Made by a program: the position numbers and the translations under genes. From Thermoplasmata archaeon (lineage in GTDB: Archaea; Thermoplasmatota; Thermoplasmata; Thermoplasmatales; Thermoplasmataceae), in the NCBI GenBank assembly GCA_021797355.1, contig JAJZZX010000002.1, positions 1-64,000 of the forward strand: a stretch of 64,000 nucleotides of DNA, given 5' to 3'. Positions 1 through 64,000 of this stretch are shown in pieces; position 1 is the first letter of the stretch, and the number at the start of each line of letters is the position of its first letter. Below the pieces are notes generated by a model. That model worked only from the letters and a program-made list of their open reading frames with translations, made no database searches and was not told the DNA's origin.

Positions 1-845
1 CATCCAAACGATTTGCACATCAGAACTGGTTCGGTCCTCCACCCAGTTTTCACTGGGCTTCAACCTGCTCAGGCGTAGATCGACCGGCTTCGGGTCTTCC
101 ACGAATGACTAACGCATAGATTACGCTGCCCCTCCATTGCTGTGCGGGCACTCGCTTTCGCTACGGCTTCTCTTTATAAGATTAACCTTGCCATTCGTCG
201 AAACTCCCTGGTCCGTTCTTCAACACGGACAGCAAAACACCGGTCCATCGTGATTAACGATATCATCCCTTAAGTGCCTTGCAAGTTTATCACTGCTTGG
301 TTTCAGGCTCTTTTCACTACCCTTTCGGGTTGCTTTTCAGTTTTCCCTCACGGTACTTGTACGCTATCGGACTTGGGTTGTATTTAAGGTTGGATGTTAG
401 TGCCACCCATATTCTCGCGCGAAAAACGACGCACGATACTCTGGAACTCTCCTCTCATAACCTCCTGACTTACTCCAACGGGGCTATCACCCGCTCTGGC
501 TCTGCTTTCAATCAGATTAGGATTCGTCTGGTAGGTATTGAAGGAGGTCCTAACTCCACATCTACCCGATATTACTATGGGGCATTCGGTTTGCCTTATA
601 CCGGTTTCGATCGCCTTTACTAACGGTATCTCGATTGATTTCTTTTCCTCCAGGTACTAAGATGTTTCAATTCCCTGGGTCCCCTCTCCTTACGGAGTGT
701 CTTACGACGGGAAGTCCTATTCGGAAATTCTCGGATCTAGGGCTCCATGCGCCTCCCCGAGACTTATCGCAGCTTGGCACGTCCTTCATCGGCTCCCAAG
801 CCAAACCATCCCCCAAGCAGTTTAGCAGTTGCACAATCCATATTA
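1..845 (-). rRNA. 23S ribosomal RNA, 5' portion (runs off left edge)
   Basis: The reverse complement reads as the 5' third of an archaeal large-subunit rRNA. Near the upper end it contains the domain I stretch that ends in GATGAAGGACGTGCCAAGC and continues into GCGATAAGTCTCGG. Near the window edge it contains GGAGGACCGAACC, which lies around E. coli position 750. The 5' end is placed at about 845 from the position of the conserved 5' stem and may be off by 10-20 bases. No 16S or tRNA gene lies upstream within the window; instead a protein gene diverges. That fits the unlinked rRNA genes known in Thermoplasma. ORFs readable across this region are shadows. Confidence 0.95.
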
Positions 846-1168
846 CTGTAAACGAAAATTTGGCTTCATAGGCTCTAAAGCCTCCAACCCTTCCCTCATG
901 ATTTCACTCAAGAGGTGCATTTGAAGTGCGTAGACTTGGTATAGTTACCCCTGATATAAGCATTTTGGTAAATATTCCCCGGGACTCTACATTACGCCAG
1001 TCACCGCTTAAAATATGTCTACCACTATATTCTTATTGATTGCTGTGTCATAAAAGTCTAACCTCTCGTAGGGCCAATTCCATCATTCGGTTGTGAGAAA
1101 GATAACAACAGGGATCAACTTAATGCCTGAAAGATCAAAGCTATAACTTCGTATGTAAATTTAAGTGG
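846..1168 (-). promoter_or_regulatory. 23S rRNA leader and divergent promoter region
   Basis: No gene is seen between the 23S 5' end and the divergent DUF99 gene. On the minus strand a small hairpin (AGGCT, loop TTAG, AGCCT) at about 870-883 sits just upstream of the mature 23S end and could belong to the precursor processing stem. A TATA-like ACATATTTTAA at about 1009-1019 (minus strand) is a candidate rRNA promoter element. On the plus strand CTATAACT near 1140 lies about 26 bases before the DUF99 ATG, which would make that mRNA leaderless. These sites are inferred from spacing only. Confidence 0.4.
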
Positions 1169-1732
1169 ATGTCTAAATTCCGTCTTAAGCCAGACATAAG
1201 GATACTTGGAATCGATGATGGACGGTTCTCAAGGGGAAGGTCAGAAAGCGCCCCTCTGGCCGGCGTAGTATTCAGAATGAATAGTACGATTGAAAAAATG
1301 GCCACAGCCATTATAACAGTTGACGGTGATGACATTATCCCTGCCATAGCTGAAATTATTGGAAAGACCAAGGTAAGGCCATCTCTGATTATGACGGATG
1401 GCGTCACTTTTGCAGGATTCAATTTAATGGATCCATCTGAACTTTTCTCCGCTACTGGAGTCTCAGTTATGACCATTCATAAGGGTTCACCTGACATAGG
1501 CGCCATGTTATCTGCAGTACGATCCCTTCATAATGATTCTAAAAAGAAGGAATATATTTTGCTGTCACTCTCACCAATAAAAGTAATCATTACAGGCAGA
1601 GAATATGCGATAAATTTAGCAGGAATAGATCTGGCGGAAGCAAAGTCTGTTTTGAGGAAAACGACCATAAATGGCCTTCTTCCCGAACCGGTTAGGCTGG
1701 CGCATATGCTGGCTTCTACTCTGCAAAGATGA
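1169..1732 (+). CDS. DUF99 family protein (UPF0215)
   Basis: The 187-residue product matches the archaeal DUF99 family: an N-terminal motif ending in RILGIDDG at about residues 10-17, a central segment with IMTDGVTFAGFN at about 74-85, and a C-terminal part with PEPVRLAHMLA. The family is widespread in Euryarchaeota and has a fold related to endonuclease V, but no activity is established, so no enzymatic role is assigned. The ATG start is preceded at about 26 bases by a TATA-like CTATAACT, fitting a leaderless transcript. It diverges from the 23S rRNA gene and is followed after about 100 bases by a regulator gene with its own TATA box. Confidence 0.82.
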   Translation: MSKFRLKPDIRILGIDDGRFSRGRSESAPLAGVVFRMNSTIEKMATAIITVDGDDIIPAIAEIIGKTKVRPSLIMTDGVTFAGFNLMDPSELFSATGVSVMTIHKGSPDIGAMLSAVRSLHNDSKKKEYILLSLSPIKVIITGREYAINLAGIDLAEAKSVLRKTTINGLLPEPVRLAHMLASTLQR

Positions 1733-1834
1733 TGCAAGTCGGGGCATGACGGAATGAAGAACGCCATGTCTACAAAGCACACGCAACGGCGGAGATGAAA
1801 ACTGTTTAATTTATAAACCGATAAGGTGTAGAAC

Positions 1835-2455
1835 ATGTCTCAGAAAGATAAGGGGGCTGTTGAGGCTTTGATCGAGGTAACCCGTTCGGACTGCCTGATC
1901 ACTAATTATGTAAATACCATAGGTGCAAAAGCGAACGTCGAGAGACTGAGGATCGGAGAAAGCCTCACACTTCACCATGTGACCGTGGAATCTGACCCGG
2001 AAATGATTGGGTCCGATCTGAGAAAGATTTCTACAAACATAATAAGAGTTGGAAAAAACGGTTTTTGGGCAGAAACCAGGAGTTGCTCTGCATGCAGGTT
2101 TTTTGCATCATCGCAGCTTGTGATAATCAGCAGCAAAGCCCTGAAGAACAACAAGATACTGTATAGAGTCCTAATACAGAACCCTGCCAAGCTCAAGATA
2201 TTAGAGAAAGATCTTCAGGAGGCGGGACTCAATCCAGTTATACTTCAGACACAGCTGGAAAGTTCAGAGATACTTACTGACAGGGAAAAGGAAATTATAC
2301 GGGAAGCCTATGAAAAAGGATATTTCGATCCAGACAGGAAAATGTCCTTGACAGAAATAGCCAAGCTTATGAAAGTATCACCGGCCTCATTATCCGATGT
2401 TTTAAGAAGAGGAGTCAAGAAAATAATTAAGTATTATCTTGAAAATAAGATATAA
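1835..2455 (+). CDS. Helix-turn-helix regulator, bacterio-opsin-activator (HTH_10) type
   Basis: The 206-residue protein has an N-terminal alpha/beta region of about 140 residues, with a cysteine pair in RSCSACRFF near residue 88, and a C-terminal HTH at about 150-200. The C-terminus shows the HTH_10 signature: LTDREKEIIREAYEKGYFD, then SLTEIAKLMKVSPASLSDVLRRG. HTH_10 proteins are archaeal DNA-binding regulators; the ligand and target genes here are unknown. A TATA box (TTTATAAAC, about 1810-1818) lies 22-26 bases before the ATG, so the mRNA is probably leaderless. Its stop is only 8 bases from the stop of the convergent downstream gene. The short cysteine motif could sense metal or redox state, but that is speculation. 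Confidence 0.82.
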   Translation: MSQKDKGAVEALIEVTRSDCLITNYVNTIGAKANVERLRIGESLTLHHVTVESDPEMIGSDLRKISTNIIRVGKNGFWAETRSCSACRFFASSQLVIISSKALKNNKILYRVLIQNPAKLKILEKDLQEAGLNPVILQTQLESSEILTDREKEIIREAYEKGYFDPDRKMSLTEIAKLMKVSPASLSDVLRRGVKKIIKYYLENKI

Positions 2456-2462
2456 TATGCAT

Positions 2463-2813
2463 CTACTCTCTGAACATCTCAAATGCTAGCTCGTCCACAG
2501 CGTTTTTCTTAAGTTCTGGAAGCTTGGCCATTATTTCATCGAGTTTCTCTTCTTCTACTGGTATGTATTTCATTCTTCCCAGTGACATGTGGTAGGATCC
2601 AGGGCACAGAACACCCTCTTTCACGACAATAGCATCGGGCTTGAGAGAAAGTATTCCCTGCATGCAACGCTCTTTTCCGCCATAGGGAGATCCGAATCCT
2701 GGATTTTCATATTCCTTTATCTGCTTCGTCTCATCATCAATTAGCATTATCGAATTGCCATATTCCAAGGGCGTCACAAAATTGTCCTCATCAACTACTG
2801 CAACTATTTTCAT
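2463..2813 (-). CDS. Conserved hypothetical protein, possibly NifX/NifB-type cofactor-binding fold
   Basis: The 116-residue protein starts MKIVAVVDEDNFV. An upstream in-frame TTG would add five residues, but the ATG fits better because a TATA-like ACTTAAATTA lies about 25 bases before it. The layout resembles the dinitrogenase iron-molybdenum cofactor biosynthesis fold: an N-terminal strand (IVAVVDE), a middle segment with GKERCMQGILSLKPDAIVV and a strand-turn motif VLCPGSYHM. The resemblance is weak and no cofactor ligand pattern is clear, so function is left open. It lies 75 bases downstream of purM on the same strand and may be partly cotranscribed with it. Confidence 0.55.
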   Translation of the reverse strand: MKIVAVVDEDNFVTPLEYGNSIMLIDDETKQIKEYENPGFGSPYGGKERCMQGILSLKPDAIVVKEGVLCPGSYHMSLGRMKYIPVEEEKLDEIMAKLPELKKNAVDELAFEMFRE

Positions 2814-2887
2814 AATAACACGTATCAAAAATGGTAATTTAAGTTAACGGTAACTTATCCTGATACAAATATTCTTATACTAATTCA

Positions 2888-3928
2888 TCAGTAATAACCA
2901 GTATAAGATAACTCTAGCGACGGTATGACAATCCCATTGCCGTTTTCAACATGCCCGATCTCCTTGATCGGTATCCTGTTCCTGAGAGTGCTGATGAAAT
3001 CAAGCTTGCTGTCCGGATCTATTACGACCACGAAACCCATACCCATGTTAAATATCTCATACATGGCCTCATTGCTGAGGTTTCCCATTTCCTGAAGCTG
3101 TTTGAATACATTTTGCGGTTCGACTGGGTCTGTTATGACATACTTCATATCCTTCATTCGGGTGAGATTTTTTATTCCGCCTCCCGTGATATTTGCCATG
3201 CCCTTTATGTTTACTATGTTGAGAATGTCAAGAATTTCCCTTACATATATCCTTGTTGGCTCCAGCAGAACATCGACAGCCTTCTTATTGTCGCCAGGGA
3301 ATTTTTCAAAGAGATCGATCTCATTATCTGAAATGATCTTTCTTACCGTGGTAAATCCGTTTGAATGAAGTCCACTGCTCTGAAGGGAAAATATGAGATC
3401 ACCATCTCTAATTTTTTCTCCATTTATAATCTGAGATTTCTGCACAATGCTTAGCGAGGTTCCCGACACATCAATATGATTTATGAGGTCCGGCACAATC
3501 GCGGTTTCACCTCCGACTATAGTAATATTTGACATCTGCGCACCAACATTAAATCCAGTTCCAAGGCTTTTTGCCATATCCGGGTCGGGTTCCCTGAGCG
3601 CTATGTAATCCACCATTGCAATTGGCTCAGCTCCGGCGGTGATGGCGTCATTAACGTTCATTGCAATGCAGTCTATGCCAAGCGTATCAAAGCGCTGAGC
3701 CTGTTCTGCTATGATGGTCTTGGTGCCTACCCCGTCATTGTTAAGTGCAACAGCAAAATTCCCCAGATCGATCAGTGCGGTAAAGCCTCCAAAAGTTCCG
3801 ATTGTTCTGAAATCCTCTCTCTTAAACTTAAGTTGCCTAATGAATGAACTGACAAAATCGCCTACTGCTTTCCTATTTATGATCTGAGGCTCGTTCCCTG
3901 GCATAGATGGGATATGACACCATGACAT
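2888..3928 (-). CDS. purM: Phosphoribosylformylglycinamidine cyclo-ligase (AIR synthetase)
   Basis: PurM closes the imidazole ring of FGAM with ATP to give AIR, the fifth step of de novo purine synthesis, in the cytosol. The 346-residue length is normal. Motifs include DGVGTK at 65-70, NVNDAITAGAEP at 91-102, a GGETA turn at 139-143 and LHSNGF near 195, as in the PurM/PurL/SelD superfamily. The first ATG (3928) is kept, but an in-frame ATG at 3904 is a rival because a TATA-like stretch (GATAAAAATTT, about 3930-3940) would place transcription start inside the first codons. A six-base inverted repeat (GTTCCG/CGGAAC, 3942-3961) lies just upstream and could be an operator. No other purine gene is adjacent. 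Confidence 0.95.
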   Translation of the reverse strand: MSWCHIPSMPGNEPQIINRKAVGDFVSSFIRQLKFKREDFRTIGTFGGFTALIDLGNFAVALNNDGVGTKTIIAEQAQRFDTLGIDCIAMNVNDAITAGAEPIAMVDYIALREPDPDMAKSLGTGFNVGAQMSNITIVGGETAIVPDLINHIDVSGTSLSIVQKSQIINGEKIRDGDLIFSLQSSGLHSNGFTTVRKIISDNEIDLFEKFPGDNKKAVDVLLEPTRIYVREILDILNIVNIKGMANITGGGIKNLTRMKDMKYVITDPVEPQNVFKQLQEMGNLSNEAMYEIFNMGMGFVVVIDPDSKLDFISTLRNRIPIKEIGHVENGNGIVIPSLELSYTGYY

Positions 3929-4101
3929 AAATTTTTATCAGGTTCCGCGACTATTCGGAACTTTAATTGAATTTATTCTTGTTTTTTGACAATTTGAACA
4001 GTATTGACCTCGAGAAACTGTAAAGTTCATTTTAGATGAGGCGTCATAATTCGTCATCATATGCGCTATTTTGCATAGTATTTGGTTATTGCAACAGATA
4101 A

Positions 4102-4109
4102 TTTATATA
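4102..4109 (+). promoter_or_regulatory. TATA box of the zinc-ferredoxin gene
   Basis: TTTATATA lies about 36 bases before the TTG start, which predicts a short leader of about 10 bases. A purine-rich ribosome binding site (AGGTGAT) sits directly before the TTG and supports that start. Confidence 0.7.
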
Positions 4110-4140
4110 GGAATCTGATGATATCGAATTAGGTGATCGT

Positions 4141-4572
4141 TTGGTCAAACTGGAAACTTTAGACTACAAGCCAAAGCCTATCGATGAGAATTTTCTTGAG
4201 GATACAGCTAATTACCCAGTGACAGGCAAGCATCATGACCATGATGTAAGGGCAGAAGGAAAGCAGAGAACTGACGCTGCAGGGAAACCATACCCCACTA
4301 AGTTGGGAATACATGGAACCCATGTGGCTGTTGACTGGGAGACATGTATTGCGGACGGTGCCTGCATGGATGTATGCCCTGTTACGCTTTACGAATGGCA
4401 GCTTAACCCGGGACAGATGGGTACCGGTAATGACAAGAAAGTAGAAAAGGGCTCTCCGGAATGGGATAAATACAGAACGGACAAATGCGACCCTGTTAGG
4501 GAAAGCGAATGCATCTTCTGTATGGCATGCGAGAGTGTTTGCCCGACAAGAGCCATTAAAATCACACCGTAA
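4141..4572 (+). CDS. zfx: Zinc-containing ferredoxin
   Basis: This electron carrier of thermoacidophilic archaea serves the 2-oxoacid:ferredoxin oxidoreductases. The 143-residue product has an N-terminal extension rich in His (31, 32, 34, 58, 61), typical of the zinc-binding region of Thermoplasma and Sulfolobus ferredoxins. It is followed by CIADGACMDVCP (69-80), the three-cysteine 3Fe-4S type motif, and CIFCMACESVCP (124-135) with the 4Fe-4S cysteines. An additional Cys116 lies in the spacer. The start is TTG: AGGTGAT is placed immediately upstream and no ATG precedes the conserved N-terminus. A natural partner, the two-subunit oxidoreductase at 27.3-29.9 kb, lies in the same window. Confidence 0.93.
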   Translation: MVKLETLDYKPKPIDENFLEDTANYPVTGKHHDHDVRAEGKQRTDAAGKPYPTKLGIHGTHVAVDWETCIADGACMDVCPVTLYEWQLNPGQMGTGNDKKVEKGSPEWDKYRTDKCDPVRESECIFCMACESVCPTRAIKITP

Positions 4573-4933
4573 TTACCTAATTTTTACCCGAGAGCAATTT
4601 TCCACATTCCCACACCATAATTTTCCTTTCAGCTTGGATAGCAGGGTTTAAAATTAACGTTTAAATCATTCAAGTGCCTCTCAATTCTTTTAATTTCAAT
4701 GGGATTCTATGTTGATGTGTTACAAACCTATGGGTTTACTGGTGAATGAGAGGCGGCATTAATTTAAGCTCTGCACAATTTGCAATGCCAGGCCACCACC
4801 ACCGTTGCTAAACTATATTGTTCAAATCTGCTAATACGGCTGACCTTCATGCTTTACGGCCGCTATGTTGCCTTCATTTTGCATGTTTTCCATTTAGAAA
4901 TATTAAAATATGTAAAGGTTGTATAACCTTGAA
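4573..4933 (+). other. Intergenic region, no gene seen
   Basis: About 360 bases between the ferredoxin and permease genes. No open frame with coding character or RNA fold was recognised. The 3' end carries an A+T-rich GAAATATTAAAAT (about 4897-4908), about 30 bases before the permease ATG, taken as its TATA box. Confidence 0.4.
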
Positions 4934-6595
4934 ATGACAGAACATGTCGCAGAGGCTACAGCCTCGAGTTCAGATCAGAAATTGCGTAGGGCCTTGAATA
5001 CATGGGATCTCCTGTTTCTCAGTTTAGGGGGCATTATAGGATCAGGATGGCTGTTCGCCGCAGCAGCAGCTGCTGTTGACACTGGCCCATCGGCCATTTT
5101 GTCGTGGGTCATTGGCGGAGTAATAGTCCTGGTCATAGCACTGGTTTATGCTGAACTGGGAGCAATGATCCCTAGATCTGGGGCCATAGTAAGGTATGGA
5201 CAGTATTCACATGGCGGATTGGCTGGATTCCTGTTTGGATGGGCTTATTTCCTTTCCGCAGTATCTGTGCCAGCAATTGAAGCAGAAGCCGTCATAACAT
5301 ATGCTGCCAGTTATGTGAAGGGTCTGGCATACACAACCACTCTACCCGATGGGGCGACTGGGGCTATACTATACCCACTTGGAATATTCCTTGCCGCTCT
5401 TCTGATGCTGGGTTTCTTCTTCCTGAACTACTTTGGCGTTAGAATCATGGGTAAGACAAATACCGGGATGACATGGTGGAAGTTCATCCTGCCGGTCATT
5501 ACCATTGTTTTGCTACTGGCTGTTCACTTTAACCCAACATATTTATTCTTCAACGACTTTGTTCCAAACGGCTGGTCTGCAGTGTTTTCAACAATATCAC
5601 TGTCCGGAATAGTATTTTCGTTCCTTGGTTTCAGGCAAGCATTGGATTATGGCGGAGAAGCAAAGACTCCACAGAAATCAATTCCAGTTGCAACAATACT
5701 TTCCGTTCTGATCGGCATCCTCATCTATACTTTGCTACAGATTGCATTCTTGGGACACATAGACTTCAAGACCCTAACAACAACTTCAAATGCCTATACA
5801 GCTCCTTTCGCTACCGTGGCAACATCTGCCGGTCTCGTGTTTCTGACATACGTGCTGTTTGCCGATGCCTACGTTTCACCGTCAGGCACGCTTAACGTTT
5901 ATCTGGGTACCTCGCAAAGGACACTTTATGGTCTTGGAACGCTTGGATACCTGGGAAAGGGAATAGTGCAGCTTAATGAAAAACACAGAGTGCCAGTCCT
6001 TCCATTAATAGCTACACTGGTTGTTGGGTACATTTTCTTTGCGCCTTTCCCGAGCTGGTACGAACTTGTAGGTTTCATAACATCGTCAACGGTCTTCACC
6101 TACATAGTTGGAGGATCAGCGCTTCAAGTGTTCAGAAGGGAGGCAAAGGATCTCCACAGGCCTTTCACCCTTAAGGGTGCATCTATTTTGAGTCCAATAG
6201 CCTTTGTCGGCGCCACCCTGATAGTATACTGGACTGGATGGCCCCTTGTGCCATATCTGGTCATAGCTATCCTGCTTGGATTCGTAGTATATTTCGTCTT
6301 CAAAGCAGCCGGCAAGAGTAGCATAAACATATTCGCAAAGGAACACTTCTTTGGCGGAGCTTGGCTTCTTGCCTATCTTGGAGTGTTAACCCTGCTTTCA
6401 TACATTGGCGAATCATCCTACGGTGGTACTGGAACACTGCCATTCCCCTGGGATTTCTTGGTTGTTATCTTAGTATCCATAGGATTCTACTTCTGGTCAG
6501 TTAAGAGCGGCTACAAGACCGCTGAGATCACCGAAATAATAGAAAGCGGATCGCAATATGTAGAAGCCTCCTCAGAGCCAACAGGTGGAAGATAA
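4934..6595 (+). CDS. APC-superfamily amino acid permease
   Basis: A 553-residue polytopic membrane protein with roughly 12-14 hydrophobic segments. The first shows the APC hallmark GGIIGSGWLFA at about residues 33-43, followed by a PSAILSWVIGG segment typical of TM2. Members import amino acids or polyamines by proton or sodium symport; the substrate cannot be read from sequence. An in-frame TTG at 4919 would add five residues. The ATG at 4934 is preferred because the TATA-like element near 4900 predicts transcription start at about 4930, downstream of the TTG. The C-terminal tail of about 20 residues after the last segment is polar and probably cytoplasmic. The cupredoxin gene follows after about 90 bases with its own A+T-rich promoter. 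Confidence 0.9.
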   Translation: MTEHVAEATASSSDQKLRRALNTWDLLFLSLGGIIGSGWLFAAAAAAVDTGPSAILSWVIGGVIVLVIALVYAELGAMIPRSGAIVRYGQYSHGGLAGFLFGWAYFLSAVSVPAIEAEAVITYAASYVKGLAYTTTLPDGATGAILYPLGIFLAALLMLGFFFLNYFGVRIMGKTNTGMTWWKFILPVITIVLLLAVHFNPTYLFFNDFVPNGWSAVFSTISLSGIVFSFLGFRQALDYGGEAKTPQKSIPVATILSVLIGILIYTLLQIAFLGHIDFKTLTTTSNAYTAPFATVATSAGLVFLTYVLFADAYVSPSGTLNVYLGTSQRTLYGLGTLGYLGKGIVQLNEKHRVPVLPLIATLVVGYIFFAPFPSWYELVGFITSSTVFTYIVGGSALQVFRREAKDLHRPFTLKGASILSPIAFVGATLIVYWTGWPLVPYLVIAILLGFVVYFVFKAAGKSSINIFAKEHFFGGAWLLAYLGVLTLLSYIGESSYGGTGTLPFPWDFLVVILVSIGFYFWSVKSGYKTAEITEIIESGSQYVEASSEPTGGR

Positions 6596-6687
6596 AAATT
6601 CCCTTTTTCATTAATATTTAAATTTTTTTCCTCAAATAAGAGTTATTATTTTTAAGTACAGTGGTAAAATCCTTCGAATCGATAACT

Positions 6688-7344
6688 ATGGAAATGAGTG
6701 ACAAAACACTGTTCTCTGTACTTACTGTGGTTGTGATAGTCGCCGGCGTTGGCATTGGGCTGGTGGTAAGCCATCCGAACATGACCAATTACGCTCCGCC
6801 AGTGGCTGGAGAGAACAATGGCGTATACCACCTTACCTTGGTGATCACCACAAACAATTACTACAACAGCATTGACGGATACCAGCCAGCATATTATGTC
6901 CTTAACAACGGTACACTGCAGAGTTCAGGCAATATAGTGCTACCCTCAAACTCTCTGATTGAGGTAACAATAATTAACTATGATAACGGGACGGCTAATG
7001 TTTCACAGCAATATGCAACCGTAACAGGTACTGTCAATAATCAGGTTACCATCATTAACAATACCCTCGTTAACTCCACCTATAAAAACAACGGAATAGC
7101 CATATCCGGTGCCTGGACAACCTCAAGTGTGAATCCTGCAGATGTTGCACACACCTTTACAGTCAATGGTCTTGGGCTTAATGTACCTGTTGTCCCATCA
7201 TCAGTGGAAGAATTTTCTTTCCACACTGGGGGAGAGAACACATATACTTGGCAGTGTGAGGCACCTTGTGGAGCGGGTCCTACAGGATGGGCTGGAGCAA
7301 TGGCAACTGTTGGCTGGATGACCGGAACAATTACAGTCCAGTAA
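6688..7344 (+). CDS. Membrane-anchored cupredoxin-like protein with atypical Cys loop
   Basis: An N-terminal hydrophobic anchor (LFSVLTVVVIVAGVGIGLVV) is followed by an extracytoplasmic beta-rich domain with many N-x-S/T sites. The C-terminus resembles the cupredoxin fold of cytochrome oxidase subunit II: AHTFTVNGLGLN, then a Tyr-Trp strand and WQCEAPCG. Numbering from the GTG at 6661, candidate copper ligands are His164, His188, Cys199, Cys203, Met214 and Met220. The CuA spacing C-x3-C is present, but the following His and Met of CuA are Pro and Trp, so a canonical CuA site is unlikely. The GTG at 6661 is an alternative start; the ATG at 6688 was chosen because it begins close to the signal anchor and a TATA-like ATTTTTAAG lies about 35 bases upstream. 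It may act in respiratory electron transfer. Confidence 0.72.
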   Translation: MEMSDKTLFSVLTVVVIVAGVGIGLVVSHPNMTNYAPPVAGENNGVYHLTLVITTNNYYNSIDGYQPAYYVLNNGTLQSSGNIVLPSNSLIEVTIINYDNGTANVSQQYATVTGTVNNQVTIINNTLVNSTYKNNGIAISGAWTTSSVNPADVAHTFTVNGLGLNVPVVPSSVEEFSFHTGGENTYTWQCEAPCGAGPTGWAGAMATVGWMTGTITVQ

Positions 7345-7503
7345 TGTCCGGCTCCCATGCAGCAAATATGGTTAAGAATCCAAATTTTCCCTTATTTTGC
7401 TTCACTTAATATTGTCAGTCCGTAGCAGAAAAGAAACTCTTCTCTATTTGCCTTAATTTTCTCTTGAAAAATTTGGTGTTAAAAATTCAGGTACCGTGTG
7501 CGG

Positions 7504-7521
7504 AGGCCTCAGAAAAGGCCT
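7504..7521 (-). terminator. Hairpin at the 3' end of fhs
   Basis: Two AGGCCT copies (7504-7509 and 7516-7521) form a stem that overlaps the fhs stop region. Downstream on the minus strand a short T run follows after about 20 bases. It is a plausible but weak terminator. Confidence 0.35.
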
Positions 7522-9149
7522 ACTATTTTTCCATCATCTGTAAGGTCAACATTCACAGCTGCGGGTTCAGTTGGAAGGCCAGGCATGGTCATTATATCAC
7601 CTAGCATGGGAACAACAAATCCTGCACCAGCCGAAATGCTTATGGATTTCACGGAGATCCTGAAGTTTTTGGGCCATCCCAGCAGGGCCGGGTTATCTGT
7701 AACTGAATATTGTGTTTTTGCCATGCAAACATAGGATTTTCCCAAATTTAGCTTATCAATCTGCTTTAGATCAGAGAGGGCCCTCTTTTCAAATACAACT
7801 TGGGACGCTCCGTAAACCTTGCGGGCAATAGCTTCAATCTTGTCTTTTACAGAATCATCTTCAGAATAGGTCCTCTTTATCTCCCCATGAGGTGTTTCAA
7901 GTGATTTAAGCACCTTTTCTGCAAGGCCAATTCCACCCTTTCCGCCCTTTGCATACACCTCTGAGAGCGCCCAGCTTATGTTATCCTCTTTCAGTATCTC
8001 TTCCAGCTTCTTTATCTCCGCTTCAGTGTCAGTCGGGAATCTGTTGATTGCAACAACAGGTTCGATGCCAAAGTTCCGGATTATGCTGACATGCTTCAGC
8101 ACATTCTGTACACCAGCCTCAACCGCTTCCACATTTTCGGCAGACGAGTCGGCGACTCCGGCGTTAAGTTTGATGGACCTTATGGTGGCAACAATTACCA
8201 CGGCATCAATTGGAAGCTGTCCGATTCTCGAGACAAGATCAAAGAATTTTTCAGCCCCAAGTTCAGAGCCAAACCCAGCCTCTGTCACAAGATAATCCAC
8301 AAGCCCCAGTGCCATCTGGTCTGCAACTAATGAAGAGGTACCGTGAGCTATATTTCCAAATGGACCAATGTGCACAAATGCAGGAACCCCTTCTGCTGTC
8401 TGCACAAGGTTTGGTTTGAGGGCATCCCTCAGGAGAGCAGCCATGGCCCCATGTGCCTTCAGATCCCCAGCAAAGACAGGCTTCCCATCGTAGCTGTAGC
8501 CAACCAGTATCTTTGAAAGCCTATCCTTAAGGTCCGAATAACTCATGGAAAGCCCTAGGATTGCCATGATCTCTGAAGCGGGTGTAATTACAAATTTGTC
8601 TTTCATCAGCACTCCGGACTCACTGCCACCTGAACCAACAATAATATCTCTCAGGGATCGGTCATTCATGTCGATGGTCCTTGGAAATGTCACTTTTCTT
8701 GGATCAATTCTAAGCTTGTTCCCATGGTAGATATGGTTGTTTATCATTGCAGAGAGTAGGTTATGTGCTGCGGATACGGCAGGGAAGTCCCCTGTGAATA
8801 TGAGATTGATCCTGTCGCTGGGCTCCACTGTTGACTTGCCTCCGCCTGTGGCCCCTCCCTTGATGCCAAAACAGGGTCCAAGTGAAGGCTCCCTTATTGC
8901 AATTGCCACCTTCTTTCCCAATTGGTCTAATGCCTGCCCAAGGCCTATTGTGGTAGTAGTCTTGCCCTCACCCTCCTTGGTAGGATTCATGGCAGTAACA
9001 AGTATAAGTTTCCCTCTCCTGTTCTTTCTCGATCGTTCAATGACGGACAGGCTAACTTTTGCCATGTTGTTCCCGTACCTCTCAAGATCCGCCTCAGAAA
9101 TTCCTATTTTGGATGCAACCGTGCCTATGTCAAGAAGACTGCTGGTCAT
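7509..9149 (-). CDS. fhs: Formate-tetrahydrofolate ligase
   Basis: The enzyme makes 10-formyl-tetrahydrofolate from formate, ATP and tetrahydrofolate, feeding purine synthesis and one-carbon pools. The 546-residue product has the family P-loop PTKEGEGKTTTT at 56-67, the segment EPSLGPCFGIKGGATGGG around 95, and a C-terminal half ending in a typical PGLPTEPAAVNVDL motif. An open frame extends 18 codons upstream, but a TATA box (CTTATATC, minus strand, 9185-9192) lies within that extension. GGATGA precedes the ATG at 9149, so that ATG is taken as the true start. The gene diverges from the sulfite-oxidase-like gene. Together with purM it indicates de novo purine synthesis using formyl-folate-type cofactors. 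Confidence 0.95.
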   Translation of the reverse strand: MTSSLLDIGTVASKIGISEADLERYGNNMAKVSLSVIERSRKNRRGKLILVTAMNPTKEGEGKTTTTIGLGQALDQLGKKVAIAIREPSLGPCFGIKGGATGGGKSTVEPSDRINLIFTGDFPAVSAAHNLLSAMINNHIYHGNKLRIDPRKVTFPRTIDMNDRSLRDIIVGSGGSESGVLMKDKFVITPASEIMAILGLSMSYSDLKDRLSKILVGYSYDGKPVFAGDLKAHGAMAALLRDALKPNLVQTAEGVPAFVHIGPFGNIAHGTSSLVADQMALGLVDYLVTEAGFGSELGAEKFFDLVSRIGQLPIDAVVIVATIRSIKLNAGVADSSAENVEAVEAGVQNVLKHVSIIRNFGIEPVVAINRFPTDTEAEIKKLEEILKEDNISWALSEVYAKGGKGGIGLAEKVLKSLETPHGEIKRTYSEDDSVKDKIEAIARKVYGASQVVFEKRALSDLKQIDKLNLGKSYVCMAKTQYSVTDNPALLGWPKNFRISVKSISISAGAGFVVPMLGDIMTMPGLPTEPAAVNVDLTDDGKIVGLF

Positions 9150-9184
9150 AATATATTCATCCCGGTAAAGTGATGGCAGGAAAG

Positions 9185-9192
9185 ATGATATA
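9185..9192 (-). promoter_or_regulatory. TATA box of fhs
   Basis: CTTATATC on the minus strand, about 40 bases before the ATG at 9149. It rules out the longer open frame as the translated start. Confidence 0.6.
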
Positions 9193-9217
9193 AGTTTTGA
9201 CAAAATTTTTGCATGAC

Positions 9218-9226
9218 CTTATTTAC
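9218..9226 (+). promoter_or_regulatory. TATA box of the sulfite-oxidase-like gene
   Basis: CTTATTTAC centred about 25 bases before the ATG at 9247, which predicts a leaderless mRNA. It is divergent from the fhs promoter. Confidence 0.55.
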
Positions 9227-9246
9227 GGAATTAGATACACCGTCTT

Positions 9247-9867
9247 ATGGATCTCAAGAAGATTGAGATAGAGAATCCTGGGCAGCGCTATATTTCAAAC
9301 TGGATAATTTATTCCGCTCTGGGCGAGCCCAACATTAGCCCTGACCACTGGAAGCTAAAGATATCAGGCCGAGTTAGAAATCCGAAAGAGTATTCCTACG
9401 AAGATATTGCAAGGATGCCTGTGGTGGAATACATCAGCGATTTCAACTGCGTCACCGCATGGAGCATACCCAATGTCAAGTGGAGTGGCCCGAGCTTGAG
9501 CGGCCTCTTAAAGGAGGCCGAGCCCATGGAGGATTCTAAATGGGTGATGTTCAAGTGTGCAGACGGTTATTCGACCCCCGTGCCCATAGAATTCGCTTTG
9601 AAGGACGATGCCGTCATTGCACTGAGGATGAACGATAGGCCATTGAGAATTGAACAGGGATTTCCTGCACGGCCATTTCTGCCAGACCTCTATGGCTGGA
9701 AGAGCGCCAAGTGGCTGACTGAGGTTGAGGTAATGGAAGATTACAAGGACGGGTACTGGGAACAGTATGGGTATCATGAACGCGGCCTTGTCGCTTCCAG
9801 CGAGAGGTATACAAACAATACCTGGAGAAGGGTAAGGAAAACTGTGACGGGAATGTTTAAATCCTGA
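9247..9867 (+). CDS. Sulfite-oxidase-family molybdopterin protein
   Basis: The 206-residue product is a stand-alone oxidoreductase molybdopterin-binding domain of the sulfite oxidase/YedY superfamily. The Mo-ligating cysteine is Cys68 in DFNCVTAWS. Further family signs are LKISGRVRNPKEYSYEDI early on, and ADGYSTPVPIEFAL followed by RPFLPDLYGWKSAKWL in the C-terminal half. No Tat signal, heme or dimerisation domain is attached, so it is probably cytoplasmic and its substrate is unknown (sulfite or a sulfoxide are possible). Transcription likely starts at the ATG. tRNA-Gln and a MoaD/ThiS-like gene follow on the same strand. A link to molybdopterin synthesis through MoaD is possible but unproven. 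Confidence 0.88.
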   Translation: MDLKKIEIENPGQRYISNWIIYSALGEPNISPDHWKLKISGRVRNPKEYSYEDIARMPVVEYISDFNCVTAWSIPNVKWSGPSLSGLLKEAEPMEDSKWVMFKCADGYSTPVPIEFALKDDAVIALRMNDRPLRIEQGFPARPFLPDLYGWKSAKWLTEVEVMEDYKDGYWEQYGYHERGLVASSERYTNNTWRRVRKTVTGMFKS

Positions 9868-9934
9868 CTTCATCACCGGTCCAAAGAATTATTGCACAAA
9901 AAATAGATTAGGCTCAGAATTCTTCTCCATGCAA

Positions 9935-10007
9935 AGCCCCGTGGTGTAGTGGCCAAGCATTCCGGACTTTGGATCCGTAGACGGCAGTTCGAATCTGCCC
10001 GGGGCTA
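9935..10007 (+). tRNA. tRNA-Gln (anticodon TTG)
   Basis: A 73-base cloverleaf. Acceptor stem AGCCCCG pairs with CGGGGCT, the anticodon stem-loop is around CTTTGGA with anticodon TTG, and the T arm is GGCAG-TTCGAAT-CTGCC. The outermost anticodon-stem pair is a C-T mismatch. The discriminator base is A, and CCA is not encoded, which fits the presence of a cca gene close by. A1-T72 at the acceptor end is typical of archaeal tRNA-Gln. The discriminator A is also the A of an ATG that opens the next reading frame. Confidence 0.93.
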
Positions 10008-10018
10008 TGGTGCAGATA

Positions 10019-10216
10019 ATGATAAAGGTAATCGGAAGGAACAGCTACCAGAGGGATATTGAAGGCAGCAAGACCGTAGCTGAGGCCATGCAGATGCTTG
10101 GGCTTAGGCAGGAGAGCCACATCTGCCTCAGAAATGGCGTGCCCATAACAAGCAGGGACATCATCTCACCGGATGATGATGTTACATTCATGGAGATATT
10201 TTCCGGAGGATATTAG
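10019..10216 (+). CDS. MoaD/ThiS-like ubiquitin-fold sulfur carrier (SAMP-like), ending Gly-Gly-Tyr
   Basis: A small beta-grasp protein of about 65 residues: IKVIGRN strand, a SKTVAEAMQMLGL helix, CLRNGVPIT, then DDDVTFMEIFSGGY. ThiS, MoaD and archaeal SAMPs end in Gly-Gly, which is adenylated by an E1-like enzyme. Here one Tyr follows, so removal of the last residue (as a JAMM protease does for QbsE-type proteins) would be needed for activation. An ATG at 10007 would add four residues, but its A is the last base of the upstream tRNA and would be removed by tRNA 3' processing; the ATG at 10019 leaves an 11-base leader. It overlaps the convergent cca gene by four bases. Role: thiamine, molybdopterin or tRNA thiolation, or protein tagging. 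Confidence 0.78.
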   Translation: MIKVIGRNSYQRDIEGSKTVAEAMQMLGLRQESHICLRNGVPITSRDIISPDDDVTFMEIFSGGY

Positions 10217-11514
10217 GAAACGATATTCCTGGAATAGTACTTACCAATCACTTTAAAAGCTTCCCCTGTTGCAAGTGGATCTATTACCTTGGCAAGCGGT
10301 TTGACGGCCTGCAGATTCTTTCCTATATTGGACCTTTCCAGTATTGACAGTATTGATTCATCAATTCCCCTCATTTCCTGATGAATGTCAGCACAGACCC
10401 TGTCCTCATGGACGTATGGGCCACGGAAAGATCTGGATCCCCATTTTCTGACAAAATCAACTGAATTTTCAGAATCAACCGGTGGGCCATAATGTCTCAC
10501 AAATGCCGGGAGAATGCCAATTTCAGCCTCAACAAGAACATCCACAGTCTCACCAACGTAAAGATCAGAATCCATGACATGGAATCCGCGTTCCTGGAGA
10601 TGTTCAACAACTATCTTTCTCAAACGCTCACCCTGGCTGAAGATTATATCATCAACTAGATCAGGCCTTGGAAGCCGTATTATTCTGAGGGCCGTACCAT
10701 TATTCCTGGCAAGTGCAGGAGCAGGTTCCATTTTGGGCGTGAAAAAGTTCTCAGATGGTTCAAGCAGGTAGAGGCGGGATTCCAGTTTCATTCTGGAAAG
10801 ATTTTCCATGCTGACTGCTGCCCCGGCGTTTCTTGAGGCATCTGTTGGGTCCTGAAGAATAAAGGGTGCATTATATTTCTTTGCCAGATCGGAATCGGAG
10901 GGAATTATAATCCTGCCCTTTGATTCTGAAAAAAACCTCAGGACTTCCTGAAAGTTTTTCTTATTGATGATAAGAAGCTCGCAGACATATCCAGAAAAAC
11001 CGCGAGTTCTAACTTCAGATCCATATACTCCTATGGCCTTCATGAAAAGTTTCAGGAGGCGAACTTGATCCTGTCCTTCTCTGTCCAGATGTGACAAAAC
11101 ATATTCAGTGTGAAGAGGCGTCCTGTCTACAGAGCTTACGATGCCGGAACCCTTATCTATCCTGAAGCATGGCACAAGATCTATCTTTCTCCCCTCAATA
11201 GCACCAGATACGTAAGGATGCTCAGCATATCTTTCAACCCCTTCTGGAAGCACCTCATGCCCTATTTTCAGCCCTAGTTTCTCCATCTCTGTAGTTCTGT
11301 ATTTCCTGCTGAAGACTATGAATATATCAATGTCCGCATTCTTCAGGTTCGTGTGCTTTGCAACTGATCCCACCAAAACAGGTTCGGCATCTATTCCGTC
11401 CCTAGCAGTTATGGATCGGATACGACTTTCCAGGTTGTGCACGAGCCTTTCAATATTATTCTTCTCCTCAGGATCGGGGGCGTATCTGGACAAAACAGAC
11501 TGGACGTCAATCAT
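10213..11514 (-). CDS. cca: CCA-adding tRNA nucleotidyltransferase (archaeal class I)
   Basis: It adds or repairs the 3' CCA of tRNAs without a nucleic acid template. The 433-residue length is usual for archaeal class I enzymes. The polymerase signature is GS at 49-50 followed by DID at 61-63, with the third carboxylate Asp112 in GRKIDLVPC. The catalytic lobe continues with the SGYVCELLI helix near 180 and PTDASRNAG around 230. The start ATG overlaps the stop of the upstream NAC gene in an ATGA arrangement, so the two are cotranscribed and probably translationally coupled. Both tRNA genes in this window lack encoded CCA, consistent with dependence on this enzyme. Confidence 0.96.
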   Translation of the reverse strand: MIDVQSVLSRYAPDPEEKNNIERLVHNLESRIRSITARDGIDAEPVLVGSVAKHTNLKNADIDIFIVFSRKYRTTEMEKLGLKIGHEVLPEGVERYAEHPYVSGAIEGRKIDLVPCFRIDKGSGIVSSVDRTPLHTEYVLSHLDREGQDQVRLLKLFMKAIGVYGSEVRTRGFSGYVCELLIINKKNFQEVLRFFSESKGRIIIPSDSDLAKKYNAPFILQDPTDASRNAGAAVSMENLSRMKLESRLYLLEPSENFFTPKMEPAPALARNNGTALRIIRLPRPDLVDDIIFSQGERLRKIVVEHLQERGFHVMDSDLYVGETVDVLVEAEIGILPAFVRHYGPPVDSENSVDFVRKWGSRSFRGPYVHEDRVCADIHQEMRGIDESILSILERSNIGKNLQAVKPLAKVIDPLATGEAFKVIGKYYSRNIVS

Positions 11515-11882
11515 TTCTGAAGCAGATCCATAATTGCCTTTGCAGGCTCTCCGCCAGATTTTTTCAATGCTTCTAGAGCAGCTTCCCTTGACACGCCTGA
11601 CTGCTCCATAACGAGCTTAATGTCCTCCTCTGGGAACTGAGGTGCTGGTGCAGGTGCTGTATCTGTCTTCGGAACCTCTTTCATGTTTCCCATAATCTGG
11701 AAAGTCTTCTGCCCCTGGGCCTCTATCATCATTACCTGTGCATCGCTTATTATGTAATCCTTGGTGGATCCCTTTAGTATCACGGTTCTAACATCAGGCA
11801 TATCAGTTGACTTTATTCCCATCTGTGCCATCATTCTCTTCATCTCTCTCGAGTTCATTCTTCCAGGCATCATTTTAATCAT
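11511..11882 (-). CDS. nac: Nascent polypeptide-associated complex protein (archaeal NAC)
   Basis: A ribosome-associated homodimeric chaperone that binds emerging polypeptides. The 123-residue product has a Met-rich N-terminus (MIKMMPGRMNSREMKRMM), a NAC domain at about 30-68, an Ala-Pro linker and a C-terminal UBA domain at about 82-122 (EEDIKLVMEQSGVSREAALEAL). The open frame extends 22 codons further to a TTG, but the extra residues do not resemble NAC; the chosen ATG matches the family start. A second ATG nine bases on is possible. It forms a two-gene operon with cca through the ATGA overlap. A TATA-like GATTATACA near 11977 may drive the pair. Confidence 0.92.
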   Translation of the reverse strand: MIKMMPGRMNSREMKRMMAQMGIKSTDMPDVRTVILKGSTKDYIISDAQVMMIEAQGQKTFQIMGNMKEVPKTDTAPAPAPQFPEEDIKLVMEQSGVSREAALEALKKSGGEPAKAIMDLLQK

Positions 11883-11995
11883 TTCTCCAGCGTAAGCTTG
11901 CAGCAAAACTATCGGCAGGAATGGAACGCATGATCCCTGCCGCGGCAAATCCTCCTGGATTTCCCACTTCTGCTCCGTAATGATGTATAATCCAG

Positions 11996-13249
11996 TTATA
12001 ATTCTTTTCCGACCTTTTCAGTTTCATTGCCAACTTTCCTTGAAATGCCCTGGAAAGCCATCATGGCAAGAAGAAGTGATATTGCAGCCGGAAGTATGGC
12101 AAAGCCGTAAAGGAGCCTGGGTGAAGCCATCCATAGAAGAGATCCGATAGCCGGCCCCGCCACAGCTATGGGGGTTGAAAGAAAACCCATCAGTATGGGT
12201 GCCCTTATTCTGTCCCCCTCCGGCATCAGGGAAGTCACAACGTCCGATGACAAGGAATCAGCAAATATCCAGAGCAGCAGGGTGAAATATCCTATTATGA
12301 AAATTATGCTGCTGGAAAGAAGAGATAGCAGGAGAAGCGGAATAATCAAGAATATGGGCCTGAATACATAAAATGTATCTCTTACGAATTTCATCGGTAT
12401 AAGGGCTGCACTCCTGTCCAGCAGGAAAGCTATGACTGAAAAAGCTGCAAAAACGAGGAAGATCTCCTGCCTTGGAACTCCGTCATGCAGGCCCATTGCT
12501 GGGAGAAAAACAGCAACAATGCATATTGACAGATAAAGCAGGGATTGTATGGCAATGTAAGGGATCAATATTCTGCGGGAAGTTATCCTGTCAAAAGACG
12601 CAATCGGTTCAAAGGATTGCCTAATCATCTGTTTGAACGGTGTTGGAGAAATAACCTGCTGCGTTTTCCCGCCTCTTGTTACCCTGTACAGGAGGGCTAT
12701 GAAACCAAGCAGAAGCCCAATAACCGACATTACCCCGTAAAGTTCCCTGATAGAGCCATTGACAAATAGTGCGGCAAATATGAGCAGTATGAAGATGCCC
12801 GTGTTGGGAACGATGTCCTGGCTGTACAAGTTTCGCATTGGCTCCATGTTCCTTATCCCTTTTGGCTTTGATGAGCTCTTTGATGCCCGATAAAATGAAA
12901 TGGATACAGAGAAAACGATGAATGAAAGTATTATTCCGATTAGGCTAGTAACCGTGAATAACAGGCTCATTGCTATTCCGGAAAGCAGCAGTCCCACTGT
13001 TGGAAGAAGATCGGTTCTTGACCGTTCAACATAGAATCTGAGCGGGAGGCGGATGAGGACAGCCGTAAGCACCGCTATGGAATATATTACTCCAAGGAAC
13101 AGCAGTGGAATATGGTTTGCAACGAGAAAGAATGGGAGAGATATCCAGACAAAGGACAAAAAACCGGAAATAAGAAATGAAGTGCCATGGCGTATGATGT
13201 CATCAATTTTTAATGCTTTGAATAGTTCTGTAATCTGCTCATCAGCCAT
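11996..13249 (-). CDS. MFS transporter
   Basis: A 417-residue polytopic protein with about 12 predicted membrane segments and a charged central loop near residues 190-225. The second segment is followed by RLPLRFYVERSRTD, in the position of the MFS motif A loop but with a divergent sequence. The substrate is not apparent. It lacks a homologue elsewhere in the window. A TATA box (AAATATAAATAG, minus strand, about 13282-13293) lies about 40 bases before the ATG. NAC and cca follow downstream on the same strand after a gap of about 110 bases that has its own TATA-like sequence, so independent transcription is likely. Confidence 0.8.
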   Translation of the reverse strand: MADEQITELFKALKIDDIIRHGTSFLISGFLSFVWISLPFFLVANHIPLLFLGVIYSIAVLTAVLIRLPLRFYVERSRTDLLPTVGLLLSGIAMSLLFTVTSLIGIILSFIVFSVSISFYRASKSSSKPKGIRNMEPMRNLYSQDIVPNTGIFILLIFAALFVNGSIRELYGVMSVIGLLLGFIALLYRVTRGGKTQQVISPTPFKQMIRQSFEPIASFDRITSRRILIPYIAIQSLLYLSICIVAVFLPAMGLHDGVPRQEIFLVFAAFSVIAFLLDRSAALIPMKFVRDTFYVFRPIFLIIPLLLLSLLSSSIIFIIGYFTLLLWIFADSLSSDVVTSLMPEGDRIRAPILMGFLSTPIAVAGPAIGSLLWMASPRLLYGFAILPAAISLLLAMMAFQGISRKVGNETEKVGKEL

Positions 13250-13607
13250 TATGATTCCAGTGCTATAATCCTGAATAAACTATTTATATTTCTCTCTGCA
13301 GGTCACGAAATTTCCGATGGTTTACGGATATGCACGGGGAAAATTGGAAGAATGTGTTGCGCAAAGTCACAGGGGCATCTGATCAGCGGAAAAATGAATG
13401 CAAATTTCTTTCAGAAAATGTTTCTTCCCGGAAATACAATGTCGGAGTCGGGAAGACTTCAGCATAAACTGGAGTAATGCAGAATAGTCGTGGATAAGAA
13501 CCCTTTAAAGACGGAGGGGAATAACTGCTGGTAATTTGCATATTTTACATGATGGAGAGCCATAATTACTGTAAAGTCTTAAATAAACTGAGACTATAAA
13601 CCGCTAA
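13250..13607 (+). other. Intergenic region, no gene seen
   Basis: About 360 bases between the divergent MFS gene and tRNA-Phe. It holds the MFS promoter at the left and the tRNA promoter at the right. No coding frame, known RNA or repeat was recognised in between. Confidence 0.4.
13578..13586 (+). promoter_or_regulatory. TATA box of tRNA-Phe
   Basis: CTTAAATAA centred about 26 bases before the first base of tRNA-Phe, so transcription probably starts at or next to the mature 5' end. Confidence 0.65.
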
Positions 13608-13680
13608 GCCGTGATAGCTCAGTAGGGAGAGCGCCAGACTGAAGATCTGGAGGTCGCTGGTTCAATCCCGGCTCACGGCA
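13608..13680 (+). tRNA. tRNA-Phe (anticodon GAA)
   Basis: A complete cloverleaf: acceptor GCCGTGA pairs with TCACGGC, D stem GCTC/GAGC, anticodon arm CCAGA-CTGAAGA-TCTGG, T arm GCTGG-TTCAATC-CCGGC, discriminator A. CCA is not encoded. It marks the left edge of the accessory stretch that ends with a tyrosine recombinase at 18.7 kb. Confidence 0.97.
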
Positions 13681-14363
13681 TGCCCTCAATGGTTCAATGC
13701 CCTACCGCTTTTGCGGTTAATATCCTTTTATTTTTATGGAAGTAATACTACCTAACTACATCCTATGTGCATTTCGGGCAAAGCTGATCAGTGATCTGCC
13801 AGGGGTGGAAATGCAGACCAGTTTGTAAAGGTAAGATTTCCGTGGCTTGTGCCTCTGCGAGCAAATTCTGACTTATAAATCTCTTAACTTTGTCTGCTAG
13901 TTCAGAGAGTACTGGTTATGTTATCTATGTAATATATGTATGTTTTTATTAACATATATATAAATGAATATTACTATACAAGCATTGCAATCACTACGTT
14001 AAGAACACAAAAACAATACAAATTCGGAATAAACCAGAATTTTTGCAGTTGCTCAATCAGAAAGGAAGAGCTTTGAACGTTAGTAGATCTGCACTTATTC
14101 TTTTAGCAGTAAGGACTTTTGAAGTCAATAATGGAGGGATAGCGTGAGCCATGGATTTCCCTAAAAGATACGGGGAAAATCCAGGAATAAAAGCAATATT
14201 TGAAGGAATATTCTGGCCCTTATTGGAATTGAGCGGGGATTGAGGAACTTATTCGAAATCCTTCCCTGGTTAATCCATTTGTATTATTCTATTAATTATC
14301 TCCATTTCATTTAATGATGTCTCGATGATTACCAGAATGGATTTATCTGATGTGATATGGCCG
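13681..14363 (+). other. Accessory intergenic region with small-ORF relics
   Basis: About 680 bases without an intact gene. A strong TATA-like CATATATATAAATG lies at about 13957-13970. Downstream is a ribbon-helix-helix relic (listed separately) and a 30-codon ORF at about 14151-14243 starting MDFPKRYGENPGIKAIF, unrecognised. The arrangement resembles a decayed two-gene regulatory or toxin-antitoxin-like unit, but the second ORF matches no toxin family I recognise. The region is markedly A+T-rich between 13,900 and 14,050. Confidence 0.35.
14010..14147 (+). pseudogene. Ribbon-helix-helix (CopG/VapB-like) relic lacking a clear start codon
   Basis: An open frame of 45 codons reads KTIQIRNKPEFLQLLNQ, then ALNVSRSALILLAVRTF. 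This is the strand-helix-turn-helix pattern of small RHH repressors and antitoxins. No ATG, GTG or TTG precedes the KTIQIR strand in frame; the only TTG is internal. The gene is therefore either broken at its start or uses an unusual initiation codon. The TATA box at about 13960 would place transcription start near 13988, close to where the N-terminus is expected. Confidence 0.4.
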
Positions 14364-15092
14364 TCATTTTTCCCACCATGGTTTCTGTGGTGTCTTGAAG
14401 CCCCATGGTGCCAGATAGTAGTTCTTGACGTATATAGGCTTAAGGGCAAAGTGTATGAATCCAATCTCCACTATTGGTGTGAATTCAAATGAGTAGTTTA
14501 CATAATAATAGCGGTTTATGGCCGAAAAATTTCCAATTGTGAAAGAGAACGGCATTATAATAGGAGAATTGTCGATAATAATTAAATTACCTCCTTGAAT
14601 ATTCTCATAGGAACTCCCATTATTCCATAACCCTGCATATGTGGACACATTATCTGATTCATTAATTATCACTGTGTTGTTGAATGTCACAATGAGGTTT
14701 TTAATTGAAAAAGAGAACCCCGTTACGGGAAATGACAAATTCTGGCCAGTTTTAACAAGGGAAACATAATAAACAAATAATGAACCCTTGACTAGTGAAA
14801 CCGGACTTCCAACTGAATAAAATAGAAATGAAACATTGCTTCCACCGTATGAAGCATTAATTGTACTGGTGGTATTGGCGTAATAGGAACTATTGGAACT
14901 GGTAATGTTATTTGGTGGAGGTAGAGTAGAAGCAAGTGAATCATAGTAATCCGCATTATAAAGATCCTTTGCCGGAGTTACCCTAAGGGACGGGTATGCT
15001 GGCTCCGTCTCTATCTCGTAAAGGGTAAAACCGGAAAATATTATGATCACTGTTATGATGCTTGCCAGTATTATTTTAAGATTTTTCTTCAT
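14364..15092 (-). CDS. Signal-anchored extracytoplasmic protein of unknown function
   Basis: The 242-residue protein starts MKKNLKIILASIITVIII, a lysine-rich n-region with one hydrophobic anchor, followed by a Ser/Thr/Asn-rich, beta-strand-like ectodomain with many N-x-S/T sequons (for example NITSSNSSYYANTT). No cysteine cluster or known catalytic motif is seen. It begins 10 bases after the stop of the larger secreted protein gene upstream, so the two form an operon and may function together at the cell surface. I do not recognise the family. Confidence 0.65.
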   Translation of the reverse strand: MKKNLKIILASIITVIIIFSGFTLYEIETEPAYPSLRVTPAKDLYNADYYDSLASTLPPPNNITSSNSSYYANTTSTINASYGGSNVSFLFYSVGSPVSLVKGSLFVYYVSLVKTGQNLSFPVTGFSFSIKNLIVTFNNTVIINESDNVSTYAGLWNNGSSYENIQGGNLIIIDNSPIIMPFSFTIGNFSAINRYYYVNYSFEFTPIVEIGFIHFALKPIYVKNYYLAPWGFKTPQKPWWEK

Positions 15093-15102
15093 AGTTTGCT
15101 CC

Positions 15103-16984
15103 CTAAGTATAAGATAGGCTGTAGTAAGCCAAGTAGAATGGCAGATTCATGGCGGGTCCAGAAAATAGACCAACATGGTTTAATGTTATTCCCATCTGAA
15201 CTGAGTATGTCATTTCCATTATTGCAGGATCGGTATGAGGGATGCTATCACTTCCACTTGCTGAAAAATCTGTGAAGTATATAGGGAATGTATAGCTGTT
15301 TGAGAATTCTGGTGCATACCATGGCCCGTAGTTGGTTCCCAGAGAGTAATAATAGTTATAGCAGTCCTCACCGAATCTTGAGCACATGTATCCGTTGTAA
15401 GGCCTGTAACCTGCACTGTAGTTGAGATAAATGAAATTATTATTATCAAGTACATGAAGATCCTGTGTTTGCTTGTTCAAAAGGGCTTCATAACCTATGA
15501 CAGCAGAAAGAGTCGCTCCTGCCAGTGCCCCAGCTACAGGATCCGCAATGGAGAGCAGTGCAGCAAATGGGCCGGCGAGATCTGAGATATAAGAGGAATT
15601 GGTTGAACTGTAGTTCTGGTAGAAGAAGATATCCTCTGATGCGGATTTTCCCCAGAATAGAGTTGGGTTTACATTTGCACTGGTGCTGTCATAAGTTACG
15701 CTCTGATTTACACAGTTCACACTGTAATTCTTTGAGGAATCGTCTGGAATGTACATTGGATTCACGCTTAACAGGAACGGATCACCTTGCCCTTGCGCAG
15801 TAACTGTGCCACCTACAGTGGCGGCAACTGCACCGACAGACTTGCCATCAACCTTGTAATAGATGGGATTAACTTTGGATACAGGGTAGTGTGACACACT
15901 GTAGAACTTAACTGAATTGCTTGTGGCACCTCCATAGCCGTTCCTTACCTGTACGCGAAGTTCATTCAGGTTCATGCATGTTGAAGTTGCGGCGTATGGT
16001 AGTGTGAATTGGAATTCATGTGATGTGGCTGAACCGAGATCAGATGTTTCAAGGGTCTCCCATATGGAGCTGGTATAGTTGTAAGCCTCCAGATACCATG
16101 TGTTGCCACCTGAACCTGCACTTTCAAGAGTTGAGTTTACATATATTGTCTGTCCGGGATATGCATGATCTGTGTACGATGATGTTGGAATATTCACTCC
16201 GGATGGGGGAGAACCTCCTCCCCCTGATCCTCCACCACCGGATCCGCCGCCCCCGCCTCCACCTGTGCATGCACATATGTGCACAACTGCTGGTCTTATT
16301 ACAGGATCAACCGAATATGTCTCATTTCCCATCAGGGTTAAAGGACGGAACGGGAGAGTTACGGAGCTTGAATCCGGATCAGTCGCCACAGTTCCCAAAT
16401 GGAATATGGACATCTCGTTCTGCCAGTTTACATTAACATGACCCATTGTTAAGGACCAGTCATCTGATGGAATCATTGCATATCCTGTTCCCGGAAATGA
16501 TGTGTCATGTGTCAGTGAGCCTGAAAAGGGATCAAAACCGTTCATGTAAAACATAGAGTGATGGTTTGCCGATACCATTTTAAACATTATTTCGTATTTC
16601 TCATTTTCTTTCATGGGATTCTTCACTGCAATGCTTGCGTCCATTGCAGTGCCGAAGGTGAATATCTCTGCTATCCTGATGTATGAATCGTTTGCTGTCA
16701 GTATGGCAGAGTTCTGGTATTGTGTGTCTATCCTGCTGTATGATGCATTTTTCAGGTGCATTTCCCTGAGGCCTGAATTGGTTACCATGTAAATAGTCCA
16801 GGATACATGGTAGGTATGATCTCCCATTGTTATTGTAACATGATCGCCAGTGAATGTCACCTGCTGACCACCATAATCATATGTCACAGGGGGGGACAGT
16901 AGGAGTCAAGGCAAATGATGCTCCTGGAACAAGCATAATAATGGCAAGAGCGAGACTTGTGAGAATTATGAGGAAATGTCTCAT
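15103..16984 (-). CDS. Large secreted protein, signal peptide out of frame at a C7 tract
   Basis: From 16887 downward a 594-residue frame encodes an Asn/Ser/Tyr-rich secreted-type protein with two regions joined by a Gly-Ser linker. Directly upstream, from ATG 16984, another frame encodes a good signal peptide (MRHFLIILTSLALAIIMLVP, then GASFALTPT). The two frames meet at seven consecutive C residues (16889-16895, minus strand). With six or nine C the signal peptide would run straight into PPVTYDYGGQQ. So the gene is either switched off, phase-variable, or affected by a one-base read error. The C-terminal half has a hydrophobic segment (LLSIADPVAGALAGATLSAVIGY) and CSRFGEDC. Family not recognised. 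It lies in an operon with the next anchored protein. Confidence 0.72.
16212..16264 (-). repeat. (Gly4Ser)-like linker-coding repeat
   Basis: The coding strand gives eight glycines followed by S-GGGGS-GGGGS-PPSG. Codons vary between units (GGA, GGT, GGC, GGG), so it is not a simple trinucleotide expansion. It separates the N-terminal domain, which ends in HICACTG, from the C-terminal domain of the secreted protein. Confidence 0.7.
16889..16895 (-). repeat. Seven-C homopolymer at the signal peptide junction
   Basis: A run of seven C (minus strand) shortly after the predicted signal peptide cleavage region. Removing one base joins the signal peptide frame to the body of the protein, so the tract length decides whether a full secreted product is made. 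Confidence 0.75.
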
Positions 16985-17427
16985 ATGTGAATATTTTCAT
17001 GACTGTATAATAATGTTTTGTAGTCTCTCTAATTATATTTACATAGGGCGTCCAAAGATCCATATGATGATGTTCGAAGATTGTCCGACATTATTAATCC
17101 AATAATATTTATGGGATACGGAAGCGAACCCTATTCCATTGATCATGGACAGGTTGGACGAGGTTGTTTCTGAAGATAGATCGAGGAAGTTCTCCAAAGG
17201 CATTGTCGTAAAGATCATTGGGATATCAACAGGAACTCATGGATCTGGTTGGAATAAGCGAGATTCAAGACTTTCGCACACTTTCAAACAGGGAAGTTAG
17301 AATTGACTGGCATGAGATCAATGCCCGCATCATTGATCTTATTGAATCCAATTAGGAGAATGCTGTAATTGACAGCTTCGTTGTGAAGACGTGCAGGTAT
17401 TCAACTGCAAAACTTTTAACGCTGTTT
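16985..17427 (+). other. Region between secreted-protein operon and recombinase, with a frameshifted small ORF
   Basis: About 440 bases. The left part holds the promoter of the secreted-protein operon. The right part (17145-17355) carries a disrupted small ORF listed separately. Nothing else is recognised. Confidence 0.4.
17145..17355 (+). pseudogene. Frameshifted small ORF next to the recombinase
   Basis: An ATG frame reads MDRLDEVVSEDRSRKFSKGI, then VVKIIGIS, and loses coding character. From there the +1 frame continues as QELMDLVGISEIQDFRTLS and ends with HEINARIIDLIESN and TAG. Joined, the two pieces would make a charged protein of about 70 residues. A TATA-like ATATTTATG lies about 35 bases upstream. 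The family is not recognised; its position suggests cargo of an integrated element. Confidence 0.4.
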
Positions 17428-18714
17428 CTATTCCTTCTTAAGTTCCCTCTGAAACCTCTCCTTCAGCTCCGGGTTCTCAACAATCTGCTTCAGCACCGTC
17501 TCAATGATCAGGTCTTTGAAATCCTCTGGGAATGATTCTACTATCCTCTTTGTTGGTGCATCCACTACTTCCGACTTCATGATCGCTGATTCGATCTCCT
17601 TCGCCTCATCCTTGAGCTTCTTCTCCGTCAGCGATCTGTCAAGTATCATGCCGCACTTCCAGCAGAACCTTGCCTTGGGATCGTTTGGCTCCCTGCACCT
17701 CGGGCACAGCGACGGCTTCTGGGATTCTATGGGCTTCTCCTCTTTCACAGCAATGCCGTATGCCTTCAGTATTGCAATATCCTGATCCCTTCCGGAAAGG
17801 TGCACATACGTTTGGGTCATCCTTGATCCGTGAACCCAGCCCATCTGGGCCTCCAGCGGAGCTTCAGTGACACGTGAGGCCAGGATTGTTGCCCTTGTAT
17901 GCCTGAACAGATGTGGATATATGCGTCTCTCTATCTTTGCCTCCTTTAATCCCTTCCTGAGAAACTTGTATACATTGGCATGCTCAAGCTTCTTTCCCCT
18001 GTTTTCCGATTCAATGCCGCAGAAGAACCATGCATTTGGATCATCCCTCAAAGGATGTGAATTCTGCCACTCCCTCAGATATGCGATCGAGTTGCCGACA
18101 ACCCTGATCTTCCGATAGCCAGTTTTGCCAGTGACTGAGAGAATTGCGCCGTATTCATCAAACACAATGTCCTTGTTTCTCAGCGTTAAAAGTTCGCCGA
18201 TCCTGCATCCGGAATCGTAGAGGGTATAGATGAAAGCCTTATCACGGGCGTTATTGAGGACACGTGCAAGCTTCTGCACCTCTTCCTCAGTGATCATGTT
18301 GTCGGGCTTCACGTTCCTGTTGGGATGGTTATTTGTCTTGATCCATGCGATGCATGACGGAGTCTGTTCCTTGAGGTGCCATGGATAGAATTTCTTGAGC
18401 GTTGACTTGTAGTTCTCTATCTCCCATTCCGAGTATGTGCCACTGTGGTTATGGCCCTTCACTCTCCTTCCGATCTTGCCTGAGAGCAGCCGGGAGAGAA
18501 CCTTCTTCATATCTGCCTCAGACGGGTTAAGAAAACTTTCCGGAATCAGGGAAGCAATCTGCCTTAGCCTTATGGCGTAGAAGTACTGCCTGTTTACAGA
18601 GAGCCCAGCTAAGCGAATATCATCAACAAATTCCTTTATTCTGCTCTTTACTTCTGCGCTCAGGTCGCTTCTGTCAAGCCTTGAGAATTCATTGTTCAGG
18701 TCTTCCTGATCCAT
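17428..18714 (-). CDS. Tyrosine recombinase/integrase with C-terminal zinc ribbon
   Basis: A 428-residue site-specific recombinase. The N-terminal core-binding domain spans about 20-130 and the catalytic domain about 140-320, with Arg171 (GCRIGELLTLR), Lys197 in the beta-hairpin, H268-L-F-R271, His295 in GWVHGS and nucleophile Tyr303 (TQTYVHLS). A zinc ribbon CPRC...CWKC (337-354) and a charged helical tail follow, which makes it longer than the chromosomal XerA-type enzyme. A TATA-like TTTAATATAC about 25 bases before the ATG predicts a leaderless mRNA. It is probably the integrase of an element now reduced to the 13.7-18.7 kb stretch. No att repeat was found. Confidence 0.92.
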   Translation of the reverse strand: MDQEDLNNEFSRLDRSDLSAEVKSRIKEFVDDIRLAGLSVNRQYFYAIRLRQIASLIPESFLNPSEADMKKVLSRLLSGKIGRRVKGHNHSGTYSEWEIENYKSTLKKFYPWHLKEQTPSCIAWIKTNNHPNRNVKPDNMITEEEVQKLARVLNNARDKAFIYTLYDSGCRIGELLTLRNKDIVFDEYGAILSVTGKTGYRKIRVVGNSIAYLREWQNSHPLRDDPNAWFFCGIESENRGKKLEHANVYKFLRKGLKEAKIERRIYPHLFRHTRATILASRVTEAPLEAQMGWVHGSRMTQTYVHLSGRDQDIAILKAYGIAVKEEKPIESQKPSLCPRCREPNDPKARFCWKCGMILDRSLTEKKLKDEAKEIESAIMKSEVVDAPTKRIVESFPEDFKDLIIETVLKQIVENPELKERFQRELKKE

Positions 18715-18840
18715 GAATGTTCATGATCTGGAAGTATATTAAATTCTGTATGGCATTAAACCTTTGAGTTTATACCGGTTCCCGGCATTGTAACACACAT
18801 AAATAATTAATGCTCGTGCAGTTCGCACACGGTAAAAGAA

Positions 18841-18848
18841 TTTATAAG
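18841..18848 (+). promoter_or_regulatory. TATA box of the small gene at 18868
   Basis: TTTATAAG centred 24 bases before a GTG codon. This supports a leaderless GTG start for the downstream gene. Confidence 0.55.
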
Positions 18849-18867
18849 CCTATCATAACCGTATGCA

Positions 18868-19137
18868 GTGGAAGAAAGCGTCAAGGAAAAGCTCCACCTG
18901 CTGAAGAGAGGAAACAAAATCATGTTGTATCCATATTCAAGAATTGATGGCGATTATTACAATTCAGTTGCATTCCCCTGTCCAGGGATTGGACCTGAAA
19001 TTCCTATTGAGCTGAAGGAACCGCTGGAGGCAATTTTCCAGGATTTTAACCAGGACATGATAAGGGTTACAACTGACTGGATAGAATGTCTGGTTCTCGA
19101 TGTCGGATTCATAAAGGACTTAAAAATTATTCAATAG
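18868..19137 (+). CDS. Hypothetical protein
   Basis: An 89-residue, soluble, mixed alpha/beta protein, MEESVKEKLHLLKRGNKIML at its start, with a short CPGIGPEIPIELKEPLEAIF segment and a C-terminal VLDVGFIKDLKII. It contains two cysteines and no recognised motif. The GTG start is supported by the TATA box at 18841-18848. It diverges from the recombinase and precedes a metallo-beta-lactamase-fold gene with its own promoter. I do not recognise a family. Confidence 0.6.
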   Translation: MEESVKEKLHLLKRGNKIMLYPYSRIDGDYYNSVAFPCPGIGPEIPIELKEPLEAIFQDFNQDMIRVTTDWIECLVLDVGFIKDLKIIQ

Positions 19138-19224
19138 ATCAAAATAAAACTGAAATGAGAAAAATTCATCATCCTCCCAATAGATTTTCACAAGGATTTT
19201 AAATAAAACAGCTATTCCTCGGCA

Positions 19225-19989
19225 ATGGCCGGCCTCGGGTTCAATATGATTTCTTCCGGTAGCAGGGGAAATTCAACAGTCATCTGGGACCAGAGCGACC
19301 TCATAATAATTGACTTTGGAATAACACTTAAGAAATTCATGTCCCGCGTTGCTGAACTCGGCATAAACAGAGATAATATCAGCCTCTTCGTCAGCCATGA
19401 GCACAGTGATCATGCAAAGGGAATACAGTATGTTAGGAGGCTGGGCATGGTTGACATATATTCTAGGGAACTCACGCTTGATGCCCTCAGAATCAGGGAC
19501 GGCTACAATATAGCCAGCAATACTGTGATAGGCAATTTCCGCATTTCTGCCATATCGGTATCGCATGATGCTGCGGATCCGGTTGGTTTTGTTATCAGGT
19601 GGGGCAAGCGAAAAATTACTGTGGTATCTGATCTGGGCTTTGTATCGGATGAACTAGTGGCTGAAGCAAGAGGTTCGGACATTCTTGCATTCGAGGCAAA
19701 CCACGATGTGGACATGCTACGCACTGGAAAGTATCCCGAGTATCTGCAAAAAAGGATACTGGGCAATCGCGGCCATCTATCCAACGAACAGTCGGCAGAG
19801 GCCATATCTAGAATTTCAGAAAGCAACACAAGAATTATCCTCACACACCTGAGCCAGGAAAACAATACTCCCGATGTTGCGTATGGCACTGTTAGGTCAT
19901 ATCTGGAGAACAGGGCGGTAAAATTCGCATCGCTTGAATGTGCCTACCAGGAGTCAGGTTCTACACTCCATACCATTGATGATGATTGA
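19225..19989 (+). CDS. Metallo-beta-lactamase-fold hydrolase, YycJ/WalJ type
   Basis: The 254-residue protein carries the metal motif H58-E-H60-S-D62-H63, preceded by the SSGSRGNS turn at 10-17 and followed by VVSDLG near 135 and the EANHDVDML...YP...GHLSN block typical of YycJ/WalJ proteins, with a final LTHLSQENN. These are predicted exonuclease or phosphodiesterase-like enzymes with two metal ions; the archaeal substrate is unknown. A TATA-like TTTAAATAA (about 19198-19206) about 23 bases before the ATG predicts a leaderless transcript. The next gene starts 28 bases downstream. Confidence 0.88.
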   Translation: MAGLGFNMISSGSRGNSTVIWDQSDLIIIDFGITLKKFMSRVAELGINRDNISLFVSHEHSDHAKGIQYVRRLGMVDIYSRELTLDALRIRDGYNIASNTVIGNFRISAISVSHDAADPVGFVIRWGKRKITVVSDLGFVSDELVAEARGSDILAFEANHDVDMLRTGKYPEYLQKRILGNRGHLSNEQSAEAISRISESNTRIILTHLSQENNTPDVAYGTVRSYLENRAVKFASLECAYQESGSTLHTIDDD

Positions 19990-20016
19990 TTTATACCATG
20001 ATGCGGATAACCAGGC

Positions 20017-20889
20017 ATGCCAAGGATAGGTTTCATTGGCCTAGGCAGAATGGGCATTCCAATTCTAAGCAGGGTACATTCTTCATCTGGAGTATTTGGG
20101 ATATACAACAGGACAAGGGCAAAGGCTTCTTTGTTTCCTTCCATAAGATCATATGATGAGCCTTTCCAGATGGGTTCTGCCTGTGACGTGATCCTACTAT
20201 CCCTTGGCGGGGATGATGCCTGCGAGTCGGTTATGTTTGGCGGAAAAGGGCTTGACAAGACCCTTGTGCCAGGAACAGTCGTGGTAAACCTTGGAACTGT
20301 TTCCCTGGGATTCGCCCAGTCAGCCAGCAGGAGAATTGCCCAGAGGGGAGGAATATATCTGGATGCCCCTGTCATAGGGTCTGTGGACCTGGCCCTTGAA
20401 GGGAAGCTCATCACTCTGGTATCTGGTGACAGGGAATCATTCAGCAGGGTGGAACCAGTCCTTAAATCATTTTCAAGCGATGTCATATACCTAGGCGTGA
20501 CCGGTAACGCTGTCAAGATGGTCCTGATTAATAACCTGGTGTCCGCAACCAATCTCGCTGTCGCATCAGAGGCAATAGTTGCAGCTGAGAACGCCGGGAT
20601 TTCCAAGGAAACTGCAATGAAAGTCATGCTTCTTGGCAATGCGCACAGCAGGGTACTTGAGATGAAACGAAAATCACTTTCAGATGAACAGTTCATTCCG
20701 GGAATAGAACTGGCCAGTATGATGAGAAACCTCCACTATGGAATGGATATGGCAGAAAAGACAGGTACTCCCATGCCGCTTGAATCTGCAGCTTTCCAGT
20801 ACTATCTTGCAGCGCTTTCAATAGGGCTCGGTAGGCTGGACTATTCCTCTGTGCTCAGGTCTTTCAGGTTTCTCTCGGGGAAGAGCTGA
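20017..20889 (+). CDS. Beta-hydroxyacid dehydrogenase family oxidoreductase
   Basis: A 290-residue NAD(P)-dependent enzyme of the 3-hydroxyisobutyrate/glyoxylate reductase family. The Rossmann motif GFIGLGRMG is at 5-13, the substrate-binding DAPVIGSV at 116-123 and the catalytic Lys167 in GNAVKMVLINNL. Arg32 after the second strand (YNRT) points to NADPH rather than NADH. Substrate unknown. A TATA-like GATTTATACC overlaps the 3' end of the preceding gene, so it can be transcribed separately. The prepilin peptidase gene begins two bases after its stop, so those two are cotranscribed. Confidence 0.88.
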   Translation: MPRIGFIGLGRMGIPILSRVHSSSGVFGIYNRTRAKASLFPSIRSYDEPFQMGSACDVILLSLGGDDACESVMFGGKGLDKTLVPGTVVVNLGTVSLGFAQSASRRIAQRGGIYLDAPVIGSVDLALEGKLITLVSGDRESFSRVEPVLKSFSSDVIYLGVTGNAVKMVLINNLVSATNLAVASEAIVAAENAGISKETAMKVMLLGNAHSRVLEMKRKSLSDEQFIPGIELASMMRNLHYGMDMAEKTGTPMPLESAAFQYYLAALSIGLGRLDYSSVLRSFRFLSGKS

Positions 20890-20891
20890 AA

Positions 20892-21620
20892 ATGGGGGGC
20901 AATCTTCTTATCACTGCAGCATTGTGGGTAGAGGTCCTGATTGCAGTTGCAACCATGGGATACGGCTCATACACTGATGTAAGGAGAAGGCGTGTCAACA
21001 GCTTTCTATTTCTTCCTTTGGTTCTGGCAGGCTTTGCCGGGGATGTTATATCCGGACTTCCTGAAGCGTTCATAGCATTCGGGGTGTTAATATTTGCAAT
21101 GGCATACCTCAGGACAACAGGACCATTTTACGCTGTTGCCGCAGCTTCTTTCCTGGCTTATGCATTATACTTCACAATTTATGTTGATTTCTATTTCGGC
21201 TTTACAATGATCATATCATCTGTGGTATACGCCCTTGGCTACGGCGAGAGGTTCTTCGGCATAGGTGACATCAAGGCCATCCTTTCGGCCATTTACGCAT
21301 TCCCGTATCTTGTTGCCTTTCATGGATACAGCTTTTCCATCAGGATCGGCACTATTCCAGGTGCCCTCGTTATGATAATAGTGATTAGCCTGTCATCGGT
21401 GGTGTGGGCATCCTACGGGATATATCTGTCCGTACGTTCAGGATCGCATAATGGAATACCATTCTCGCTGGCTTATGATGAAGAAGCTATCAGCAGGAAA
21501 CCGGCAGCTTTCCAGGTAAGGGAAAGGGACGGAACAAGATACATGCTTTACAGGATTCCATTTATGCTGCCAATATTTGTTGGGTTTATAGTATATCTTA
21601 TGGTGGGCAGCCTTCCTTGA
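20892..21620 (+). CDS. A24-family prepilin/preflagellin peptidase (PibD/FlaK-like)
   Basis: A 242-residue integral membrane aspartic protease that removes class III signal peptides from archaeal pilins or archaellins. Catalytic aspartates are Asp29 in GSYTDVRRRRV and Asp126 in the GxGD motif FGIGDIKAI (123-126). Six or more hydrophobic segments are present, with a polar loop at 175-215 before the last one. No pilin, archaellin or secretion ATPase gene is near; it is cotranscribed with a dehydrogenase, so its substrates must be encoded elsewhere. Confidence 0.9.
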   Translation: MGGNLLITAALWVEVLIAVATMGYGSYTDVRRRRVNSFLFLPLVLAGFAGDVISGLPEAFIAFGVLIFAMAYLRTTGPFYAVAAASFLAYALYFTIYVDFYFGFTMIISSVVYALGYGERFFGIGDIKAILSAIYAFPYLVAFHGYSFSIRIGTIPGALVMIIVISLSSVVWASYGIYLSVRSGSHNGIPFSLAYDEEAISRKPAAFQVRERDGTRYMLYRIPFMLPIFVGFIVYLMVGSLP

Positions 21621-21703
21621 GAAGAATCTTTGAGTGAAAGTTAATCTGTATATCCTCAGGTTTGCAACAAAGATTTTTTACCACATTTAGCGTATTGCAG
21701 CAC

Positions 21704-22960
21704 ATGCCCTCATATATCATAGAAAACGCCTCACAGGTGCTCACAATGTCTGGTACAGGATGGGAGCCGCTTAAGGGGCAGAAGATGAGGCGCCTGAGAA
21801 TAAAGGAGAACTCAGCCATAATCATTGACGACAGGCGAATTATCGGTGTTTTCGATCAGGATAAATCGCACTCCCTCAAGGAGAAATACGGGGCCGAGAC
21901 CATTGATGCGCGGGGGCATGTTGTAATGCCGGGCCTCGTGGATTCACATACTCACATAGTCTACGGGGGTACCAGGGAAGAAGAGTTCTACATGAAAATC
22001 AAGGGAAAGACCTACCTTGAAATTCTGAACTCCGGCAACGGAATATACAGGACAGTGGAGCAAACCAGGAATTCCAGTGAAGACCAGATATTTTCGCAGA
22101 GCCTATCCCGTGTTTATGACGCCATATCTTCAGGAACCACAACAATGGAGATTAAGACGGGATATGGGCTGGACATAGAGACCGAATTGAGGATGCTTAG
22201 CGTTATCAGCAGGCTTTCTGGGCTAGGCATCATAAATGTTATACCAACTTTCCTGCCCTTGCATGCAATCCCAAAAGGATCAAGGGAGGACGAATATCTC
22301 AATTATGTCGTAGACAGGATGTTGCCGAGGTTCAAGGGAAAGACAGCCTATGCAGACGCCTTCTGCGACCTTGGCGCCTTTTCGCCGGGTGCCACTGAAA
22401 CATTCTTAAGGGCAGCGATGGAATCGGGAATGAAGCTGAGAATGCATGCCGATGAGCTTGGAGACATAGGGTGCCTTTCCATACTTGACAGGCTGAAGGT
22501 TGACAGTGTCGACCATCTTCTCTGCACAGGGGAAGATGGCATGGAGCATATTGTGAAGTCAGGCACCATGGCCACATTTCTGCCCATAACTGCATTCAAC
22601 ATAGCAGACGGAAAGTACCCTGATATTGGGAAATTCATTTCAAAGGGCATACCTGTCTCCATTGCTACAGATTCATCCCCTGTTTCATACAACTCAAATC
22701 TATTCTTCGCACTCTACCTTGCCGTGAGATATTGCAACATATCAATAGAGGAGGCGCTGAATGCGGTAACAATCAATCCTGCCCACTCCCTTGGAATACA
22801 CGAGGTTTCAGGGTCCATAGAGCCAGGAAAGAGGGCAGACATAATAATATTGAACGTGGATGATTATCGGAAGATTCCTTATGAATACGGATCAAGGCTT
22901 GTTGACACAGTTATAACTGCTGGAGAGCCTGTTATGCGGAACGGCATCATGCAGCTCTGA
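21704..22960 (+). CDS. hutI: Imidazolonepropionase
   Basis: HutI hydrolyses imidazolone-5-propionate to N-formimino-L-glutamate in histidine degradation. The 418-residue product has the metal-binding VDSHTHIVYGG motif, then IKTGYGLDIETELRML, LRMHADELGDIGC with the metal-binding His, the ATDSSP segment with the conserved Asp near 325, and the NPAHSLGIHEVSGSIEPGKR C-terminus. The open frame extends 14 codons upstream to a TTG, but the ATG at 21704 fits the family start, and an A/T-rich GATTTTTTACC near 21672 is suitably placed as TATA box. No other hut gene is adjacent. Confidence 0.93.
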   Translation: MPSYIIENASQVLTMSGTGWEPLKGQKMRRLRIKENSAIIIDDRRIIGVFDQDKSHSLKEKYGAETIDARGHVVMPGLVDSHTHIVYGGTREEEFYMKIKGKTYLEILNSGNGIYRTVEQTRNSSEDQIFSQSLSRVYDAISSGTTTMEIKTGYGLDIETELRMLSVISRLSGLGIINVIPTFLPLHAIPKGSREDEYLNYVVDRMLPRFKGKTAYADAFCDLGAFSPGATETFLRAAMESGMKLRMHADELGDIGCLSILDRLKVDSVDHLLCTGEDGMEHIVKSGTMATFLPITAFNIADGKYPDIGKFISKGIPVSIATDSSPVSYNSNLFFALYLAVRYCNISIEEALNAVTINPAHSLGIHEVSGSIEPGKRADIIILNVDDYRKIPYEYGSRLVDTVITAGEPVMRNGIMQL

Positions 22961-23019
22961 CTAGCAGCACCATATTCAGTGGATTTAAATGGCTAAATAT
23001 GGGTTCCGGATAGGGGCAG

Positions 23020-24024
23020 GTGTTGCTGGCAATAGACGATGCCATAAGGGAATTACGCAATCTGGGAGCAAGAAGGATACTGCTGCAGCTCCCAGATGGG
23101 CTGAAGCCTGCTGTATTCGATTACTTTTCCGCGCTGTCAGCTGAGTTTTCAGTCATTGTCAGCTCTGAACCTTTCTATGGCGCCTGTGACATAGGAAACA
23201 GGGAAGTCTATGGAAAGGTTGACGCCATTGTTCAGCTTGGCCACTCTGTCATACCAAATATAGACTACCCACTTCCGGTGATATTTGTAGAATACAGAAA
23301 TAATGCTATTGTGAAGCTGGACAGCGAGACTTTCGATCCACTCAGGGAGGCGAAATTCAACAGGGTCGGGCTGCTGGCATCCATCCAGTATATGGAACAG
23401 ATGCAGCAGGTCAAGGATGCACTCAGGGGAAGCGGCTTTGAGGTGCGCGTGGGAGAGCAGGACAGCAGGATGGCTTACCCCGGCCAGGTCCTGGGATGCA
23501 ACTTCAGTGCGGCCCACTCCCTCTCCGCATGGGCTGACTGCTACGTTGTCGTTAGCACGGGGCGCTTTCACGGAATCGGGGCACAGCTGGCCTCCGACAA
23601 GCCTGTCTTTATTCTCGATCTAAACGAAAGGAAGCTTGTCCCTATGGCGGAGGAGACCGAGAAATTCCTGAGAAGAAGATATGCAAGGATATCTGGGGCC
23701 AGGGACGCAAAGAAATTTTGCGTGGTAGTTGACACAAAGATTGGGCAGTATCGTGAGAAGCTTGCCAGGACGATTATGAAGCAGATAATGGATATGGGAA
23801 TGCAGAGCGTTCTCCTTACGGCAAATGATGCAAGGCCATCTGATTATGAGAACATGAAATGCGACGCAGTGATATTCACCGGGTGCCCACGGGTCCCAAT
23901 AGACGAGGCGGACAGATTTCCCATGCCGATCCTCACTCCTCCAGAGTTCCAGAGTCTTTTTGGAATAAAGAGGGGCGGGAGGTACGTAATGGATGAAATA
24001 GTGGCAGTGGATCGTCAGGATTGA
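23020..24024 (+). CDS. dph2: Diphthamide synthase subunit Dph2 (archaeal)
   Basis: It transfers the 3-amino-3-carboxypropyl group of S-adenosylmethionine to a histidine of elongation factor 2, the first step of diphthamide synthesis, using a non-canonical radical mechanism. The 334-residue protein has the three [4Fe-4S]-binding cysteines in the expected places: Cys56 (YGACD), Cys160 (VLGCNFSAA) and Cys289 (FTGCP). The start is GTG (23020); a TTG three bases later is also possible. GATTTAAAT at 22982-22990 is the likely TATA box. The 3' end overlaps the convergent methylthiotransferase gene by 10 bases, so the two translation-related genes end against each other. Confidence 0.93.
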   Translation: MLLAIDDAIRELRNLGARRILLQLPDGLKPAVFDYFSALSAEFSVIVSSEPFYGACDIGNREVYGKVDAIVQLGHSVIPNIDYPLPVIFVEYRNNAIVKLDSETFDPLREAKFNRVGLLASIQYMEQMQQVKDALRGSGFEVRVGEQDSRMAYPGQVLGCNFSAAHSLSAWADCYVVVSTGRFHGIGAQLASDKPVFILDLNERKLVPMAEETEKFLRRRYARISGARDAKKFCVVVDTKIGQYREKLARTIMKQIMDMGMQSVLLTANDARPSDYENMKCDAVIFTGCPRVPIDEADRFPMPILTPPEFQSLFGIKRGGRYVMDEIVAVDRQD

Positions 24025-25223
24025 ATCTTTCCCACAAGGTATGTGGGCCCAGCATCAACGATCTCCACCTTGATCCTTGTGTAAAGCGGAAAGTCGCCGA
24101 AGACTGCTACTGGCCGATATGCTGCGTCCCTGGCAACCACCGTTCCCGGCTTGCCCTTCTCCACAACCATTGCGTCAATGGTTTTCCCAACCATGGACCA
24201 TAGTTTTTCGCGTATTATGTCCTTGTGCAGGTCGCTGAGTTCGCGAGATCTCTTCTTGACTGCATTGGACGGGGGCAGTGGAGCATTGAAGTCAGGCGTG
24301 TAAGGCCTTGGCGAAAACCTGGTAATGTTGACAATGTCCGGCCTGACCTCATCAAGCATCCTGAGGGTCATTTCATGAGCTTCATCATCCTCGTTGTGGT
24401 ACCCCACAATTACGTCGGTTGACAGTGTTGAATCTGGAAACTTTTTCCTGAATTCCCTTACAATTGCCGTGAAGTCTTCGATCTTGTACTCACGGTTCAT
24501 CAGCTCCAGAATCCTGTCGTCGCCGCTCTGGACAGGAATGTGGAGAAAACGGTAAACCTTGGGGGATTCCATGGAGGCAAGCAATTCATGCAGGATCTCT
24601 GACGCATTCTTTGGCTCCATCATCCCTATCCTCAGCATGAAATCCTCATCAAGTCCTGTTATTGCCCTTACCAGCTGGGGAAGCCTGTTTCCAGTGTCCT
24701 TGCCATATGCAGCAGTGTCCAGCGATGAGATTCTGACTTCCCTTATGCCGCGCCTTAGCTGCATCATCACCTGCCCTGCTATCTTGTCAACAGGGCGTGA
24801 AAGTAGTTTGCCTCTCGATATATGTGATATGCAGTAGTTGCAGCTTCCTGTGCATCCCTGGTTTATGGGTATGCCGTCAAAGATTGACGGCTCCCTGATT
24901 TCTACGTTGTCCAGAAGGCCGCTGTAAAACTCTCTGAACTCCCTTGGTTTAAGCATCTCAATCATAGGAGAATCCAGGGAACCTCCTGAAACGGGAGGGA
25001 GGCAGCCAATAACTCTTACTCTGGATATGCTGCTGAGTTCCTGAATCCTGCTGATCATCCTTTCCTCGGTATGCCTTATGACAACGCATGTGCCTATTAT
25101 GCTCAAATCAGCTTCTTCTGGAGCTGATACAAGAGAATTCCCCTCACCAAGAATGCGGTTAGCGTAAAGCCCAGTTTCGGCCTTGTTCAGGGTACATCCG
25201 TAAGATTCCACGTAGATCTTCAT
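24015..25223 (-). CDS. tRNA threonylcarbamoyladenosine methylthiotransferase (e-MtaB type)
   Basis: A radical SAM enzyme that converts t6A37 to ms2t6A37 in tRNA. Of 402 residues, the N-terminal MTTase domain has Cys10, Cys46 and Cys74 for the auxiliary cluster. The radical SAM motif CTGSCNYC (Cys124, 128, 131) follows, then HIPVQSGDDRILELMNREY, and a C-terminal TRAM domain from about 345 (REKLWSMVGKTIDAMVVEKGK). The open frame reaches ATG 25241, six codons earlier; the MKIYVESYGC start at 25223 matches the family and has GAAGG upstream. Confidence 0.93.
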   Translation of the reverse strand: MKIYVESYGCTLNKAETGLYANRILGEGNSLVSAPEEADLSIIGTCVVIRHTEERMISRIQELSSISRVRVIGCLPPVSGGSLDSPMIEMLKPREFREFYSGLLDNVEIREPSIFDGIPINQGCTGSCNYCISHISRGKLLSRPVDKIAGQVMMQLRRGIREVRISSLDTAAYGKDTGNRLPQLVRAITGLDEDFMLRIGMMEPKNASEILHELLASMESPKVYRFLHIPVQSGDDRILELMNREYKIEDFTAIVREFRKKFPDSTLSTDVIVGYHNEDDEAHEMTLRMLDEVRPDIVNITRFSPRPYTPDFNAPLPPSNAVKKRSRELSDLHKDIIREKLWSMVGKTIDAMVVEKGKPGTVVARDAAYRPVAVFGDFPLYTRIKVEIVDAGPTYLVGKIQS

Positions 25224-25317
25224 TAAAGAGCCTTCGAGCATCCATTTTGGATATTTTGCATTTTTGTCTGCCGCATATCCCTATGAATGGTTAAGTAATG
25301 AGATGGCATGACGACTC

Positions 25318-25851
25318 ATGTCACCCAATGGCGTAAATGAGCAATATCTTGAAGGATACAGCTGTGATGTTGCTGTTAGATGGTCAAAGATAGATCCTTC
25401 TCTTCTGCCTGTTGACGAACTTGACAAGCAGATAATCTGTTTCCTCCGGTTCAACGCAAGAATGTCGAATTCCGAGATTGCCAAGGCGGTCGGGACAAGC
25501 GAAGCGACAGTTAGACGCAGGATAGCCAGGCTCATCAGCAAGAAAATAATAATAGGCTTCTCCGCACTGGTTGATCTGCAGGCTGTGGAAAACAGCATAA
25601 AGGCTTACCTGAAGATCAGGGTAGATCCGGCAAAGTTGGACCAGATCAGTGAAAGGCTTCAGGATAATATGAATGTCCTGAGCCTGTACAGGAGACGCGG
25701 AGAGAACGAGATGCTGGCAGAGACCCTGTTCCTTAACATGGAGGCCATACAGGACTTTGAGGATTACCTGGGGAAGATACCTGGCATTGAAGGGTATGAA
25801 ACCATGATCATATCAAAGGCTTACAGAAAGAATCCCTGGGTAGGGATCTAG
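25318..25851 (+). CDS. Lrp/AsnC-family transcriptional regulator
   Basis: The 177-residue protein has an extended N-terminus of about 35 residues, then a winged HTH (DELDKQIICFLRFNARMSNSE, EIAKAVGTSEATVRRRIARL) at about 38-85 and a RAM-type alpha/beta effector domain at about 95-170. Lrp proteins bind amino acids or other small ligands and control metabolic genes. Its stop overlaps the stop of the convergent aspartase/fumarase gene by four bases, and control of that gene or of the 2-oxoacid oxidoreductase next to it is a reasonable guess only. Confidence 0.9.
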   Translation: MSPNGVNEQYLEGYSCDVAVRWSKIDPSLLPVDELDKQIICFLRFNARMSNSEIAKAVGTSEATVRRRIARLISKKIIIGFSALVDLQAVENSIKAYLKIRVDPAKLDQISERLQDNMNVLSLYRRRGENEMLAETLFLNMEAIQDFEDYLGKIPGIEGYETMIISKAYRKNPWVGI

Positions 25852-27224
25852 TTTGCAGGGACCCCGCTATCCATTATTTCATGGAATTGTTTCTCCGTGA
25901 TCTTTCCTGTCCTGAGCGCAAGTTCTTTTATGGATTTTCCTGATTCCAGGGATTCCCTGACTATTCTAGCCACAGTGTCGTACCCCAGGTAAGGGTTGAG
26001 CAGGGCAGCTGAACCAAAACTCTTGCTCATATGTTCCCTGCATGCATCCCTGTTTACGTCAAGCCCGTCTATGAGCTTTGTCCTGAACATCCTCACTCCG
26101 TTTGCCAGAATGTCCTCGGATCTGGTGAGCTCATAGTCTATATGCGGCATCATAACGTTCAGCTCTAGCTGCCCTGCCTGAACTGATATGTTGAGTGCCT
26201 GCTGTGAGCCTATTACGGAATGGCAGATCATATTCATGGCTTCGGCTATGGAGGGGTTTATCTTGCCTGGCATTATTGATGATCCCTGCTGCACTGCCGG
26301 AATCTTAATCTCATGTATCCCTGCCCCCGGACCGGAATAGAGGAGCCTGATATCGTTTGAAATCTTGGTAATATCCAGGGCAGTGTTAGCAACTGAGTTC
26401 ATCAGCCTGCTGAAATCGCTCATGAATTCCATTATTCCGGGCAGGTTGCTGCTCTTCCTGTAGTTCCGCTTCATGAATTTCCCCAGCTCCCTGACAACAT
26501 TCTCCTGATAACCGGGGGCAGTGTTTATTCCAGTTCCAACGGCCGTCCCGCCAATATTGAGTTCAAGTATCCAGTCCATAGCACTCTGTATCTCCTTCAT
26601 ATCTTTCTCAAGTGCGTATGCCCAGGCAGAAAGCTCAATGCCAAACGTGACTGGGGCTGCATCCTGCAGGTGCGTCCTTCCCGGCTTAACTACGTTTTTG
26701 AATTCCCCTGCCTTTGCTCTTATGGAATCAATGAGCTTTCCGAGCTCCTGCACCAGCCGATCGGCCTTTTCGTATGAAACCACCCTTATCATTGTGGGAT
26801 AAACATCATTGGTGGACTGGCTCATGTTCACATGATCATTGGGATGGATGTACTCATATTCACCTTTCTTCCTTCCCGAAATTTCCAGGGCAAGATTTGC
26901 AATGACCTCATTGGCATTCATGTTGTAGGAAGTGCCGGCCCCAGCCTGGAACAGGTCAATCCTGAACTGGTCATGAAGCTTGCCGGAATATATCTGGTCA
27001 CAAGCCCTGACTATGGCATCCTTCTTCTCATCAGGAAGCTTGCCGCCCAGATTGTTTGCCAGGGCAGCGCTGCGTTTAATGGCAACCATGGATCTGATGT
27101 GATCGGAATCTGCAGTCAATCCTGTTATCTGGAAGTTCTGCATGGCCCTGTAGGTGTTAATTCCGTAATATTCGGAATCCTCAATCTTTACCTCTCCAAT
27201 AACGTCCTTCTCAATTCTTGCCAT
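25848..27224 (-). CDS. aspA: Aspartate ammonia-lyase (or class II fumarase)
   Basis: A 458-residue member of the fumarase/aspartase superfamily. Signature blocks are GAGTSYNMNANEV (95-107), SQSTNDVYPT (135-144), GRTHLQDA (182-189) and the flexible SS loop GSSIMPGKINP (314-324) with the catalytic serine. STNDVYPT and the N-terminal SEYYGINTYRAMQNF favour aspartase over fumarase, but the distinction cannot be proven from sequence alone. Aspartase deaminates aspartate to fumarate and would suit a peptide-consuming organism. The gene diverges from the 2-oxoacid:ferredoxin oxidoreductase genes. Confidence 0.87.
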   Translation of the reverse strand: MARIEKDVIGEVKIEDSEYYGINTYRAMQNFQITGLTADSDHIRSMVAIKRSAALANNLGGKLPDEKKDAIVRACDQIYSGKLHDQFRIDLFQAGAGTSYNMNANEVIANLALEISGRKKGEYEYIHPNDHVNMSQSTNDVYPTMIRVVSYEKADRLVQELGKLIDSIRAKAGEFKNVVKPGRTHLQDAAPVTFGIELSAWAYALEKDMKEIQSAMDWILELNIGGTAVGTGINTAPGYQENVVRELGKFMKRNYRKSSNLPGIMEFMSDFSRLMNSVANTALDITKISNDIRLLYSGPGAGIHEIKIPAVQQGSSIMPGKINPSIAEAMNMICHSVIGSQQALNISVQAGQLELNVMMPHIDYELTRSEDILANGVRMFRTKLIDGLDVNRDACREHMSKSFGSAALLNPYLGYDTVARIVRESLESGKSIKELALRTGKITEKQFHEIMDSGVPAN

Positions 27225-27321
27225 GGATCATAATCGCAGGAAAAATTATAACTGTTTGCAGGGAGTTGCCCCATAACTGCAATAAGAATTAATACAATCT
27301 AGAAATACAGAGAAGATTTAA

Positions 27322-29061
27322 ATGAAAACCGACGAGGTAGTAATTAGAGTCGGGGGGGCTGCTGGCGATGGTGTCCAGTCTGCTGGACTTATCATTGCAA
27401 AGACTTTTTCCAGAAGCGGCCTTCACGTGAACACTTACAATTATTATCAGAGCATTATAAGAGGCGGGCAGAGCTGGTATCAGGTAAGGGCAAGCGACAG
27501 AAGGGTTAAATCGCAGGGAGACGGACTGGACATACTCATTGCCCTTAACAAGGATGCACTGGAGAGGCACACAAATCCCATGATAAATGAGGGAGGGGCA
27601 TCTCCTCTGGGCAAGGATGGCATTGCCATATTTGACTCCTCGATGACTGATTATAAAAAGGAAGACGTACAGTACCTGTCAATGCCCTTGGGCGACATTG
27701 CGTCAAAACACAGCAAAAATGCACTTATGAAGAACACTGTTGCCATCGGTGCCGCCATGGCTGCCATCAGCATGAACTTTGACACCCTGGCTGAGGTCAT
27801 CAGAGACCAGTTCGGAAACAAGGGCGAGGTTGCCGAAGAAAACGTAAAGGCAGCCAAGGAGGGATATGATTATTATATCTCAAACTTCAAGAAACTTAAC
27901 ATAAAGCTGAAGACTTCAAACAAGAAGTTCTACCTTATCAGCGGAGGTGAAAGCCTTGGCCTCGGGGCAGTCAATGCAGGGCTCAAGATGTACATCGGCT
28001 ATCCAATGACCCCGGCATCTTCTGCGCTGCACTATCTTGCAAACCACGAGAAGGATTTCGGCATCTTTGTCAAGATACCTGAGGACGAAATATCTGCCAT
28101 AAATATGGCAATTGGAGCCAACTATGCTGGAGTAAGAGCAATGACAGGTTCGTCAGGAGGTGGCTTCTCACTTATGGTCGAGGCGCTCGGCATGGCGGGA
28201 ATGATGGAGGTTCCCCTTGTTGTCTACGAGTCTCAGAGGGCAGGTCCTTCTACAGGCCTTCCAACAAAGACAGAGCAGGGCGATCTTAATCTGGTACTGG
28301 GCGCATCCCAGGGGGATTTCCAGAGGATAGTCCTCGCACCCAGGAATGTTGAGGATGTCTTCTATCTAACAAGGGAGGCCCTTAACCTGGCAGAAATATA
28401 CCAGACCCCGGTCATAATAATGTCAGATCTGTACATAGCGGAACACTATGAAACGGTTGAGAAATTCGACCTGAACTTCAAGATAGAGAGAGGAAAGATA
28501 GCCCAGCCCAATATTAAGGACTACAAGAGATACGAGTATACGAAGGACGGAATATCATTCAGGGCTTTCCCCGGAACTCCCGGCCTAACGCACAATGAGG
28601 ATTCGGATGAACACAACGAATACGGTGATGTCGTGAGCGATGCGGTAACAGATCCTACGCTGAGGGCTGAATCCATGAGGAAGAGAATGAGAAAACTGGA
28701 CGCTTATGTCAAGTCCATGCCACCGACACCAACGTACCGGTACGAAGACGCTGAATATGCTGTGGTACAGTGGGGAGGAACACAGGGCGTAGTTGAGGAG
28801 GCAGTTGACATGCTGAGGGACAAAGGAATCAAGGTCGGCGTCGTTGAGATAAACAGGCCGCACCCGCTGAATCCCGACATAGGAAAGCTTCTCCAGGGGA
28901 AGAAGAAGATTGTCGTTGTTGAAGCGAACTATACCGGGCAGATGAACAGGGTCCTGCGGTCAGAGTTCCTTGTAAAGACGGAGCTCATAACAAAGTATGA
29001 CGGCGAGAGCTTCTATCCGGGAGCTCTTGCTGATGAGATTGAAGCAGTATTAAAGAGGTGA
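27322..29061 (+). CDS. korA: 2-oxoacid:ferredoxin oxidoreductase, fused gamma-alpha subunit
   Basis: The large subunit of a two-subunit enzyme that oxidatively decarboxylates 2-oxoacids to acyl-CoA, reducing ferredoxin. The 579-residue chain begins with the gamma domain (GGAAGDGVQSAG, residues 11-22, to about 190) and continues with the alpha domain from about 204. That domain has GYPMTPASS near 228, the counterpart of the YPITP motif, and GSSGGGFSLM. A transketolase C-terminal-like domain follows from about 475. A TATA-like GAATTAATAC about 25 bases before the ATG predicts a leaderless mRNA. The beta subunit follows almost directly. Substrate (pyruvate, 2-oxoglutarate or branched-chain) is not resolved. 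Confidence 0.92.
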   Translation: MKTDEVVIRVGGAAGDGVQSAGLIIAKTFSRSGLHVNTYNYYQSIIRGGQSWYQVRASDRRVKSQGDGLDILIALNKDALERHTNPMINEGGASPLGKDGIAIFDSSMTDYKKEDVQYLSMPLGDIASKHSKNALMKNTVAIGAAMAAISMNFDTLAEVIRDQFGNKGEVAEENVKAAKEGYDYYISNFKKLNIKLKTSNKKFYLISGGESLGLGAVNAGLKMYIGYPMTPASSALHYLANHEKDFGIFVKIPEDEISAINMAIGANYAGVRAMTGSSGGGFSLMVEALGMAGMMEVPLVVYESQRAGPSTGLPTKTEQGDLNLVLGASQGDFQRIVLAPRNVEDVFYLTREALNLAEIYQTPVIIMSDLYIAEHYETVEKFDLNFKIERGKIAQPNIKDYKRYEYTKDGISFRAFPGTPGLTHNEDSDEHNEYGDVVSDAVTDPTLRAESMRKRMRKLDAYVKSMPPTPTYRYEDAEYAVVQWGGTQGVVEEAVDMLRDKGIKVGVVEINRPHPLNPDIGKLLQGKKKIVVVEANYTGQMNRVLRSEFLVKTELITKYDGESFYPGALADEIEAVLKR

Positions 29062-29066
29062 ATGGA

Positions 29067-29912
29067 ATGGTTACAATAGCAGATTATAGGGGTAAGGTCA
29101 AGCCAGACTGGTGCCCGGGCTGCGGTAATTTTGCACAGCTTTCCGCCATCAGTGGAGCCCTGGCTGACCTGAAGATAGAGCCAAAGGACGCGGTTGTTGT
29201 ATCTGGAATAGGCTGCTCAAGCAACCTGCCTGAGTTCATAAACCTATACGGATTCCACGGAATTCACGGAAGATCGCTACCGGTTGCCTCGGCAATAAAG
29301 TGGGCAAACCCAAAACTAAACGTCATCTGCTACGGCGGAGACGGCGACGGTTTCTTCGAGGGAACACAGCACTTTTTCCACACGGCTAAAAGGAATGTTG
29401 ACATCACTTACATCGTTTCTGATAACCAGATATTCGGCCTGACAACAGGGCAGGCATCTCCTACATCACAGCTTGGGATGGTTACTAAATCCACTCCGGA
29501 TGGTAACATCGAGAAGCCGTTGAACCCACTGACATTTGCTCTTACTGCAGGAGCAACTTTCGTTGCAAGGGCTTTCTCTGGAGATGCACTGCACCTCAAG
29601 GAAGTCATAAAGAAGGGTATCCAGCACAAGGGTTTCTCCTTTATTGATGTATTCAGCCCGTGTGTGACATACAACAAGATAAACACATATGATTTCTTCA
29701 GAAAGAGGGTTTACAAGCCTGAGACAGATACTAAAGACTTCACGAAGGCTTATGCCCTTGCCCAGGAATGGGGAGACAGGATACCAATCGGAATTTTCTA
29801 TGACGTGCAGGACAAGAGCTATGAGGACATGAGCCCCATAATTGCGTCAAAGCCCCTCATTGACCAGCCCATTGTCCAGCTCAAGCCTGAGCACCTTGCT
29901 GAATTTCTCTGA
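29067..29912 (+). CDS. korB: 2-oxoacid:ferredoxin oxidoreductase, beta subunit
   Basis: The thiamine-diphosphate and [4Fe-4S] cluster subunit. Of 281 residues, WCPGCGNF near 15-22 and GIGCSSNLPEF near 50 give cluster cysteines, and GGDGDGF near 90 with the following segment to SDNQIFGLTTGQ forms the ThDP/Mg motif. A third conserved Cys is in FSPCVTYN near 195. GTG at 29058 overlaps the alpha-subunit stop, but ATG 29067 is preferred because GAGGTGA lies five bases before it. The fixed order with the fused alpha gene and the zinc ferredoxin in the same window give a complete electron route from 2-oxoacids. Confidence 0.92.
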   Translation: MVTIADYRGKVKPDWCPGCGNFAQLSAISGALADLKIEPKDAVVVSGIGCSSNLPEFINLYGFHGIHGRSLPVASAIKWANPKLNVICYGGDGDGFFEGTQHFFHTAKRNVDITYIVSDNQIFGLTTGQASPTSQLGMVTKSTPDGNIEKPLNPLTFALTAGATFVARAFSGDALHLKEVIKKGIQHKGFSFIDVFSPCVTYNKINTYDFFRKRVYKPETDTKDFTKAYALAQEWGDRIPIGIFYDVQDKSYEDMSPIIASKPLIDQPIVQLKPEHLAEFL

Positions 29913-29934
29913 AGACCTCATTTTTTGGTCTTCA
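29910..29934. terminator. Bidirectional terminator hairpin between korB and tricorn 1
   Basis: TGAAGACC (29910-29917) and GGTCTTCA (29927-29934) form an eight-base stem with a T-rich loop, spanning both convergent stop codons. It can serve transcripts from either side. Confidence 0.6.
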
Positions 29935-32900
29935 AAGACTTCATAATTTCTTCTATGGCTCTGTCCAGCTGTGGATCTCTTCCCTCAACATAATCCTCCG
30001 GCGTTGGGTCCACTTCTATTGTAGGATCTGTGCCATAATTCTCAACCCCGAATCCAACATCCTTGAAGCTGAATGAGAATTCAGGCTGAGTTACAATGGT
30101 ACCGTCAACGAGTGTGGAATCTGTATTGATTCCCACAACGCCGCCCCAGGTCCTTGTTCCTATAAGAGGCCCCAGCCCGAAAAGTTTCCATGAATGGCTG
30201 AAAATGTCACCGTCCGATCCTGCGAATTCGTTGGTCACGGCCACCATGGGCCCCTCAACAGAATATTCGGGATAAGGTACCTTGGGGCCCCTTCTCGGCT
30301 GATCAAAACCAATCCTTTTCCTCGACAGTTTTTCAAGCAGAAGTTGCGAAACATGGCCTCCGCCGTTAAATCTAACATCAACTATGAGGCCGTCGTAACC
30401 AGTTTCTTCTTCGAGAAGTCTGTGGAATTCGTTGAAGCCATTTGGCCCCATGTCTGGTATGTGTATGTAGCCAACCCTTCCACCGGTTCGGTCGTGGACA
30501 TACGCGCGGCGATCCTCGACCCAGTTCCTATACCTGATGTTCCTGTCATCAAGCAGAACGGGAACAGTTATGCTGAATTTCTCACCATTCCTGGCCAGAT
30601 CAATCCTCACATCCTCACCTGCATGATTCATGAGGGCCGAATTCGGGGGAGACATTCGGTCAACTGGAATGCCGTTGATGGCAATTATTTCATCCCCCTC
30701 GCGTACATCTGTTCCCGGAAGCAGAAGTGGCGATCTCTCAGCAGGGCTTGACCTGTCGCCCTGGTACAGCCGCGCAATCACGAATGCTTTTCCATTCCAA
30801 GTGAAGTCAGCACCCAGCCTCCCAACACTATATCCCTGTGCAGTGGTTGTTTCCCCTCCAATTTCATAGGCATGGGAGGTTCCAAGTTCTCCCTGCATCT
30901 CCCTTATGAGGTCGGAAAGGGCGAATCTGGTTGTTATCCTGGGGAGGAGCCTTTCATACTTCCTGTAGATGCCCTCCCAGAATTTTCCAAGTTTCTCTGG
31001 ATTCCAATAGGATTCGCGCATCCTTACCCACGTTTCCCTGAACATCTGCCTCCATTCCTCAGTTGGATTCACCTGTAGCTTAATTCTCTGTATGTCAATG
31101 CGTAAAGCCTTATTTCCATCAGCCGATGCAGGAAATACCAGATCAGTCTGCGGCAAGTTAACAAGGTAGAAGCTGCCCTGGGACTTGACCAGTATCCTGT
31201 TCATATCCATGGAGAGGCGAATATCCGACACTCCTGTTGCAACAGTAGAGTTCTTTCTTTTTTTCAGATCGTATGATTCAAAGATTCCAGAGCTTCTTTC
31301 AGCTGAGGACCAGAGATAATACTTCATACTTCCTTCAACCGGGAACTTGAGGGTGAAGAATCCATCCTTCCCAGCCCTTAAGTACTGGTAGTCTGCCACA
31401 TCCATTGGGAACGAGGAAGACCTTCCCAGAATGTCATCAAATGATATCTCAGCGTACTCGCCGCTGGCCATCTGTCCTGTTGCAGGTGCTGGAATCCTAT
31501 CACTCAAGGTAAGACAGTAAGGCTTTGCAGCCATGGGATAGCCAAGCTCGAAAACAATCTTGTCATAAACAGGATCCAGTTCTCTCTGGGACAGGTAGTA
31601 GAGATAGCGTCCACTCGGGTCGAAAGAGGGGCTGAAATCCCTGTATCCATGGGTTGTAACCCTGTGTGCCTGCTTATCCTTCATGTCAAATATGAAGATG
31701 GCAGCTTTGCTCCTGTTCTCCGGGAAACTGTATGCCAGATATCTGGATGTATGGTGCCAGGAGAAATCATCTATATGACCGAATTCAGATTTTGCCAGCG
31801 TAATTTTTGTTCCGGTTTCGATCTCCACAGCAATGAGTTCATATCTGCCGTTTGAAACAGCAAGGTATTTTCCATCTGGGCTTGGCTGAATTTTCCTGAT
31901 GATGCCAGCATCTAAGTCTATCCTCTTTAATGGCATTCCGGCATCATTGTACAGGTATATGGCATCCTCGCCTGTGGCGTCACTGATTCCCGCAATGGTT
32001 CCCGATCCAGGTATGAACGCAGCTGATCTTATGCGTCCTCCTGTTCTAGCTCCAAGTTCAATAACAGGACCCTTCTCCGCCACCACCGAAAAAGCATGGC
32101 CTCTTGATATGAACAACAAGAGGTCGCCATTGCTTGAAAGATTGAAATCAGTCATGAAATGGGACGGATCAACAAACCGTTTGTTGGTCTGGAGGCCTGA
32201 AAGGTTAAGATCAATTTCCATTTTTTCAGGTTCCGCACGGGAATCCTTGAGATAATAAAGGTCCCCTCCGGCATGGAATACTAAGGATTTTCCATCCGAT
32301 CTCACGTTTCTCGCATAATATTCTTCCAGCTTTGTATGGGCCTTGATGTCATTGCCTGAAATGTGGCAGGAATAGAGTTGGCCAATGCCATTGAAATCTG
32401 ACGTGAAAAACAACCGCCCACCAGAAAGGGCCACGGAAGTTATGTTGCCATCAAGATCCAGTATCTTCCTGAACTTCTGATTTCCCTCACTGGCCCAGAC
32501 TTTGCCTCTAAGGCCACCTCTGTAGTTCTTCCAGTTCGGGATGTCGAATGTATTTCTTCCAATAATAGCAAGATTGTTTCCGTACAGAATTGTTGTTGCA
32601 GGGCCAAGCTTAAGCGGATTCCAGTTTCCGGTAGACGGATCAAATTCATAGAGTTCCGATGCTCTTCCGAATGGCCCAAGTGCGTCAGTAGATATTATAA
32701 CATTCCCTTCCGCTGAAAAACCTGCCAAATCAAGTGAACGTGTTCCAAAGAATGTTATCTGCGTGGGGTATCCTCCTTCCACTGGTACACTGAATATTTC
32801 ATTGGAGGGCGTTTCTGTCCCTCTGAGAACTCTTATGAAAACTGTTTTCCCGTCCGGAGAAAGCCTGAGGTTAGTCAGTGACCCCATATTGGAAAGTATT

Positions 32901-33004
32901 CTTTTATTATCGCCGGTCTTAAGGTCATGCGTCCAAACTTCGTCGTCGGTGATAAAGGCGATCCTTTCCTTGTTTACGTCAGGGTATAAAATATAAGGTT
33001 TCAT
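29918..33004 (-). CDS. tri: Tricorn protease (paralogue 1)
   Basis: A giant cytosolic serine protease that trims oligopeptides from the proteasome. The 1028 residues follow the tricorn layout: six- and seven-bladed beta-propellers (to about 650), a helical core segment C1, a PDZ domain and core C2. By alignment with the T. acidophilum enzyme (Ser745, His746, Ser965, Asp966, Glu1023), the equivalents are about Ser710-His711 in GTSHAYE, Ser930-Asp931 in FAGSDGDIF and Glu988 in GVENYG. All catalytic positions are kept, so it should be active. It diverges from a second full-length tricorn gene. The F1-F3 aminopeptidase partners are not in the window. Confidence 0.96.
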   Translation of the reverse strand: MKPYILYPDVNKERIAFITDDEVWTHDLKTGDNKRILSNMGSLTNLRLSPDGKTVFIRVLRGTETPSNEIFSVPVEGGYPTQITFFGTRSLDLAGFSAEGNVIISTDALGPFGRASELYEFDPSTGNWNPLKLGPATTILYGNNLAIIGRNTFDIPNWKNYRGGLRGKVWASEGNQKFRKILDLDGNITSVALSGGRLFFTSDFNGIGQLYSCHISGNDIKAHTKLEEYYARNVRSDGKSLVFHAGGDLYYLKDSRAEPEKMEIDLNLSGLQTNKRFVDPSHFMTDFNLSSNGDLLLFISRGHAFSVVAEKGPVIELGARTGGRIRSAAFIPGSGTIAGISDATGEDAIYLYNDAGMPLKRIDLDAGIIRKIQPSPDGKYLAVSNGRYELIAVEIETGTKITLAKSEFGHIDDFSWHHTSRYLAYSFPENRSKAAIFIFDMKDKQAHRVTTHGYRDFSPSFDPSGRYLYYLSQRELDPVYDKIVFELGYPMAAKPYCLTLSDRIPAPATGQMASGEYAEISFDDILGRSSSFPMDVADYQYLRAGKDGFFTLKFPVEGSMKYYLWSSAERSSGIFESYDLKKRKNSTVATGVSDIRLSMDMNRILVKSQGSFYLVNLPQTDLVFPASADGNKALRIDIQRIKLQVNPTEEWRQMFRETWVRMRESYWNPEKLGKFWEGIYRKYERLLPRITTRFALSDLIREMQGELGTSHAYEIGGETTTAQGYSVGRLGADFTWNGKAFVIARLYQGDRSSPAERSPLLLPGTDVREGDEIIAINGIPVDRMSPPNSALMNHAGEDVRIDLARNGEKFSITVPVLLDDRNIRYRNWVEDRRAYVHDRTGGRVGYIHIPDMGPNGFNEFHRLLEEETGYDGLIVDVRFNGGGHVSQLLLEKLSRKRIGFDQPRRGPKVPYPEYSVEGPMVAVTNEFAGSDGDIFSHSWKLFGLGPLIGTRTWGGVVGINTDSTLVDGTIVTQPEFSFSFKDVGFGVENYGTDPTIEVDPTPEDYVEGRDPQLDRAIEEIMKSLKTKK

Positions 33005-33106
33005 GAATACTCCAATGTGTCTTCAGATATGAATTCTATGATTACCACTGTTCGCCAATGCTGCTGTAAGGGAAAACAATATACATCATGAGATACATTC
33101 TGGCAA

Positions 33107-36100
33107 ATGGACGCCTACATATCAGCACCAGATATAAGGAATGGAAAAATCAGCTTCGTTGCAAATGATTCTTTGTGGATAATGGACTTGGAAGAGAGGA
33201 AGCCAAGGATCATCGCATCAGGAATGGGAATTATTACCAATGGCAGATTCTCTCCGGACGGCAAATGGATAGTTTTCAGAGCCATGTCAGGGAATGATGC
33301 TGGCATCGCTGACCTCTTTCTAGCCTCAACCTCAGGTTCAGAAGTTAGGAGGCTTACGTATTTTGGTGGCAAAAGCACAAGCCGGAGGATGTACACAGAC
33401 ATAGCAGGGTGGCTTGACAGCACTACGGTAATAGCCTCCACTGATGCCCTCTCTCCATTCATGGCAATGACAGAACTTTACTCTATCTCCATAGACATTG
33501 GCATATATGCACCAATGAAGCTCGGACCAGCTGCGCACATAATTTTTGATGGAAACTCAGTATATCTGGGCAGAAACACCTGGGACATGCTTCACTGGAA
33601 AGGATACCGAGGCGGAACAAGGGGCAAGATATGGAAAGGCTCACTTGACGGGGAGTTCAGCAAATTCGTTGAGCTAGAGACCCACATATCCAGTCCCGCA
33701 AAATGTGGCGATCGCATATTTTTCATTACCGACAGGGATGGGACGGGACAGATATACTCGGTGAGCACCGCTGGCGGAGACATGAAGGTTCACACATCTT
33801 TCAGTGAGCTCTACCCCAGAAATCTCTCATCAGACGGAAAGAGAATAGTTTTCACAAGGGGCGGGAGGCTGTACATGCTGAATGCCGATACAGGAGAATG
33901 TAGTGATCTTACCCCGTCATTCGGTATGGCATTCCAGAGCACTATGGAGAAGCTTGTCAAAGATAGTAAATTCGAAGAAGATATTGATCTGTCAAGGAGC
34001 GGTTCGTCATTCATAGAGGTATACAGGGGATCAGGAACGATTACTGGCATAGATGATTCCCCAATTATCAAGATACCGGCATCATGTGGCCGAGTAAGGC
34101 TTGCTAGATTTCTTGGAAACGAATCTGTGCTGTTTACGGGCGATCCAGAAAACAGGGAGGAGATTTTCAAATTTTCCTACGTGTCCCAGAAGCTTCAGAG
34201 ATTTGATCCGCATGTGGGCAGCATAGAGAATATTGTGCCTTCTCCAGATGGCCAGCTAGCTGCGCTGACAAATGGAGATTTCCATCTTTTCATCTTAGAT
34301 CTGCGTACTTGGGAGATAAAAGACATCGATCAAAACACCCAGGGCCAGATTTACGACATTTCTTGGTCTCCCGACTCCACAAAGATTGCCTATGTTTATC
34401 CAAAAATACGGCAGTTTCTTGGGGGGCATGAATTCTCAACAGTCAAGATTTACGATCTAAAGGCAAAACAGTTTGCCGAGATAACTACTGACAACTCCAG
34501 GGATCATTCTCCGTCCTTCAGCCCGGACGGCAAGATTCTCTACTATCTTTCAGACAGGATCCTCGATCCTGTTTCAGACAGGTTCGTGTTTGATTTTGGT
34601 TTCCAGATGATAACCAAGCCATTTGCTGTTTATCTTGATACATTTGTGCCACCCTATCTGGAAAAAATTCCAGAAGAATTGCTTCCGGAGACATACAGGC
34701 CGGTAAAGGGAAACGATCTTAAGCTGACTAGCACACCAACACAGGTGAGGTCAGGCAACCTCTTCAAACTGCGCGCTGTTACGGGTGCACTGATTTATCT
34801 CAGATATGAGGTAGAAGGAGGTCTGAAATACTACAACACCGGGGAGGTGCCATCAGCCACTTTGGTAGCACACAACATAGACAGCGGCGAGGACACTGAA
34901 TTATGCAGGGATACAATTGATTACAGGCTTTCGGAAATCGGAAACAAGGTTCATATACTTGTCAGGGCAAAGGATAACAGCCTTCGCAAGTTTGAAATCA
35001 CACTAAGCCAGGATGTCCGGAAGATCAAGATACTGCGTGATATTTCAATTGATACAGGAAGGATAAGCTGCACAATAGATCCGGTGAAGGAATGGAAACA
35101 GATGTTTCTTGAAGCGTGGCGCCTGGCCAGAGACAACTTCTGGAATGCCGAAAAAGCGGCGAATCTTGCGGATAGCATACTCAAGAGGTATTTGCCTCTT
35201 CTCAACCTCGTAACATCAAGATATGAACTTTCCCAGTTAATCCGGGAGATGCAGGGAGAATTCAGGACATCCCACTCCTACGAAATGGGAGGAGACCTAA
35301 CGGATGCAGAATTTGTTGCCTCAGCGAAGCTTGGAGCGGATTTTGAATACAGGGATGGAAAATTCCTCGTATCTGAATTATACATGGGTGATCCGTCAAA
35401 CGAAAACGAAAAATCACCCCTTCTCATGGCAGGATTTGCAAATATTGGGGACGAAGTTCTGCGAATCAACGGGGTGACTGTTGACAAAACCACACCACCC
35501 TGGAAGGCCCTGCTGAACATGCAGGGAAGAATAGTTAACATTGAGTTGGGCAGGCAGGGAGAGGTTAAAGGTCTGCCAGTCAGGGCAATGAAGGATGACA
35601 GATTCCTCAGATACAGGGCCTGGGTTGAAAAAAACCGGGAAACGGTGCACAGGATTAGCAAGGGAAGGATCGGTTATGTGCACATTCCAGACATGGGGGT
35701 AAACGGATTCAATGAATTTTCAAGACTTTACGGCCGTGAATCAACATATGACGGGCTGATAGTTGATGTTAGATACAATGGCGGGGGATCAGTTTCACAG
35801 ATAATATTGGAAAAACTCTCCCGAATAAGGCTAGGCTATGATCAGCCGAGGCATGGCGGCGTCCATTCATATCCAGCTGATTCAGTAAATGGCCCCCTGC
35901 TTGCCATTACAAACGAAAATGCCGGATCTGACGGTGATATCTTCAGCCATGCCTTCAAACTACTTGGGCTTGGCCCACTGGTGGGAACGAGGACTTGGGG
36001 AGGGGTAGTAGGAATAAATCCCAGAAGAAAGCTTGCTGACGGAACAACAGTAACGCAGCCTGAGTTTGCTCTGTGGTTCAAGGATGTAAAGTTCGGTATA

Positions 36101-36250
36101 GAAAACTACGGAACCGATCCCACCGACGTCGTGGAATACCCGCCCAGCAGCTACAGGCAAGGTAAGGATCCGCAGCTCGAATATGCCGTAAGGAAAATAC
36201 TGGAAATTACGAATACAGGAGAAAGAAGGGTAGATTTCAGCAGTCCCTGA
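33107..36250 (+). CDS. tri: Tricorn protease (paralogue 2)
   Basis: A second complete tricorn, 1047 residues, with the same order of two propellers, C1, PDZ and C2. Catalytic equivalents are Ser722-His723 (RTSHSYE), Ser941-Asp942 (NAGSDGDIF) and Glu999 (GIENYG), each offset by a constant 23-24 from T. acidophilum numbering. The propellers differ clearly from paralogue 1, whereas the catalytic cores are similar, so the copies may admit different peptides. An A/T-rich AACAATATACATC about 25-30 bases before the ATG is the likely TATA box. The peptide ABC importer operon starts about 240 bases downstream on the same strand. Confidence 0.95.
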   Translation: MDAYISAPDIRNGKISFVANDSLWIMDLEERKPRIIASGMGIITNGRFSPDGKWIVFRAMSGNDAGIADLFLASTSGSEVRRLTYFGGKSTSRRMYTDIAGWLDSTTVIASTDALSPFMAMTELYSISIDIGIYAPMKLGPAAHIIFDGNSVYLGRNTWDMLHWKGYRGGTRGKIWKGSLDGEFSKFVELETHISSPAKCGDRIFFITDRDGTGQIYSVSTAGGDMKVHTSFSELYPRNLSSDGKRIVFTRGGRLYMLNADTGECSDLTPSFGMAFQSTMEKLVKDSKFEEDIDLSRSGSSFIEVYRGSGTITGIDDSPIIKIPASCGRVRLARFLGNESVLFTGDPENREEIFKFSYVSQKLQRFDPHVGSIENIVPSPDGQLAALTNGDFHLFILDLRTWEIKDIDQNTQGQIYDISWSPDSTKIAYVYPKIRQFLGGHEFSTVKIYDLKAKQFAEITTDNSRDHSPSFSPDGKILYYLSDRILDPVSDRFVFDFGFQMITKPFAVYLDTFVPPYLEKIPEELLPETYRPVKGNDLKLTSTPTQVRSGNLFKLRAVTGALIYLRYEVEGGLKYYNTGEVPSATLVAHNIDSGEDTELCRDTIDYRLSEIGNKVHILVRAKDNSLRKFEITLSQDVRKIKILRDISIDTGRISCTIDPVKEWKQMFLEAWRLARDNFWNAEKAANLADSILKRYLPLLNLVTSRYELSQLIREMQGEFRTSHSYEMGGDLTDAEFVASAKLGADFEYRDGKFLVSELYMGDPSNENEKSPLLMAGFANIGDEVLRINGVTVDKTTPPWKALLNMQGRIVNIELGRQGEVKGLPVRAMKDDRFLRYRAWVEKNRETVHRISKGRIGYVHIPDMGVNGFNEFSRLYGRESTYDGLIVDVRYNGGGSVSQIILEKLSRIRLGYDQPRHGGVHSYPADSVNGPLLAITNENAGSDGDIFSHAFKLLGLGPLVGTRTWGGVVGINPRRKLADGTTVTQPEFALWFKDVKFGIENYGTDPTDVVEYPPSSYRQGKDPQLEYAVRKILEITNTGERRVDFSSP

Positions 36251-36408
36251 CAAAAGATTGGCGCCACTGCATTAAGATTCGCAGAAAGTCAAAAAATAGT
36301 GATTTCAGGCAAAAATACATCCCTTCTTATACCTTCCTAATGAGATAATGAGACATTTTGTTAATACTTAAATCATTCTAGCAGTACAAAACAGGATTCA
36401 GCGATAAT

Positions 36409-36418
36409 TATTTATATC
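36409..36418 (+). promoter_or_regulatory. TATA box of the peptide ABC importer operon, with short upstream ORF
   Basis: TATTTATATC about 80 bases before the binding-protein start predicts a leader of about 50 bases. The leader contains a 9-codon ORF (ATG at 36466, MKVRNREKD, TGA at 36493-36495) whose stop overlaps the TTG start of the binding protein in a TTGA arrangement. Translational coupling is possible. Confidence 0.45.
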
Positions 36419-36491
36419 ATTATTCTCATATGCATACTATTCTCAAGGGTGATATGCTATATTAAATGAAGGTAAGGAACCGGGAAAAAGA

Positions 36492-39400
36492 TTGAATGTA
36501 AAACTTGTGGCAATAATGGCCATAGTTGTGGTTTTCGCAATGGTTGGATTGGCAGTCGCTGACTCAAACGCTGTTGGCGCAGTTCCAGCCGTTCAGAGCT
36601 CTATGGGATCATCAGTGGTAAGCGGAGCATCATCCGCCACTCCATGGACGTATCCAACCAGCACTATGCAGGAGCCGGGATACACAAATGGTACTTATAT
36701 AATGGCAGCAACGAACAACGTTGAGCACCTCAATGTGTATCTTGCTACAGATGTGTACAGTTTTTACCTGCTTGATGAGATTTATGATTCAGCTACAAAT
36801 CTCCTGCCTAATGAAACAATCAGCCCGTGGCTGGCAACGAGCTGGTATGAAACTCCAGTCACATCCTCAAACGTAGGCAGTTTTCTGGGCATGGTAAATT
36901 CTACTACGGCCAAGACCTATGATCCATTAAACGGCAAACTTATGCCTGTCAGCTATGTCTATACAGTTAACATAAGACCAGGAGTTCAGTGGACAGACTG
37001 GACTTCTGCAAATGCCGGATCAACATACACATACAGCAATGTCACCACATTCAACGGACCAAACGGAAATCCTCATACCATAAAGTACAGATTTAGCCCA
37101 ATGACAATGAAGACATATTATGTTCAGGCAGCAGATTTCATACTCTCGTGGAAGATTTTGCAGTCTTCTCAAGACTATAGCGGTTCATTCGCAAATATAG
37201 TAAATGTCGTTCCAGTGAATAATACTACAGTTGATTTTTACCTGTCAAGCCAGTCTGCTACCTTTGTAACTTACACTCTGGAGACACCCATACTTCCATA
37301 CCATATATGGGTGAATCATGACTACTCCACGGTTCCTGGGGTCTGGAACTACACAGCGACACCCCCCAATCCAACCGGAGGATATAACAACTGGAATGTA
37401 AGTTACAATCCTGCTACGGGATATGCTCCCCAGCTAGTAGGCACTGGCCCATTCATGATGAACGGTGGATATGGAATGCCAAAGGGTCAGTGGATCTTTG
37501 ACCAGTACTGGAAGCTGTATGTTAATCCGCACTATTTCGTTCAGTATACCAAGTCTCTGAGACAGTGGACGCCTAAATTCTTTGAGCTTTATGTTCCAGA
37601 ATATCTTTCACTGTCTGCAGCTGTCATAGCACTGTCTCTCAATCAGGTATACCAGATTGAAGGCGGAGTTACTCCAACATTCATTCCGACCATAGCCACA
37701 ATTCCTCACACCTACATATACAAGAAACCAACCACTGGATACGGATACATACAGCTTAACTCCTTTGGACCGAGATCGGAAGCAAACGCATCTGCTGGTC
37801 TGTATCCTGGCATGAGTGGGCCGTTTACACCAGCAAAAATTGCTCCTCCACTGAACATAACCTCAGTCAGGCAAGCTCTCAATTACGCAGTTAATAAGGT
37901 CTACCTAAACTCAGTGGTGGACGAGGGTTATGGAATTCCTGGCACATCTGTTGTTCCTGATTCTGACAGCGTATGGCAGAACCACAGCCTTCCGGCATAT
38001 TCGTATAATCCCGCCAAAGCCATGCAGCTGCTCAATGATACTCCAGGAATGAAATATATCAATGGGGAGTATTACTACCATAGATCCCAATTCACCATGG
38101 ACATCCAGATAACATCTGCAGCCTCTAATCCTCTGGGTGTGGAGGGAGCCCTTCTTATACAGAAGTGGTGGGATTCCATAGGCGTCCACACAACTGTGAC
38201 ACAGGAGGCTTTCAGCACAATAGTGTCTAATCTTCTTGACTACGGATACAGCGCAATTGAACTTGGGATTTCTGGAATAGTTGGAGACCCAACGGGCGAT
38301 TTTGTAACATTCTACACTCCAGCTGGATATGGCACCGGGTTCTATCTCGGTCCCTTTACCCCCATGAACGGAACAACATTCCCTGGTCTTACAACAACGC
38401 ACAATGGTACTTACTATGACAACCTGATGACACAGTTGTACAATACAATGAATACAAATACAACCCTATCTGTGAGGATAGCAGCTGGAAACGAGATACA
38501 GGGAATAGCTGCCTACGAATCAACAATGATAAATGTGGGTTACGGAATTGACCTGTTCCCAATTGACAACTCCACATTCGTAAATACCACACATGACACC
38601 CTGAGCCAGACCGGCTTTGAATACTGGAACTTCATGTCCGTTCACCTGAGAAAGGCTGTTACAGTAACTCCACCTTCAAAAACGCCAGAACAGCTCCAGG
38701 TTGGTGTCATAAGCCCCAAGCAGGTATACACAAATGGCGAGTATGGAAACATAACTGTACAGGTTAGGAACCAGTATGGTGCACCCGTTTCTGGTGCCAA
38801 TGTTACATTGGGCGTTAACCCGTCAGGAGCCCTTCTTAATATAACAAGCCTAAATGGTGTCACAAACTCTGCCGGTATTTACACACTTGAGTTCAGGGTT
38901 CTGGAAAACCAGCCGCTCGTTTATACTTCCGACTACCTTGGGGAAATTAACATATCGGCCGCAGCATCCATGTCGCTGGCTCCAGCAGGTACCGTGGTGC
39001 CGGGGCTTGGCTATACATTCATAGATGTCCAGCCTGAGCCTGTGGCCTACAAAGTACTGAAGATGCCTGCACTCAATTCAACAAATAAATGGCAGCCGAT
39101 GCAGATAGAGGTGTATAATCCACTTAATGGAAAGGCTATTTCCGGATACAGCCTGACGCTGCAGGCAGCAGCTGGTCTTCTGAATATGACTAACGCATCA
39201 TACAGTCCAGCTTCCGTTTCCATGATATCGGGAAATCCTCTGAACCAGCTATACACACCTATAAACTATGGTTACATGACCTCCAACAAGACCTCAACTC
39301 GTAACGCTCCTGAGGCAGTTGCTGTGACTCCTAACGGAACATTCGCAGTTGTGGCGAATAATGCAACTGACACTGTACAGCTAATGAACCTCACGGACAT

Positions 39401-41480
39401 GAAACTAGGCAAAACTTTCGCAGTTGGCACCGGGCCTGATTCAGTGGCAGTGGCACAAATGACCTCAAATAAAACGTCTGTATGGGCGTTCGTAGCCAAT
39501 TATGGGTCTGAAAATGTAACCGCTGTGAACCTGACATCCGGCAAAACATTAAACTTTGCGGTTGGAGTGCATCCTACTGATGTTTACCTGATGATGAACG
39601 GCGTAAACGATAGCTTCGCTTTCGTGACAAACGGTGGATCAGGTAACCTTACGGTTATCAACCTCACCACATACGTTAATGCATCGTTGTCTAGTGGTAA
39701 AAACATAAACGTCAAGGTAGGTTCAGATCCTGTGTCGTTCACGCTTTACGGCAATTATGCACTGGTATCTAACTATGTAAGTGACAACATAACAGTGCTT
39801 AATCTGACGAGACTGTCATCAAATACCATAAAGTCTAATGGCTACATCTCACTTGGCTCACAAAAAGGTCCATATGGCATGCAGCTCGTAGGTTCAGACC
39901 TATATGTTGCAGATTCAGGCACAAGCAATGTATCTGTACTGCAGCTGGTCAATCTGTCACATAACAACTCACTTGCGGCATCGGGATACGTCAACTACAG
40001 CTGGTACACCAATATATCCGTGGGTAAGGACCCCACACAGCTTTCCCTTGCAGGATCAGGTGCATTCCTTCTTGTCTCTGATACGGGAAGCAGCATGCTT
40101 TCTGCAATAGACATGGCAGATATAAGTTCATATTACACCTATTACACCATGAATACGGTTGTCGCCAACATCAGCACTGCAGCCAGCCCAATGGGCATGT
40201 TCTCCCTCTCGGGAACAACACTTGTGGCGGATCACTCCGGCTATGTTAGCATAGTAAATGGAACAGGGTCCGTCATATATCAGAACTACAGCCTCTGGCA
40301 AGTAAGTGGAACCACAGCTTCAAATGGAACATTGACTGTTAACCTGAAGTTCGACCCGGCGATGCTGAGGACAGACACTGCACTTATGGGCAATGATCTG
40401 GAAAGCTATGTGTTCCTGGGCAACTATGCGGCTGGCGCTCCTGTATCAGGCGCTGCCCCGTACATGACTCTGGGCCAGATAACATCGGCTACAAACCCCA
40501 ACGGATTTGGCACATTGCAGCCGGTTGAGCTCCCAATGCAGGTATCAGTTGGGACAGCACCGTATACAATCGAGATGACAGTTTATAAGAACTTCATATC
40601 GTCACCGGATGGAACCGCACAGGTTAATGTGACAGTCCTGAATGCCACTGGGTCTCCAGTACCCAATTTCCAGCTGGATCTGGTGAGTCAGAACGCACTT
40701 GGTGCAAACAGAGGCTATTTCAGCGGTAACGGTCCCGTGATACAGGTCACTGATCCGAACTCGCTGTTTGGAAGTCTGGAATTGCCTGGCATACAGCTGA
40801 CTACGAATATGTTTGGACAGGCTACGGCCACTTTCAATGCAGGTCTCTACACTGTTGATACAAGCAATGGGAACTTCATAGGATACAGTCCAATGTCGTT
40901 CACTGATCCATACCTGCAGCCAGCTGACGACTTTGAGATAAGTGCTGTAGGCGTAACAGGAATGGCAGTTACACAGCTTTCATTGAATTCATCCCAGGCC
41001 GTTAACAATGTAGCCCCGTCTCCAATGGCTGCAGCATATTTCCAGAGTGTGCCTTCAGTTGATGGCACTGTGGTTCTGTCCAGTGGATCATCATATACAG
41101 TGTACGTCAATTCGACATACAACAGTCCTGCCGGTACATCAGCAGCAAATGTGCCGTTCACCATATCAGCTACCTATGGTACCCTCTCGACAACTTCAAA
41201 CACAACGAATTCAAATGGCACCTATAAACTGACATACACGGCCCCAACGGTTTCAACGGTAACTGAGGTGACAATAACTGTGTCTGCAGGTGGTGTGACT
41301 TATGTGGAACACGTCTATATTACCCCGTCAGTGCCAGCACCTAACAATACTCTGTACTACGCACTCATAGGAGTGTTCGCAGCTCTGTTCGTGGTGTTTG
41401 CGGCCCTATATGCCATGGGAAGAAGAAAGGTGTTGCCGCCGCCACCAGGAGGAAATGAACCACCAAAAACAGGAAACTGA
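36492..41480 (+). CDS. Very large peptide-binding protein of an ABC importer (SBP_bac_5) with propeller and Ig-like domains
   Basis: A 1662-residue surface protein. A signal peptide (NVKLVAIMAIVVVFAMVGLA) is followed by a family 5 solute-binding domain at about 50-720, with segments such as NYAVNKVYLNSVV and YNPAKAMQLLNDTPG typical of DppA/OppA. An Ig-like domain covers about 740-830 (GNITVQVRNQYGAPVSGANVTL) and a YVTN-like beta-propeller about 930-1260, with repeated units like PEAVAVTPNGTFAVVANN. Further Ig-like domains and a C-terminal membrane helix (YYALIGVFAALFVVFAALYA) end in a Pro-rich tail. It is thus anchored in the membrane. The start is TTG; the next ATG would lose the charged n-region. 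Permeases and ATPase follow in order. Confidence 0.88.
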   Translation: MNVKLVAIMAIVVVFAMVGLAVADSNAVGAVPAVQSSMGSSVVSGASSATPWTYPTSTMQEPGYTNGTYIMAATNNVEHLNVYLATDVYSFYLLDEIYDSATNLLPNETISPWLATSWYETPVTSSNVGSFLGMVNSTTAKTYDPLNGKLMPVSYVYTVNIRPGVQWTDWTSANAGSTYTYSNVTTFNGPNGNPHTIKYRFSPMTMKTYYVQAADFILSWKILQSSQDYSGSFANIVNVVPVNNTTVDFYLSSQSATFVTYTLETPILPYHIWVNHDYSTVPGVWNYTATPPNPTGGYNNWNVSYNPATGYAPQLVGTGPFMMNGGYGMPKGQWIFDQYWKLYVNPHYFVQYTKSLRQWTPKFFELYVPEYLSLSAAVIALSLNQVYQIEGGVTPTFIPTIATIPHTYIYKKPTTGYGYIQLNSFGPRSEANASAGLYPGMSGPFTPAKIAPPLNITSVRQALNYAVNKVYLNSVVDEGYGIPGTSVVPDSDSVWQNHSLPAYSYNPAKAMQLLNDTPGMKYINGEYYYHRSQFTMDIQITSAASNPLGVEGALLIQKWWDSIGVHTTVTQEAFSTIVSNLLDYGYSAIELGISGIVGDPTGDFVTFYTPAGYGTGFYLGPFTPMNGTTFPGLTTTHNGTYYDNLMTQLYNTMNTNTTLSVRIAAGNEIQGIAAYESTMINVGYGIDLFPIDNSTFVNTTHDTLSQTGFEYWNFMSVHLRKAVTVTPPSKTPEQLQVGVISPKQVYTNGEYGNITVQVRNQYGAPVSGANVTLGVNPSGALLNITSLNGVTNSAGIYTLEFRVLENQPLVYTSDYLGEINISAAASMSLAPAGTVVPGLGYTFIDVQPEPVAYKVLKMPALNSTNKWQPMQIEVYNPLNGKAISGYSLTLQAAAGLLNMTNASYSPASVSMISGNPLNQLYTPINYGYMTSNKTSTRNAPEAVAVTPNGTFAVVANNATDTVQLMNLTDMKLGKTFAVGTGPDSVAVAQMTSNKTSVWAFVANYGSENVTAVNLTSGKTLNFAVGVHPTDVYLMMNGVNDSFAFVTNGGSGNLTVINLTTYVNASLSSGKNINVKVGSDPVSFTLYGNYALVSNYVSDNITVLNLTRLSSNTIKSNGYISLGSQKGPYGMQLVGSDLYVADSGTSNVSVLQLVNLSHNNSLAASGYVNYSWYTNISVGKDPTQLSLAGSGAFLLVSDTGSSMLSAIDMADISSYYTYYTMNTVVANISTAASPMGMFSLSGTTLVADHSGYVSIVNGTGSVIYQNYSLWQVSGTTASNGTLTVNLKFDPAMLRTDTALMGNDLESYVFLGNYAAGAPVSGAAPYMTLGQITSATNPNGFGTLQPVELPMQVSVGTAPYTIEMTVYKNFISSPDGTAQVNVTVLNATGSPVPNFQLDLVSQNALGANRGYFSGNGPVIQVTDPNSLFGSLELPGIQLTTNMFGQATATFNAGLYTVDTSNGNFIGYSPMSFTDPYLQPADDFEISAVGVTGMAVTQLSLNSSQAVNNVAPSPMAAAYFQSVPSVDGTVVLSSGSSYTVYVNSTYNSPAGTSAANVPFTISATYGTLSTTSNTTNSNGTYKLTYTAPTVSTVTEVTITVSAGGVTYVEHVYITPSVPAPNNTLYYALIGVFAALFVVFAALYAMGRRKVLPPPPGGNEPPKTGN

Positions 41481-41501
41481 AATTTTTAAAAACCAACAAT
41501 T

Positions 41502-41511
41502 ATTTTTTTTA
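41502..41511 (+). terminator. T-run after the binding-protein gene
   Basis: Eight or more T residues about 20 bases after the stop codon, before a new TATA box. It would let the binding protein be expressed above the permeases. Confidence 0.45.
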
Positions 41512-41582
41512 TCCTACATTGTGGTAATATAATATTTTCCAACCTATATTTGTTAAGCAGGTAATCTAAAATCTGAGTTATC

Positions 41583-41591
41583 ATTATATAC
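41583..41591 (+). promoter_or_regulatory. TATA box of the permease genes
   Basis: ATTATATAC centred about 27 bases before the permease ATG, giving a leaderless second transcript within the importer cluster. Confidence 0.55.
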
Positions 41592-41614
41592 AATATTTTC
41601 TTATAGGGAAAGGC

Positions 41615-42592
41615 ATGAATCCTTATCTCATTGCAAGGAAGATAGTGCAGGATGTCATTTTAGTTGTTCTGATGGCGGTTGTCATCTTTGTCGTGTACAG
41701 GCTAATGCCTGGAAATCCTGCACAGCTTCTCTTATTCGGTGCAAAGAAAGCTGGCCTTTCCTCTGGTAAACTGCAGGCCGTTGAGGCACAACTGGGGCTC
41801 GCAGGAGGGAAATGGAACTTCGCCAACTTTCTGATATACATGAGGGACATGTTCACCTTTCATTTCGGATTTGATTATTTCGAAGGTCTTTCAGTATGGG
41901 ACATTATTAAGCAGGCTCTACCATACACCCTTCTGCTTTTTGGAACTGCCGCCGTTGTATCCTTCCTGATTGGCATACCGCTTGGTATAATCACAACATG
42001 GTTCAGGGGTACCAAAAAAGAAAGTGCTCTGGTATCAACATCAAACATACTGAACGCCATACCGTTCTTTGTTCTTGCAATAGTTCTGATCATATACCTT
42101 ACAGCAAAGTACCCTGTTTTTCCCGTCAGAGCTGATTTTCCCATAGGCTGGATAGGTCAACCTTCGCACTGGGGTGGCGTCCTGTATTATATGTTTTTGC
42201 CAACTGCAGCACTTGTAATAATAGAAGCTGCAGGGCATCTGCTTACTACTAGGGCAGCAATGGTCGGTACCCTTGGCGAGGATTTCATAACAACTGCCCG
42301 TGCAAAAGGGGTCAGTGAAGGCAACATAATGTTTCACCATGCCGCAAGAAATGCAATGATACCCATAAGCACTAGAATGGCACTGGAATTTGCGCTATTG
42401 ATGAGTGGTGCAGTCATAGTTGAAATCATATTCTCATGGCCAGGAATGGGGCACCTTTTGTATGAAGCTACCCTTGAACTTGATTACCCACTGGCTGAGG
42501 GAGCTCTTTTTGTAATCTCGCTTGTCACGATCATAACTTACTCCTTCGTGGACTTCATCCATGCATGGCTGGACCCAAGGATTAAACTGTAG
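41615..42592 (+). CDS. Peptide ABC transporter permease, DppB/OppB family
   Basis: A 325-residue inner-membrane permease with six hydrophobic segments. The N-terminus has VYRLMPGNPAQLL, the usual DppB hallmark after TM1. The EAA loop that docks on the ATPase is TARAKGVSEGNIMFHHAARNA at about 228-248. The C-terminus FIHAWLDPRIKL is typical. It pairs with the DppC-type permease that starts eight bases downstream, preceded by AGGTGA. Confidence 0.94.
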   Translation: MNPYLIARKIVQDVILVVLMAVVIFVVYRLMPGNPAQLLLFGAKKAGLSSGKLQAVEAQLGLAGGKWNFANFLIYMRDMFTFHFGFDYFEGLSVWDIIKQALPYTLLLFGTAAVVSFLIGIPLGIITTWFRGTKKESALVSTSNILNAIPFFVLAIVLIIYLTAKYPVFPVRADFPIGWIGQPSHWGGVLYYMFLPTAALVIIEAAGHLLTTRAAMVGTLGEDFITTARAKGVSEGNIMFHHAARNAMIPISTRMALEFALLMSGAVIVEIIFSWPGMGHLLYEATLELDYPLAEGALFVISLVTIITYSFVDFIHAWLDPRIKL

Positions 42593-42600
42593 GTGAACAG

Positions 42601-44859
42601 ATGGTTGCAGAAAACAGGAAAACTGGAGATCTTAGGGAACTGAGAAAAAAGAGGATTCAATTCAGGATATATCAGTTCAGGAAACAGTGGAGCATATTTT
42701 ACAGATCCGGCTATGGAAAAATAGGATTCTATATAATCGTGATCTTTGCTATCATAGCTCTCTTGTCCCCCGTACTTGAAGTTCACCATGATGCCCTCTC
42801 ATACGTTGCTCCATCCATCGATACAACCGCGCCAACCATATTAACGCACTCTAATGTGGGAAATCTAGCCATTAACAAAGACATGTCATCATCTGTTGCC
42901 GCTTCAACCACAGATGATGTTGGCTCCAACATGGTTTACACCGTTACATCTTCAGGCGCTGTCTACGGCATCTCTCTTGGTTCGGCAAGGTCGATCCCCC
43001 TTAACCATAGGGTCAACCTTTTCAATATTACTGTGCCGCCCGGGCAGTCTGTGCTGGGCATAAGGGTATTTCCGCTTGAGGGCATATCTTTTTCCGGGCA
43101 GATTCAAATGACCAATTACGTCATGGTTGCAACATCGGGTGGCTTAATAACTGTGGCAGGACTCAGCTGGACTGGCGGATCTTCCGGTGTTGGCAGTCTT
43201 GTTGCATCCCAGCCACAGACATATGATACTGGTCTTAGCCTGGCAAGTTTGCCTATATCGAGCTCTTTTCCCGTTGACACATCAGTTATTCCCAGTATTC
43301 CTTACCAAAATTCTGAGCTTTCGGGAATACCGGGTGATTATGGAAGCATATTTGCGCTTGGATATAACACAACAGGAACATATCTGGTAAAACTTTCAGA
43401 CGAGCCTCTTGCTCTCCTGTGGTCTGAGAAGTTAACGAACTCTTCAGCAATAAACTCTGTTTCATATCTGGGATCCTATTATCAGGATCAAAGCGCAATA
43501 CACCAATCCCTGATAATTACGGCTGGAAATACAATTCAGGAGTACTATGCATCCAACGGGACTTTAGCCTGGTCAAAGACTATGCCATACACCTTTACTG
43601 GTCAGTACACTATACCCTCTGCCTATCAGTCTTCATTTAGTTCCTACAATTCCATCTTTGAAGTGATGAGCGACGGATCAGCGTATTATGTTTATGGATT
43701 TTACCAAGCGAATGGAACAGATTTTGAAGTCTTCAACAGCCCAAATATGATAACGACAATCTCAGCTTCACAGGGTGGTAGTGGCCTGCCATCATCACTA
43801 CTTGTCATAAGTAATTACACTGGGTATGTTATCAGTGCACCAGGAGTTATAGCAGGCACAGTAACCCTCAGCAGTTCATATGGCGATTATAAATCTGCAC
43901 CTGTTTTCATACCCAGTCTGGGGACGTATATAATAACCTCACAGAAAGGAATGATATATTCCCTTTCAGCATCATTGGGAAAAAATCCATTCACATGGGC
44001 TACATATTACAATCCAGGCAGCAATGGCAATATTTCAGCTCCCGTGCTTCTTCTGGATGCCTCCAGTGGGGAGGAAGCAATATCTTTTGCAGCATCCAAC
44101 GGCAACGTTATGGTATATTCTGCAAATGGGGTGACCAGGAATCCAATGCCTCCTGAACTTCACACACCATCCGGCACAATGCTCCTCCTTGGCACAAACA
44201 CCGAGGGTAACGACGTGTGGAGCCAGTTCATCGCAAGCTTCCCGCCAGATTGGATAGTCGGGATCAGTGTTGGTCTCATTGGAATAGCAATAGCACTTGT
44301 TCTTGGAATGATAATAGGTTATTACAGAGGTTTCGTGTCAGTAGCTCTGGATACAGTGACGCTTGTCATATACCTTATTCCCGGTTTGGCGCTCCTTATA
44401 GCACTGACATCGGTTCTTAGCCCCTCATTTTTCAACATAATATGGATACTTAGTTTTCTAAGCTGGCCTTTCACAACATTCACAATCCTTGGGATAATCA
44501 GAAGTATCAAACAGAGGGCTTTTGTTGAAGCTGCAAAGGTCTCAGGAGCCGGAACAATGCAGATACTCAGAAGGCACATGCTCCCAAACATAACTCCTTT
44601 GCTAATCTACCTCACCGCACTCAATGTTAGCGGAGCTGTAGGAGGAATTGCGACTCTGCAGTTCCTTGGGGTTGCTCCCCTGACAATTCTTACATGGGGG
44701 GCTATGCTGAATCCCCTGGAAAATAACTTCTATCTGGCAGCTTCTGCCCCGTGGTGGGTTATTCCGCCAACAGTTGCCCTGACCCTTTTCATAATGGCAT
44801 TCATATTCCTCTCCAGAGGCGTGGACGAGGTCGTCAACCCAAGAATCAGGAGAAGATAA
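42601..44859 (+). CDS. Peptide ABC transporter permease, DppC/OppC family, with large ectodomain insertion
   Basis: A 752-residue protein where DppC proteins are usually about 280-320. TM1 (GFYIIVIFAIIALLSPVL) is at about 41-58; the remaining membrane segments begin only near 545 (IVGISVGLIGIAIALVLG). The EAA loop EAAKVSGAGTMQILRRHMLPN follows, and the end is SRGVDEVVNPRIRRR. The roughly 480 residues between are extracytoplasmic and Ser/Gly/Tyr-rich. They include strand-turn units such as MVYTVTSSGAVYGISLG and ISFAASNGNVMVYSANG, resembling PQQ-type propeller blades. Normal DppC proteins have only a short loop there. The insertion may receive peptides from the giant binding protein. Confidence 0.92.
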   Translation: MVAENRKTGDLRELRKKRIQFRIYQFRKQWSIFYRSGYGKIGFYIIVIFAIIALLSPVLEVHHDALSYVAPSIDTTAPTILTHSNVGNLAINKDMSSSVAASTTDDVGSNMVYTVTSSGAVYGISLGSARSIPLNHRVNLFNITVPPGQSVLGIRVFPLEGISFSGQIQMTNYVMVATSGGLITVAGLSWTGGSSGVGSLVASQPQTYDTGLSLASLPISSSFPVDTSVIPSIPYQNSELSGIPGDYGSIFALGYNTTGTYLVKLSDEPLALLWSEKLTNSSAINSVSYLGSYYQDQSAIHQSLIITAGNTIQEYYASNGTLAWSKTMPYTFTGQYTIPSAYQSSFSSYNSIFEVMSDGSAYYVYGFYQANGTDFEVFNSPNMITTISASQGGSGLPSSLLVISNYTGYVISAPGVIAGTVTLSSSYGDYKSAPVFIPSLGTYIITSQKGMIYSLSASLGKNPFTWATYYNPGSNGNISAPVLLLDASSGEEAISFAASNGNVMVYSANGVTRNPMPPELHTPSGTMLLLGTNTEGNDVWSQFIASFPPDWIVGISVGLIGIAIALVLGMIIGYYRGFVSVALDTVTLVIYLIPGLALLIALTSVLSPSFFNIIWILSFLSWPFTTFTILGIIRSIKQRAFVEAAKVSGAGTMQILRRHMLPNITPLLIYLTALNVSGAVGGIATLQFLGVAPLTILTWGAMLNPLENNFYLAASAPWWVIPPTVALTLFIMAFIFLSRGVDEVVNPRIRRR

Positions 44860-44860
44860 G

Positions 44861-47080
44861 ATGATCGAGGTACAGGAAAAGCAGGAAATTAAGAAGGCAG
44901 GAACCCTACTGAGTGTAAATGACTTTTCAGTCACATTTGATACCTATGAAGGGAGGCTCAAGGCACTTGAAGACGTTAACCTGAGCCTGAACAATGGAGA
45001 ATCCCTCGGAATAATAGGCGAGAGCGGATCAGGAAAGACAACTCTGGCTACTGCCATTATGGGCCTTATTTCTGACAATGCCGAAATAGGAGGCAACATT
45101 CAGTTCAATGGAGATGTCATAATAGACAGTGAACATTTCGGAAAAGCCTACAGGAAACTTAAGCGAAAGGAGAGAAAGATACTTTCAGAAAAGCTGATTT
45201 CAATGAGATGGAAAGACATCTCAATGGTCTTCCAGGGCTCCATGAATGCATTCAATCCGGCTTATACCATAGAAAAGCAGATAGGTGAGGTTTTCCGCAT
45301 TCACACCAATCTTAATGATAAGGAGATTGAGCAGCGTTCAATCGAGGTCATTCAATCGGCAGGGCTTAACAGATCAGCTTTAAAAGCCTATCCTCATGAG
45401 CTGAGCGGAGGAATGAAGCAGAGGGCAGTCATAGCAATGGCACTGGCACTTTCCCCGAAACTCGTGATTGCGGATGAACCAACAACAGGCCTTGACGTCA
45501 TCACTCAGGCAAAGATAATATCCGAACTGAAAAGGCTAAGAGGGACAGCCATAAACTCCATGATAGTGATATCGCACGATGTGGGTGTAGTATCGCAGCT
45601 CGCTGACAGGGTTGTTGTGCTTTATTCCGGGCGGATAATGGAAATTGGGCCAACATGGGATGTCTATAAAAAATCTCTCAATCCATATACTAGAGCATTA
45701 CTCAGCAGCTACCCTTCAATAGACAGCACTAAATCGCACATAGAAGGCATTCCAGGGGCACTGCCCGATCCTCTTTCAGAGAGGCCAGGATGTTATTTTG
45801 CCCCAAGATGTAAGTATGCTGACAACCTTTGCAGCACTGTAGTGCCTGAACTGAAGGAAGTTGCGCCAGGCAGGTTCAGCAGATGCCATTATTCAGAAAA
45901 ATTTCTCGATGGTGAATTTGTTGAGGAATCGAAACCGCATTCATCAGAGAAACTTGGTTACAGGCCTAGGGAGCCCATAATAAAGGCTGATCAACTAACA
46001 GAGTACTTCAGCCTAAGGACAAAAACCTATGGCCAGCTCTATGGAAAGGAAGAGGCTACAAGAATTGTCAGGGCTGTTGATCATATTGATATGGAAATAA
46101 GAAGGGGCGAGATATTTGGCGTCGTGGGTGAAAGCGGTTCTGGCAAGACCACACTGGGAAGAGTAATCCTCAAGCTCCTGGAGCCAACTTCTGGAAAGGT
46201 CTTATTTTATGCGGTGGGGAACAAGCTCAGTTATAATAGAGATACAGATACCCATGATCTGCCGGAACCCGTCGATTCAAAGGAATATATGGAAATAGAT
46301 GTTTCTGGGGTCCACGAACGTTCAGAAGAAATGAAAATCTTCAGGCGGCAGACTCAGCTTATTTTCCAGGACCCTTACGATTCCATCGATCCAAAGCAGA
46401 CGGTGTTTAGCATAGTTGAGGAACCTATTATTGCGCACAGGGTAACAAATGATCCACTGAAGATATCTGACATGGTAAATGAAGTGCTAGGGGTGGTGCG
46501 CCTCAATCCTCCAGAAAGTTACACAGACAGGTATCCCCATGAACTCTCTGGTGGGGAAAGGCAGAGGGTGGCTGCTGCCAGGGCACTGGTACTCCGCCCT
46601 GAATTTCTTGTCGCAGACGAACCCATTTCAATGCTCGACGTCTCTCTTAGGGCAGGCTTCATGAATCTGATTCTCGATCTGCGCAACAGATTCGGAATTA
46701 CTGTAATGTTCATCACACATGATCTTGCATCTGCCCGTTACCTGTGCGACAGAATAATGGTTATGTATCTGGGTGTTAGTGTGGAGAGCGGAGAATCAGA
46801 GCAGGTAATGAGGAATCCACTTCATCCTTACACGAAAGCCCTAATACGGGCAGTACCCAAACCGAATCCAAATTGGGATCCATCCAGGATAGATATCAAG
46901 GGGGAGATAGGCAATGCAATAGATGTCCCCAAAGGTTGCCGCTTCTTCAGGAGGTGCCCATACGCAAGGGAGATATGCGAGACAACACCTCCTCCAAGGA
47001 AGGAACCGGAGAAGGATCACTGGTATTTGTGCCACTTTACTCAGGATGAATTGAACACCTTCAGGAGCTTTAACCAGTAA
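44861..47080 (+). CDS. Peptide ABC transporter ATPase, fused DppD-DppF
   Basis: A 739-residue cytoplasmic subunit with two complete nucleotide-binding domains. Domain 1: Walker A GESGSGKTT (53-61), signature ELSGGMKQR, Walker B LVIADEPTTGLD, then the OppD-type C-terminal cysteine region (GCYFAPRCKYADNLC). Domain 2 from about 375: Walker A GESGSGKTT, signature ELSGGERQR, Walker B FLVADEPISMLD and a second Cys motif (GCRFFRRCPYAREIC). The Cys motifs are typical of peptide and nickel importer ATPases and can bind an iron-sulfur cluster. A single fused chain replaces the usual pair. It begins one base after the DppC stop. Confidence 0.95.
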   Translation: MIEVQEKQEIKKAGTLLSVNDFSVTFDTYEGRLKALEDVNLSLNNGESLGIIGESGSGKTTLATAIMGLISDNAEIGGNIQFNGDVIIDSEHFGKAYRKLKRKERKILSEKLISMRWKDISMVFQGSMNAFNPAYTIEKQIGEVFRIHTNLNDKEIEQRSIEVIQSAGLNRSALKAYPHELSGGMKQRAVIAMALALSPKLVIADEPTTGLDVITQAKIISELKRLRGTAINSMIVISHDVGVVSQLADRVVVLYSGRIMEIGPTWDVYKKSLNPYTRALLSSYPSIDSTKSHIEGIPGALPDPLSERPGCYFAPRCKYADNLCSTVVPELKEVAPGRFSRCHYSEKFLDGEFVEESKPHSSEKLGYRPREPIIKADQLTEYFSLRTKTYGQLYGKEEATRIVRAVDHIDMEIRRGEIFGVVGESGSGKTTLGRVILKLLEPTSGKVLFYAVGNKLSYNRDTDTHDLPEPVDSKEYMEIDVSGVHERSEEMKIFRRQTQLIFQDPYDSIDPKQTVFSIVEEPIIAHRVTNDPLKISDMVNEVLGVVRLNPPESYTDRYPHELSGGERQRVAAARALVLRPEFLVADEPISMLDVSLRAGFMNLILDLRNRFGITVMFITHDLASARYLCDRIMVMYLGVSVESGESEQVMRNPLHPYTKALIRAVPKPNPNWDPSRIDIKGEIGNAIDVPKGCRFFRRCPYAREICETTPPPRKEPEKDHWYLCHFTQDELNTFRSFNQ

Positions 47081-47099
47081 TATTGCCGCTGTCAAGATA

Positions 47100-47486
47100 A
47101 TGTGGGAGAATAACGATAATGAGCCGGAACAGGCAGTAAGGAGGGCTGTAGCAGAGGCTAGGATAAAGTATATCAAACCTCCGCTCATAGCGTTGCTTTT
47201 GCTTCTGGCATTGCCACTTCTTTCCGCAATAGCATACGGATTTGGGCCTTACCTGACATACATGCCAGATATAGTATTCATAGCGGCAATAGTGGTGATA
47301 TTCTTTGGAGCTTGGTATGATTTTGGTGCTAATGCATACCTTAAGGATTTGAAAGATCTCTACCACAAGACACCCACAGATGCAGATATGGCATACATTC
47401 AGAAGCAGCAGTTCATTCTAACAGTTCTTTATATTCTAATAGGCCTGATTTACATAGCTTCTGCAGTAGTCATTTATCTGATCTAG
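47100..47486 (+). CDS. Small membrane protein downstream of the importer ATPase
   Basis: A 128-residue protein with a charged N-terminus (EQAVRRAVAEARIKYIKPP) and three or four hydrophobic segments (PPLIALLLLLALPLLSAIAYG; DIVFIAAIVVIFFGAWY; ILTVLYILIGLIYIASAVVI). No family is recognised. It starts about 20 bases after the ATPase stop on the same strand, so it belongs to the importer operon. A different small membrane protein occupies the same place behind the second, decayed Opp gene set (53384), which suggests a recurrent accessory role. Confidence 0.68.
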   Translation: MWENNDNEPEQAVRRAVAEARIKYIKPPLIALLLLLALPLLSAIAYGFGPYLTYMPDIVFIAAIVVIFFGAWYDFGANAYLKDLKDLYHKTPTDADMAYIQKQQFILTVLYILIGLIYIASAVVIYLI

Positions 47487-47565
47487 GTTTAGTAAGATCA
47501 GAAGCGCCGAAACATTGTATGTGCGTTCCAGATTGCCTTCACTTCATCACAAAGAATTTTAGGTT

Positions 47566-47632
47566 GAGGATTCCCCAAAACAACCCGATTTATTGTATAG
47601 ATCTTCCTGTACAGTAGATAGTGTATTGAATC
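47566..47632 (+). repeat. Relic end of an IS5-type element
   Basis: GAGGATTCCCCAAAAC followed by about 50 bases shows clear similarity to the left end of the intact IS5-family element at 50648 (GAGGATTTCCCAAAAC and the following bases, for example TTCCTG-ACA). The relic is cut by the IS256-family element at about 47633. Confidence 0.55.
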
Positions 47633-48859
47633 TGCTGTAAAATTGAAAAGGTCCTGCACAATTCGGATTTGAAGAGGCGAAAATATGCAGGACCAGTTAG
47701 TTGTAGTGAAAGAGGTAATAAGTATTTTCCTGAAAGACCGGAAGGAAGGAAAGAGGCAGCTAATAGAATGGTTTCTCAATGACGTCATGGATGAGGAGGC
47801 AAGAGTGCAGCTCGCATCCATGCCATACGAGAGAACAGAAGAAAGGAAAGGACACAGGAACGGAACGAGAACAAGGAAACTGAAGACAGTCGACGGTGCA
47901 CTGGAACTGAAGAAACCACAGATAAGGGAGTTTCCCTTCAGGACCGCCGTCTTTGACCGCTATTCCAGGGTTGAGAAGGCTCTTGATTCAGTTATACTGG
48001 AATCATACATCCAGGGTGTGTCCACAAGGAATGTCAAGAGCATAGTTGAGAGCCTGGATATGGAGAACGTATCCGCATCATACGTGTCAACCCTGGCCTC
48101 TGAACTTGATTCAAGAGTGAGGGAATTCCTTGAGAGGCCCATTGAATCACCAATGAAATTCATCTACATAGATGCAACATACTTCAAGGTGCGTGAAAAT
48201 GGAAAGTACAGGAGTAGGGCACTCTATGTGTGCATAGGCATCAACCCGGAGGGGAGGAGGGAGATACTTTCAGCCAGGCTCTATGATTCCGAGACAGAGA
48301 TTGAATGGGAATCATTCTTTGATGATCTGAAGAGCAGGGGTCTCACAGGTGTGGAGCTTGTGATATCTGACGGGCATAAGGGGATACAGGAATCCGTGAC
48401 AAAATCCTTCCCTGGCGCAGCATGGCAGTACTGCCATGTCCATTTCATGCGCAATCTGATGAAGCTGATTCCGAAGAAGAAGCAGTCGTCTGTCATGCAG
48501 ATAATAAAGCAGGCACTTGAGAATGAATCACTTGTGTCAGAGGCACAGGACACACTTGTTAAAGAGGGTCTCCATAAAGTATCCGAGATGTTCGAGAGAT
48601 GGTACCCGTCACTGTACAATTACAAGGCGTACAGTGAATCATGCCAGAGGAGGCTGAGAACAACAAATGTGCTGGAGAGGCCTAACCTGGAATTCAAGAG
48701 GAGAACGAAAAAGATAGGAGCATTTCCATCAGAACAGTCTCTTCTGAGACTTGTTGTGACAATAATGATGGACATAAATGAAGAGTGGATAACAGGGAGA
48801 AGATATATGAACATGGAGGAGAATTAGGGAATGTACAGGATCTTTTCGAAATTACAGCA
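47633..48859 (+). mobile_element. IS256-family insertion sequence
   Basis: The outer ends are imperfect inverted repeats of about 30 bases: left end starts TGCTGTAAAATTGAAAAGG and the right end, read inward, starts TGCTGTAATTTCGAAAAGA. Both continue with TCCTG-ACA. Between them lies one intact transposase gene. No clean target duplication is visible. The element sits inside a relic end of an IS5-type element. Confidence 0.82.
47685..48827 (+). CDS. IS256-family (mutator-type) transposase
   Basis: A 380-residue DDE transposase. The order of motifs is typical: GHRNGTRTRKLKT near the N-terminus, the first Asp in FIYIDATYFKV, the second in ELVISDGHKGI, followed by WQYCHVHFMRNL, and the terminal Glu in TTNVLERPN, then EFKRRTKKIGAFPS. 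Length and motif set look intact, so the element may still be mobile. It lies downstream of the importer operon in the same orientation. Confidence 0.95.
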   Translation: MQDQLVVVKEVISIFLKDRKEGKRQLIEWFLNDVMDEEARVQLASMPYERTEERKGHRNGTRTRKLKTVDGALELKKPQIREFPFRTAVFDRYSRVEKALDSVILESYIQGVSTRNVKSIVESLDMENVSASYVSTLASELDSRVREFLERPIESPMKFIYIDATYFKVRENGKYRSRALYVCIGINPEGRREILSARLYDSETEIEWESFFDDLKSRGLTGVELVISDGHKGIQESVTKSFPGAAWQYCHVHFMRNLMKLIPKKKQSSVMQIIKQALENESLVSEAQDTLVKEGLHKVSEMFERWYPSLYNYKAYSESCQRRLRTTNVLERPNLEFKRRTKKIGAFPSEQSLLRLVVTIMMDINEEWITGRRYMNMEEN

Positions 48860-48934
48860 AATCATGTACACTATCTCCGTAACACGTGATTCTCCGACAT
48901 AATTGTTATCGTAAAATTCTGAGAGTTATGATTA

Positions 48935-50167
48935 TTAAGCCTCTCTTTGAAGTTCCATGTCTGACTGGAACGAAATAGATTTAAGGAAAACAAATTCAAA
49001 GATAGAAACTATTACCGCGGAAAAACCAAAAATGAAAATTGTTAACCATTCACTATAGTGAGCCAACAGATATCCAATCAAAGGAAATGCAATAACCATC
49101 GGAATTGTAAGAACGAGATCTTTTATATTTATTACTTTAGCTCTCTTATCTTTAGGGACAAGTTTCTGATACCATACTCTCAAAGGTATATTCAACAATT
49201 CAGAAAAAATACCGTTAACAAGTAAAATCATAGCCATTACGATAACTATTATGCCTTCAGCGAAAAGAGAAAGGCCCATTATTGACATGACTAGACCTTC
49301 TCCACCAGAACCAACAAGTAAATAAGTTAGCAATTTTCTATTTCTCTTTCCAATTATTATGGATCCACCAAGGAGCATTCCCACAAGTTCACAAATATAA
49401 AATACGCTCAAAGAAATCGATCCTATAGATGTGTTTTCTACGGCTATTGTTGGTATAATAATTGCCATGCCAGATGTCAAGAAATTGAATAGAAATCCAA
49501 AAATAATCGTATAAAGAATCATCTTTTGAGTTTTCAGGAATACGAATGTTTCTTTCGTCTCTTTCCAAATGTGTATCTTTTCTATCTTTTCAGAACGGCC
49601 GAATTTTCTCAAGCCGATATATATGATTATAGCAGAGAGCAAAAATGAAGTTGCGTCTACAAGCAACAACATGCCCCAGGAAATAGAAGAAAATCCTAGC
49701 CCAGCTATTACATAACCTCCGATCATCGAAGCATTTATGCCCATTGACAGAAGTGCATTGCGCTTGTCAAGATCTTTGTGTACTATGTCTGGGAGTAGCG
49801 AGAAACTTGCAGGGTTGTAGAAAGTTTCGCCTATACTTGTTCCTATTACTGCAAGCACAATGAACAGTATAAAGTAAGTATAAGCAAAAAAATATGACAG
49901 GGAAACAGACAACATCAAGAAGAACATGATAAAATCGGAAAAGAAAAGGTTCTTCACTCTATTTGTTCGATCTATTAAATATCCACTTACACCAGTAGAT
50001 ATTATCCATACGAGAAATTCTGCGGAAAAAATCAATCCAAACAGGAAAGTGGACTTAGTTATATACAGGATAACAAGTGGAATAATTAACGTTCTTATGC
50101 CATCGCCAATGGTTGAAACGGAAGATGACAGAAACAATGAGTAAAAATCATGGTTCTCTTTATCCAT
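48935..50167 (-). CDS. MFS exporter (EntS-like), A+T-rich island gene
   Basis: A 410-residue protein with about 12 membrane segments. The loop after TM2 reads SGYLIDRTNRVKNLFFSDF, a version of MFS motif A, and GETFYNPASFSLLPDIV is typical of EntS/MefA-like drug or siderophore exporters. The A+T-rich base composition differs visibly from neighbouring genes, a sign of transfer. Its ATG overlaps the 3' end of a radical-SAM/SPASM gene, so the two were an operon, perhaps making and exporting a modified peptide. The 5' part of the partner has been lost to an IS insertion, so this operon has probably lost its promoter. Confidence 0.85.
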   Translation of the reverse strand: MDKENHDFYSLFLSSSVSTIGDGIRTLIIPLVILYITKSTFLFGLIFSAEFLVWIISTGVSGYLIDRTNRVKNLFFSDFIMFFLMLSVSLSYFFAYTYFILFIVLAVIGTSIGETFYNPASFSLLPDIVHKDLDKRNALLSMGINASMIGGYVIAGLGFSSISWGMLLLVDATSFLLSAIIIYIGLRKFGRSEKIEKIHIWKETKETFVFLKTQKMILYTIIFGFLFNFLTSGMAIIIPTIAVENTSIGSISLSVFYICELVGMLLGGSIIIGKRNRKLLTYLLVGSGGEGLVMSIMGLSLFAEGIIVIVMAMILLVNGIFSELLNIPLRVWYQKLVPKDKRAKVINIKDLVLTIPMVIAFPLIGYLLAHYSEWLTIFIFGFSAVIVSIFEFVFLKSISFQSDMELQREA

Positions 50168-50647
50168 TTCCTCTACCTGTTTCTTTCATCACTCTTTTAG
50201 TGAGATGGCAAATAAGTGTATCTGGACTCGTTCGGTCTCCAGACAAGATTGATGTATATGGGCAACCTAAGCTGCAGACATTCAAATATGAACAGTTCAA
50301 GCAGGGTCCGTTTTTATACTTGGTAACGAGATTTCTCCAATCTAAAAAAACAGAAGATTGATACAACGCTTTAAGAGAATCTACATTTTCGATTGATACA
50401 GCATAAGGTGGCTCAGAAAGTGCTATGCATGGGGATATATTATTATTTGGGTGCATTACGATCTGTCCTTCGAATCCCCCACAGTATAATGACGCTCTTC
50501 CTTCGAAAATTGGCTTTATAAAATTATCATAAAATTCACCGGTCAATAGCTTGTATTTTTCGACGAGTTCCTTGTTCACATCCATTATCGTATCGATTAA
50601 CTGTTTTAAATCCATGTTATTTAAGTTGTAAGGATAATTTAGATTAA
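50160..50647 (-). pseudogene. 5'-truncated radical SAM/SPASM peptide maturase
   Basis: Only the C-terminal part of about 160 residues remains. It carries a SPASM-type cysteine pattern: YCGGFEGQIVMHPNNNISPC, then CLNCSYLNVCSLGCPY, and a last Cys in DTLICHL. The radical SAM core with CxxxCxxC is absent, because at 50648 the reading frame runs into the inverted repeat of an IS5-family element. SPASM proteins mature ribosomal peptides or enzyme cofactors. The overlapping MFS gene would be the exporter. No precursor peptide gene was found. Confidence 0.72.
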
Positions 50648-51768
50648 GAGGATTTCCCAAAACCATTCGAAATAGTACAATGCCTTTCCTGAACATTGTA
50701 AAATCAACCAATCATGCCTGAAATATATGGAAGCATGGTGAATTTCACCATGTTTTTCCCCGTATTTTCCTGATTGTCGATGGCTTACGCTATCCTGTCA
50801 AGAAATCTTGCCCTTACAAGGTTGTAGCACATGGCAGTGAAGTATGTCTTCACTCTCACCCTCTGCACTGTCGTGACCATCACATGGAAGAAATGGAACA
50901 CACTCTTCATGAAGGCGAAGGGATGTTCCACCGCCGATCTGATCCTGGATATTCTGAGATTCCTGCGTATACTCTTCACTGGAAGTGAATGCCCTCTCAC
51001 TGCACGATCCATGGTTCCATTGATGCCTTTGCATTCAGATCCGAAATAACCCTTATCACGATAGCATATGATTCCCGGTAAGGAAAGGTCGATCTGCGAA
51101 TCATGCACATTTGCAGGTGTAACTGACAGTCTCTCTATGATCTTAATCTCGTTCACAAGAGTATGTGCTTTATACCCGAAGTGTTGCTCATGATTCTTTG
51201 TGGCGGATGCACCATCACTTGATCTCCTGGTTTTGGCATCCTCTCCCCTGGGTTTGCCATACTCTCCCCTGTCAGCCTCTATGAATGATGCGTCCTGCAT
51301 TGTTCCTTTCTTGATTCTTATTCGCTTAGCCATGATCTGCTCTGTTATTTCATTGAAAACAAGACGATCCTTTCCTGTTTTTGATAATCGTTCCCTGAAG
51401 TACCATATTGTATTTCGATCAGGCAACTTCTCAGGATATCCAAGGAAGTTCATGAACGATATCCTGTCTCGGATTTCTCTTTCTATTTGGGGATCCGAGA
51501 GGTTATACCACTGTTGCAATAGTAGAATTTTGACCATTAGAATTGGATCATAATTGGGTCTTCCGCCCTTCTCTGTGTCGTTGCTGAAAAGATCAGCAAG
51601 AATGGGCCTGATCCTCTCGAAGTCAATGCGGTCAGATATGCCGGTTAAGGGATCACCAAGGGCTTCGATCTCCTTGTAGAGTTCAGACAATCCTGTGTGG
51701 TAAAGGTTCATGATATTAGATCATGAGGTCATGAAAAAGGGTTTCGGTGGGAGTTTTTGGAAATCCTC
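50648..51768 (-). mobile_element. IS5-family insertion sequence
   Basis: Terminal inverted repeats are GAGGATTTCCCAAAAC at 50648 and, read inward from 51768, GAGGATTTCCAAAAAC. They enclose one transposase gene on the minus strand. The left flank is a truncated SPASM gene and the right flank a truncated oppD gene. The bases directly outside the two ends do not match, so no target duplication remains. That points to recombination or deletion after insertion. Confidence 0.8.
50785..51711 (-). CDS. IS5-family transposase
   Basis: A 308-residue DDE transposase. The N-terminal part has ILMVKILLLQQWYNLSDPQIE and RNTIWYFRERL, typical of IS5/IS1182-like enzymes. Catalytic acidic residues are in TMQDASFIEAD, CYRDKGYFGS and RSAVEHPFAFMKSVF. 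Length and motifs look complete. Its start codon lies about 55 bases inside the right inverted repeat. Confidence 0.93.
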   Translation of the reverse strand: MNLYHTGLSELYKEIEALGDPLTGISDRIDFERIRPILADLFSNDTEKGGRPNYDPILMVKILLLQQWYNLSDPQIEREIRDRISFMNFLGYPEKLPDRNTIWYFRERLSKTGKDRLVFNEITEQIMAKRIRIKKGTMQDASFIEADRGEYGKPRGEDAKTRRSSDGASATKNHEQHFGYKAHTLVNEIKIIERLSVTPANVHDSQIDLSLPGIICYRDKGYFGSECKGINGTMDRAVRGHSLPVKSIRRNLRISRIRSAVEHPFAFMKSVFHFFHVMVTTVQRVRVKTYFTAMCYNLVRARFLDRIA

Positions 51769-52037
51769 ATATATTCTTCAACCCAAAACATCCATATACG
51801 ACGGGCTTGCTAGCTTCCATTCCGAGAGAATTTGGAAAGGAACGGCGGAATATGAAATTGAACACAATTCCAGGAAGCGTGCCAAATCTCATAACTCCCC
51901 CGTCAGGCTGCAGGTTCCATCCCAGGTGCAAGTTTGCCATGGAGGTATGCAGTGAAAAGAAACCGAAGCTTATAGAGATTGAAGGCGGTCACAAGGTAGC
52001 TTGTTTTCTTTATTCAAGTGAAACGGAGGGGAACTGA
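51769..52037 (+). pseudogene. oppD 3' remnant (ABC ATPase tail)
   Basis: A frame of about 88 residues starting at the IS border reads IFFNPKHPYTTGLLASIP, then GSVPNLITPPSGCRFHPRCK and FAMEVC. This is the C-terminal oligopeptide-ATPase domain; the nucleotide-binding domain is missing. The stop overlaps the start of the following oppF (TGATG), the normal operon arrangement. The rest of this second Opp gene set (binding protein, permeases) is not present. Confidence 0.82.
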
Positions 52038-53418
52038 TGGCAGAAGACGGAAACATAATCCTTTACGTTTCCCATCTCAAGAAGTATTTTGACATAAATA
52101 ATGGGCTCAGGAAGACTGGCACAGTCAAGGCAGTAGATGATGTCACATTCACCCTCAGGAGGGGGGAAACACTGGGAATAGTTGGCGAGACAGGGTGCGG
52201 CAAAACAACACTTGGGAGGACAATACTGCACCTTACAAACCCTACGGATGGCGACGTATATTTCGATCTGCCACAGGAACTTATGGAGGAGATCATCGCA
52301 ACAGATAGAAGATTCCATGATCTTGCATCACAACCCTCCAGAAGCCAGGAGGAGGAAAACGAATTCCAAGAACTTAGGCGTAAGATAGACAGATTCAGGT
52401 CGGAATATTCGTTAACGAGGAAGTCCCAAAGAAAGCTGAAGGAATACAGAAAGAAGATGCAGCCGGTATTCCAGGATCCATTCAGCTCACTTGACCCCAG
52501 AAAACTCATCAAGGATATTATAGCTGAGCCAATGAAGCTACTGACAGATTATTCAGACGATGAAATCCTTGAAAAGGAGAAGGCCCTTGTTGAGGAAATA
52601 GGACTGGGATACTTAGAGCCATAGCCATAGAACCCCTAATGCTTGTTCTGGATGAGCCAACATCTGCCCTTGACGTATCTGTTCAGGCACAGATTCTCAA
52701 CATTCTCAGGGATATCCAGCAGAAGAGGGATCTGTCATACCTGTTTATTTCCCACCATCTACACGTGATCAGGATGATGTCAGACAAGGTGGCTGTAATG
52801 TACCTCGGCCAGATAGTTGAGATTGCCGACACCGAGGAACTTTTCTCCCGGATGTTTCATCCATACACCAAGGCACTTCTCTCAGCCATTCCACTCCCTG
52901 ATCCAAACATAAAGAGAGAACGGACAATTCTGGAAGGCGATATCCCAAGCCCAGCAAATCCTCCGGCAGGTTGTTATTTCCATACGCGGTGCCCCTCAGC
53001 CATGAGGACCTGCGGATGGACTCCCAGAGATATGGGAGAACCGCTGAGAAAAATGTTTGACCAGTACAGGAACCCAGAGGTTCTTGCCCTACCCAGGGTT
53101 GACGACATAGAACTGGACGAGGAAGAACGCAGAATAACAATCTCTTTTGATTCACCAATATCTGCTGAACATATGGATACAATAAGAGGCCTCGTTGAGA
53201 AGGAAAGCCTGCAGAAGAATGGCGTAAGATTTCTGGCCATCAGCAAAATTGAAGCAGGTATGGACGGATCTTCAGTTGTTATGGAAATGATCGAGCCTTC
53301 AAAACCTAAGCTAACTGAGATTAAGCCGGACCACTATGTCTCCTGCCTTCTTTACGAGGAGCAGACCGGGCTGGAGGAGTTGGATGAGGGAGCAACCCAG
53401 AGTATACTACAAGGATAA
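52037..53418 (+). pseudogene. oppF with an internal deletion across the ABC signature motif
   Basis: The first part (52037-52624) has Walker A GETGCGKTT near residue 55, a long charged insertion with a predicted coiled coil (about 85-140) and the Q-loop region PVFQDPFSSLDPRK, then stops in LGYLEP-TAG. The second part, in another frame, resumes with IAIEPLMLVLDEPTSALD (Walker B) and runs through the H-loop and the Cys motif GCYFHTRCPSAMRTC to 53418. The intervening stretch that should read like YPHELSGGQ...RALA is gone, roughly 15-20 residues. The protein cannot form an ATP sandwich. The C-terminal part also carries about 90 residues not usual for OppF. Confidence 0.85.
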
Positions 53419-53731
53419 AAGCCAGTACCAGGATGTATCTGCAAAGGATCTGACAAGAAAGCAACTTTTCAGATACATCTTCGATGATTTCTTCCGTGCT
53501 TCTTATATTGTCCTTATGCTATTTATTGACGTAATAATAATAGCGCAGTTTTTCTACTTTATACCAGGTTTCCAGAGCGGCATATCACTCTTCTCTACAC
53601 TTTTTCCGCACGGCAACCTCCTAATATACTATACCGGGACATTAATTGCGTTCAGCGAAATTCTCTGTATTTATTACCAAGCCAGATTATTCAGGATAAT
53701 ATGGCCAAGAAAACCGATTAATTCTGATTAG
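53384..53731 (+). CDS. Small membrane protein behind the decayed oppF
   Basis: A 115-residue protein, start ATG 53384 with GGAG a few bases upstream, overlapping the 3' end of oppF. The charged N-terminus REQPRVYYKDKSQYQDVSA is followed by a helix (RKQLFRYIFDDFFRASY) and two hydrophobic segments (IVLMLFIDVIIIAQFFYFI; LIYYTGTLIAFSEILCIYY). No family is recognised. It corresponds in position to the membrane protein at 47100 behind the intact importer. It may still be translated although its operon is broken. Confidence 0.62.
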   Translation: MREQPRVYYKDKSQYQDVSAKDLTRKQLFRYIFDDFFRASYIVLMLFIDVIIIAQFFYFIPGFQSGISLFSTLFPHGNLLIYYTGTLIAFSEILCIYYQARLFRIIWPRKPINSD

Positions 53732-53757
53732 CCAAAAATATGGAGATATGGGAAGAC

Positions 53758-54699
53758 CTATGACGGGCTTGGAGGCAGCGTCGGCCTGAATGGCGACACA
53801 GTCTTCCTTGCCTTGACATGATTGAACCACCATATCTTTGACACTAGCCTGGCATCCTCAAAGGGGTTCTCTATTGAAGGCTCCCTGAAACATTGCGTGA
53901 AGCAGTCATTGCAGTCATTGTCAAAGATCTCCCATTGCGGTTTCTTGTTCAGGACAGTCTCCATGTGGGTGAAGCATGGATGCACCTTTCCCTTGTAATC
54001 GGTGTAGAATGTGGTTTGCCCGGCCTTGCATGCTGACACAGGCTTTTTGTCAACATAATCCACAGCCTCCCTGTAATATGATCGGGTATTCCCGAACACA
54101 TGCCTGTCGTAGTTCTCATAGGCGTATGAAAACGCCTGCCTGATCATATCGTTTGAAACATGGAAGTCCTGGAAGTAGTAAGACTCCTGGTCAGGGAAGC
54201 ACATTGAAAGAGGCACCCCCAGCTCGTTGTTTGCATACTCCACCATGTCCTTGACCTTGAAGTAGTTGAAGTTGGTAACCAGAGCATTTGCGGTCAGTAT
54301 CTTTACCTGGCCCTTCGCTTCCTTTATGGTCTTGACAACAGTGTCAAAAATCTTCAGGCCCCGGTATTCATTGTGCTCCTCCGGGATGTTGGAGTCAAGA
54401 GAGATTGTTATGCCGTCCAGGTAAGGGTAGAGCTTCCTGAGCACATAAGGATTGGTCCCGTTCGTTGCAATGTGGGTTATGAATTTGTTCTCCTTGAGCT
54501 TCTGTATTATGTTGACCACGGACTTGTTAAGTGTAGGTTCACCGCCAGTTAGTGAGACTATCTTGATCTTGTTTTTCTTCATCTCCTCGATGTGCTTGTC
54601 TATGAGATCCTCTGGAAAGAAAATCTGGCCCTGCCAGGCATTACAGCTTTTGCATCGCAAGTTGCAGAAGAAATCTATGTTCCAGATCATGGTCTTCAT
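53758..54699 (-). CDS. Radical SAM protein with C-terminal cysteine cluster
   Basis: A 313-residue enzyme with the radical SAM motif CNLRCKSC at about 12-19 and a SAM-binding LTGGEPTLN near 50. The C-terminus has a SPASM-like or twitch-type set of cysteines: SACKAGQTTFYTDYKGKVHPC, then CNDCFTQC. Such proteins modify peptides, cofactors or small molecules; the substrate is not apparent. It stands alone on the minus strand, separated by about 50 bases from a GNAT gene that lies upstream of it. It is not a full copy of the truncated SPASM gene at 50160: sequence and composition differ. Confidence 0.82.
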   Translation of the reverse strand: MKTMIWNIDFFCNLRCKSCNAWQGQIFFPEDLIDKHIEEMKKNKIKIVSLTGGEPTLNKSVVNIIQKLKENKFITHIATNGTNPYVLRKLYPYLDGITISLDSNIPEEHNEYRGLKIFDTVVKTIKEAKGQVKILTANALVTNFNYFKVKDMVEYANNELGVPLSMCFPDQESYYFQDFHVSNDMIRQAFSYAYENYDRHVFGNTRSYYREAVDYVDKKPVSACKAGQTTFYTDYKGKVHPCFTHMETVLNKKPQWEIFDNDCNDCFTQCFREPSIENPFEDARLVSKIWWFNHVKARKTVSPFRPTLPPSPS

Positions 54700-54752
54700 A
54701 TTGAGACTTTAGTAAGAATCTGGATTTATTACTTTTGTTATGGGCTGCTGTG

Positions 54753-55283
54753 TCAATCGCCAATCCAGTAAGTCATGAGCACATCGTCAACATATTCCCC
54801 GTCAATTATGAATTGCCTCTTTCTAGAACCCTCATGCACAAAGCCGATCTTTTCGTACAATGATATTGCATTAGTGTTGCTGGAGAACACCTCCAGATTC
54901 AGCTTCTTTATGCCATTTTCACTGCACCAGTCTATACCCTGCGTTATGAGTTTCGTTCCAATGCCGGAATGCCTGTGCCCGGACTTGATGGCAATTCCCA
55001 GGTTGGCGGTATGCCGATTCTTCCTGTACATGCCCCTCTGTATTGTCAGGACCCCAACAATCTCTGATCCCCTTTCGCAGACAAGGGTGAGATCATCAGG
55101 ACTGCGAATCCTTTCCTGCTCTCCACGCTCTGTGAGAAGGTAATATTCGCTGACAAGGTAGATCCGCTCATCCATGACGCTCTGCATGCAGTTAATTATG
55201 CCCTTGGCATCCCTTGGATCAGCCTTTCTTATTATGTAATCAGACGCAGATTTCTGGGCTTCGCTTTTCTCTTTCCAAAGCAT
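54753..55283 (-). CDS. GNAT-family N-acetyltransferase
   Basis: A 176-residue protein with a GNAT domain from about residue 15 (YIIRKADPRDAKGI). The acetyl-CoA loop is SGHRHSGIGTKLI near 105-117 and the terminal strand-helix is LNLEVFSSNTNAISLYEKIGF, like RimJ/RimL or related acetyltransferases. The target is unknown; N-terminal protein or small amine acetylation are both possible. The start at 55283 is preferred over GTG 55298, because a TATA-like TTATTTTAG near 55311 predicts transcription start close to this ATG. A winged-helix regulator is encoded just upstream on the same strand. Confidence 0.85.
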   Translation of the reverse strand: MLWKEKSEAQKSASDYIIRKADPRDAKGIINCMQSVMDERIYLVSEYYLLTERGEQERIRSPDDLTLVCERGSEIVGVLTIQRGMYRKNRHTANLGIAIKSGHRHSGIGTKLITQGIDWCSENGIKKLNLEVFSSNTNAISLYEKIGFVHEGSRKRQFIIDGEYVDDVLMTYWIGD

Positions 55284-55329
55284 GAGCAGACCTGACACGG
55301 AACAGTTATTCTAAAATAACCTTTTCCTG

Positions 55330-55656
55330 TTATTTCTTGATCAGCGATGCCCTTAGGTTGTGGTATATCTCCTGCATTTCCTCTGCCAGCTTCTGGGCTT
55401 CATGAATTATGCTTTCCTTGCTTTCCAGGAATTCCGGGGTTAAAATCGCACCCTCCCTCGATGGAAGTATGAGACCTTCCTTCTCCAGAACTCTCAGTGA
55501 ATACCTGATCTTGTGCTCCGGGATTCCCGTCTCGTGGGAGATCTTGATAATTCCTACGGGTTGCTCATTCATCAGTGTTTGCACTATTGAAATATGCCTT
55601 TTTACAGTTTCCAGATCATTCCTGATCTCCCTGAACAGCGAAGTTGAATTCACCAT
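55330..55656 (-). CDS. Winged-helix transcriptional regulator
   Basis: A 108-residue protein: an N-terminal helix (FREIRNDLETVKRHISIVQTL), a winged HTH (PVGIIKISHETGIPEHKIRY, SLRVLEKEGLILPSREGAIL) at about 33-75, and a C-terminal amphipathic helix likely for dimerisation. It resembles small archaeal wHTH proteins. Targets are unknown; the GNAT gene lies about 45 bases downstream on the same strand. An A/T-rich TTTATTATTATT about 25 bases before the ATG is the likely TATA box, so the mRNA is probably leaderless. Confidence 0.8.
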   Translation of the reverse strand: MVNSTSLFREIRNDLETVKRHISIVQTLMNEQPVGIIKISHETGIPEHKIRYSLRVLEKEGLILPSREGAILTPEFLESKESIIHEAQKLAEEMQEIYHNLRASLIKK

Positions 55657-55768
55657 GACACTGTATGTCGAATAATAATAAATAGTTATGAACAGCAGAC
55701 ATAATGTTCACAATAGCTCATAATGGATGAATGAGAAATGACAGCAGATACTGCTAAAGTTATTCAGT

Positions 55769-56002
55769 TCAAGGAAAAATTCTCTTCCCACGGTATATTA
55801 CATCCACGTTTTCCAGATCAAGGGTGTTAAGGAGCGTTTTAAGCTTCAGCTCCCTGTCAGATATGTACTGCTTGAACCTTTCTGGAGTCTGGGAATTCTC
55901 CATGATCCTTATGGCGTTGCTCCTCAGCGCTATCTGCAGCCTGATGTCGAACTGCAGCTTCTGATCCAGATCGTCTATCCTGATCTCTCTCCTCAATGAC
56001 AT
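55769..56002 (-). CDS. Conserved small hypothetical protein
   Basis: A 77-residue charged, helical protein starting MSLRREIRIDDLDQKLQFDI and ending LENVDVIYRGKRIFP. The frame stays open for 25 codons more, to the divergent rtcB start, but a TATA-like ACCTTAATA at about 56020-56028 lies inside that extension and is correctly placed for a leaderless mRNA from ATG 56002. No family is recognised. It shares its promoter region with rtcB. Confidence 0.6.
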   Translation of the reverse strand: MSLRREIRIDDLDQKLQFDIRLQIALRSNAIRIMENSQTPERFKQYISDRELKLKTLLNTLDLENVDVIYRGKRIFP

Positions 56003-56076
56003 ATGAAGGATATACCCCGGTATTAAGGTAACGGGATGCTGCAAAACAGTAAAAGGCTGCATGTAATATTCCGGCA

Positions 56077-57513
56077 ATGCCCGAATTGCAGCTGAGGAAA
56101 ATTGGCAATTATGTCTACGAAATTCCAGAGGTAACAGACAGCAGAATGAAAGTTCCAGGCAGGATTTTTGCCTCGCAGGGAATCATGGAAAATTTGAGCC
56201 AGGATCAGTCACTGAACCAGGTTGTCAACGTTGCAATGCTGCCTGGCATAGTTGAGGCATCCCTGGCCATGCCTGATATACACTGGGGTTACGGTTTCCC
56301 AATTGGCGGTGTGGCTGCTTTTGACTGGGAGGAGGGGGTTATATCACCAGGAGGGGTTGGCTATGACATCAACTGTGGGGTTACGCTTGTTGATACAGGA
56401 TTGGAATATTCCAATATCAGGAACAGGATGAAGGAATTAACTGACATGATTTTCAAGGCTGTGCCTTCTGGGGTAGGAAGCACATCAGAGAGGATATCTC
56501 AGCGCCAGATTTCAGAAATCCTGGATAACGGCCTTTTATGGGCTCTGGAAAATGGAAGAGCTCTTCATGAGGATCTGGAAAGAACAGAGGAGGGGGGCAG
56601 GATGCCTCTTGCAGATGCCAGCAAGGTGAGCAGTGAGGCATTGTCAAGAGGATTGAAGCAGCTTGGTACGCTTGGTGCAGGAAATCATTTCCTAGAGATA
56701 CAGAGGGTAGACACCGTATTCCATGAAGATATGGCTATGAAGTTCGGGATAGGAAAGGAGGGTCGCATAACTGTGATGATCCATACTGGATCAAGAGGGC
56801 TGGGCCATCAGGTTGCATCCGACTTCATCAGGGAGCTCAACAGGGATTCGCAAGACGTTTTCATTCATCCGGTTGACAGGCAGCTTAATTCAGCAAAGGC
56901 AGATTCTGCACTTGCCTCCCGTTACATATCCGCAATGAATGCTGCTGCGAACTTTGGTTTTGTGAACAGGCAAATAATAGTGTCTCGGCTCAGGGAGGTA
57001 TTTGGGAAACTATTTCCAGAATCAAATCTCAGGATAATATACAGTCTCGCCCACAATATTGCAAAAGTGGAAAGCCATGAGGTCGCTGGAAAGACGAGGA
57101 AGCTCATCGTACACAGGAAAGGTGCAACGAGGGCTTTTGCTGCAGGCAACAAGAATCTTTCTGGCATTTTTGCCACGACAGGCCACCCCGTGCTTGTCCC
57201 CGGGGACATGGGATCAGCATCCTACGTGCTTGTCGGAGTTAGGGGAAACGAGAGCCTATCATTCGGCTCAAGTTGCCACGGGGCTGGTAGGAAGCTTAGC
57301 AGAACAAAGTCTCTCCAGGCATTCAACAGCAGTTCAGTGACAGAGGAGCTTAAGGCTAAGGGCATTTATCTCAAGGCCCAGAGCAAAGCAGTCATTTCGG
57401 AGGAAGCACCCGGAAGCTACAAGAATATCGACGAGGTTGTCGAAGCAGTGACTGGTGCCGGCCTGACTGAACCGGTTGCGAAGCTGGTTCCTCTTGGGGT
57501 AGTAAAGGGATGA
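56077..57513 (+). CDS. rtcB: tRNA-splicing ligase RtcB
   Basis: A GTP- and Mn-dependent RNA ligase that joins 2',3'-cyclic phosphate to 5'-OH ends; in archaea it joins tRNA exons after intron removal. The 478-residue length is normal. Motifs: MPDIHWGYGFPIGG near 65-78, SPGGVGYDINCGV with the metal-binding Asp and Cys near 90-102, GTLGAGNHFLEIQ near 198, MIHTGSRGLGHQV near 235, and SSCHGAGRKLSR near 403 with the His that is guanylylated. The amidohydrolase gene overlaps its stop by an ATGA, so they form an operon. Confidence 0.96.
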   Translation: MPELQLRKIGNYVYEIPEVTDSRMKVPGRIFASQGIMENLSQDQSLNQVVNVAMLPGIVEASLAMPDIHWGYGFPIGGVAAFDWEEGVISPGGVGYDINCGVTLVDTGLEYSNIRNRMKELTDMIFKAVPSGVGSTSERISQRQISEILDNGLLWALENGRALHEDLERTEEGGRMPLADASKVSSEALSRGLKQLGTLGAGNHFLEIQRVDTVFHEDMAMKFGIGKEGRITVMIHTGSRGLGHQVASDFIRELNRDSQDVFIHPVDRQLNSAKADSALASRYISAMNAAANFGFVNRQIIVSRLREVFGKLFPESNLRIIYSLAHNIAKVESHEVAGKTRKLIVHRKGATRAFAAGNKNLSGIFATTGHPVLVPGDMGSASYVLVGVRGNESLSFGSSCHGAGRKLSRTKSLQAFNSSSVTEELKAKGIYLKAQSKAVISEEAPGSYKNIDEVVEAVTGAGLTEPVAKLVPLGVVKG

Positions 57514-58526
57514 AAAGCATCACCGAGAAGATTTCCGGTAATATCTTCACAGGTGGCCGGATGAGGAAGGGCACCATGACACTGGGGCCTAGGCCCGAAT
57601 TCTCAGAAAAAGAAGAGCATTCAGATCTCAGGGGAACATTAATTCCGGCATTCATAAATGCCCACACCCACATAGGGGATTCATTCATAAGCAACGTTCC
57701 TGCCGGCGACATACCGTCAATTGTTGGCCCCGGTGGTTTCAAGCAGAGAATGCTTGACACAGCAGATGATGCATCTATAATCTCCGGCATGAAGTGGGCA
57801 CTTAATACCATGGGCTCATCCGGCACATACGCCTTCATGGACTTCAGGGAATCGGGAAGCCGTGGTGTCCAATTGTTAAGGAAGGCAGCTTCAGGGGAAC
57901 CTCTGCCAGTGATCCTGGGCAGGCCAGCAAATGGCATGCTTGACCTGGATGAAGTAATTGGCATGTCCGATGGAATTGCCCCCAGCGCAATAAGCGACGT
58001 TGATCGCTATCTTCTGGAGGCAATGAGCAAGTCTTCACACAAGGCAGGCAAGATGTTTGGGATACATTTCAGCGAAAACCTCAGGGAAAACCTGGACGAT
58101 CTGATGAGGGCAAGGCCTGACTTCATTGTTCACGCAATAGAGGCTTCGGATGATGATCTTGCAGTTCTAAGGAAACACGGCATCCCAGTGGCAGTAACAC
58201 CGAGGTCTAATATCTACTATGGAAAGAGGCCAGATTATTCCAGATTCTTTAAATCAGGCATGAAGATTATGATAGGCACAGACAACGGTATGATAACACC
58301 GCCTGACATGTTTTCTGAGATGAGCTTCCTATTCACCTACCAGCGCGGAATAAATCCTGTATCACCTGAAGCTGTTATTTCAGCGGCCACGGAGATTCCT
58401 TTCCAATTTCTGTCGTCTCATGGCGTCAGGCTCTCAATGCGCTACATTTTCTACCCCGGTGTCTTTCTTAGTCCATATGACATAGTAACACGGGGGCGCT
58501 ATTTCAGCTATAAAATTATACACTGA
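57510..58526 (+). CDS. Amidohydrolase-family protein
   Basis: A 338-residue metal-dependent hydrolase. The first metal motif is INAHTHIGDSF near 50, a later His is in GIHFSENLREN, another in FIVHAIEAS, and the conserved Asp in IGTDNGMITPPDM near 250. This is the layout of chlorohydrolase/cytosine-deaminase-like (subtype III) enzymes. It is shorter than typical members and lacks most of the flanking beta-sandwich. Substrate unknown. It is translationally coupled to rtcB (ATGA), but a functional link is not obvious. Confidence 0.82.
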   Translation: MKSITEKISGNIFTGGRMRKGTMTLGPRPEFSEKEEHSDLRGTLIPAFINAHTHIGDSFISNVPAGDIPSIVGPGGFKQRMLDTADDASIISGMKWALNTMGSSGTYAFMDFRESGSRGVQLLRKAASGEPLPVILGRPANGMLDLDEVIGMSDGIAPSAISDVDRYLLEAMSKSSHKAGKMFGIHFSENLRENLDDLMRARPDFIVHAIEASDDDLAVLRKHGIPVAVTPRSNIYYGKRPDYSRFFKSGMKIMIGTDNGMITPPDMFSEMSFLFTYQRGINPVSPEAVISAATEIPFQFLSSHGVRLSMRYIFYPGVFLSPYDIVTRGRYFSYKIIH

Positions 58527-58552
58527 ATCAGCTGGTGCGTGAATCGAGATAA

Positions 58553-58561
58553 TATTTATAA
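58553..58561 (+). promoter_or_regulatory. TATA box of the large surface protein gene
   Basis: TATTTATAA about 45 bases before the TTG start; predicted leader of about 18 bases containing ACGAGGA, a ribosome binding site 8-9 bases before TTG 58602. Confidence 0.65.
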
Positions 58562-58601
58562 GACTCAGTTCCTTTAGCCATTCCACACGAGGAAGATACT
58601 G

Positions 58602-61553
58602 TTGCAGAGAACAGCAATTATAGCAGCCATCGTAACACTGTTGATGTTGGGGAGCGCATTTGCTCTCATTGGAAATAGCTCAGCTACTGGATTCCAGTCT
58701 GGCACCGTATCCTATACTGAAGGATATTACCAGAATGGCAATTTTCTAGGTTCAGGGAACCAGTCAATAGATGTGACGACACTCTCCGGAATACATGTCA
58801 CCACATTATCTGGACCGACAGGAAAAGTCACCCTTCCTAGCGGGAATTACTACTTCATAATAAAACCCAAAGCTCTGCAGGTGGGAAGCAGCTACGTTAT
58901 TGCCAACGGGACAAAGACAGAGGTACAGGTATCAGGCAGCGGTTCAGTAGCTTTGAAGGATTCTGTCTATATAACGGGTCAGGAGAAATTTACCTTTGAG
59001 ACAATAACGTCCGGCACTTATGCACAGGTCAGTTTTGTTACGCCACAGGGCTTCACATTCCAGACCAACAAGACAAATGGGTCCGTGACTGCTCAGGTGC
59101 CAACATCTGGTACCTTCAGCATAATAGTCACATATGGAGGCCAGCAATATACATTCACTGAGACTTATTCCAATTCCACAGCCCCTGTACCAATAAAGCT
59201 TGGCTCAGTGACAGCAGCCGGCTACGTTTTCAGCTCCTCCACTGGAAACCCCATAAAGGATTTCAGCGTTATCCTCATAAATAGTAACACAAAAACATAC
59301 AGCGTTCTTAACTTTACAGGAGGGTCATTCCAGGTTGCAAACACATCTGGATACAATTACCTGGTTGTTGATGCAAACGGGTATGAAGGATACCAGTATT
59401 CCCTCCCGCTTTCAGTGCCGCTACCTCTCACAGTAGACCTCAACGCCTCATCCAGCAATGTATACTATAATTATTCACTGGGATCAAACCCAGCGTACCT
59501 TAACCTATCACTCAAATACGTCGTACAAAACGGAACCGCCCTTCCCTTCGAGGGGAATTCATCTGTTGGCTCACTGTACTGGCAGTCTGTCCTTGACGGC
59601 GGTTTCACAGCATCGGCAGTTGATTCTTACCTGCAGAATATATCCGTGCACTCAACAAACTACACGATCACAGTAGATGGGTACAACTATTATCTAACCA
59701 GCACCTATGCTGTTAATAGTGCCATAAGCCGAGATGCATCTTCTGCAGTATTCAATGCTACGCTTCACTACATGAATTCCACAATTAAGTCCACAGACCT
59801 TACCTCTGGCTTTACCATAAGCCTGTACGCTCTTGGCACTCAATACACAATGGGAACATTCCAGTACAGCTACCAGATCAGTTATGATCTCCCAGGAGTA
59901 GCCCTTGCATCACCTGCAAGCGTGGCAACCTCGTTCAAGAGCCCCGTGAATATAACTCCACAGCCATCAAACGGGTATTTGAGCCTTAAGTTTACGCCGG
60001 CTGTGAAGCCAACCCTCGTTGCTTCAGAATTGAGGCTTTTCTGGGCCAACATGGTAACGTCGAGCTATGTTGTGAACAGTTCACTTAACAACACAGTGGT
60101 TGCTGTACCCACCTCAACGGCTGTCAGCTTCAACGTTTCGCAGGCATACTTCAACCCTGTCACTGGCGCGAACGATTACAGTGCTTCGGGCACATCTTTC
60201 AGGTGGTATAACGTTACAGGGGCCAGCCCCAAGTTCGTTGGCACTGGCTACAATGTTTCAATTAATCAGTTCAATTCCTCAGGGCTCTACAAGCTTATGG
60301 TGAACTATACAAGTGCATCCGGGGTTTACAACACAACAAACTTCACTGTTCTGGCAGTTTCTCATTCTGAGCTGCCGTCTGTGAGCCTCAATGTCAGTTC
60401 ATCCGGAAAGGTTAACTTTGTCCGTTCGGCCATATCCTCTGGATCAGTTGAGAAGTTCTATGTTCCCCAGTCTGCAACAGTTAAGTTTAGCGGATATGGA
60501 ACAAAGTTTTCTGCTGATTCTTACAGCGTGCCAGTTCAGTATACATGGTATTTTGAGCCAACCCGTACTTACACCGGCTATAAGAGCTTGGGCCAGAACA
60601 TAACGCAGACATTCACCACGCCCTCATCCACAACACTAAATAGCCTGAAGGGCCCAATCACAGGATATCTCAACGTTACCGGCGTTACAGGTTCCTATTC
60701 AAACATAACTCTCATTATTACAGTGAATGACACAACACCGCCAAGCCCATCCATTGCACTTTACAATGCCACAATGGCCACAGAATCAAACCCTGTAGCG
60801 GGCCAGGTGACAACCTTCTCTGCTAACTCATCCACAGATCCGTACTATTCACAGTCTCAGCTTACGTACAACTGGTCAGTTGTTTATGCCAACGGAACAA
60901 AAGTTGCTCCTGGAAACAGCACTTTCACCGTTGTTGGAGGCTCCATGAACGGATCCAGCTACGTCAAGGTTCAGTTCAACACTCTTAACAGCCTTATAAT
61001 GTCGCTGAAAGCCACCAACCCATCCAATGTCTCTGCATATTCAAACAGGACTCTTACAATGATAGTGGCCACCCCGAAGATCGTGGTGGACAGTGCCTAC
61101 CTGTCAACAACTCCCGACCAGGGGTCAACAGTTACGGCCTACGTCAATGTAAGCAACAATGGAACAGTCAATGCAGCTTCTTATAGCATAACTCTCTACA
61201 TAAACAGCAAGCCTGTCATAACACATACCTATACCAACCTGCCTGTGGGGACAACCAAGAAGGTTGAGTTTAACTTCTCATCCCCCGCCTCTGGAAGCGT
61301 AACATTTGTTTTCAAGGCTTACAACAGCAGTGAACCATCATTCTTTGCTGACGCAAGCGCCTACACATTCACTCACAGCGTGAACCCGCCCGCATATAAG
61401 ACGCCGCTCATAATAGTAGGTGTGATAGTTGTCATAATAGTGATATCGGTGGCATACTACAGGATCACATCAAGAGGATCAAGGAAGCCAAAGGAATCCC
61501 AGCCACCGGCACAGAAGCAGCAAGCTCCAAAGAAGGATGAGAAAAAGAAGTAG
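58602..61553 (+). CDS. Large membrane-anchored surface protein with Ig-like/CARDB domains
   Basis: A 983-residue protein: signal peptide (RTAIIAAIVTLLMLGSAFAL), a long Ser/Thr/Asn-rich beta-strand region with many N-x-S/T sequons, repeated Ig-like units, a CARDB-like domain at about 825-910 (TVTAYVNVSNNGTVNAASYS), one C-terminal membrane helix (PLIIVGVIVVIIVISVAYYR) and a basic cytoplasmic tail rich in Lys, Pro and Gln. The architecture fits an S-layer-associated or adhesin-type glycoprotein. TTG is the start: GAGGA precedes it and no ATG retains the signal peptide. It is monocistronic, with its own promoter and terminator. Confidence 0.78.
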   Translation: MQRTAIIAAIVTLLMLGSAFALIGNSSATGFQSGTVSYTEGYYQNGNFLGSGNQSIDVTTLSGIHVTTLSGPTGKVTLPSGNYYFIIKPKALQVGSSYVIANGTKTEVQVSGSGSVALKDSVYITGQEKFTFETITSGTYAQVSFVTPQGFTFQTNKTNGSVTAQVPTSGTFSIIVTYGGQQYTFTETYSNSTAPVPIKLGSVTAAGYVFSSSTGNPIKDFSVILINSNTKTYSVLNFTGGSFQVANTSGYNYLVVDANGYEGYQYSLPLSVPLPLTVDLNASSSNVYYNYSLGSNPAYLNLSLKYVVQNGTALPFEGNSSVGSLYWQSVLDGGFTASAVDSYLQNISVHSTNYTITVDGYNYYLTSTYAVNSAISRDASSAVFNATLHYMNSTIKSTDLTSGFTISLYALGTQYTMGTFQYSYQISYDLPGVALASPASVATSFKSPVNITPQPSNGYLSLKFTPAVKPTLVASELRLFWANMVTSSYVVNSSLNNTVVAVPTSTAVSFNVSQAYFNPVTGANDYSASGTSFRWYNVTGASPKFVGTGYNVSINQFNSSGLYKLMVNYTSASGVYNTTNFTVLAVSHSELPSVSLNVSSSGKVNFVRSAISSGSVEKFYVPQSATVKFSGYGTKFSADSYSVPVQYTWYFEPTRTYTGYKSLGQNITQTFTTPSSTTLNSLKGPITGYLNVTGVTGSYSNITLIITVNDTTPPSPSIALYNATMATESNPVAGQVTTFSANSSTDPYYSQSQLTYNWSVVYANGTKVAPGNSTFTVVGGSMNGSSYVKVQFNTLNSLIMSLKATNPSNVSAYSNRTLTMIVATPKIVVDSAYLSTTPDQGSTVTAYVNVSNNGTVNAASYSITLYINSKPVITHTYTNLPVGTTKKVEFNFSSPASGSVTFVFKAYNSSEPSFFADASAYTFTHSVNPPAYKTPLIIVGVIVVIIVISVAYYRITSRGSRKPKESQPPAQKQQAPKKDEKKK

Positions 61554-61580
61554 TCTACATCTACTTCATCTTGATTTTTT
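61547..61580 (+). terminator. Terminator of the large surface protein gene
   Basis: GAAGTAG (61547-61553) pairs with CTACTTC (61561-61567), and a T run follows at 61575-61580. The stem includes the stop codon. The remaining 250 bases to argS show nothing recognisable. Confidence 0.6.
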
Positions 61581-61828
61581 AATTTGAATTTCTTTAATCT
61601 ACCTGAAACTATTTCGGTTTCTTATTCCACAAAGAGTACAAGGCCATTTGATTCCTAGATATCCTTGACGTCATGGTACTGCTATAGACGGGATCGGCTT
61701 TTCATTCCCAGTTTAAGACACTATGGATATGCCGGTATCGCCATAATCTTATACCTTCTGCATCCAGGCCTTGGTGCTTTCATGCACGGGGCACTTTAGC
61801 ACAGGCATGTATGATCTATTGGCTTGCG

Positions 61829-63487
61829 CTACATTTCCTCAAGCATCCTGATTCCAAGTATTGTGCCTGCATCCTTCACTATTGCAGTGTATGCCCTCAG
61901 GATGTATATTCTCCTGTTCCTCTCTTCATCTGGGGCAGATATTACCGGGCAGGTGGAATAGAAATCATTGAATGTCCTGGTAAGTTCCAGAAGGTAGTTT
62001 GCCAGGACCTCAGGCTTGAGCCCGAATACAGCCTCTTGCAGCGCATAGGGGTAGAGGTACATCTTCTTTATGAGCCTGCTTTCGCACTCATCATAATGGC
62101 TGGATAAGTCCCCTCTGGATTCCTGGGCCTTCCGAAGTATGCTTGCAGCCCTGGCGTAGGAATACATAATGAACGGAGCCGAATCCCCCTCCAGGCTGAG
62201 TGCTTCTGACCACTTAAAGACCATCTGCTTGTTTGCGTTGAGCTTGCCTATGTGGAACCTTACCGCAGAGACGGCAACGGCGTTGGCTATTTCCTGCAGC
62301 CTGTCCTCAGGGAGGTCTGGCCTTTTTGCCTTCACCACACTGAGGGCTTCCTCCCGAGCCCGGTCAATGAGCTCGTCTGCTGTGACTATGTTTCCCCCCC
62401 TTGTGGTCATCTTGCCAGTTTCAAGAGAGACATATGAGTAGAAGACGAAATCCATCCTGGCCTCCTTTTCAAGGAGATTCTTCATTACGTATTTTATGTG
62501 CCTGGCGTGCTCCTTGTGGTTCTCTCCAAGAACATCGATAATCCAGTCGAAATTTTCCATCTTGTAAAGGTGATATGCAATGTCTCTTGAGAAGTAGAGC
62601 GAGGTCCCATCGTTTCTTGTCAGGAACATCTTTCTGTCGCCGCTCTGCACATAGAGGGCACCATCCTCTTCACGGATGTGTTCAGAAAGCTGCTCAAGGA
62701 CCTTCTTCACGTCACCATTGCGTATGAAATCTGATTCCCAAGTATAATCGTCGATCCTTATGCCAAGTTTCTCCAGGGTGCTGTTTATGCTGCCAAGAAT
62801 TACGGAGCATATGTTCCTTATGCTGTCCATTATCTGTGGATTCCCACTTTCGTATTCCCGCAATACCTGATCAACATCTTTCTCTGCATCTGGGTTGCGC
62901 TCTGTCTCCTGGTGCATCTCCTGGTATGCCTTCAGCAGGTTCTCAGTGGTCAATGGCTTGTTGCCGGCAAATCTTCTGTATCCGGCATAGAGGGAGGCCA
63001 CCTGCCTTCCGGAATCATTGATGAAGTACTGGGTGGTAACACGATACCCATATCTCTGCAGGAGCTTTGCAAGGGCATCCCCTATTATGGAGTTTCTGAT
63101 CCTGCCAATATGTATCGGCCCGGTGGGGTTGGTGCTGGTATGCTCCACAGAGACCCTCTCTGGGTCCTGGAACACGTCTGGATATCGCCCTGTGCCATCC
63201 AACTCTGCGCTGATGGCTTTCATGAGCATCGCAGTGCTGAGGCGGAAATTGATATATCCTCCCAACACCTCAATTGATTCTATATAGCCCCCAGGAAGAA
63301 GCTCTTTCTTGATATCTTCAGCCAGTTTTCCCGCCTCTACACTATGCGATTTCATAAGGCTGAAGGCGCGAAGTGTCAGGTCGCCATGGCCACTCCTGTC
63401 CAGGGTCAGGTCTGTCTCCCTGACATCACTGTATATTGCGGCAATGCCGTCAAGAATCATCTTCCTGTAATCATTGAAAAGAAGCAT
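61829..63487 (-). CDS. argS: Arginyl-tRNA synthetase
   Basis: It charges tRNA-Arg with arginine. The 552-residue class I synthetase has an N-terminal additional domain, the HIGH-type motif in TSTNPTGPIHIGRIRNSIIG near 118-137, a YINDSGRQV-type motif (FINDSGRQV) near 158, and KMTTRGGN as the KMSKS equivalent near 353. The DALR anticodon-binding domain from about 430 ends with ILGIRMLEEM. A TATA box (ATATATTTA, minus strand, 63510-63518) centred about 26 bases before ATG 63487 gives a leaderless mRNA and supports that start. Confidence 0.96.
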   Translation of the reverse strand: MLLFNDYRKMILDGIAAIYSDVRETDLTLDRSGHGDLTLRAFSLMKSHSVEAGKLAEDIKKELLPGGYIESIEVLGGYINFRLSTAMLMKAISAELDGTGRYPDVFQDPERVSVEHTSTNPTGPIHIGRIRNSIIGDALAKLLQRYGYRVTTQYFINDSGRQVASLYAGYRRFAGNKPLTTENLLKAYQEMHQETERNPDAEKDVDQVLREYESGNPQIMDSIRNICSVILGSINSTLEKLGIRIDDYTWESDFIRNGDVKKVLEQLSEHIREEDGALYVQSGDRKMFLTRNDGTSLYFSRDIAYHLYKMENFDWIIDVLGENHKEHARHIKYVMKNLLEKEARMDFVFYSYVSLETGKMTTRGGNIVTADELIDRAREEALSVVKAKRPDLPEDRLQEIANAVAVSAVRFHIGKLNANKQMVFKWSEALSLEGDSAPFIMYSYARAASILRKAQESRGDLSSHYDECESRLIKKMYLYPYALQEAVFGLKPEVLANYLLELTRTFNDFYSTCPVISAPDEERNRRIYILRAYTAIVKDAGTILGIRMLEEM

Positions 63488-63509
63488 ACACGCCAGTATT
63501 GGTTGGTGA

Positions 63510-63518
63510 TAAATATAT
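63510..63518 (-). promoter_or_regulatory. TATA box of argS
   Basis: ATATATTTA on the minus strand centred about 26 bases before the argS ATG. Confidence 0.6.
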
Positions 63519-63547
63519 TGATCACTGGTGCCATCATGCCGGTGAGC

Positions 63548-64000
63548 TCAGGACGGGTTGAACTCGTAAAGTTCTGTATAAGAGCGAAGCAGGGAAAACA
63601 TGCGGTCCTTGCTTATGTCTATCTCCTGCCCTACACCCACTTCAAGGGGAATATGCAGCTTTATGACGGCGTTGTCGCCGGGAAAATGCTCGTTAATCTT
63701 CTTCAGGACATTATCCAGTCCAGCCTCCTTCACCAGGGACCGGCGAATGCCAAATTTCTCCATGGGCTCTGATATTCTCTCCCTCTGATCCTTGACCGAT
63801 ATCCCTGACCTTTCAGCAAGGAAAAGCTCCAGAAACATTCCTGTTGCAATATAGCTCCCATAGGGCACCCTGTCATGGAATATCTCTCCCAGTATGTTGC
63901 CCATGGTGAGCCCGAAATTCATGAGCCCCCTCCCATTCCTTTTCTGGGTCGAAACAAATTCAGTGCGCAGCCTGAGGCTCTTGCTTATGAGGCGGCACAT
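63548..64000 (-). CDS. 3-dehydroquinate synthase-like protein, C-terminal part (runs off right edge)
   Basis: About 150 residues of the C-terminal helical domain are visible; the gene continues beyond the window. LRTEFVSTQKRNGRGLMNFG matches the DHQ synthase stretch before the metal site. However, the canonical GHTxGHxxE is GLTMGNILGE here and the later HGE...GM is YGSYIATGM. The His positions corresponding to the zinc ligands (271, 275 and 287 in common numbering) are therefore Leu, Asn and Tyr. Either the enzyme uses another metal arrangement or it is a paralogue with a different reaction. argS follows downstream on the same strand with its own promoter. Confidence 0.65.
   Translation of the reverse strand: MCRLISKSLRLRTEFVSTQKRNGRGLMNFGLTMGNILGEIFHDRVPYGSYIATGMFLELFLAERSGISVKDQRERISEPMEKFGIRRSLVKEAGLDNVLKKINEHFPGDNAVIKLHIPLEVGVGQEIDISKDRMFSLLRSYTELYEFNPS

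Follow-up and report, generated by a model that had tools for sequence, protein, structure and literature searches.

A predicted BamB-like beta-propeller in the TM1-TM2 loop of a DppC-type ABC importer permease from Thermoplasmata

Peptide ABC importers are viewed as pairing minimal permeases with a binding protein (SBP) that serves them. Permeases with extra domains are known from GlnPQ and OpuA, which carry a fused SBP, and from the maltose importer, where the MalF-P2 domain has a fold unrelated to a propeller and occupies a different loop from the one considered here. MalF-P2 (residues 91-271) contacts the binding protein MalE (PMC3150292). In the Escherichia coli dipeptide importer, the TM1-TM2 loop of DppC is a periplasmic region, and the TM1-TM2 region of DppB carries a scoop that contacts the SBP (PMC12136057). 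For Ferroplasma acidiphilum, a genome paper reports at least 7 oligopeptide/peptide transporters, and a propeller domain is not mentioned in the passages searched (PMC5473848). Permease and propeller are both of known kinds; for their class-wide combination, a search of open-access full texts yielded no description of a propeller in OppC/DppC, although one may have been published elsewhere.

We analyzed a stretch of 64,000 nucleotides from a Thermoplasmata archaeon (assembly GCA_021797355.1, contig JAJZZX010000002.1, positions 1 to 64,000), hereafter the window. The gene at 42601..44859 on the forward strand starts with ATG and encodes, in one unbroken frame without an internal stop, a protein of 752 amino acids which, judged by its sequence, is an ABC importer permease of the DppC/OppC type. 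Residues 566-751 match PF00528 (BPD_transp_1) with 76.2 bits against a curated cut-off of 26.4, and the EAA coupling loop, FVEAAKVSGAGTMQILRRHMLPN at residues 641-663, contains EAAKVSGAG, in line with the view of the initial annotation that the membrane parts and the EAA loop are normal. The gene comprises an OppC_N-like N-terminus with TM1 (aa 1-70, 42601..42810), an insertion predicted to form an extracytoplasmic BamB/PQQ-like beta-propeller of about eight blades (aa 71-515, 42811..44145) and the BPD_transp_1 membrane domain with the EAA loop (aa 516-752, 44146..44856), all on the forward strand. The GC contents of these parts (0.40, 0.45 and 0.48, respectively, for a window value of 0.456) give no sign of a foreign patch.

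The OppC_N profile was matched by 36 of the 44 relatives analyzed; the window protein itself had none at E 0.1, although the alignment to E. coli DppC does cover its TM1. When about 435 residues (roughly 76-509) were cut from the protein before alignment, residues 28-316 of the remaining sequence aligned continuously to residues 21-299 of E. coli DppC (8z1v_B, E 9e-24). Because this insertion-free remainder aligns end to end, the extra residues sit cleanly in the TM1-TM2 loop. The location between TM1 and TM2 proposed in the initial annotation therefore stands, whereas the length given there, about 480 residues (60-540), has to be revised to about 445 residues (71-515). None of the named NCBIfam equivalogs (Opp4C, DppC and others) scored above its cut-off, the best being Opp4C with 127 versus 350 bits, and for this reason we do not file the protein under a named substrate class. 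The other DppC-type permeases of the same genome are ordinary, with open frames of about 296-309 aa, implying that the trait is specific to this system rather than common to all permeases of the organism.

The fold of the insertion was assessed with an AlphaFold2 model of DppC built from a 44-row alignment. The model had a mean pLDDT of 85.4 and a pTM of 0.74, and ten-residue blocks within the insertion mostly scored 85-95; about 30 strands were found there, arranged as four-stranded blades. A Foldseek search with the model linked the membrane part to OppC/DppC and the insertion to BamB and WD40-type propellers. By VIA-align, the top match of the insertion was BamB (Z 30.7, 2.7 Å over 331 residues, model range 71-509) at 14% identity, with the propellers of ODA16, Sqt1, Rsa4 and YxaL following within about 1-2 Z units. 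Profile searches with the window DppC sequence returned no match to any propeller profile, PQQ_2 included, and none to dehydrogenase profiles. Among its 44 relatives, the PQQ_2 ('BamB') profile was matched by 12 with E values no higher than 0.1 (lowest 8e-5) and the Beta-prop_ACSF4 profile by 7; in a wider sample, 5 of 18 insertions matched PQQ_2. Taken together, the insertion is strongly predicted to be a BamB/PQQ-like beta-propeller, which agrees with the PQQ-type blades that had been read from the sequence earlier, and the number of strands and the structural matches suggest about eight blades. A match of residues 331-414 to B-Raf constructs (E 0.003) was discounted and does not indicate a transporter relationship.

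Structure prediction thus gave a folded propeller and no disordered linker. The Ser/Gly-rich sequence might have pointed to an assembly chimera or a random fusion bridged by such a linker, but we reject this explanation, the likelihood of which is close to nil: the model is folded, the insertion is under purifying selection, and the same architecture recurs in dozens of assemblies made independently of one another, among them the complete Ferroplasma acidarmanus Fer1 chromosome.

Other Thermoplasmata DppC proteins carry the same insertion across the order and the class, and the initial annotation was right that the protein is not a misassembled fusion. In the Thermoplasmatales, an insertion of 421-553 aa is kept in every intact single-locus homologue inspected, covering six families. 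Class-wide, the matches listed in a full-length search include near full-length ones with an open frame of >700 aa for at least 61 of the 300 genomes sampled, from 14 families. A census with an insertion-only profile (19 of 392) was rejected as a measure of prevalence, as its sensitivity was too low and known members of the same family were missed. Named hosts of a long DppC include F. acidarmanus Fer1 (complete genome), a Cuniculiplasma, I-plasma and Ca. Sysuiplasma superficiale, and one genus outside the class Thermoplasmata has a long DppC as well. At the profile level, insertions of different families can be aligned with one another: comparison with the profiles of other orders gave a probability of 99% (E 3e-21, 433 columns) for family f3 and of 92% (E 7e-7, 219 columns) for the group of the window. 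A tblastn search of plasmids with an insertion from another order returned no match.

A tree was calculated from the membrane domain alone (52 rows, unrooted). All intact long DppC proteins fall on one side of a branch (support 96/87), and the only 'short' row among them is an I-plasma gene that is divided into two ORFs by a stop. This grouping of the long proteins on one side of a supported branch favours a single ancient gain of the propeller. The propeller may also have been gained twice, considering that a very long branch parts the subgroup of the window from the other long DppC proteins and that the tree is unrooted. The long DppC of I-plasma (L078 and L027) is cut inside the propeller by the stop, so that the gene is a pseudogene unless the split stems from faulty assembly; a similar split is seen in L104. 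Two further DppC proteins of 1071-1106 aa (L185:656-3973 (-) and L186:1020-4232 (-)) have a Kelch propeller added to PQQ-like sequence. DppC paralogues of intermediate length (L179:896-2656 (-) and L181:1023-2426 (+)) have N-terminal PKD domains before OppC_N and lie outside the propeller clade.

The insertion has a dN/dS of about 0.03-0.11 (close species pairs, unsaturated), compared with about 0.006-0.03 for the membrane domain (close species pairs), and identity to the nearest congener is 51% for the insertion and 98% for the membrane domain. Its dN/dS indicates that the insertion is maintained under purifying selection; it is a maintained, folded part evolving faster than the channel. In the window, it is Ser/Thr/Tyr/Gly-rich and low in charge (D+E 4.9%, K+R 2.5%), as expected of an acid-exposed surface, and the propeller could accordingly be imagined to cap or stabilise the permease passively at a hot, acidic surface, with no role towards the substrate. 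We consider such a cap very unlikely, as the same insertion has ordinary charge in other orders (D+E about 11%) and the ordinary DppC-type paralogues of the same genome do without it. The SBP of the same operon is similarly low in charge (D+E 5.2%, K+R 3.3%). Since the low-charge composition is common to this SBP but absent from the insertions of other orders, it probably reflects the acidic surface environment and not the function of the domain. The insertion contains 7 N-glycosylation sequons, about as many as its composition predicts.

The permease gene belongs to an operon with the order SBP-DppB-DppC-DppDF-small membrane protein, in which the genes are separated by 134, 8, 1 and 19 bases. 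The forward-strand genes around DppC encode the cognate SBP (36492..41480, 1662 aa), the DppB permease (41615..42592, 325 aa), a fused DppD-DppF ATPase (44861..47080, 739 aa) and a small protein of 128 aa with about three TM segments (47100..47486), which matched no Pfam family and closes the operon at its 3' end in close relatives. The SBP was recognized by its SBP_bac_5 (family-5 SBP) domain at aa 110-613, which is followed by Ig-like domains, a 7-bladed-type propeller of the lactonase/YncE type (about aa 930-1256) and more Ig-like domains; the tail model was moderate (pLDDT 70, pTM 0.45) and served to establish domain order only. A C-terminal TM helix (aa 1619-1643) indicates that the SBP is membrane-anchored rather than diffusing. 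The operon with the anchored SBP is conserved in close relatives. The propeller within the SBP is an optional cassette, with residues of about 920-1250 skipped in many orthologues, unlike the DppC propeller, which none of the intact homologues examined in this clade lacks. The TM1-TM2 region of DppB in the window is ordinary in length. Several genomes of families f3 and f6 encode a DppB that also has an insertion, of 140-240 aa, in this scoop loop; genes of this kind are L044:10752-12170 (-), L046:10611-12011 (-), L048:2118-3524 (+) and L052:9411-11150 (-).

The suggestion of the initial annotation that the ectodomain could replace a diffusing binding protein did not hold, given that the SBP gene lies directly upstream, the SBP is anchored and the TM1-TM2 region of DppB is ordinary. 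With a cognate anchored SBP encoded and a normal DppB loop retained, the propeller is no substitute for the binding protein; it may receive peptides directly, but then in an assisting role.

Two tricorn protease genes immediately precede the importer operon, one adjoining it (33107..36250, forward strand) and a second, divergent one (29918..33004, reverse strand). A tricorn gene was found within the fetched flanks of the long-DppC operon at 15 of 48 named loci, including that of F. acidarmanus. The proximity of tricorn genes to the importer operon supports oligopeptides as its cargo. Just 3' of the operon, the window contains a Mutator/IS256-type transposase gene (47685-48827 (+)). Further downstream, fragments of another pair of Opp-type ATPase genes (oligo_HPY and a partial ABC_tran, 51747-53418 (+)) adjoin a DDE transposase gene (50785-51711 (-)) and probably represent a decayed importer locus. 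A 983-aa surface-type protein with a CARDB domain is encoded at 58602-61553 (+).

We propose that the DppC propeller serves as a platform on which the anchored SBP docks and is positioned, and assign this reading a probability of about 0.5. Docking is preferred because the SBP is present and anchored and the DppB loop is kept, because it is at TM1-TM2 loops that additional domains accumulate in this importer family, and because the best-matching fold, BamB, is a known protein-protein scaffold. The scoop-loop insertions of DppB look as if domains get added on the SBP-facing side. On this model, a BamB/PQQ-like propeller would have been inserted into the TM1-TM2 loop of DppC early in Thermoplasmata evolution, and would be placed beside the mouth of the translocation path on the extracytoplasmic face. 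There it could hold or orient the long, multidomain, anchored SBP in such a way that the peptide-loaded lobes reach DppB/DppC; the peptide would then be imported and passed to cytosolic peptidases, e.g. the adjacent tricorn proteases. Several observations count against docking. In a partial correlation of evolutionary distances, shared descent left no further propeller-SBP signal (partial r 0.10, p 0.17). Divergence of the propeller is much more rapid than that of the membrane domain, whereas a docking face might be tightly conserved, and an SBP gene adjoining the operon was not found in f3 relatives of the L044/L046/L058 type, suggesting that the partner may not always be fixed.

The same rapid divergence could reflect substrate diversity if the propeller were a peptide receptor or vestibule, binding peptides at its top face or in its central channel and feeding them to the pore, which would add a further site of capture to the SBP. 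The location at the extracytoplasmic loop and the fact that propellers often bind ligands would fit such a role, which we nevertheless regard as unlikely considering that a dedicated SBP is encoded, that the DppB TM1-TM2 region is kept and that the propeller is closest in fold to BamB and WD40-type scaffolds, which are not known as peptide transporters. That the propeller is, throughout the class, a covalently attached second receptor or loading vestibule which captures or sorts peptides, with the SBP only assisting, seems improbable to us. Alternatively, the propeller could be a surface scaffold that does not dock the SBP and tethers other partners, such as extracellular proteases, surface proteins or neighbouring transporters, into a peptide-foraging complex. 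Other DppC-type proteins of the class bear Kelch or PKD domains, which are typical of surface interaction, the SBP has Ig-like and propeller modules, and beta-propeller surface proteins have been described in the same order, Thermoplasmatales, and in ARMAN archaea (PMC10354927, PMC5498576). However, apart from the subunits of the importer, the small membrane protein and, in many cases, tricorn, the long DppC has no consistently linked partner gene, and we consider a scaffold of this kind unlikely.

Thermoplasmata, including the cultured Ferroplasma, have a DppC with a predicted built-in propeller, to which a second (Kelch) propeller is sometimes added. If the propeller docks the SBP, it would be a new way for long, surface-anchored archaeal SBPs to deliver their cargo to the pore; should it bind peptides, the division of labour given in textbooks would be incomplete. 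In either case, the domain is clearly delimited and open to testing, and its importer is often encoded next to a tricorn protease.

In comparison with E. coli DppC and M. tuberculosis OppC/DppC (8z1v, 8j5q, 8wd9), the window protein is alike in membrane fold, sequence and EAA loop, as well as in the DppB-DppC pairing and the operon with SBP and ATPases. The bacterial DppC/OppC proteins differ in having a short TM1-TM2 loop where the window DppC has a propeller of about 445 residues, and DppD and DppF are fused here. The E. coli DppB scoop (DppABCDF) is also an extracytoplasmic TM1-TM2 segment of an importer permease, but it is a short helix-loop-helix in DppB, whereas the insertion described here is a whole domain in DppC. 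BamB, the 8-bladed PQQ-like propeller of the BAM complex, shares the predicted fold, with PQQ_2 matches in a minority of relatives; it is a stand-alone lipoprotein in the periplasm, part of an outer-membrane machine, while the window propeller is inserted in a permease. In GlnPQ and OpuA the extra domain is the SBP itself, in contrast to the window system, where the extra domain is a propeller and the SBP is separate and anchored. MalF-P2, the nearest analogue in function, is likewise a folded domain within the permease of an ABC importer and lies outside the cytoplasm, although it has about 180 rather than about 445 residues and belongs to a different subfamily. By analogy, the DppC propeller most likely works like MalF-P2 with an unrelated fold, through a contact with the SBP that we infer here.
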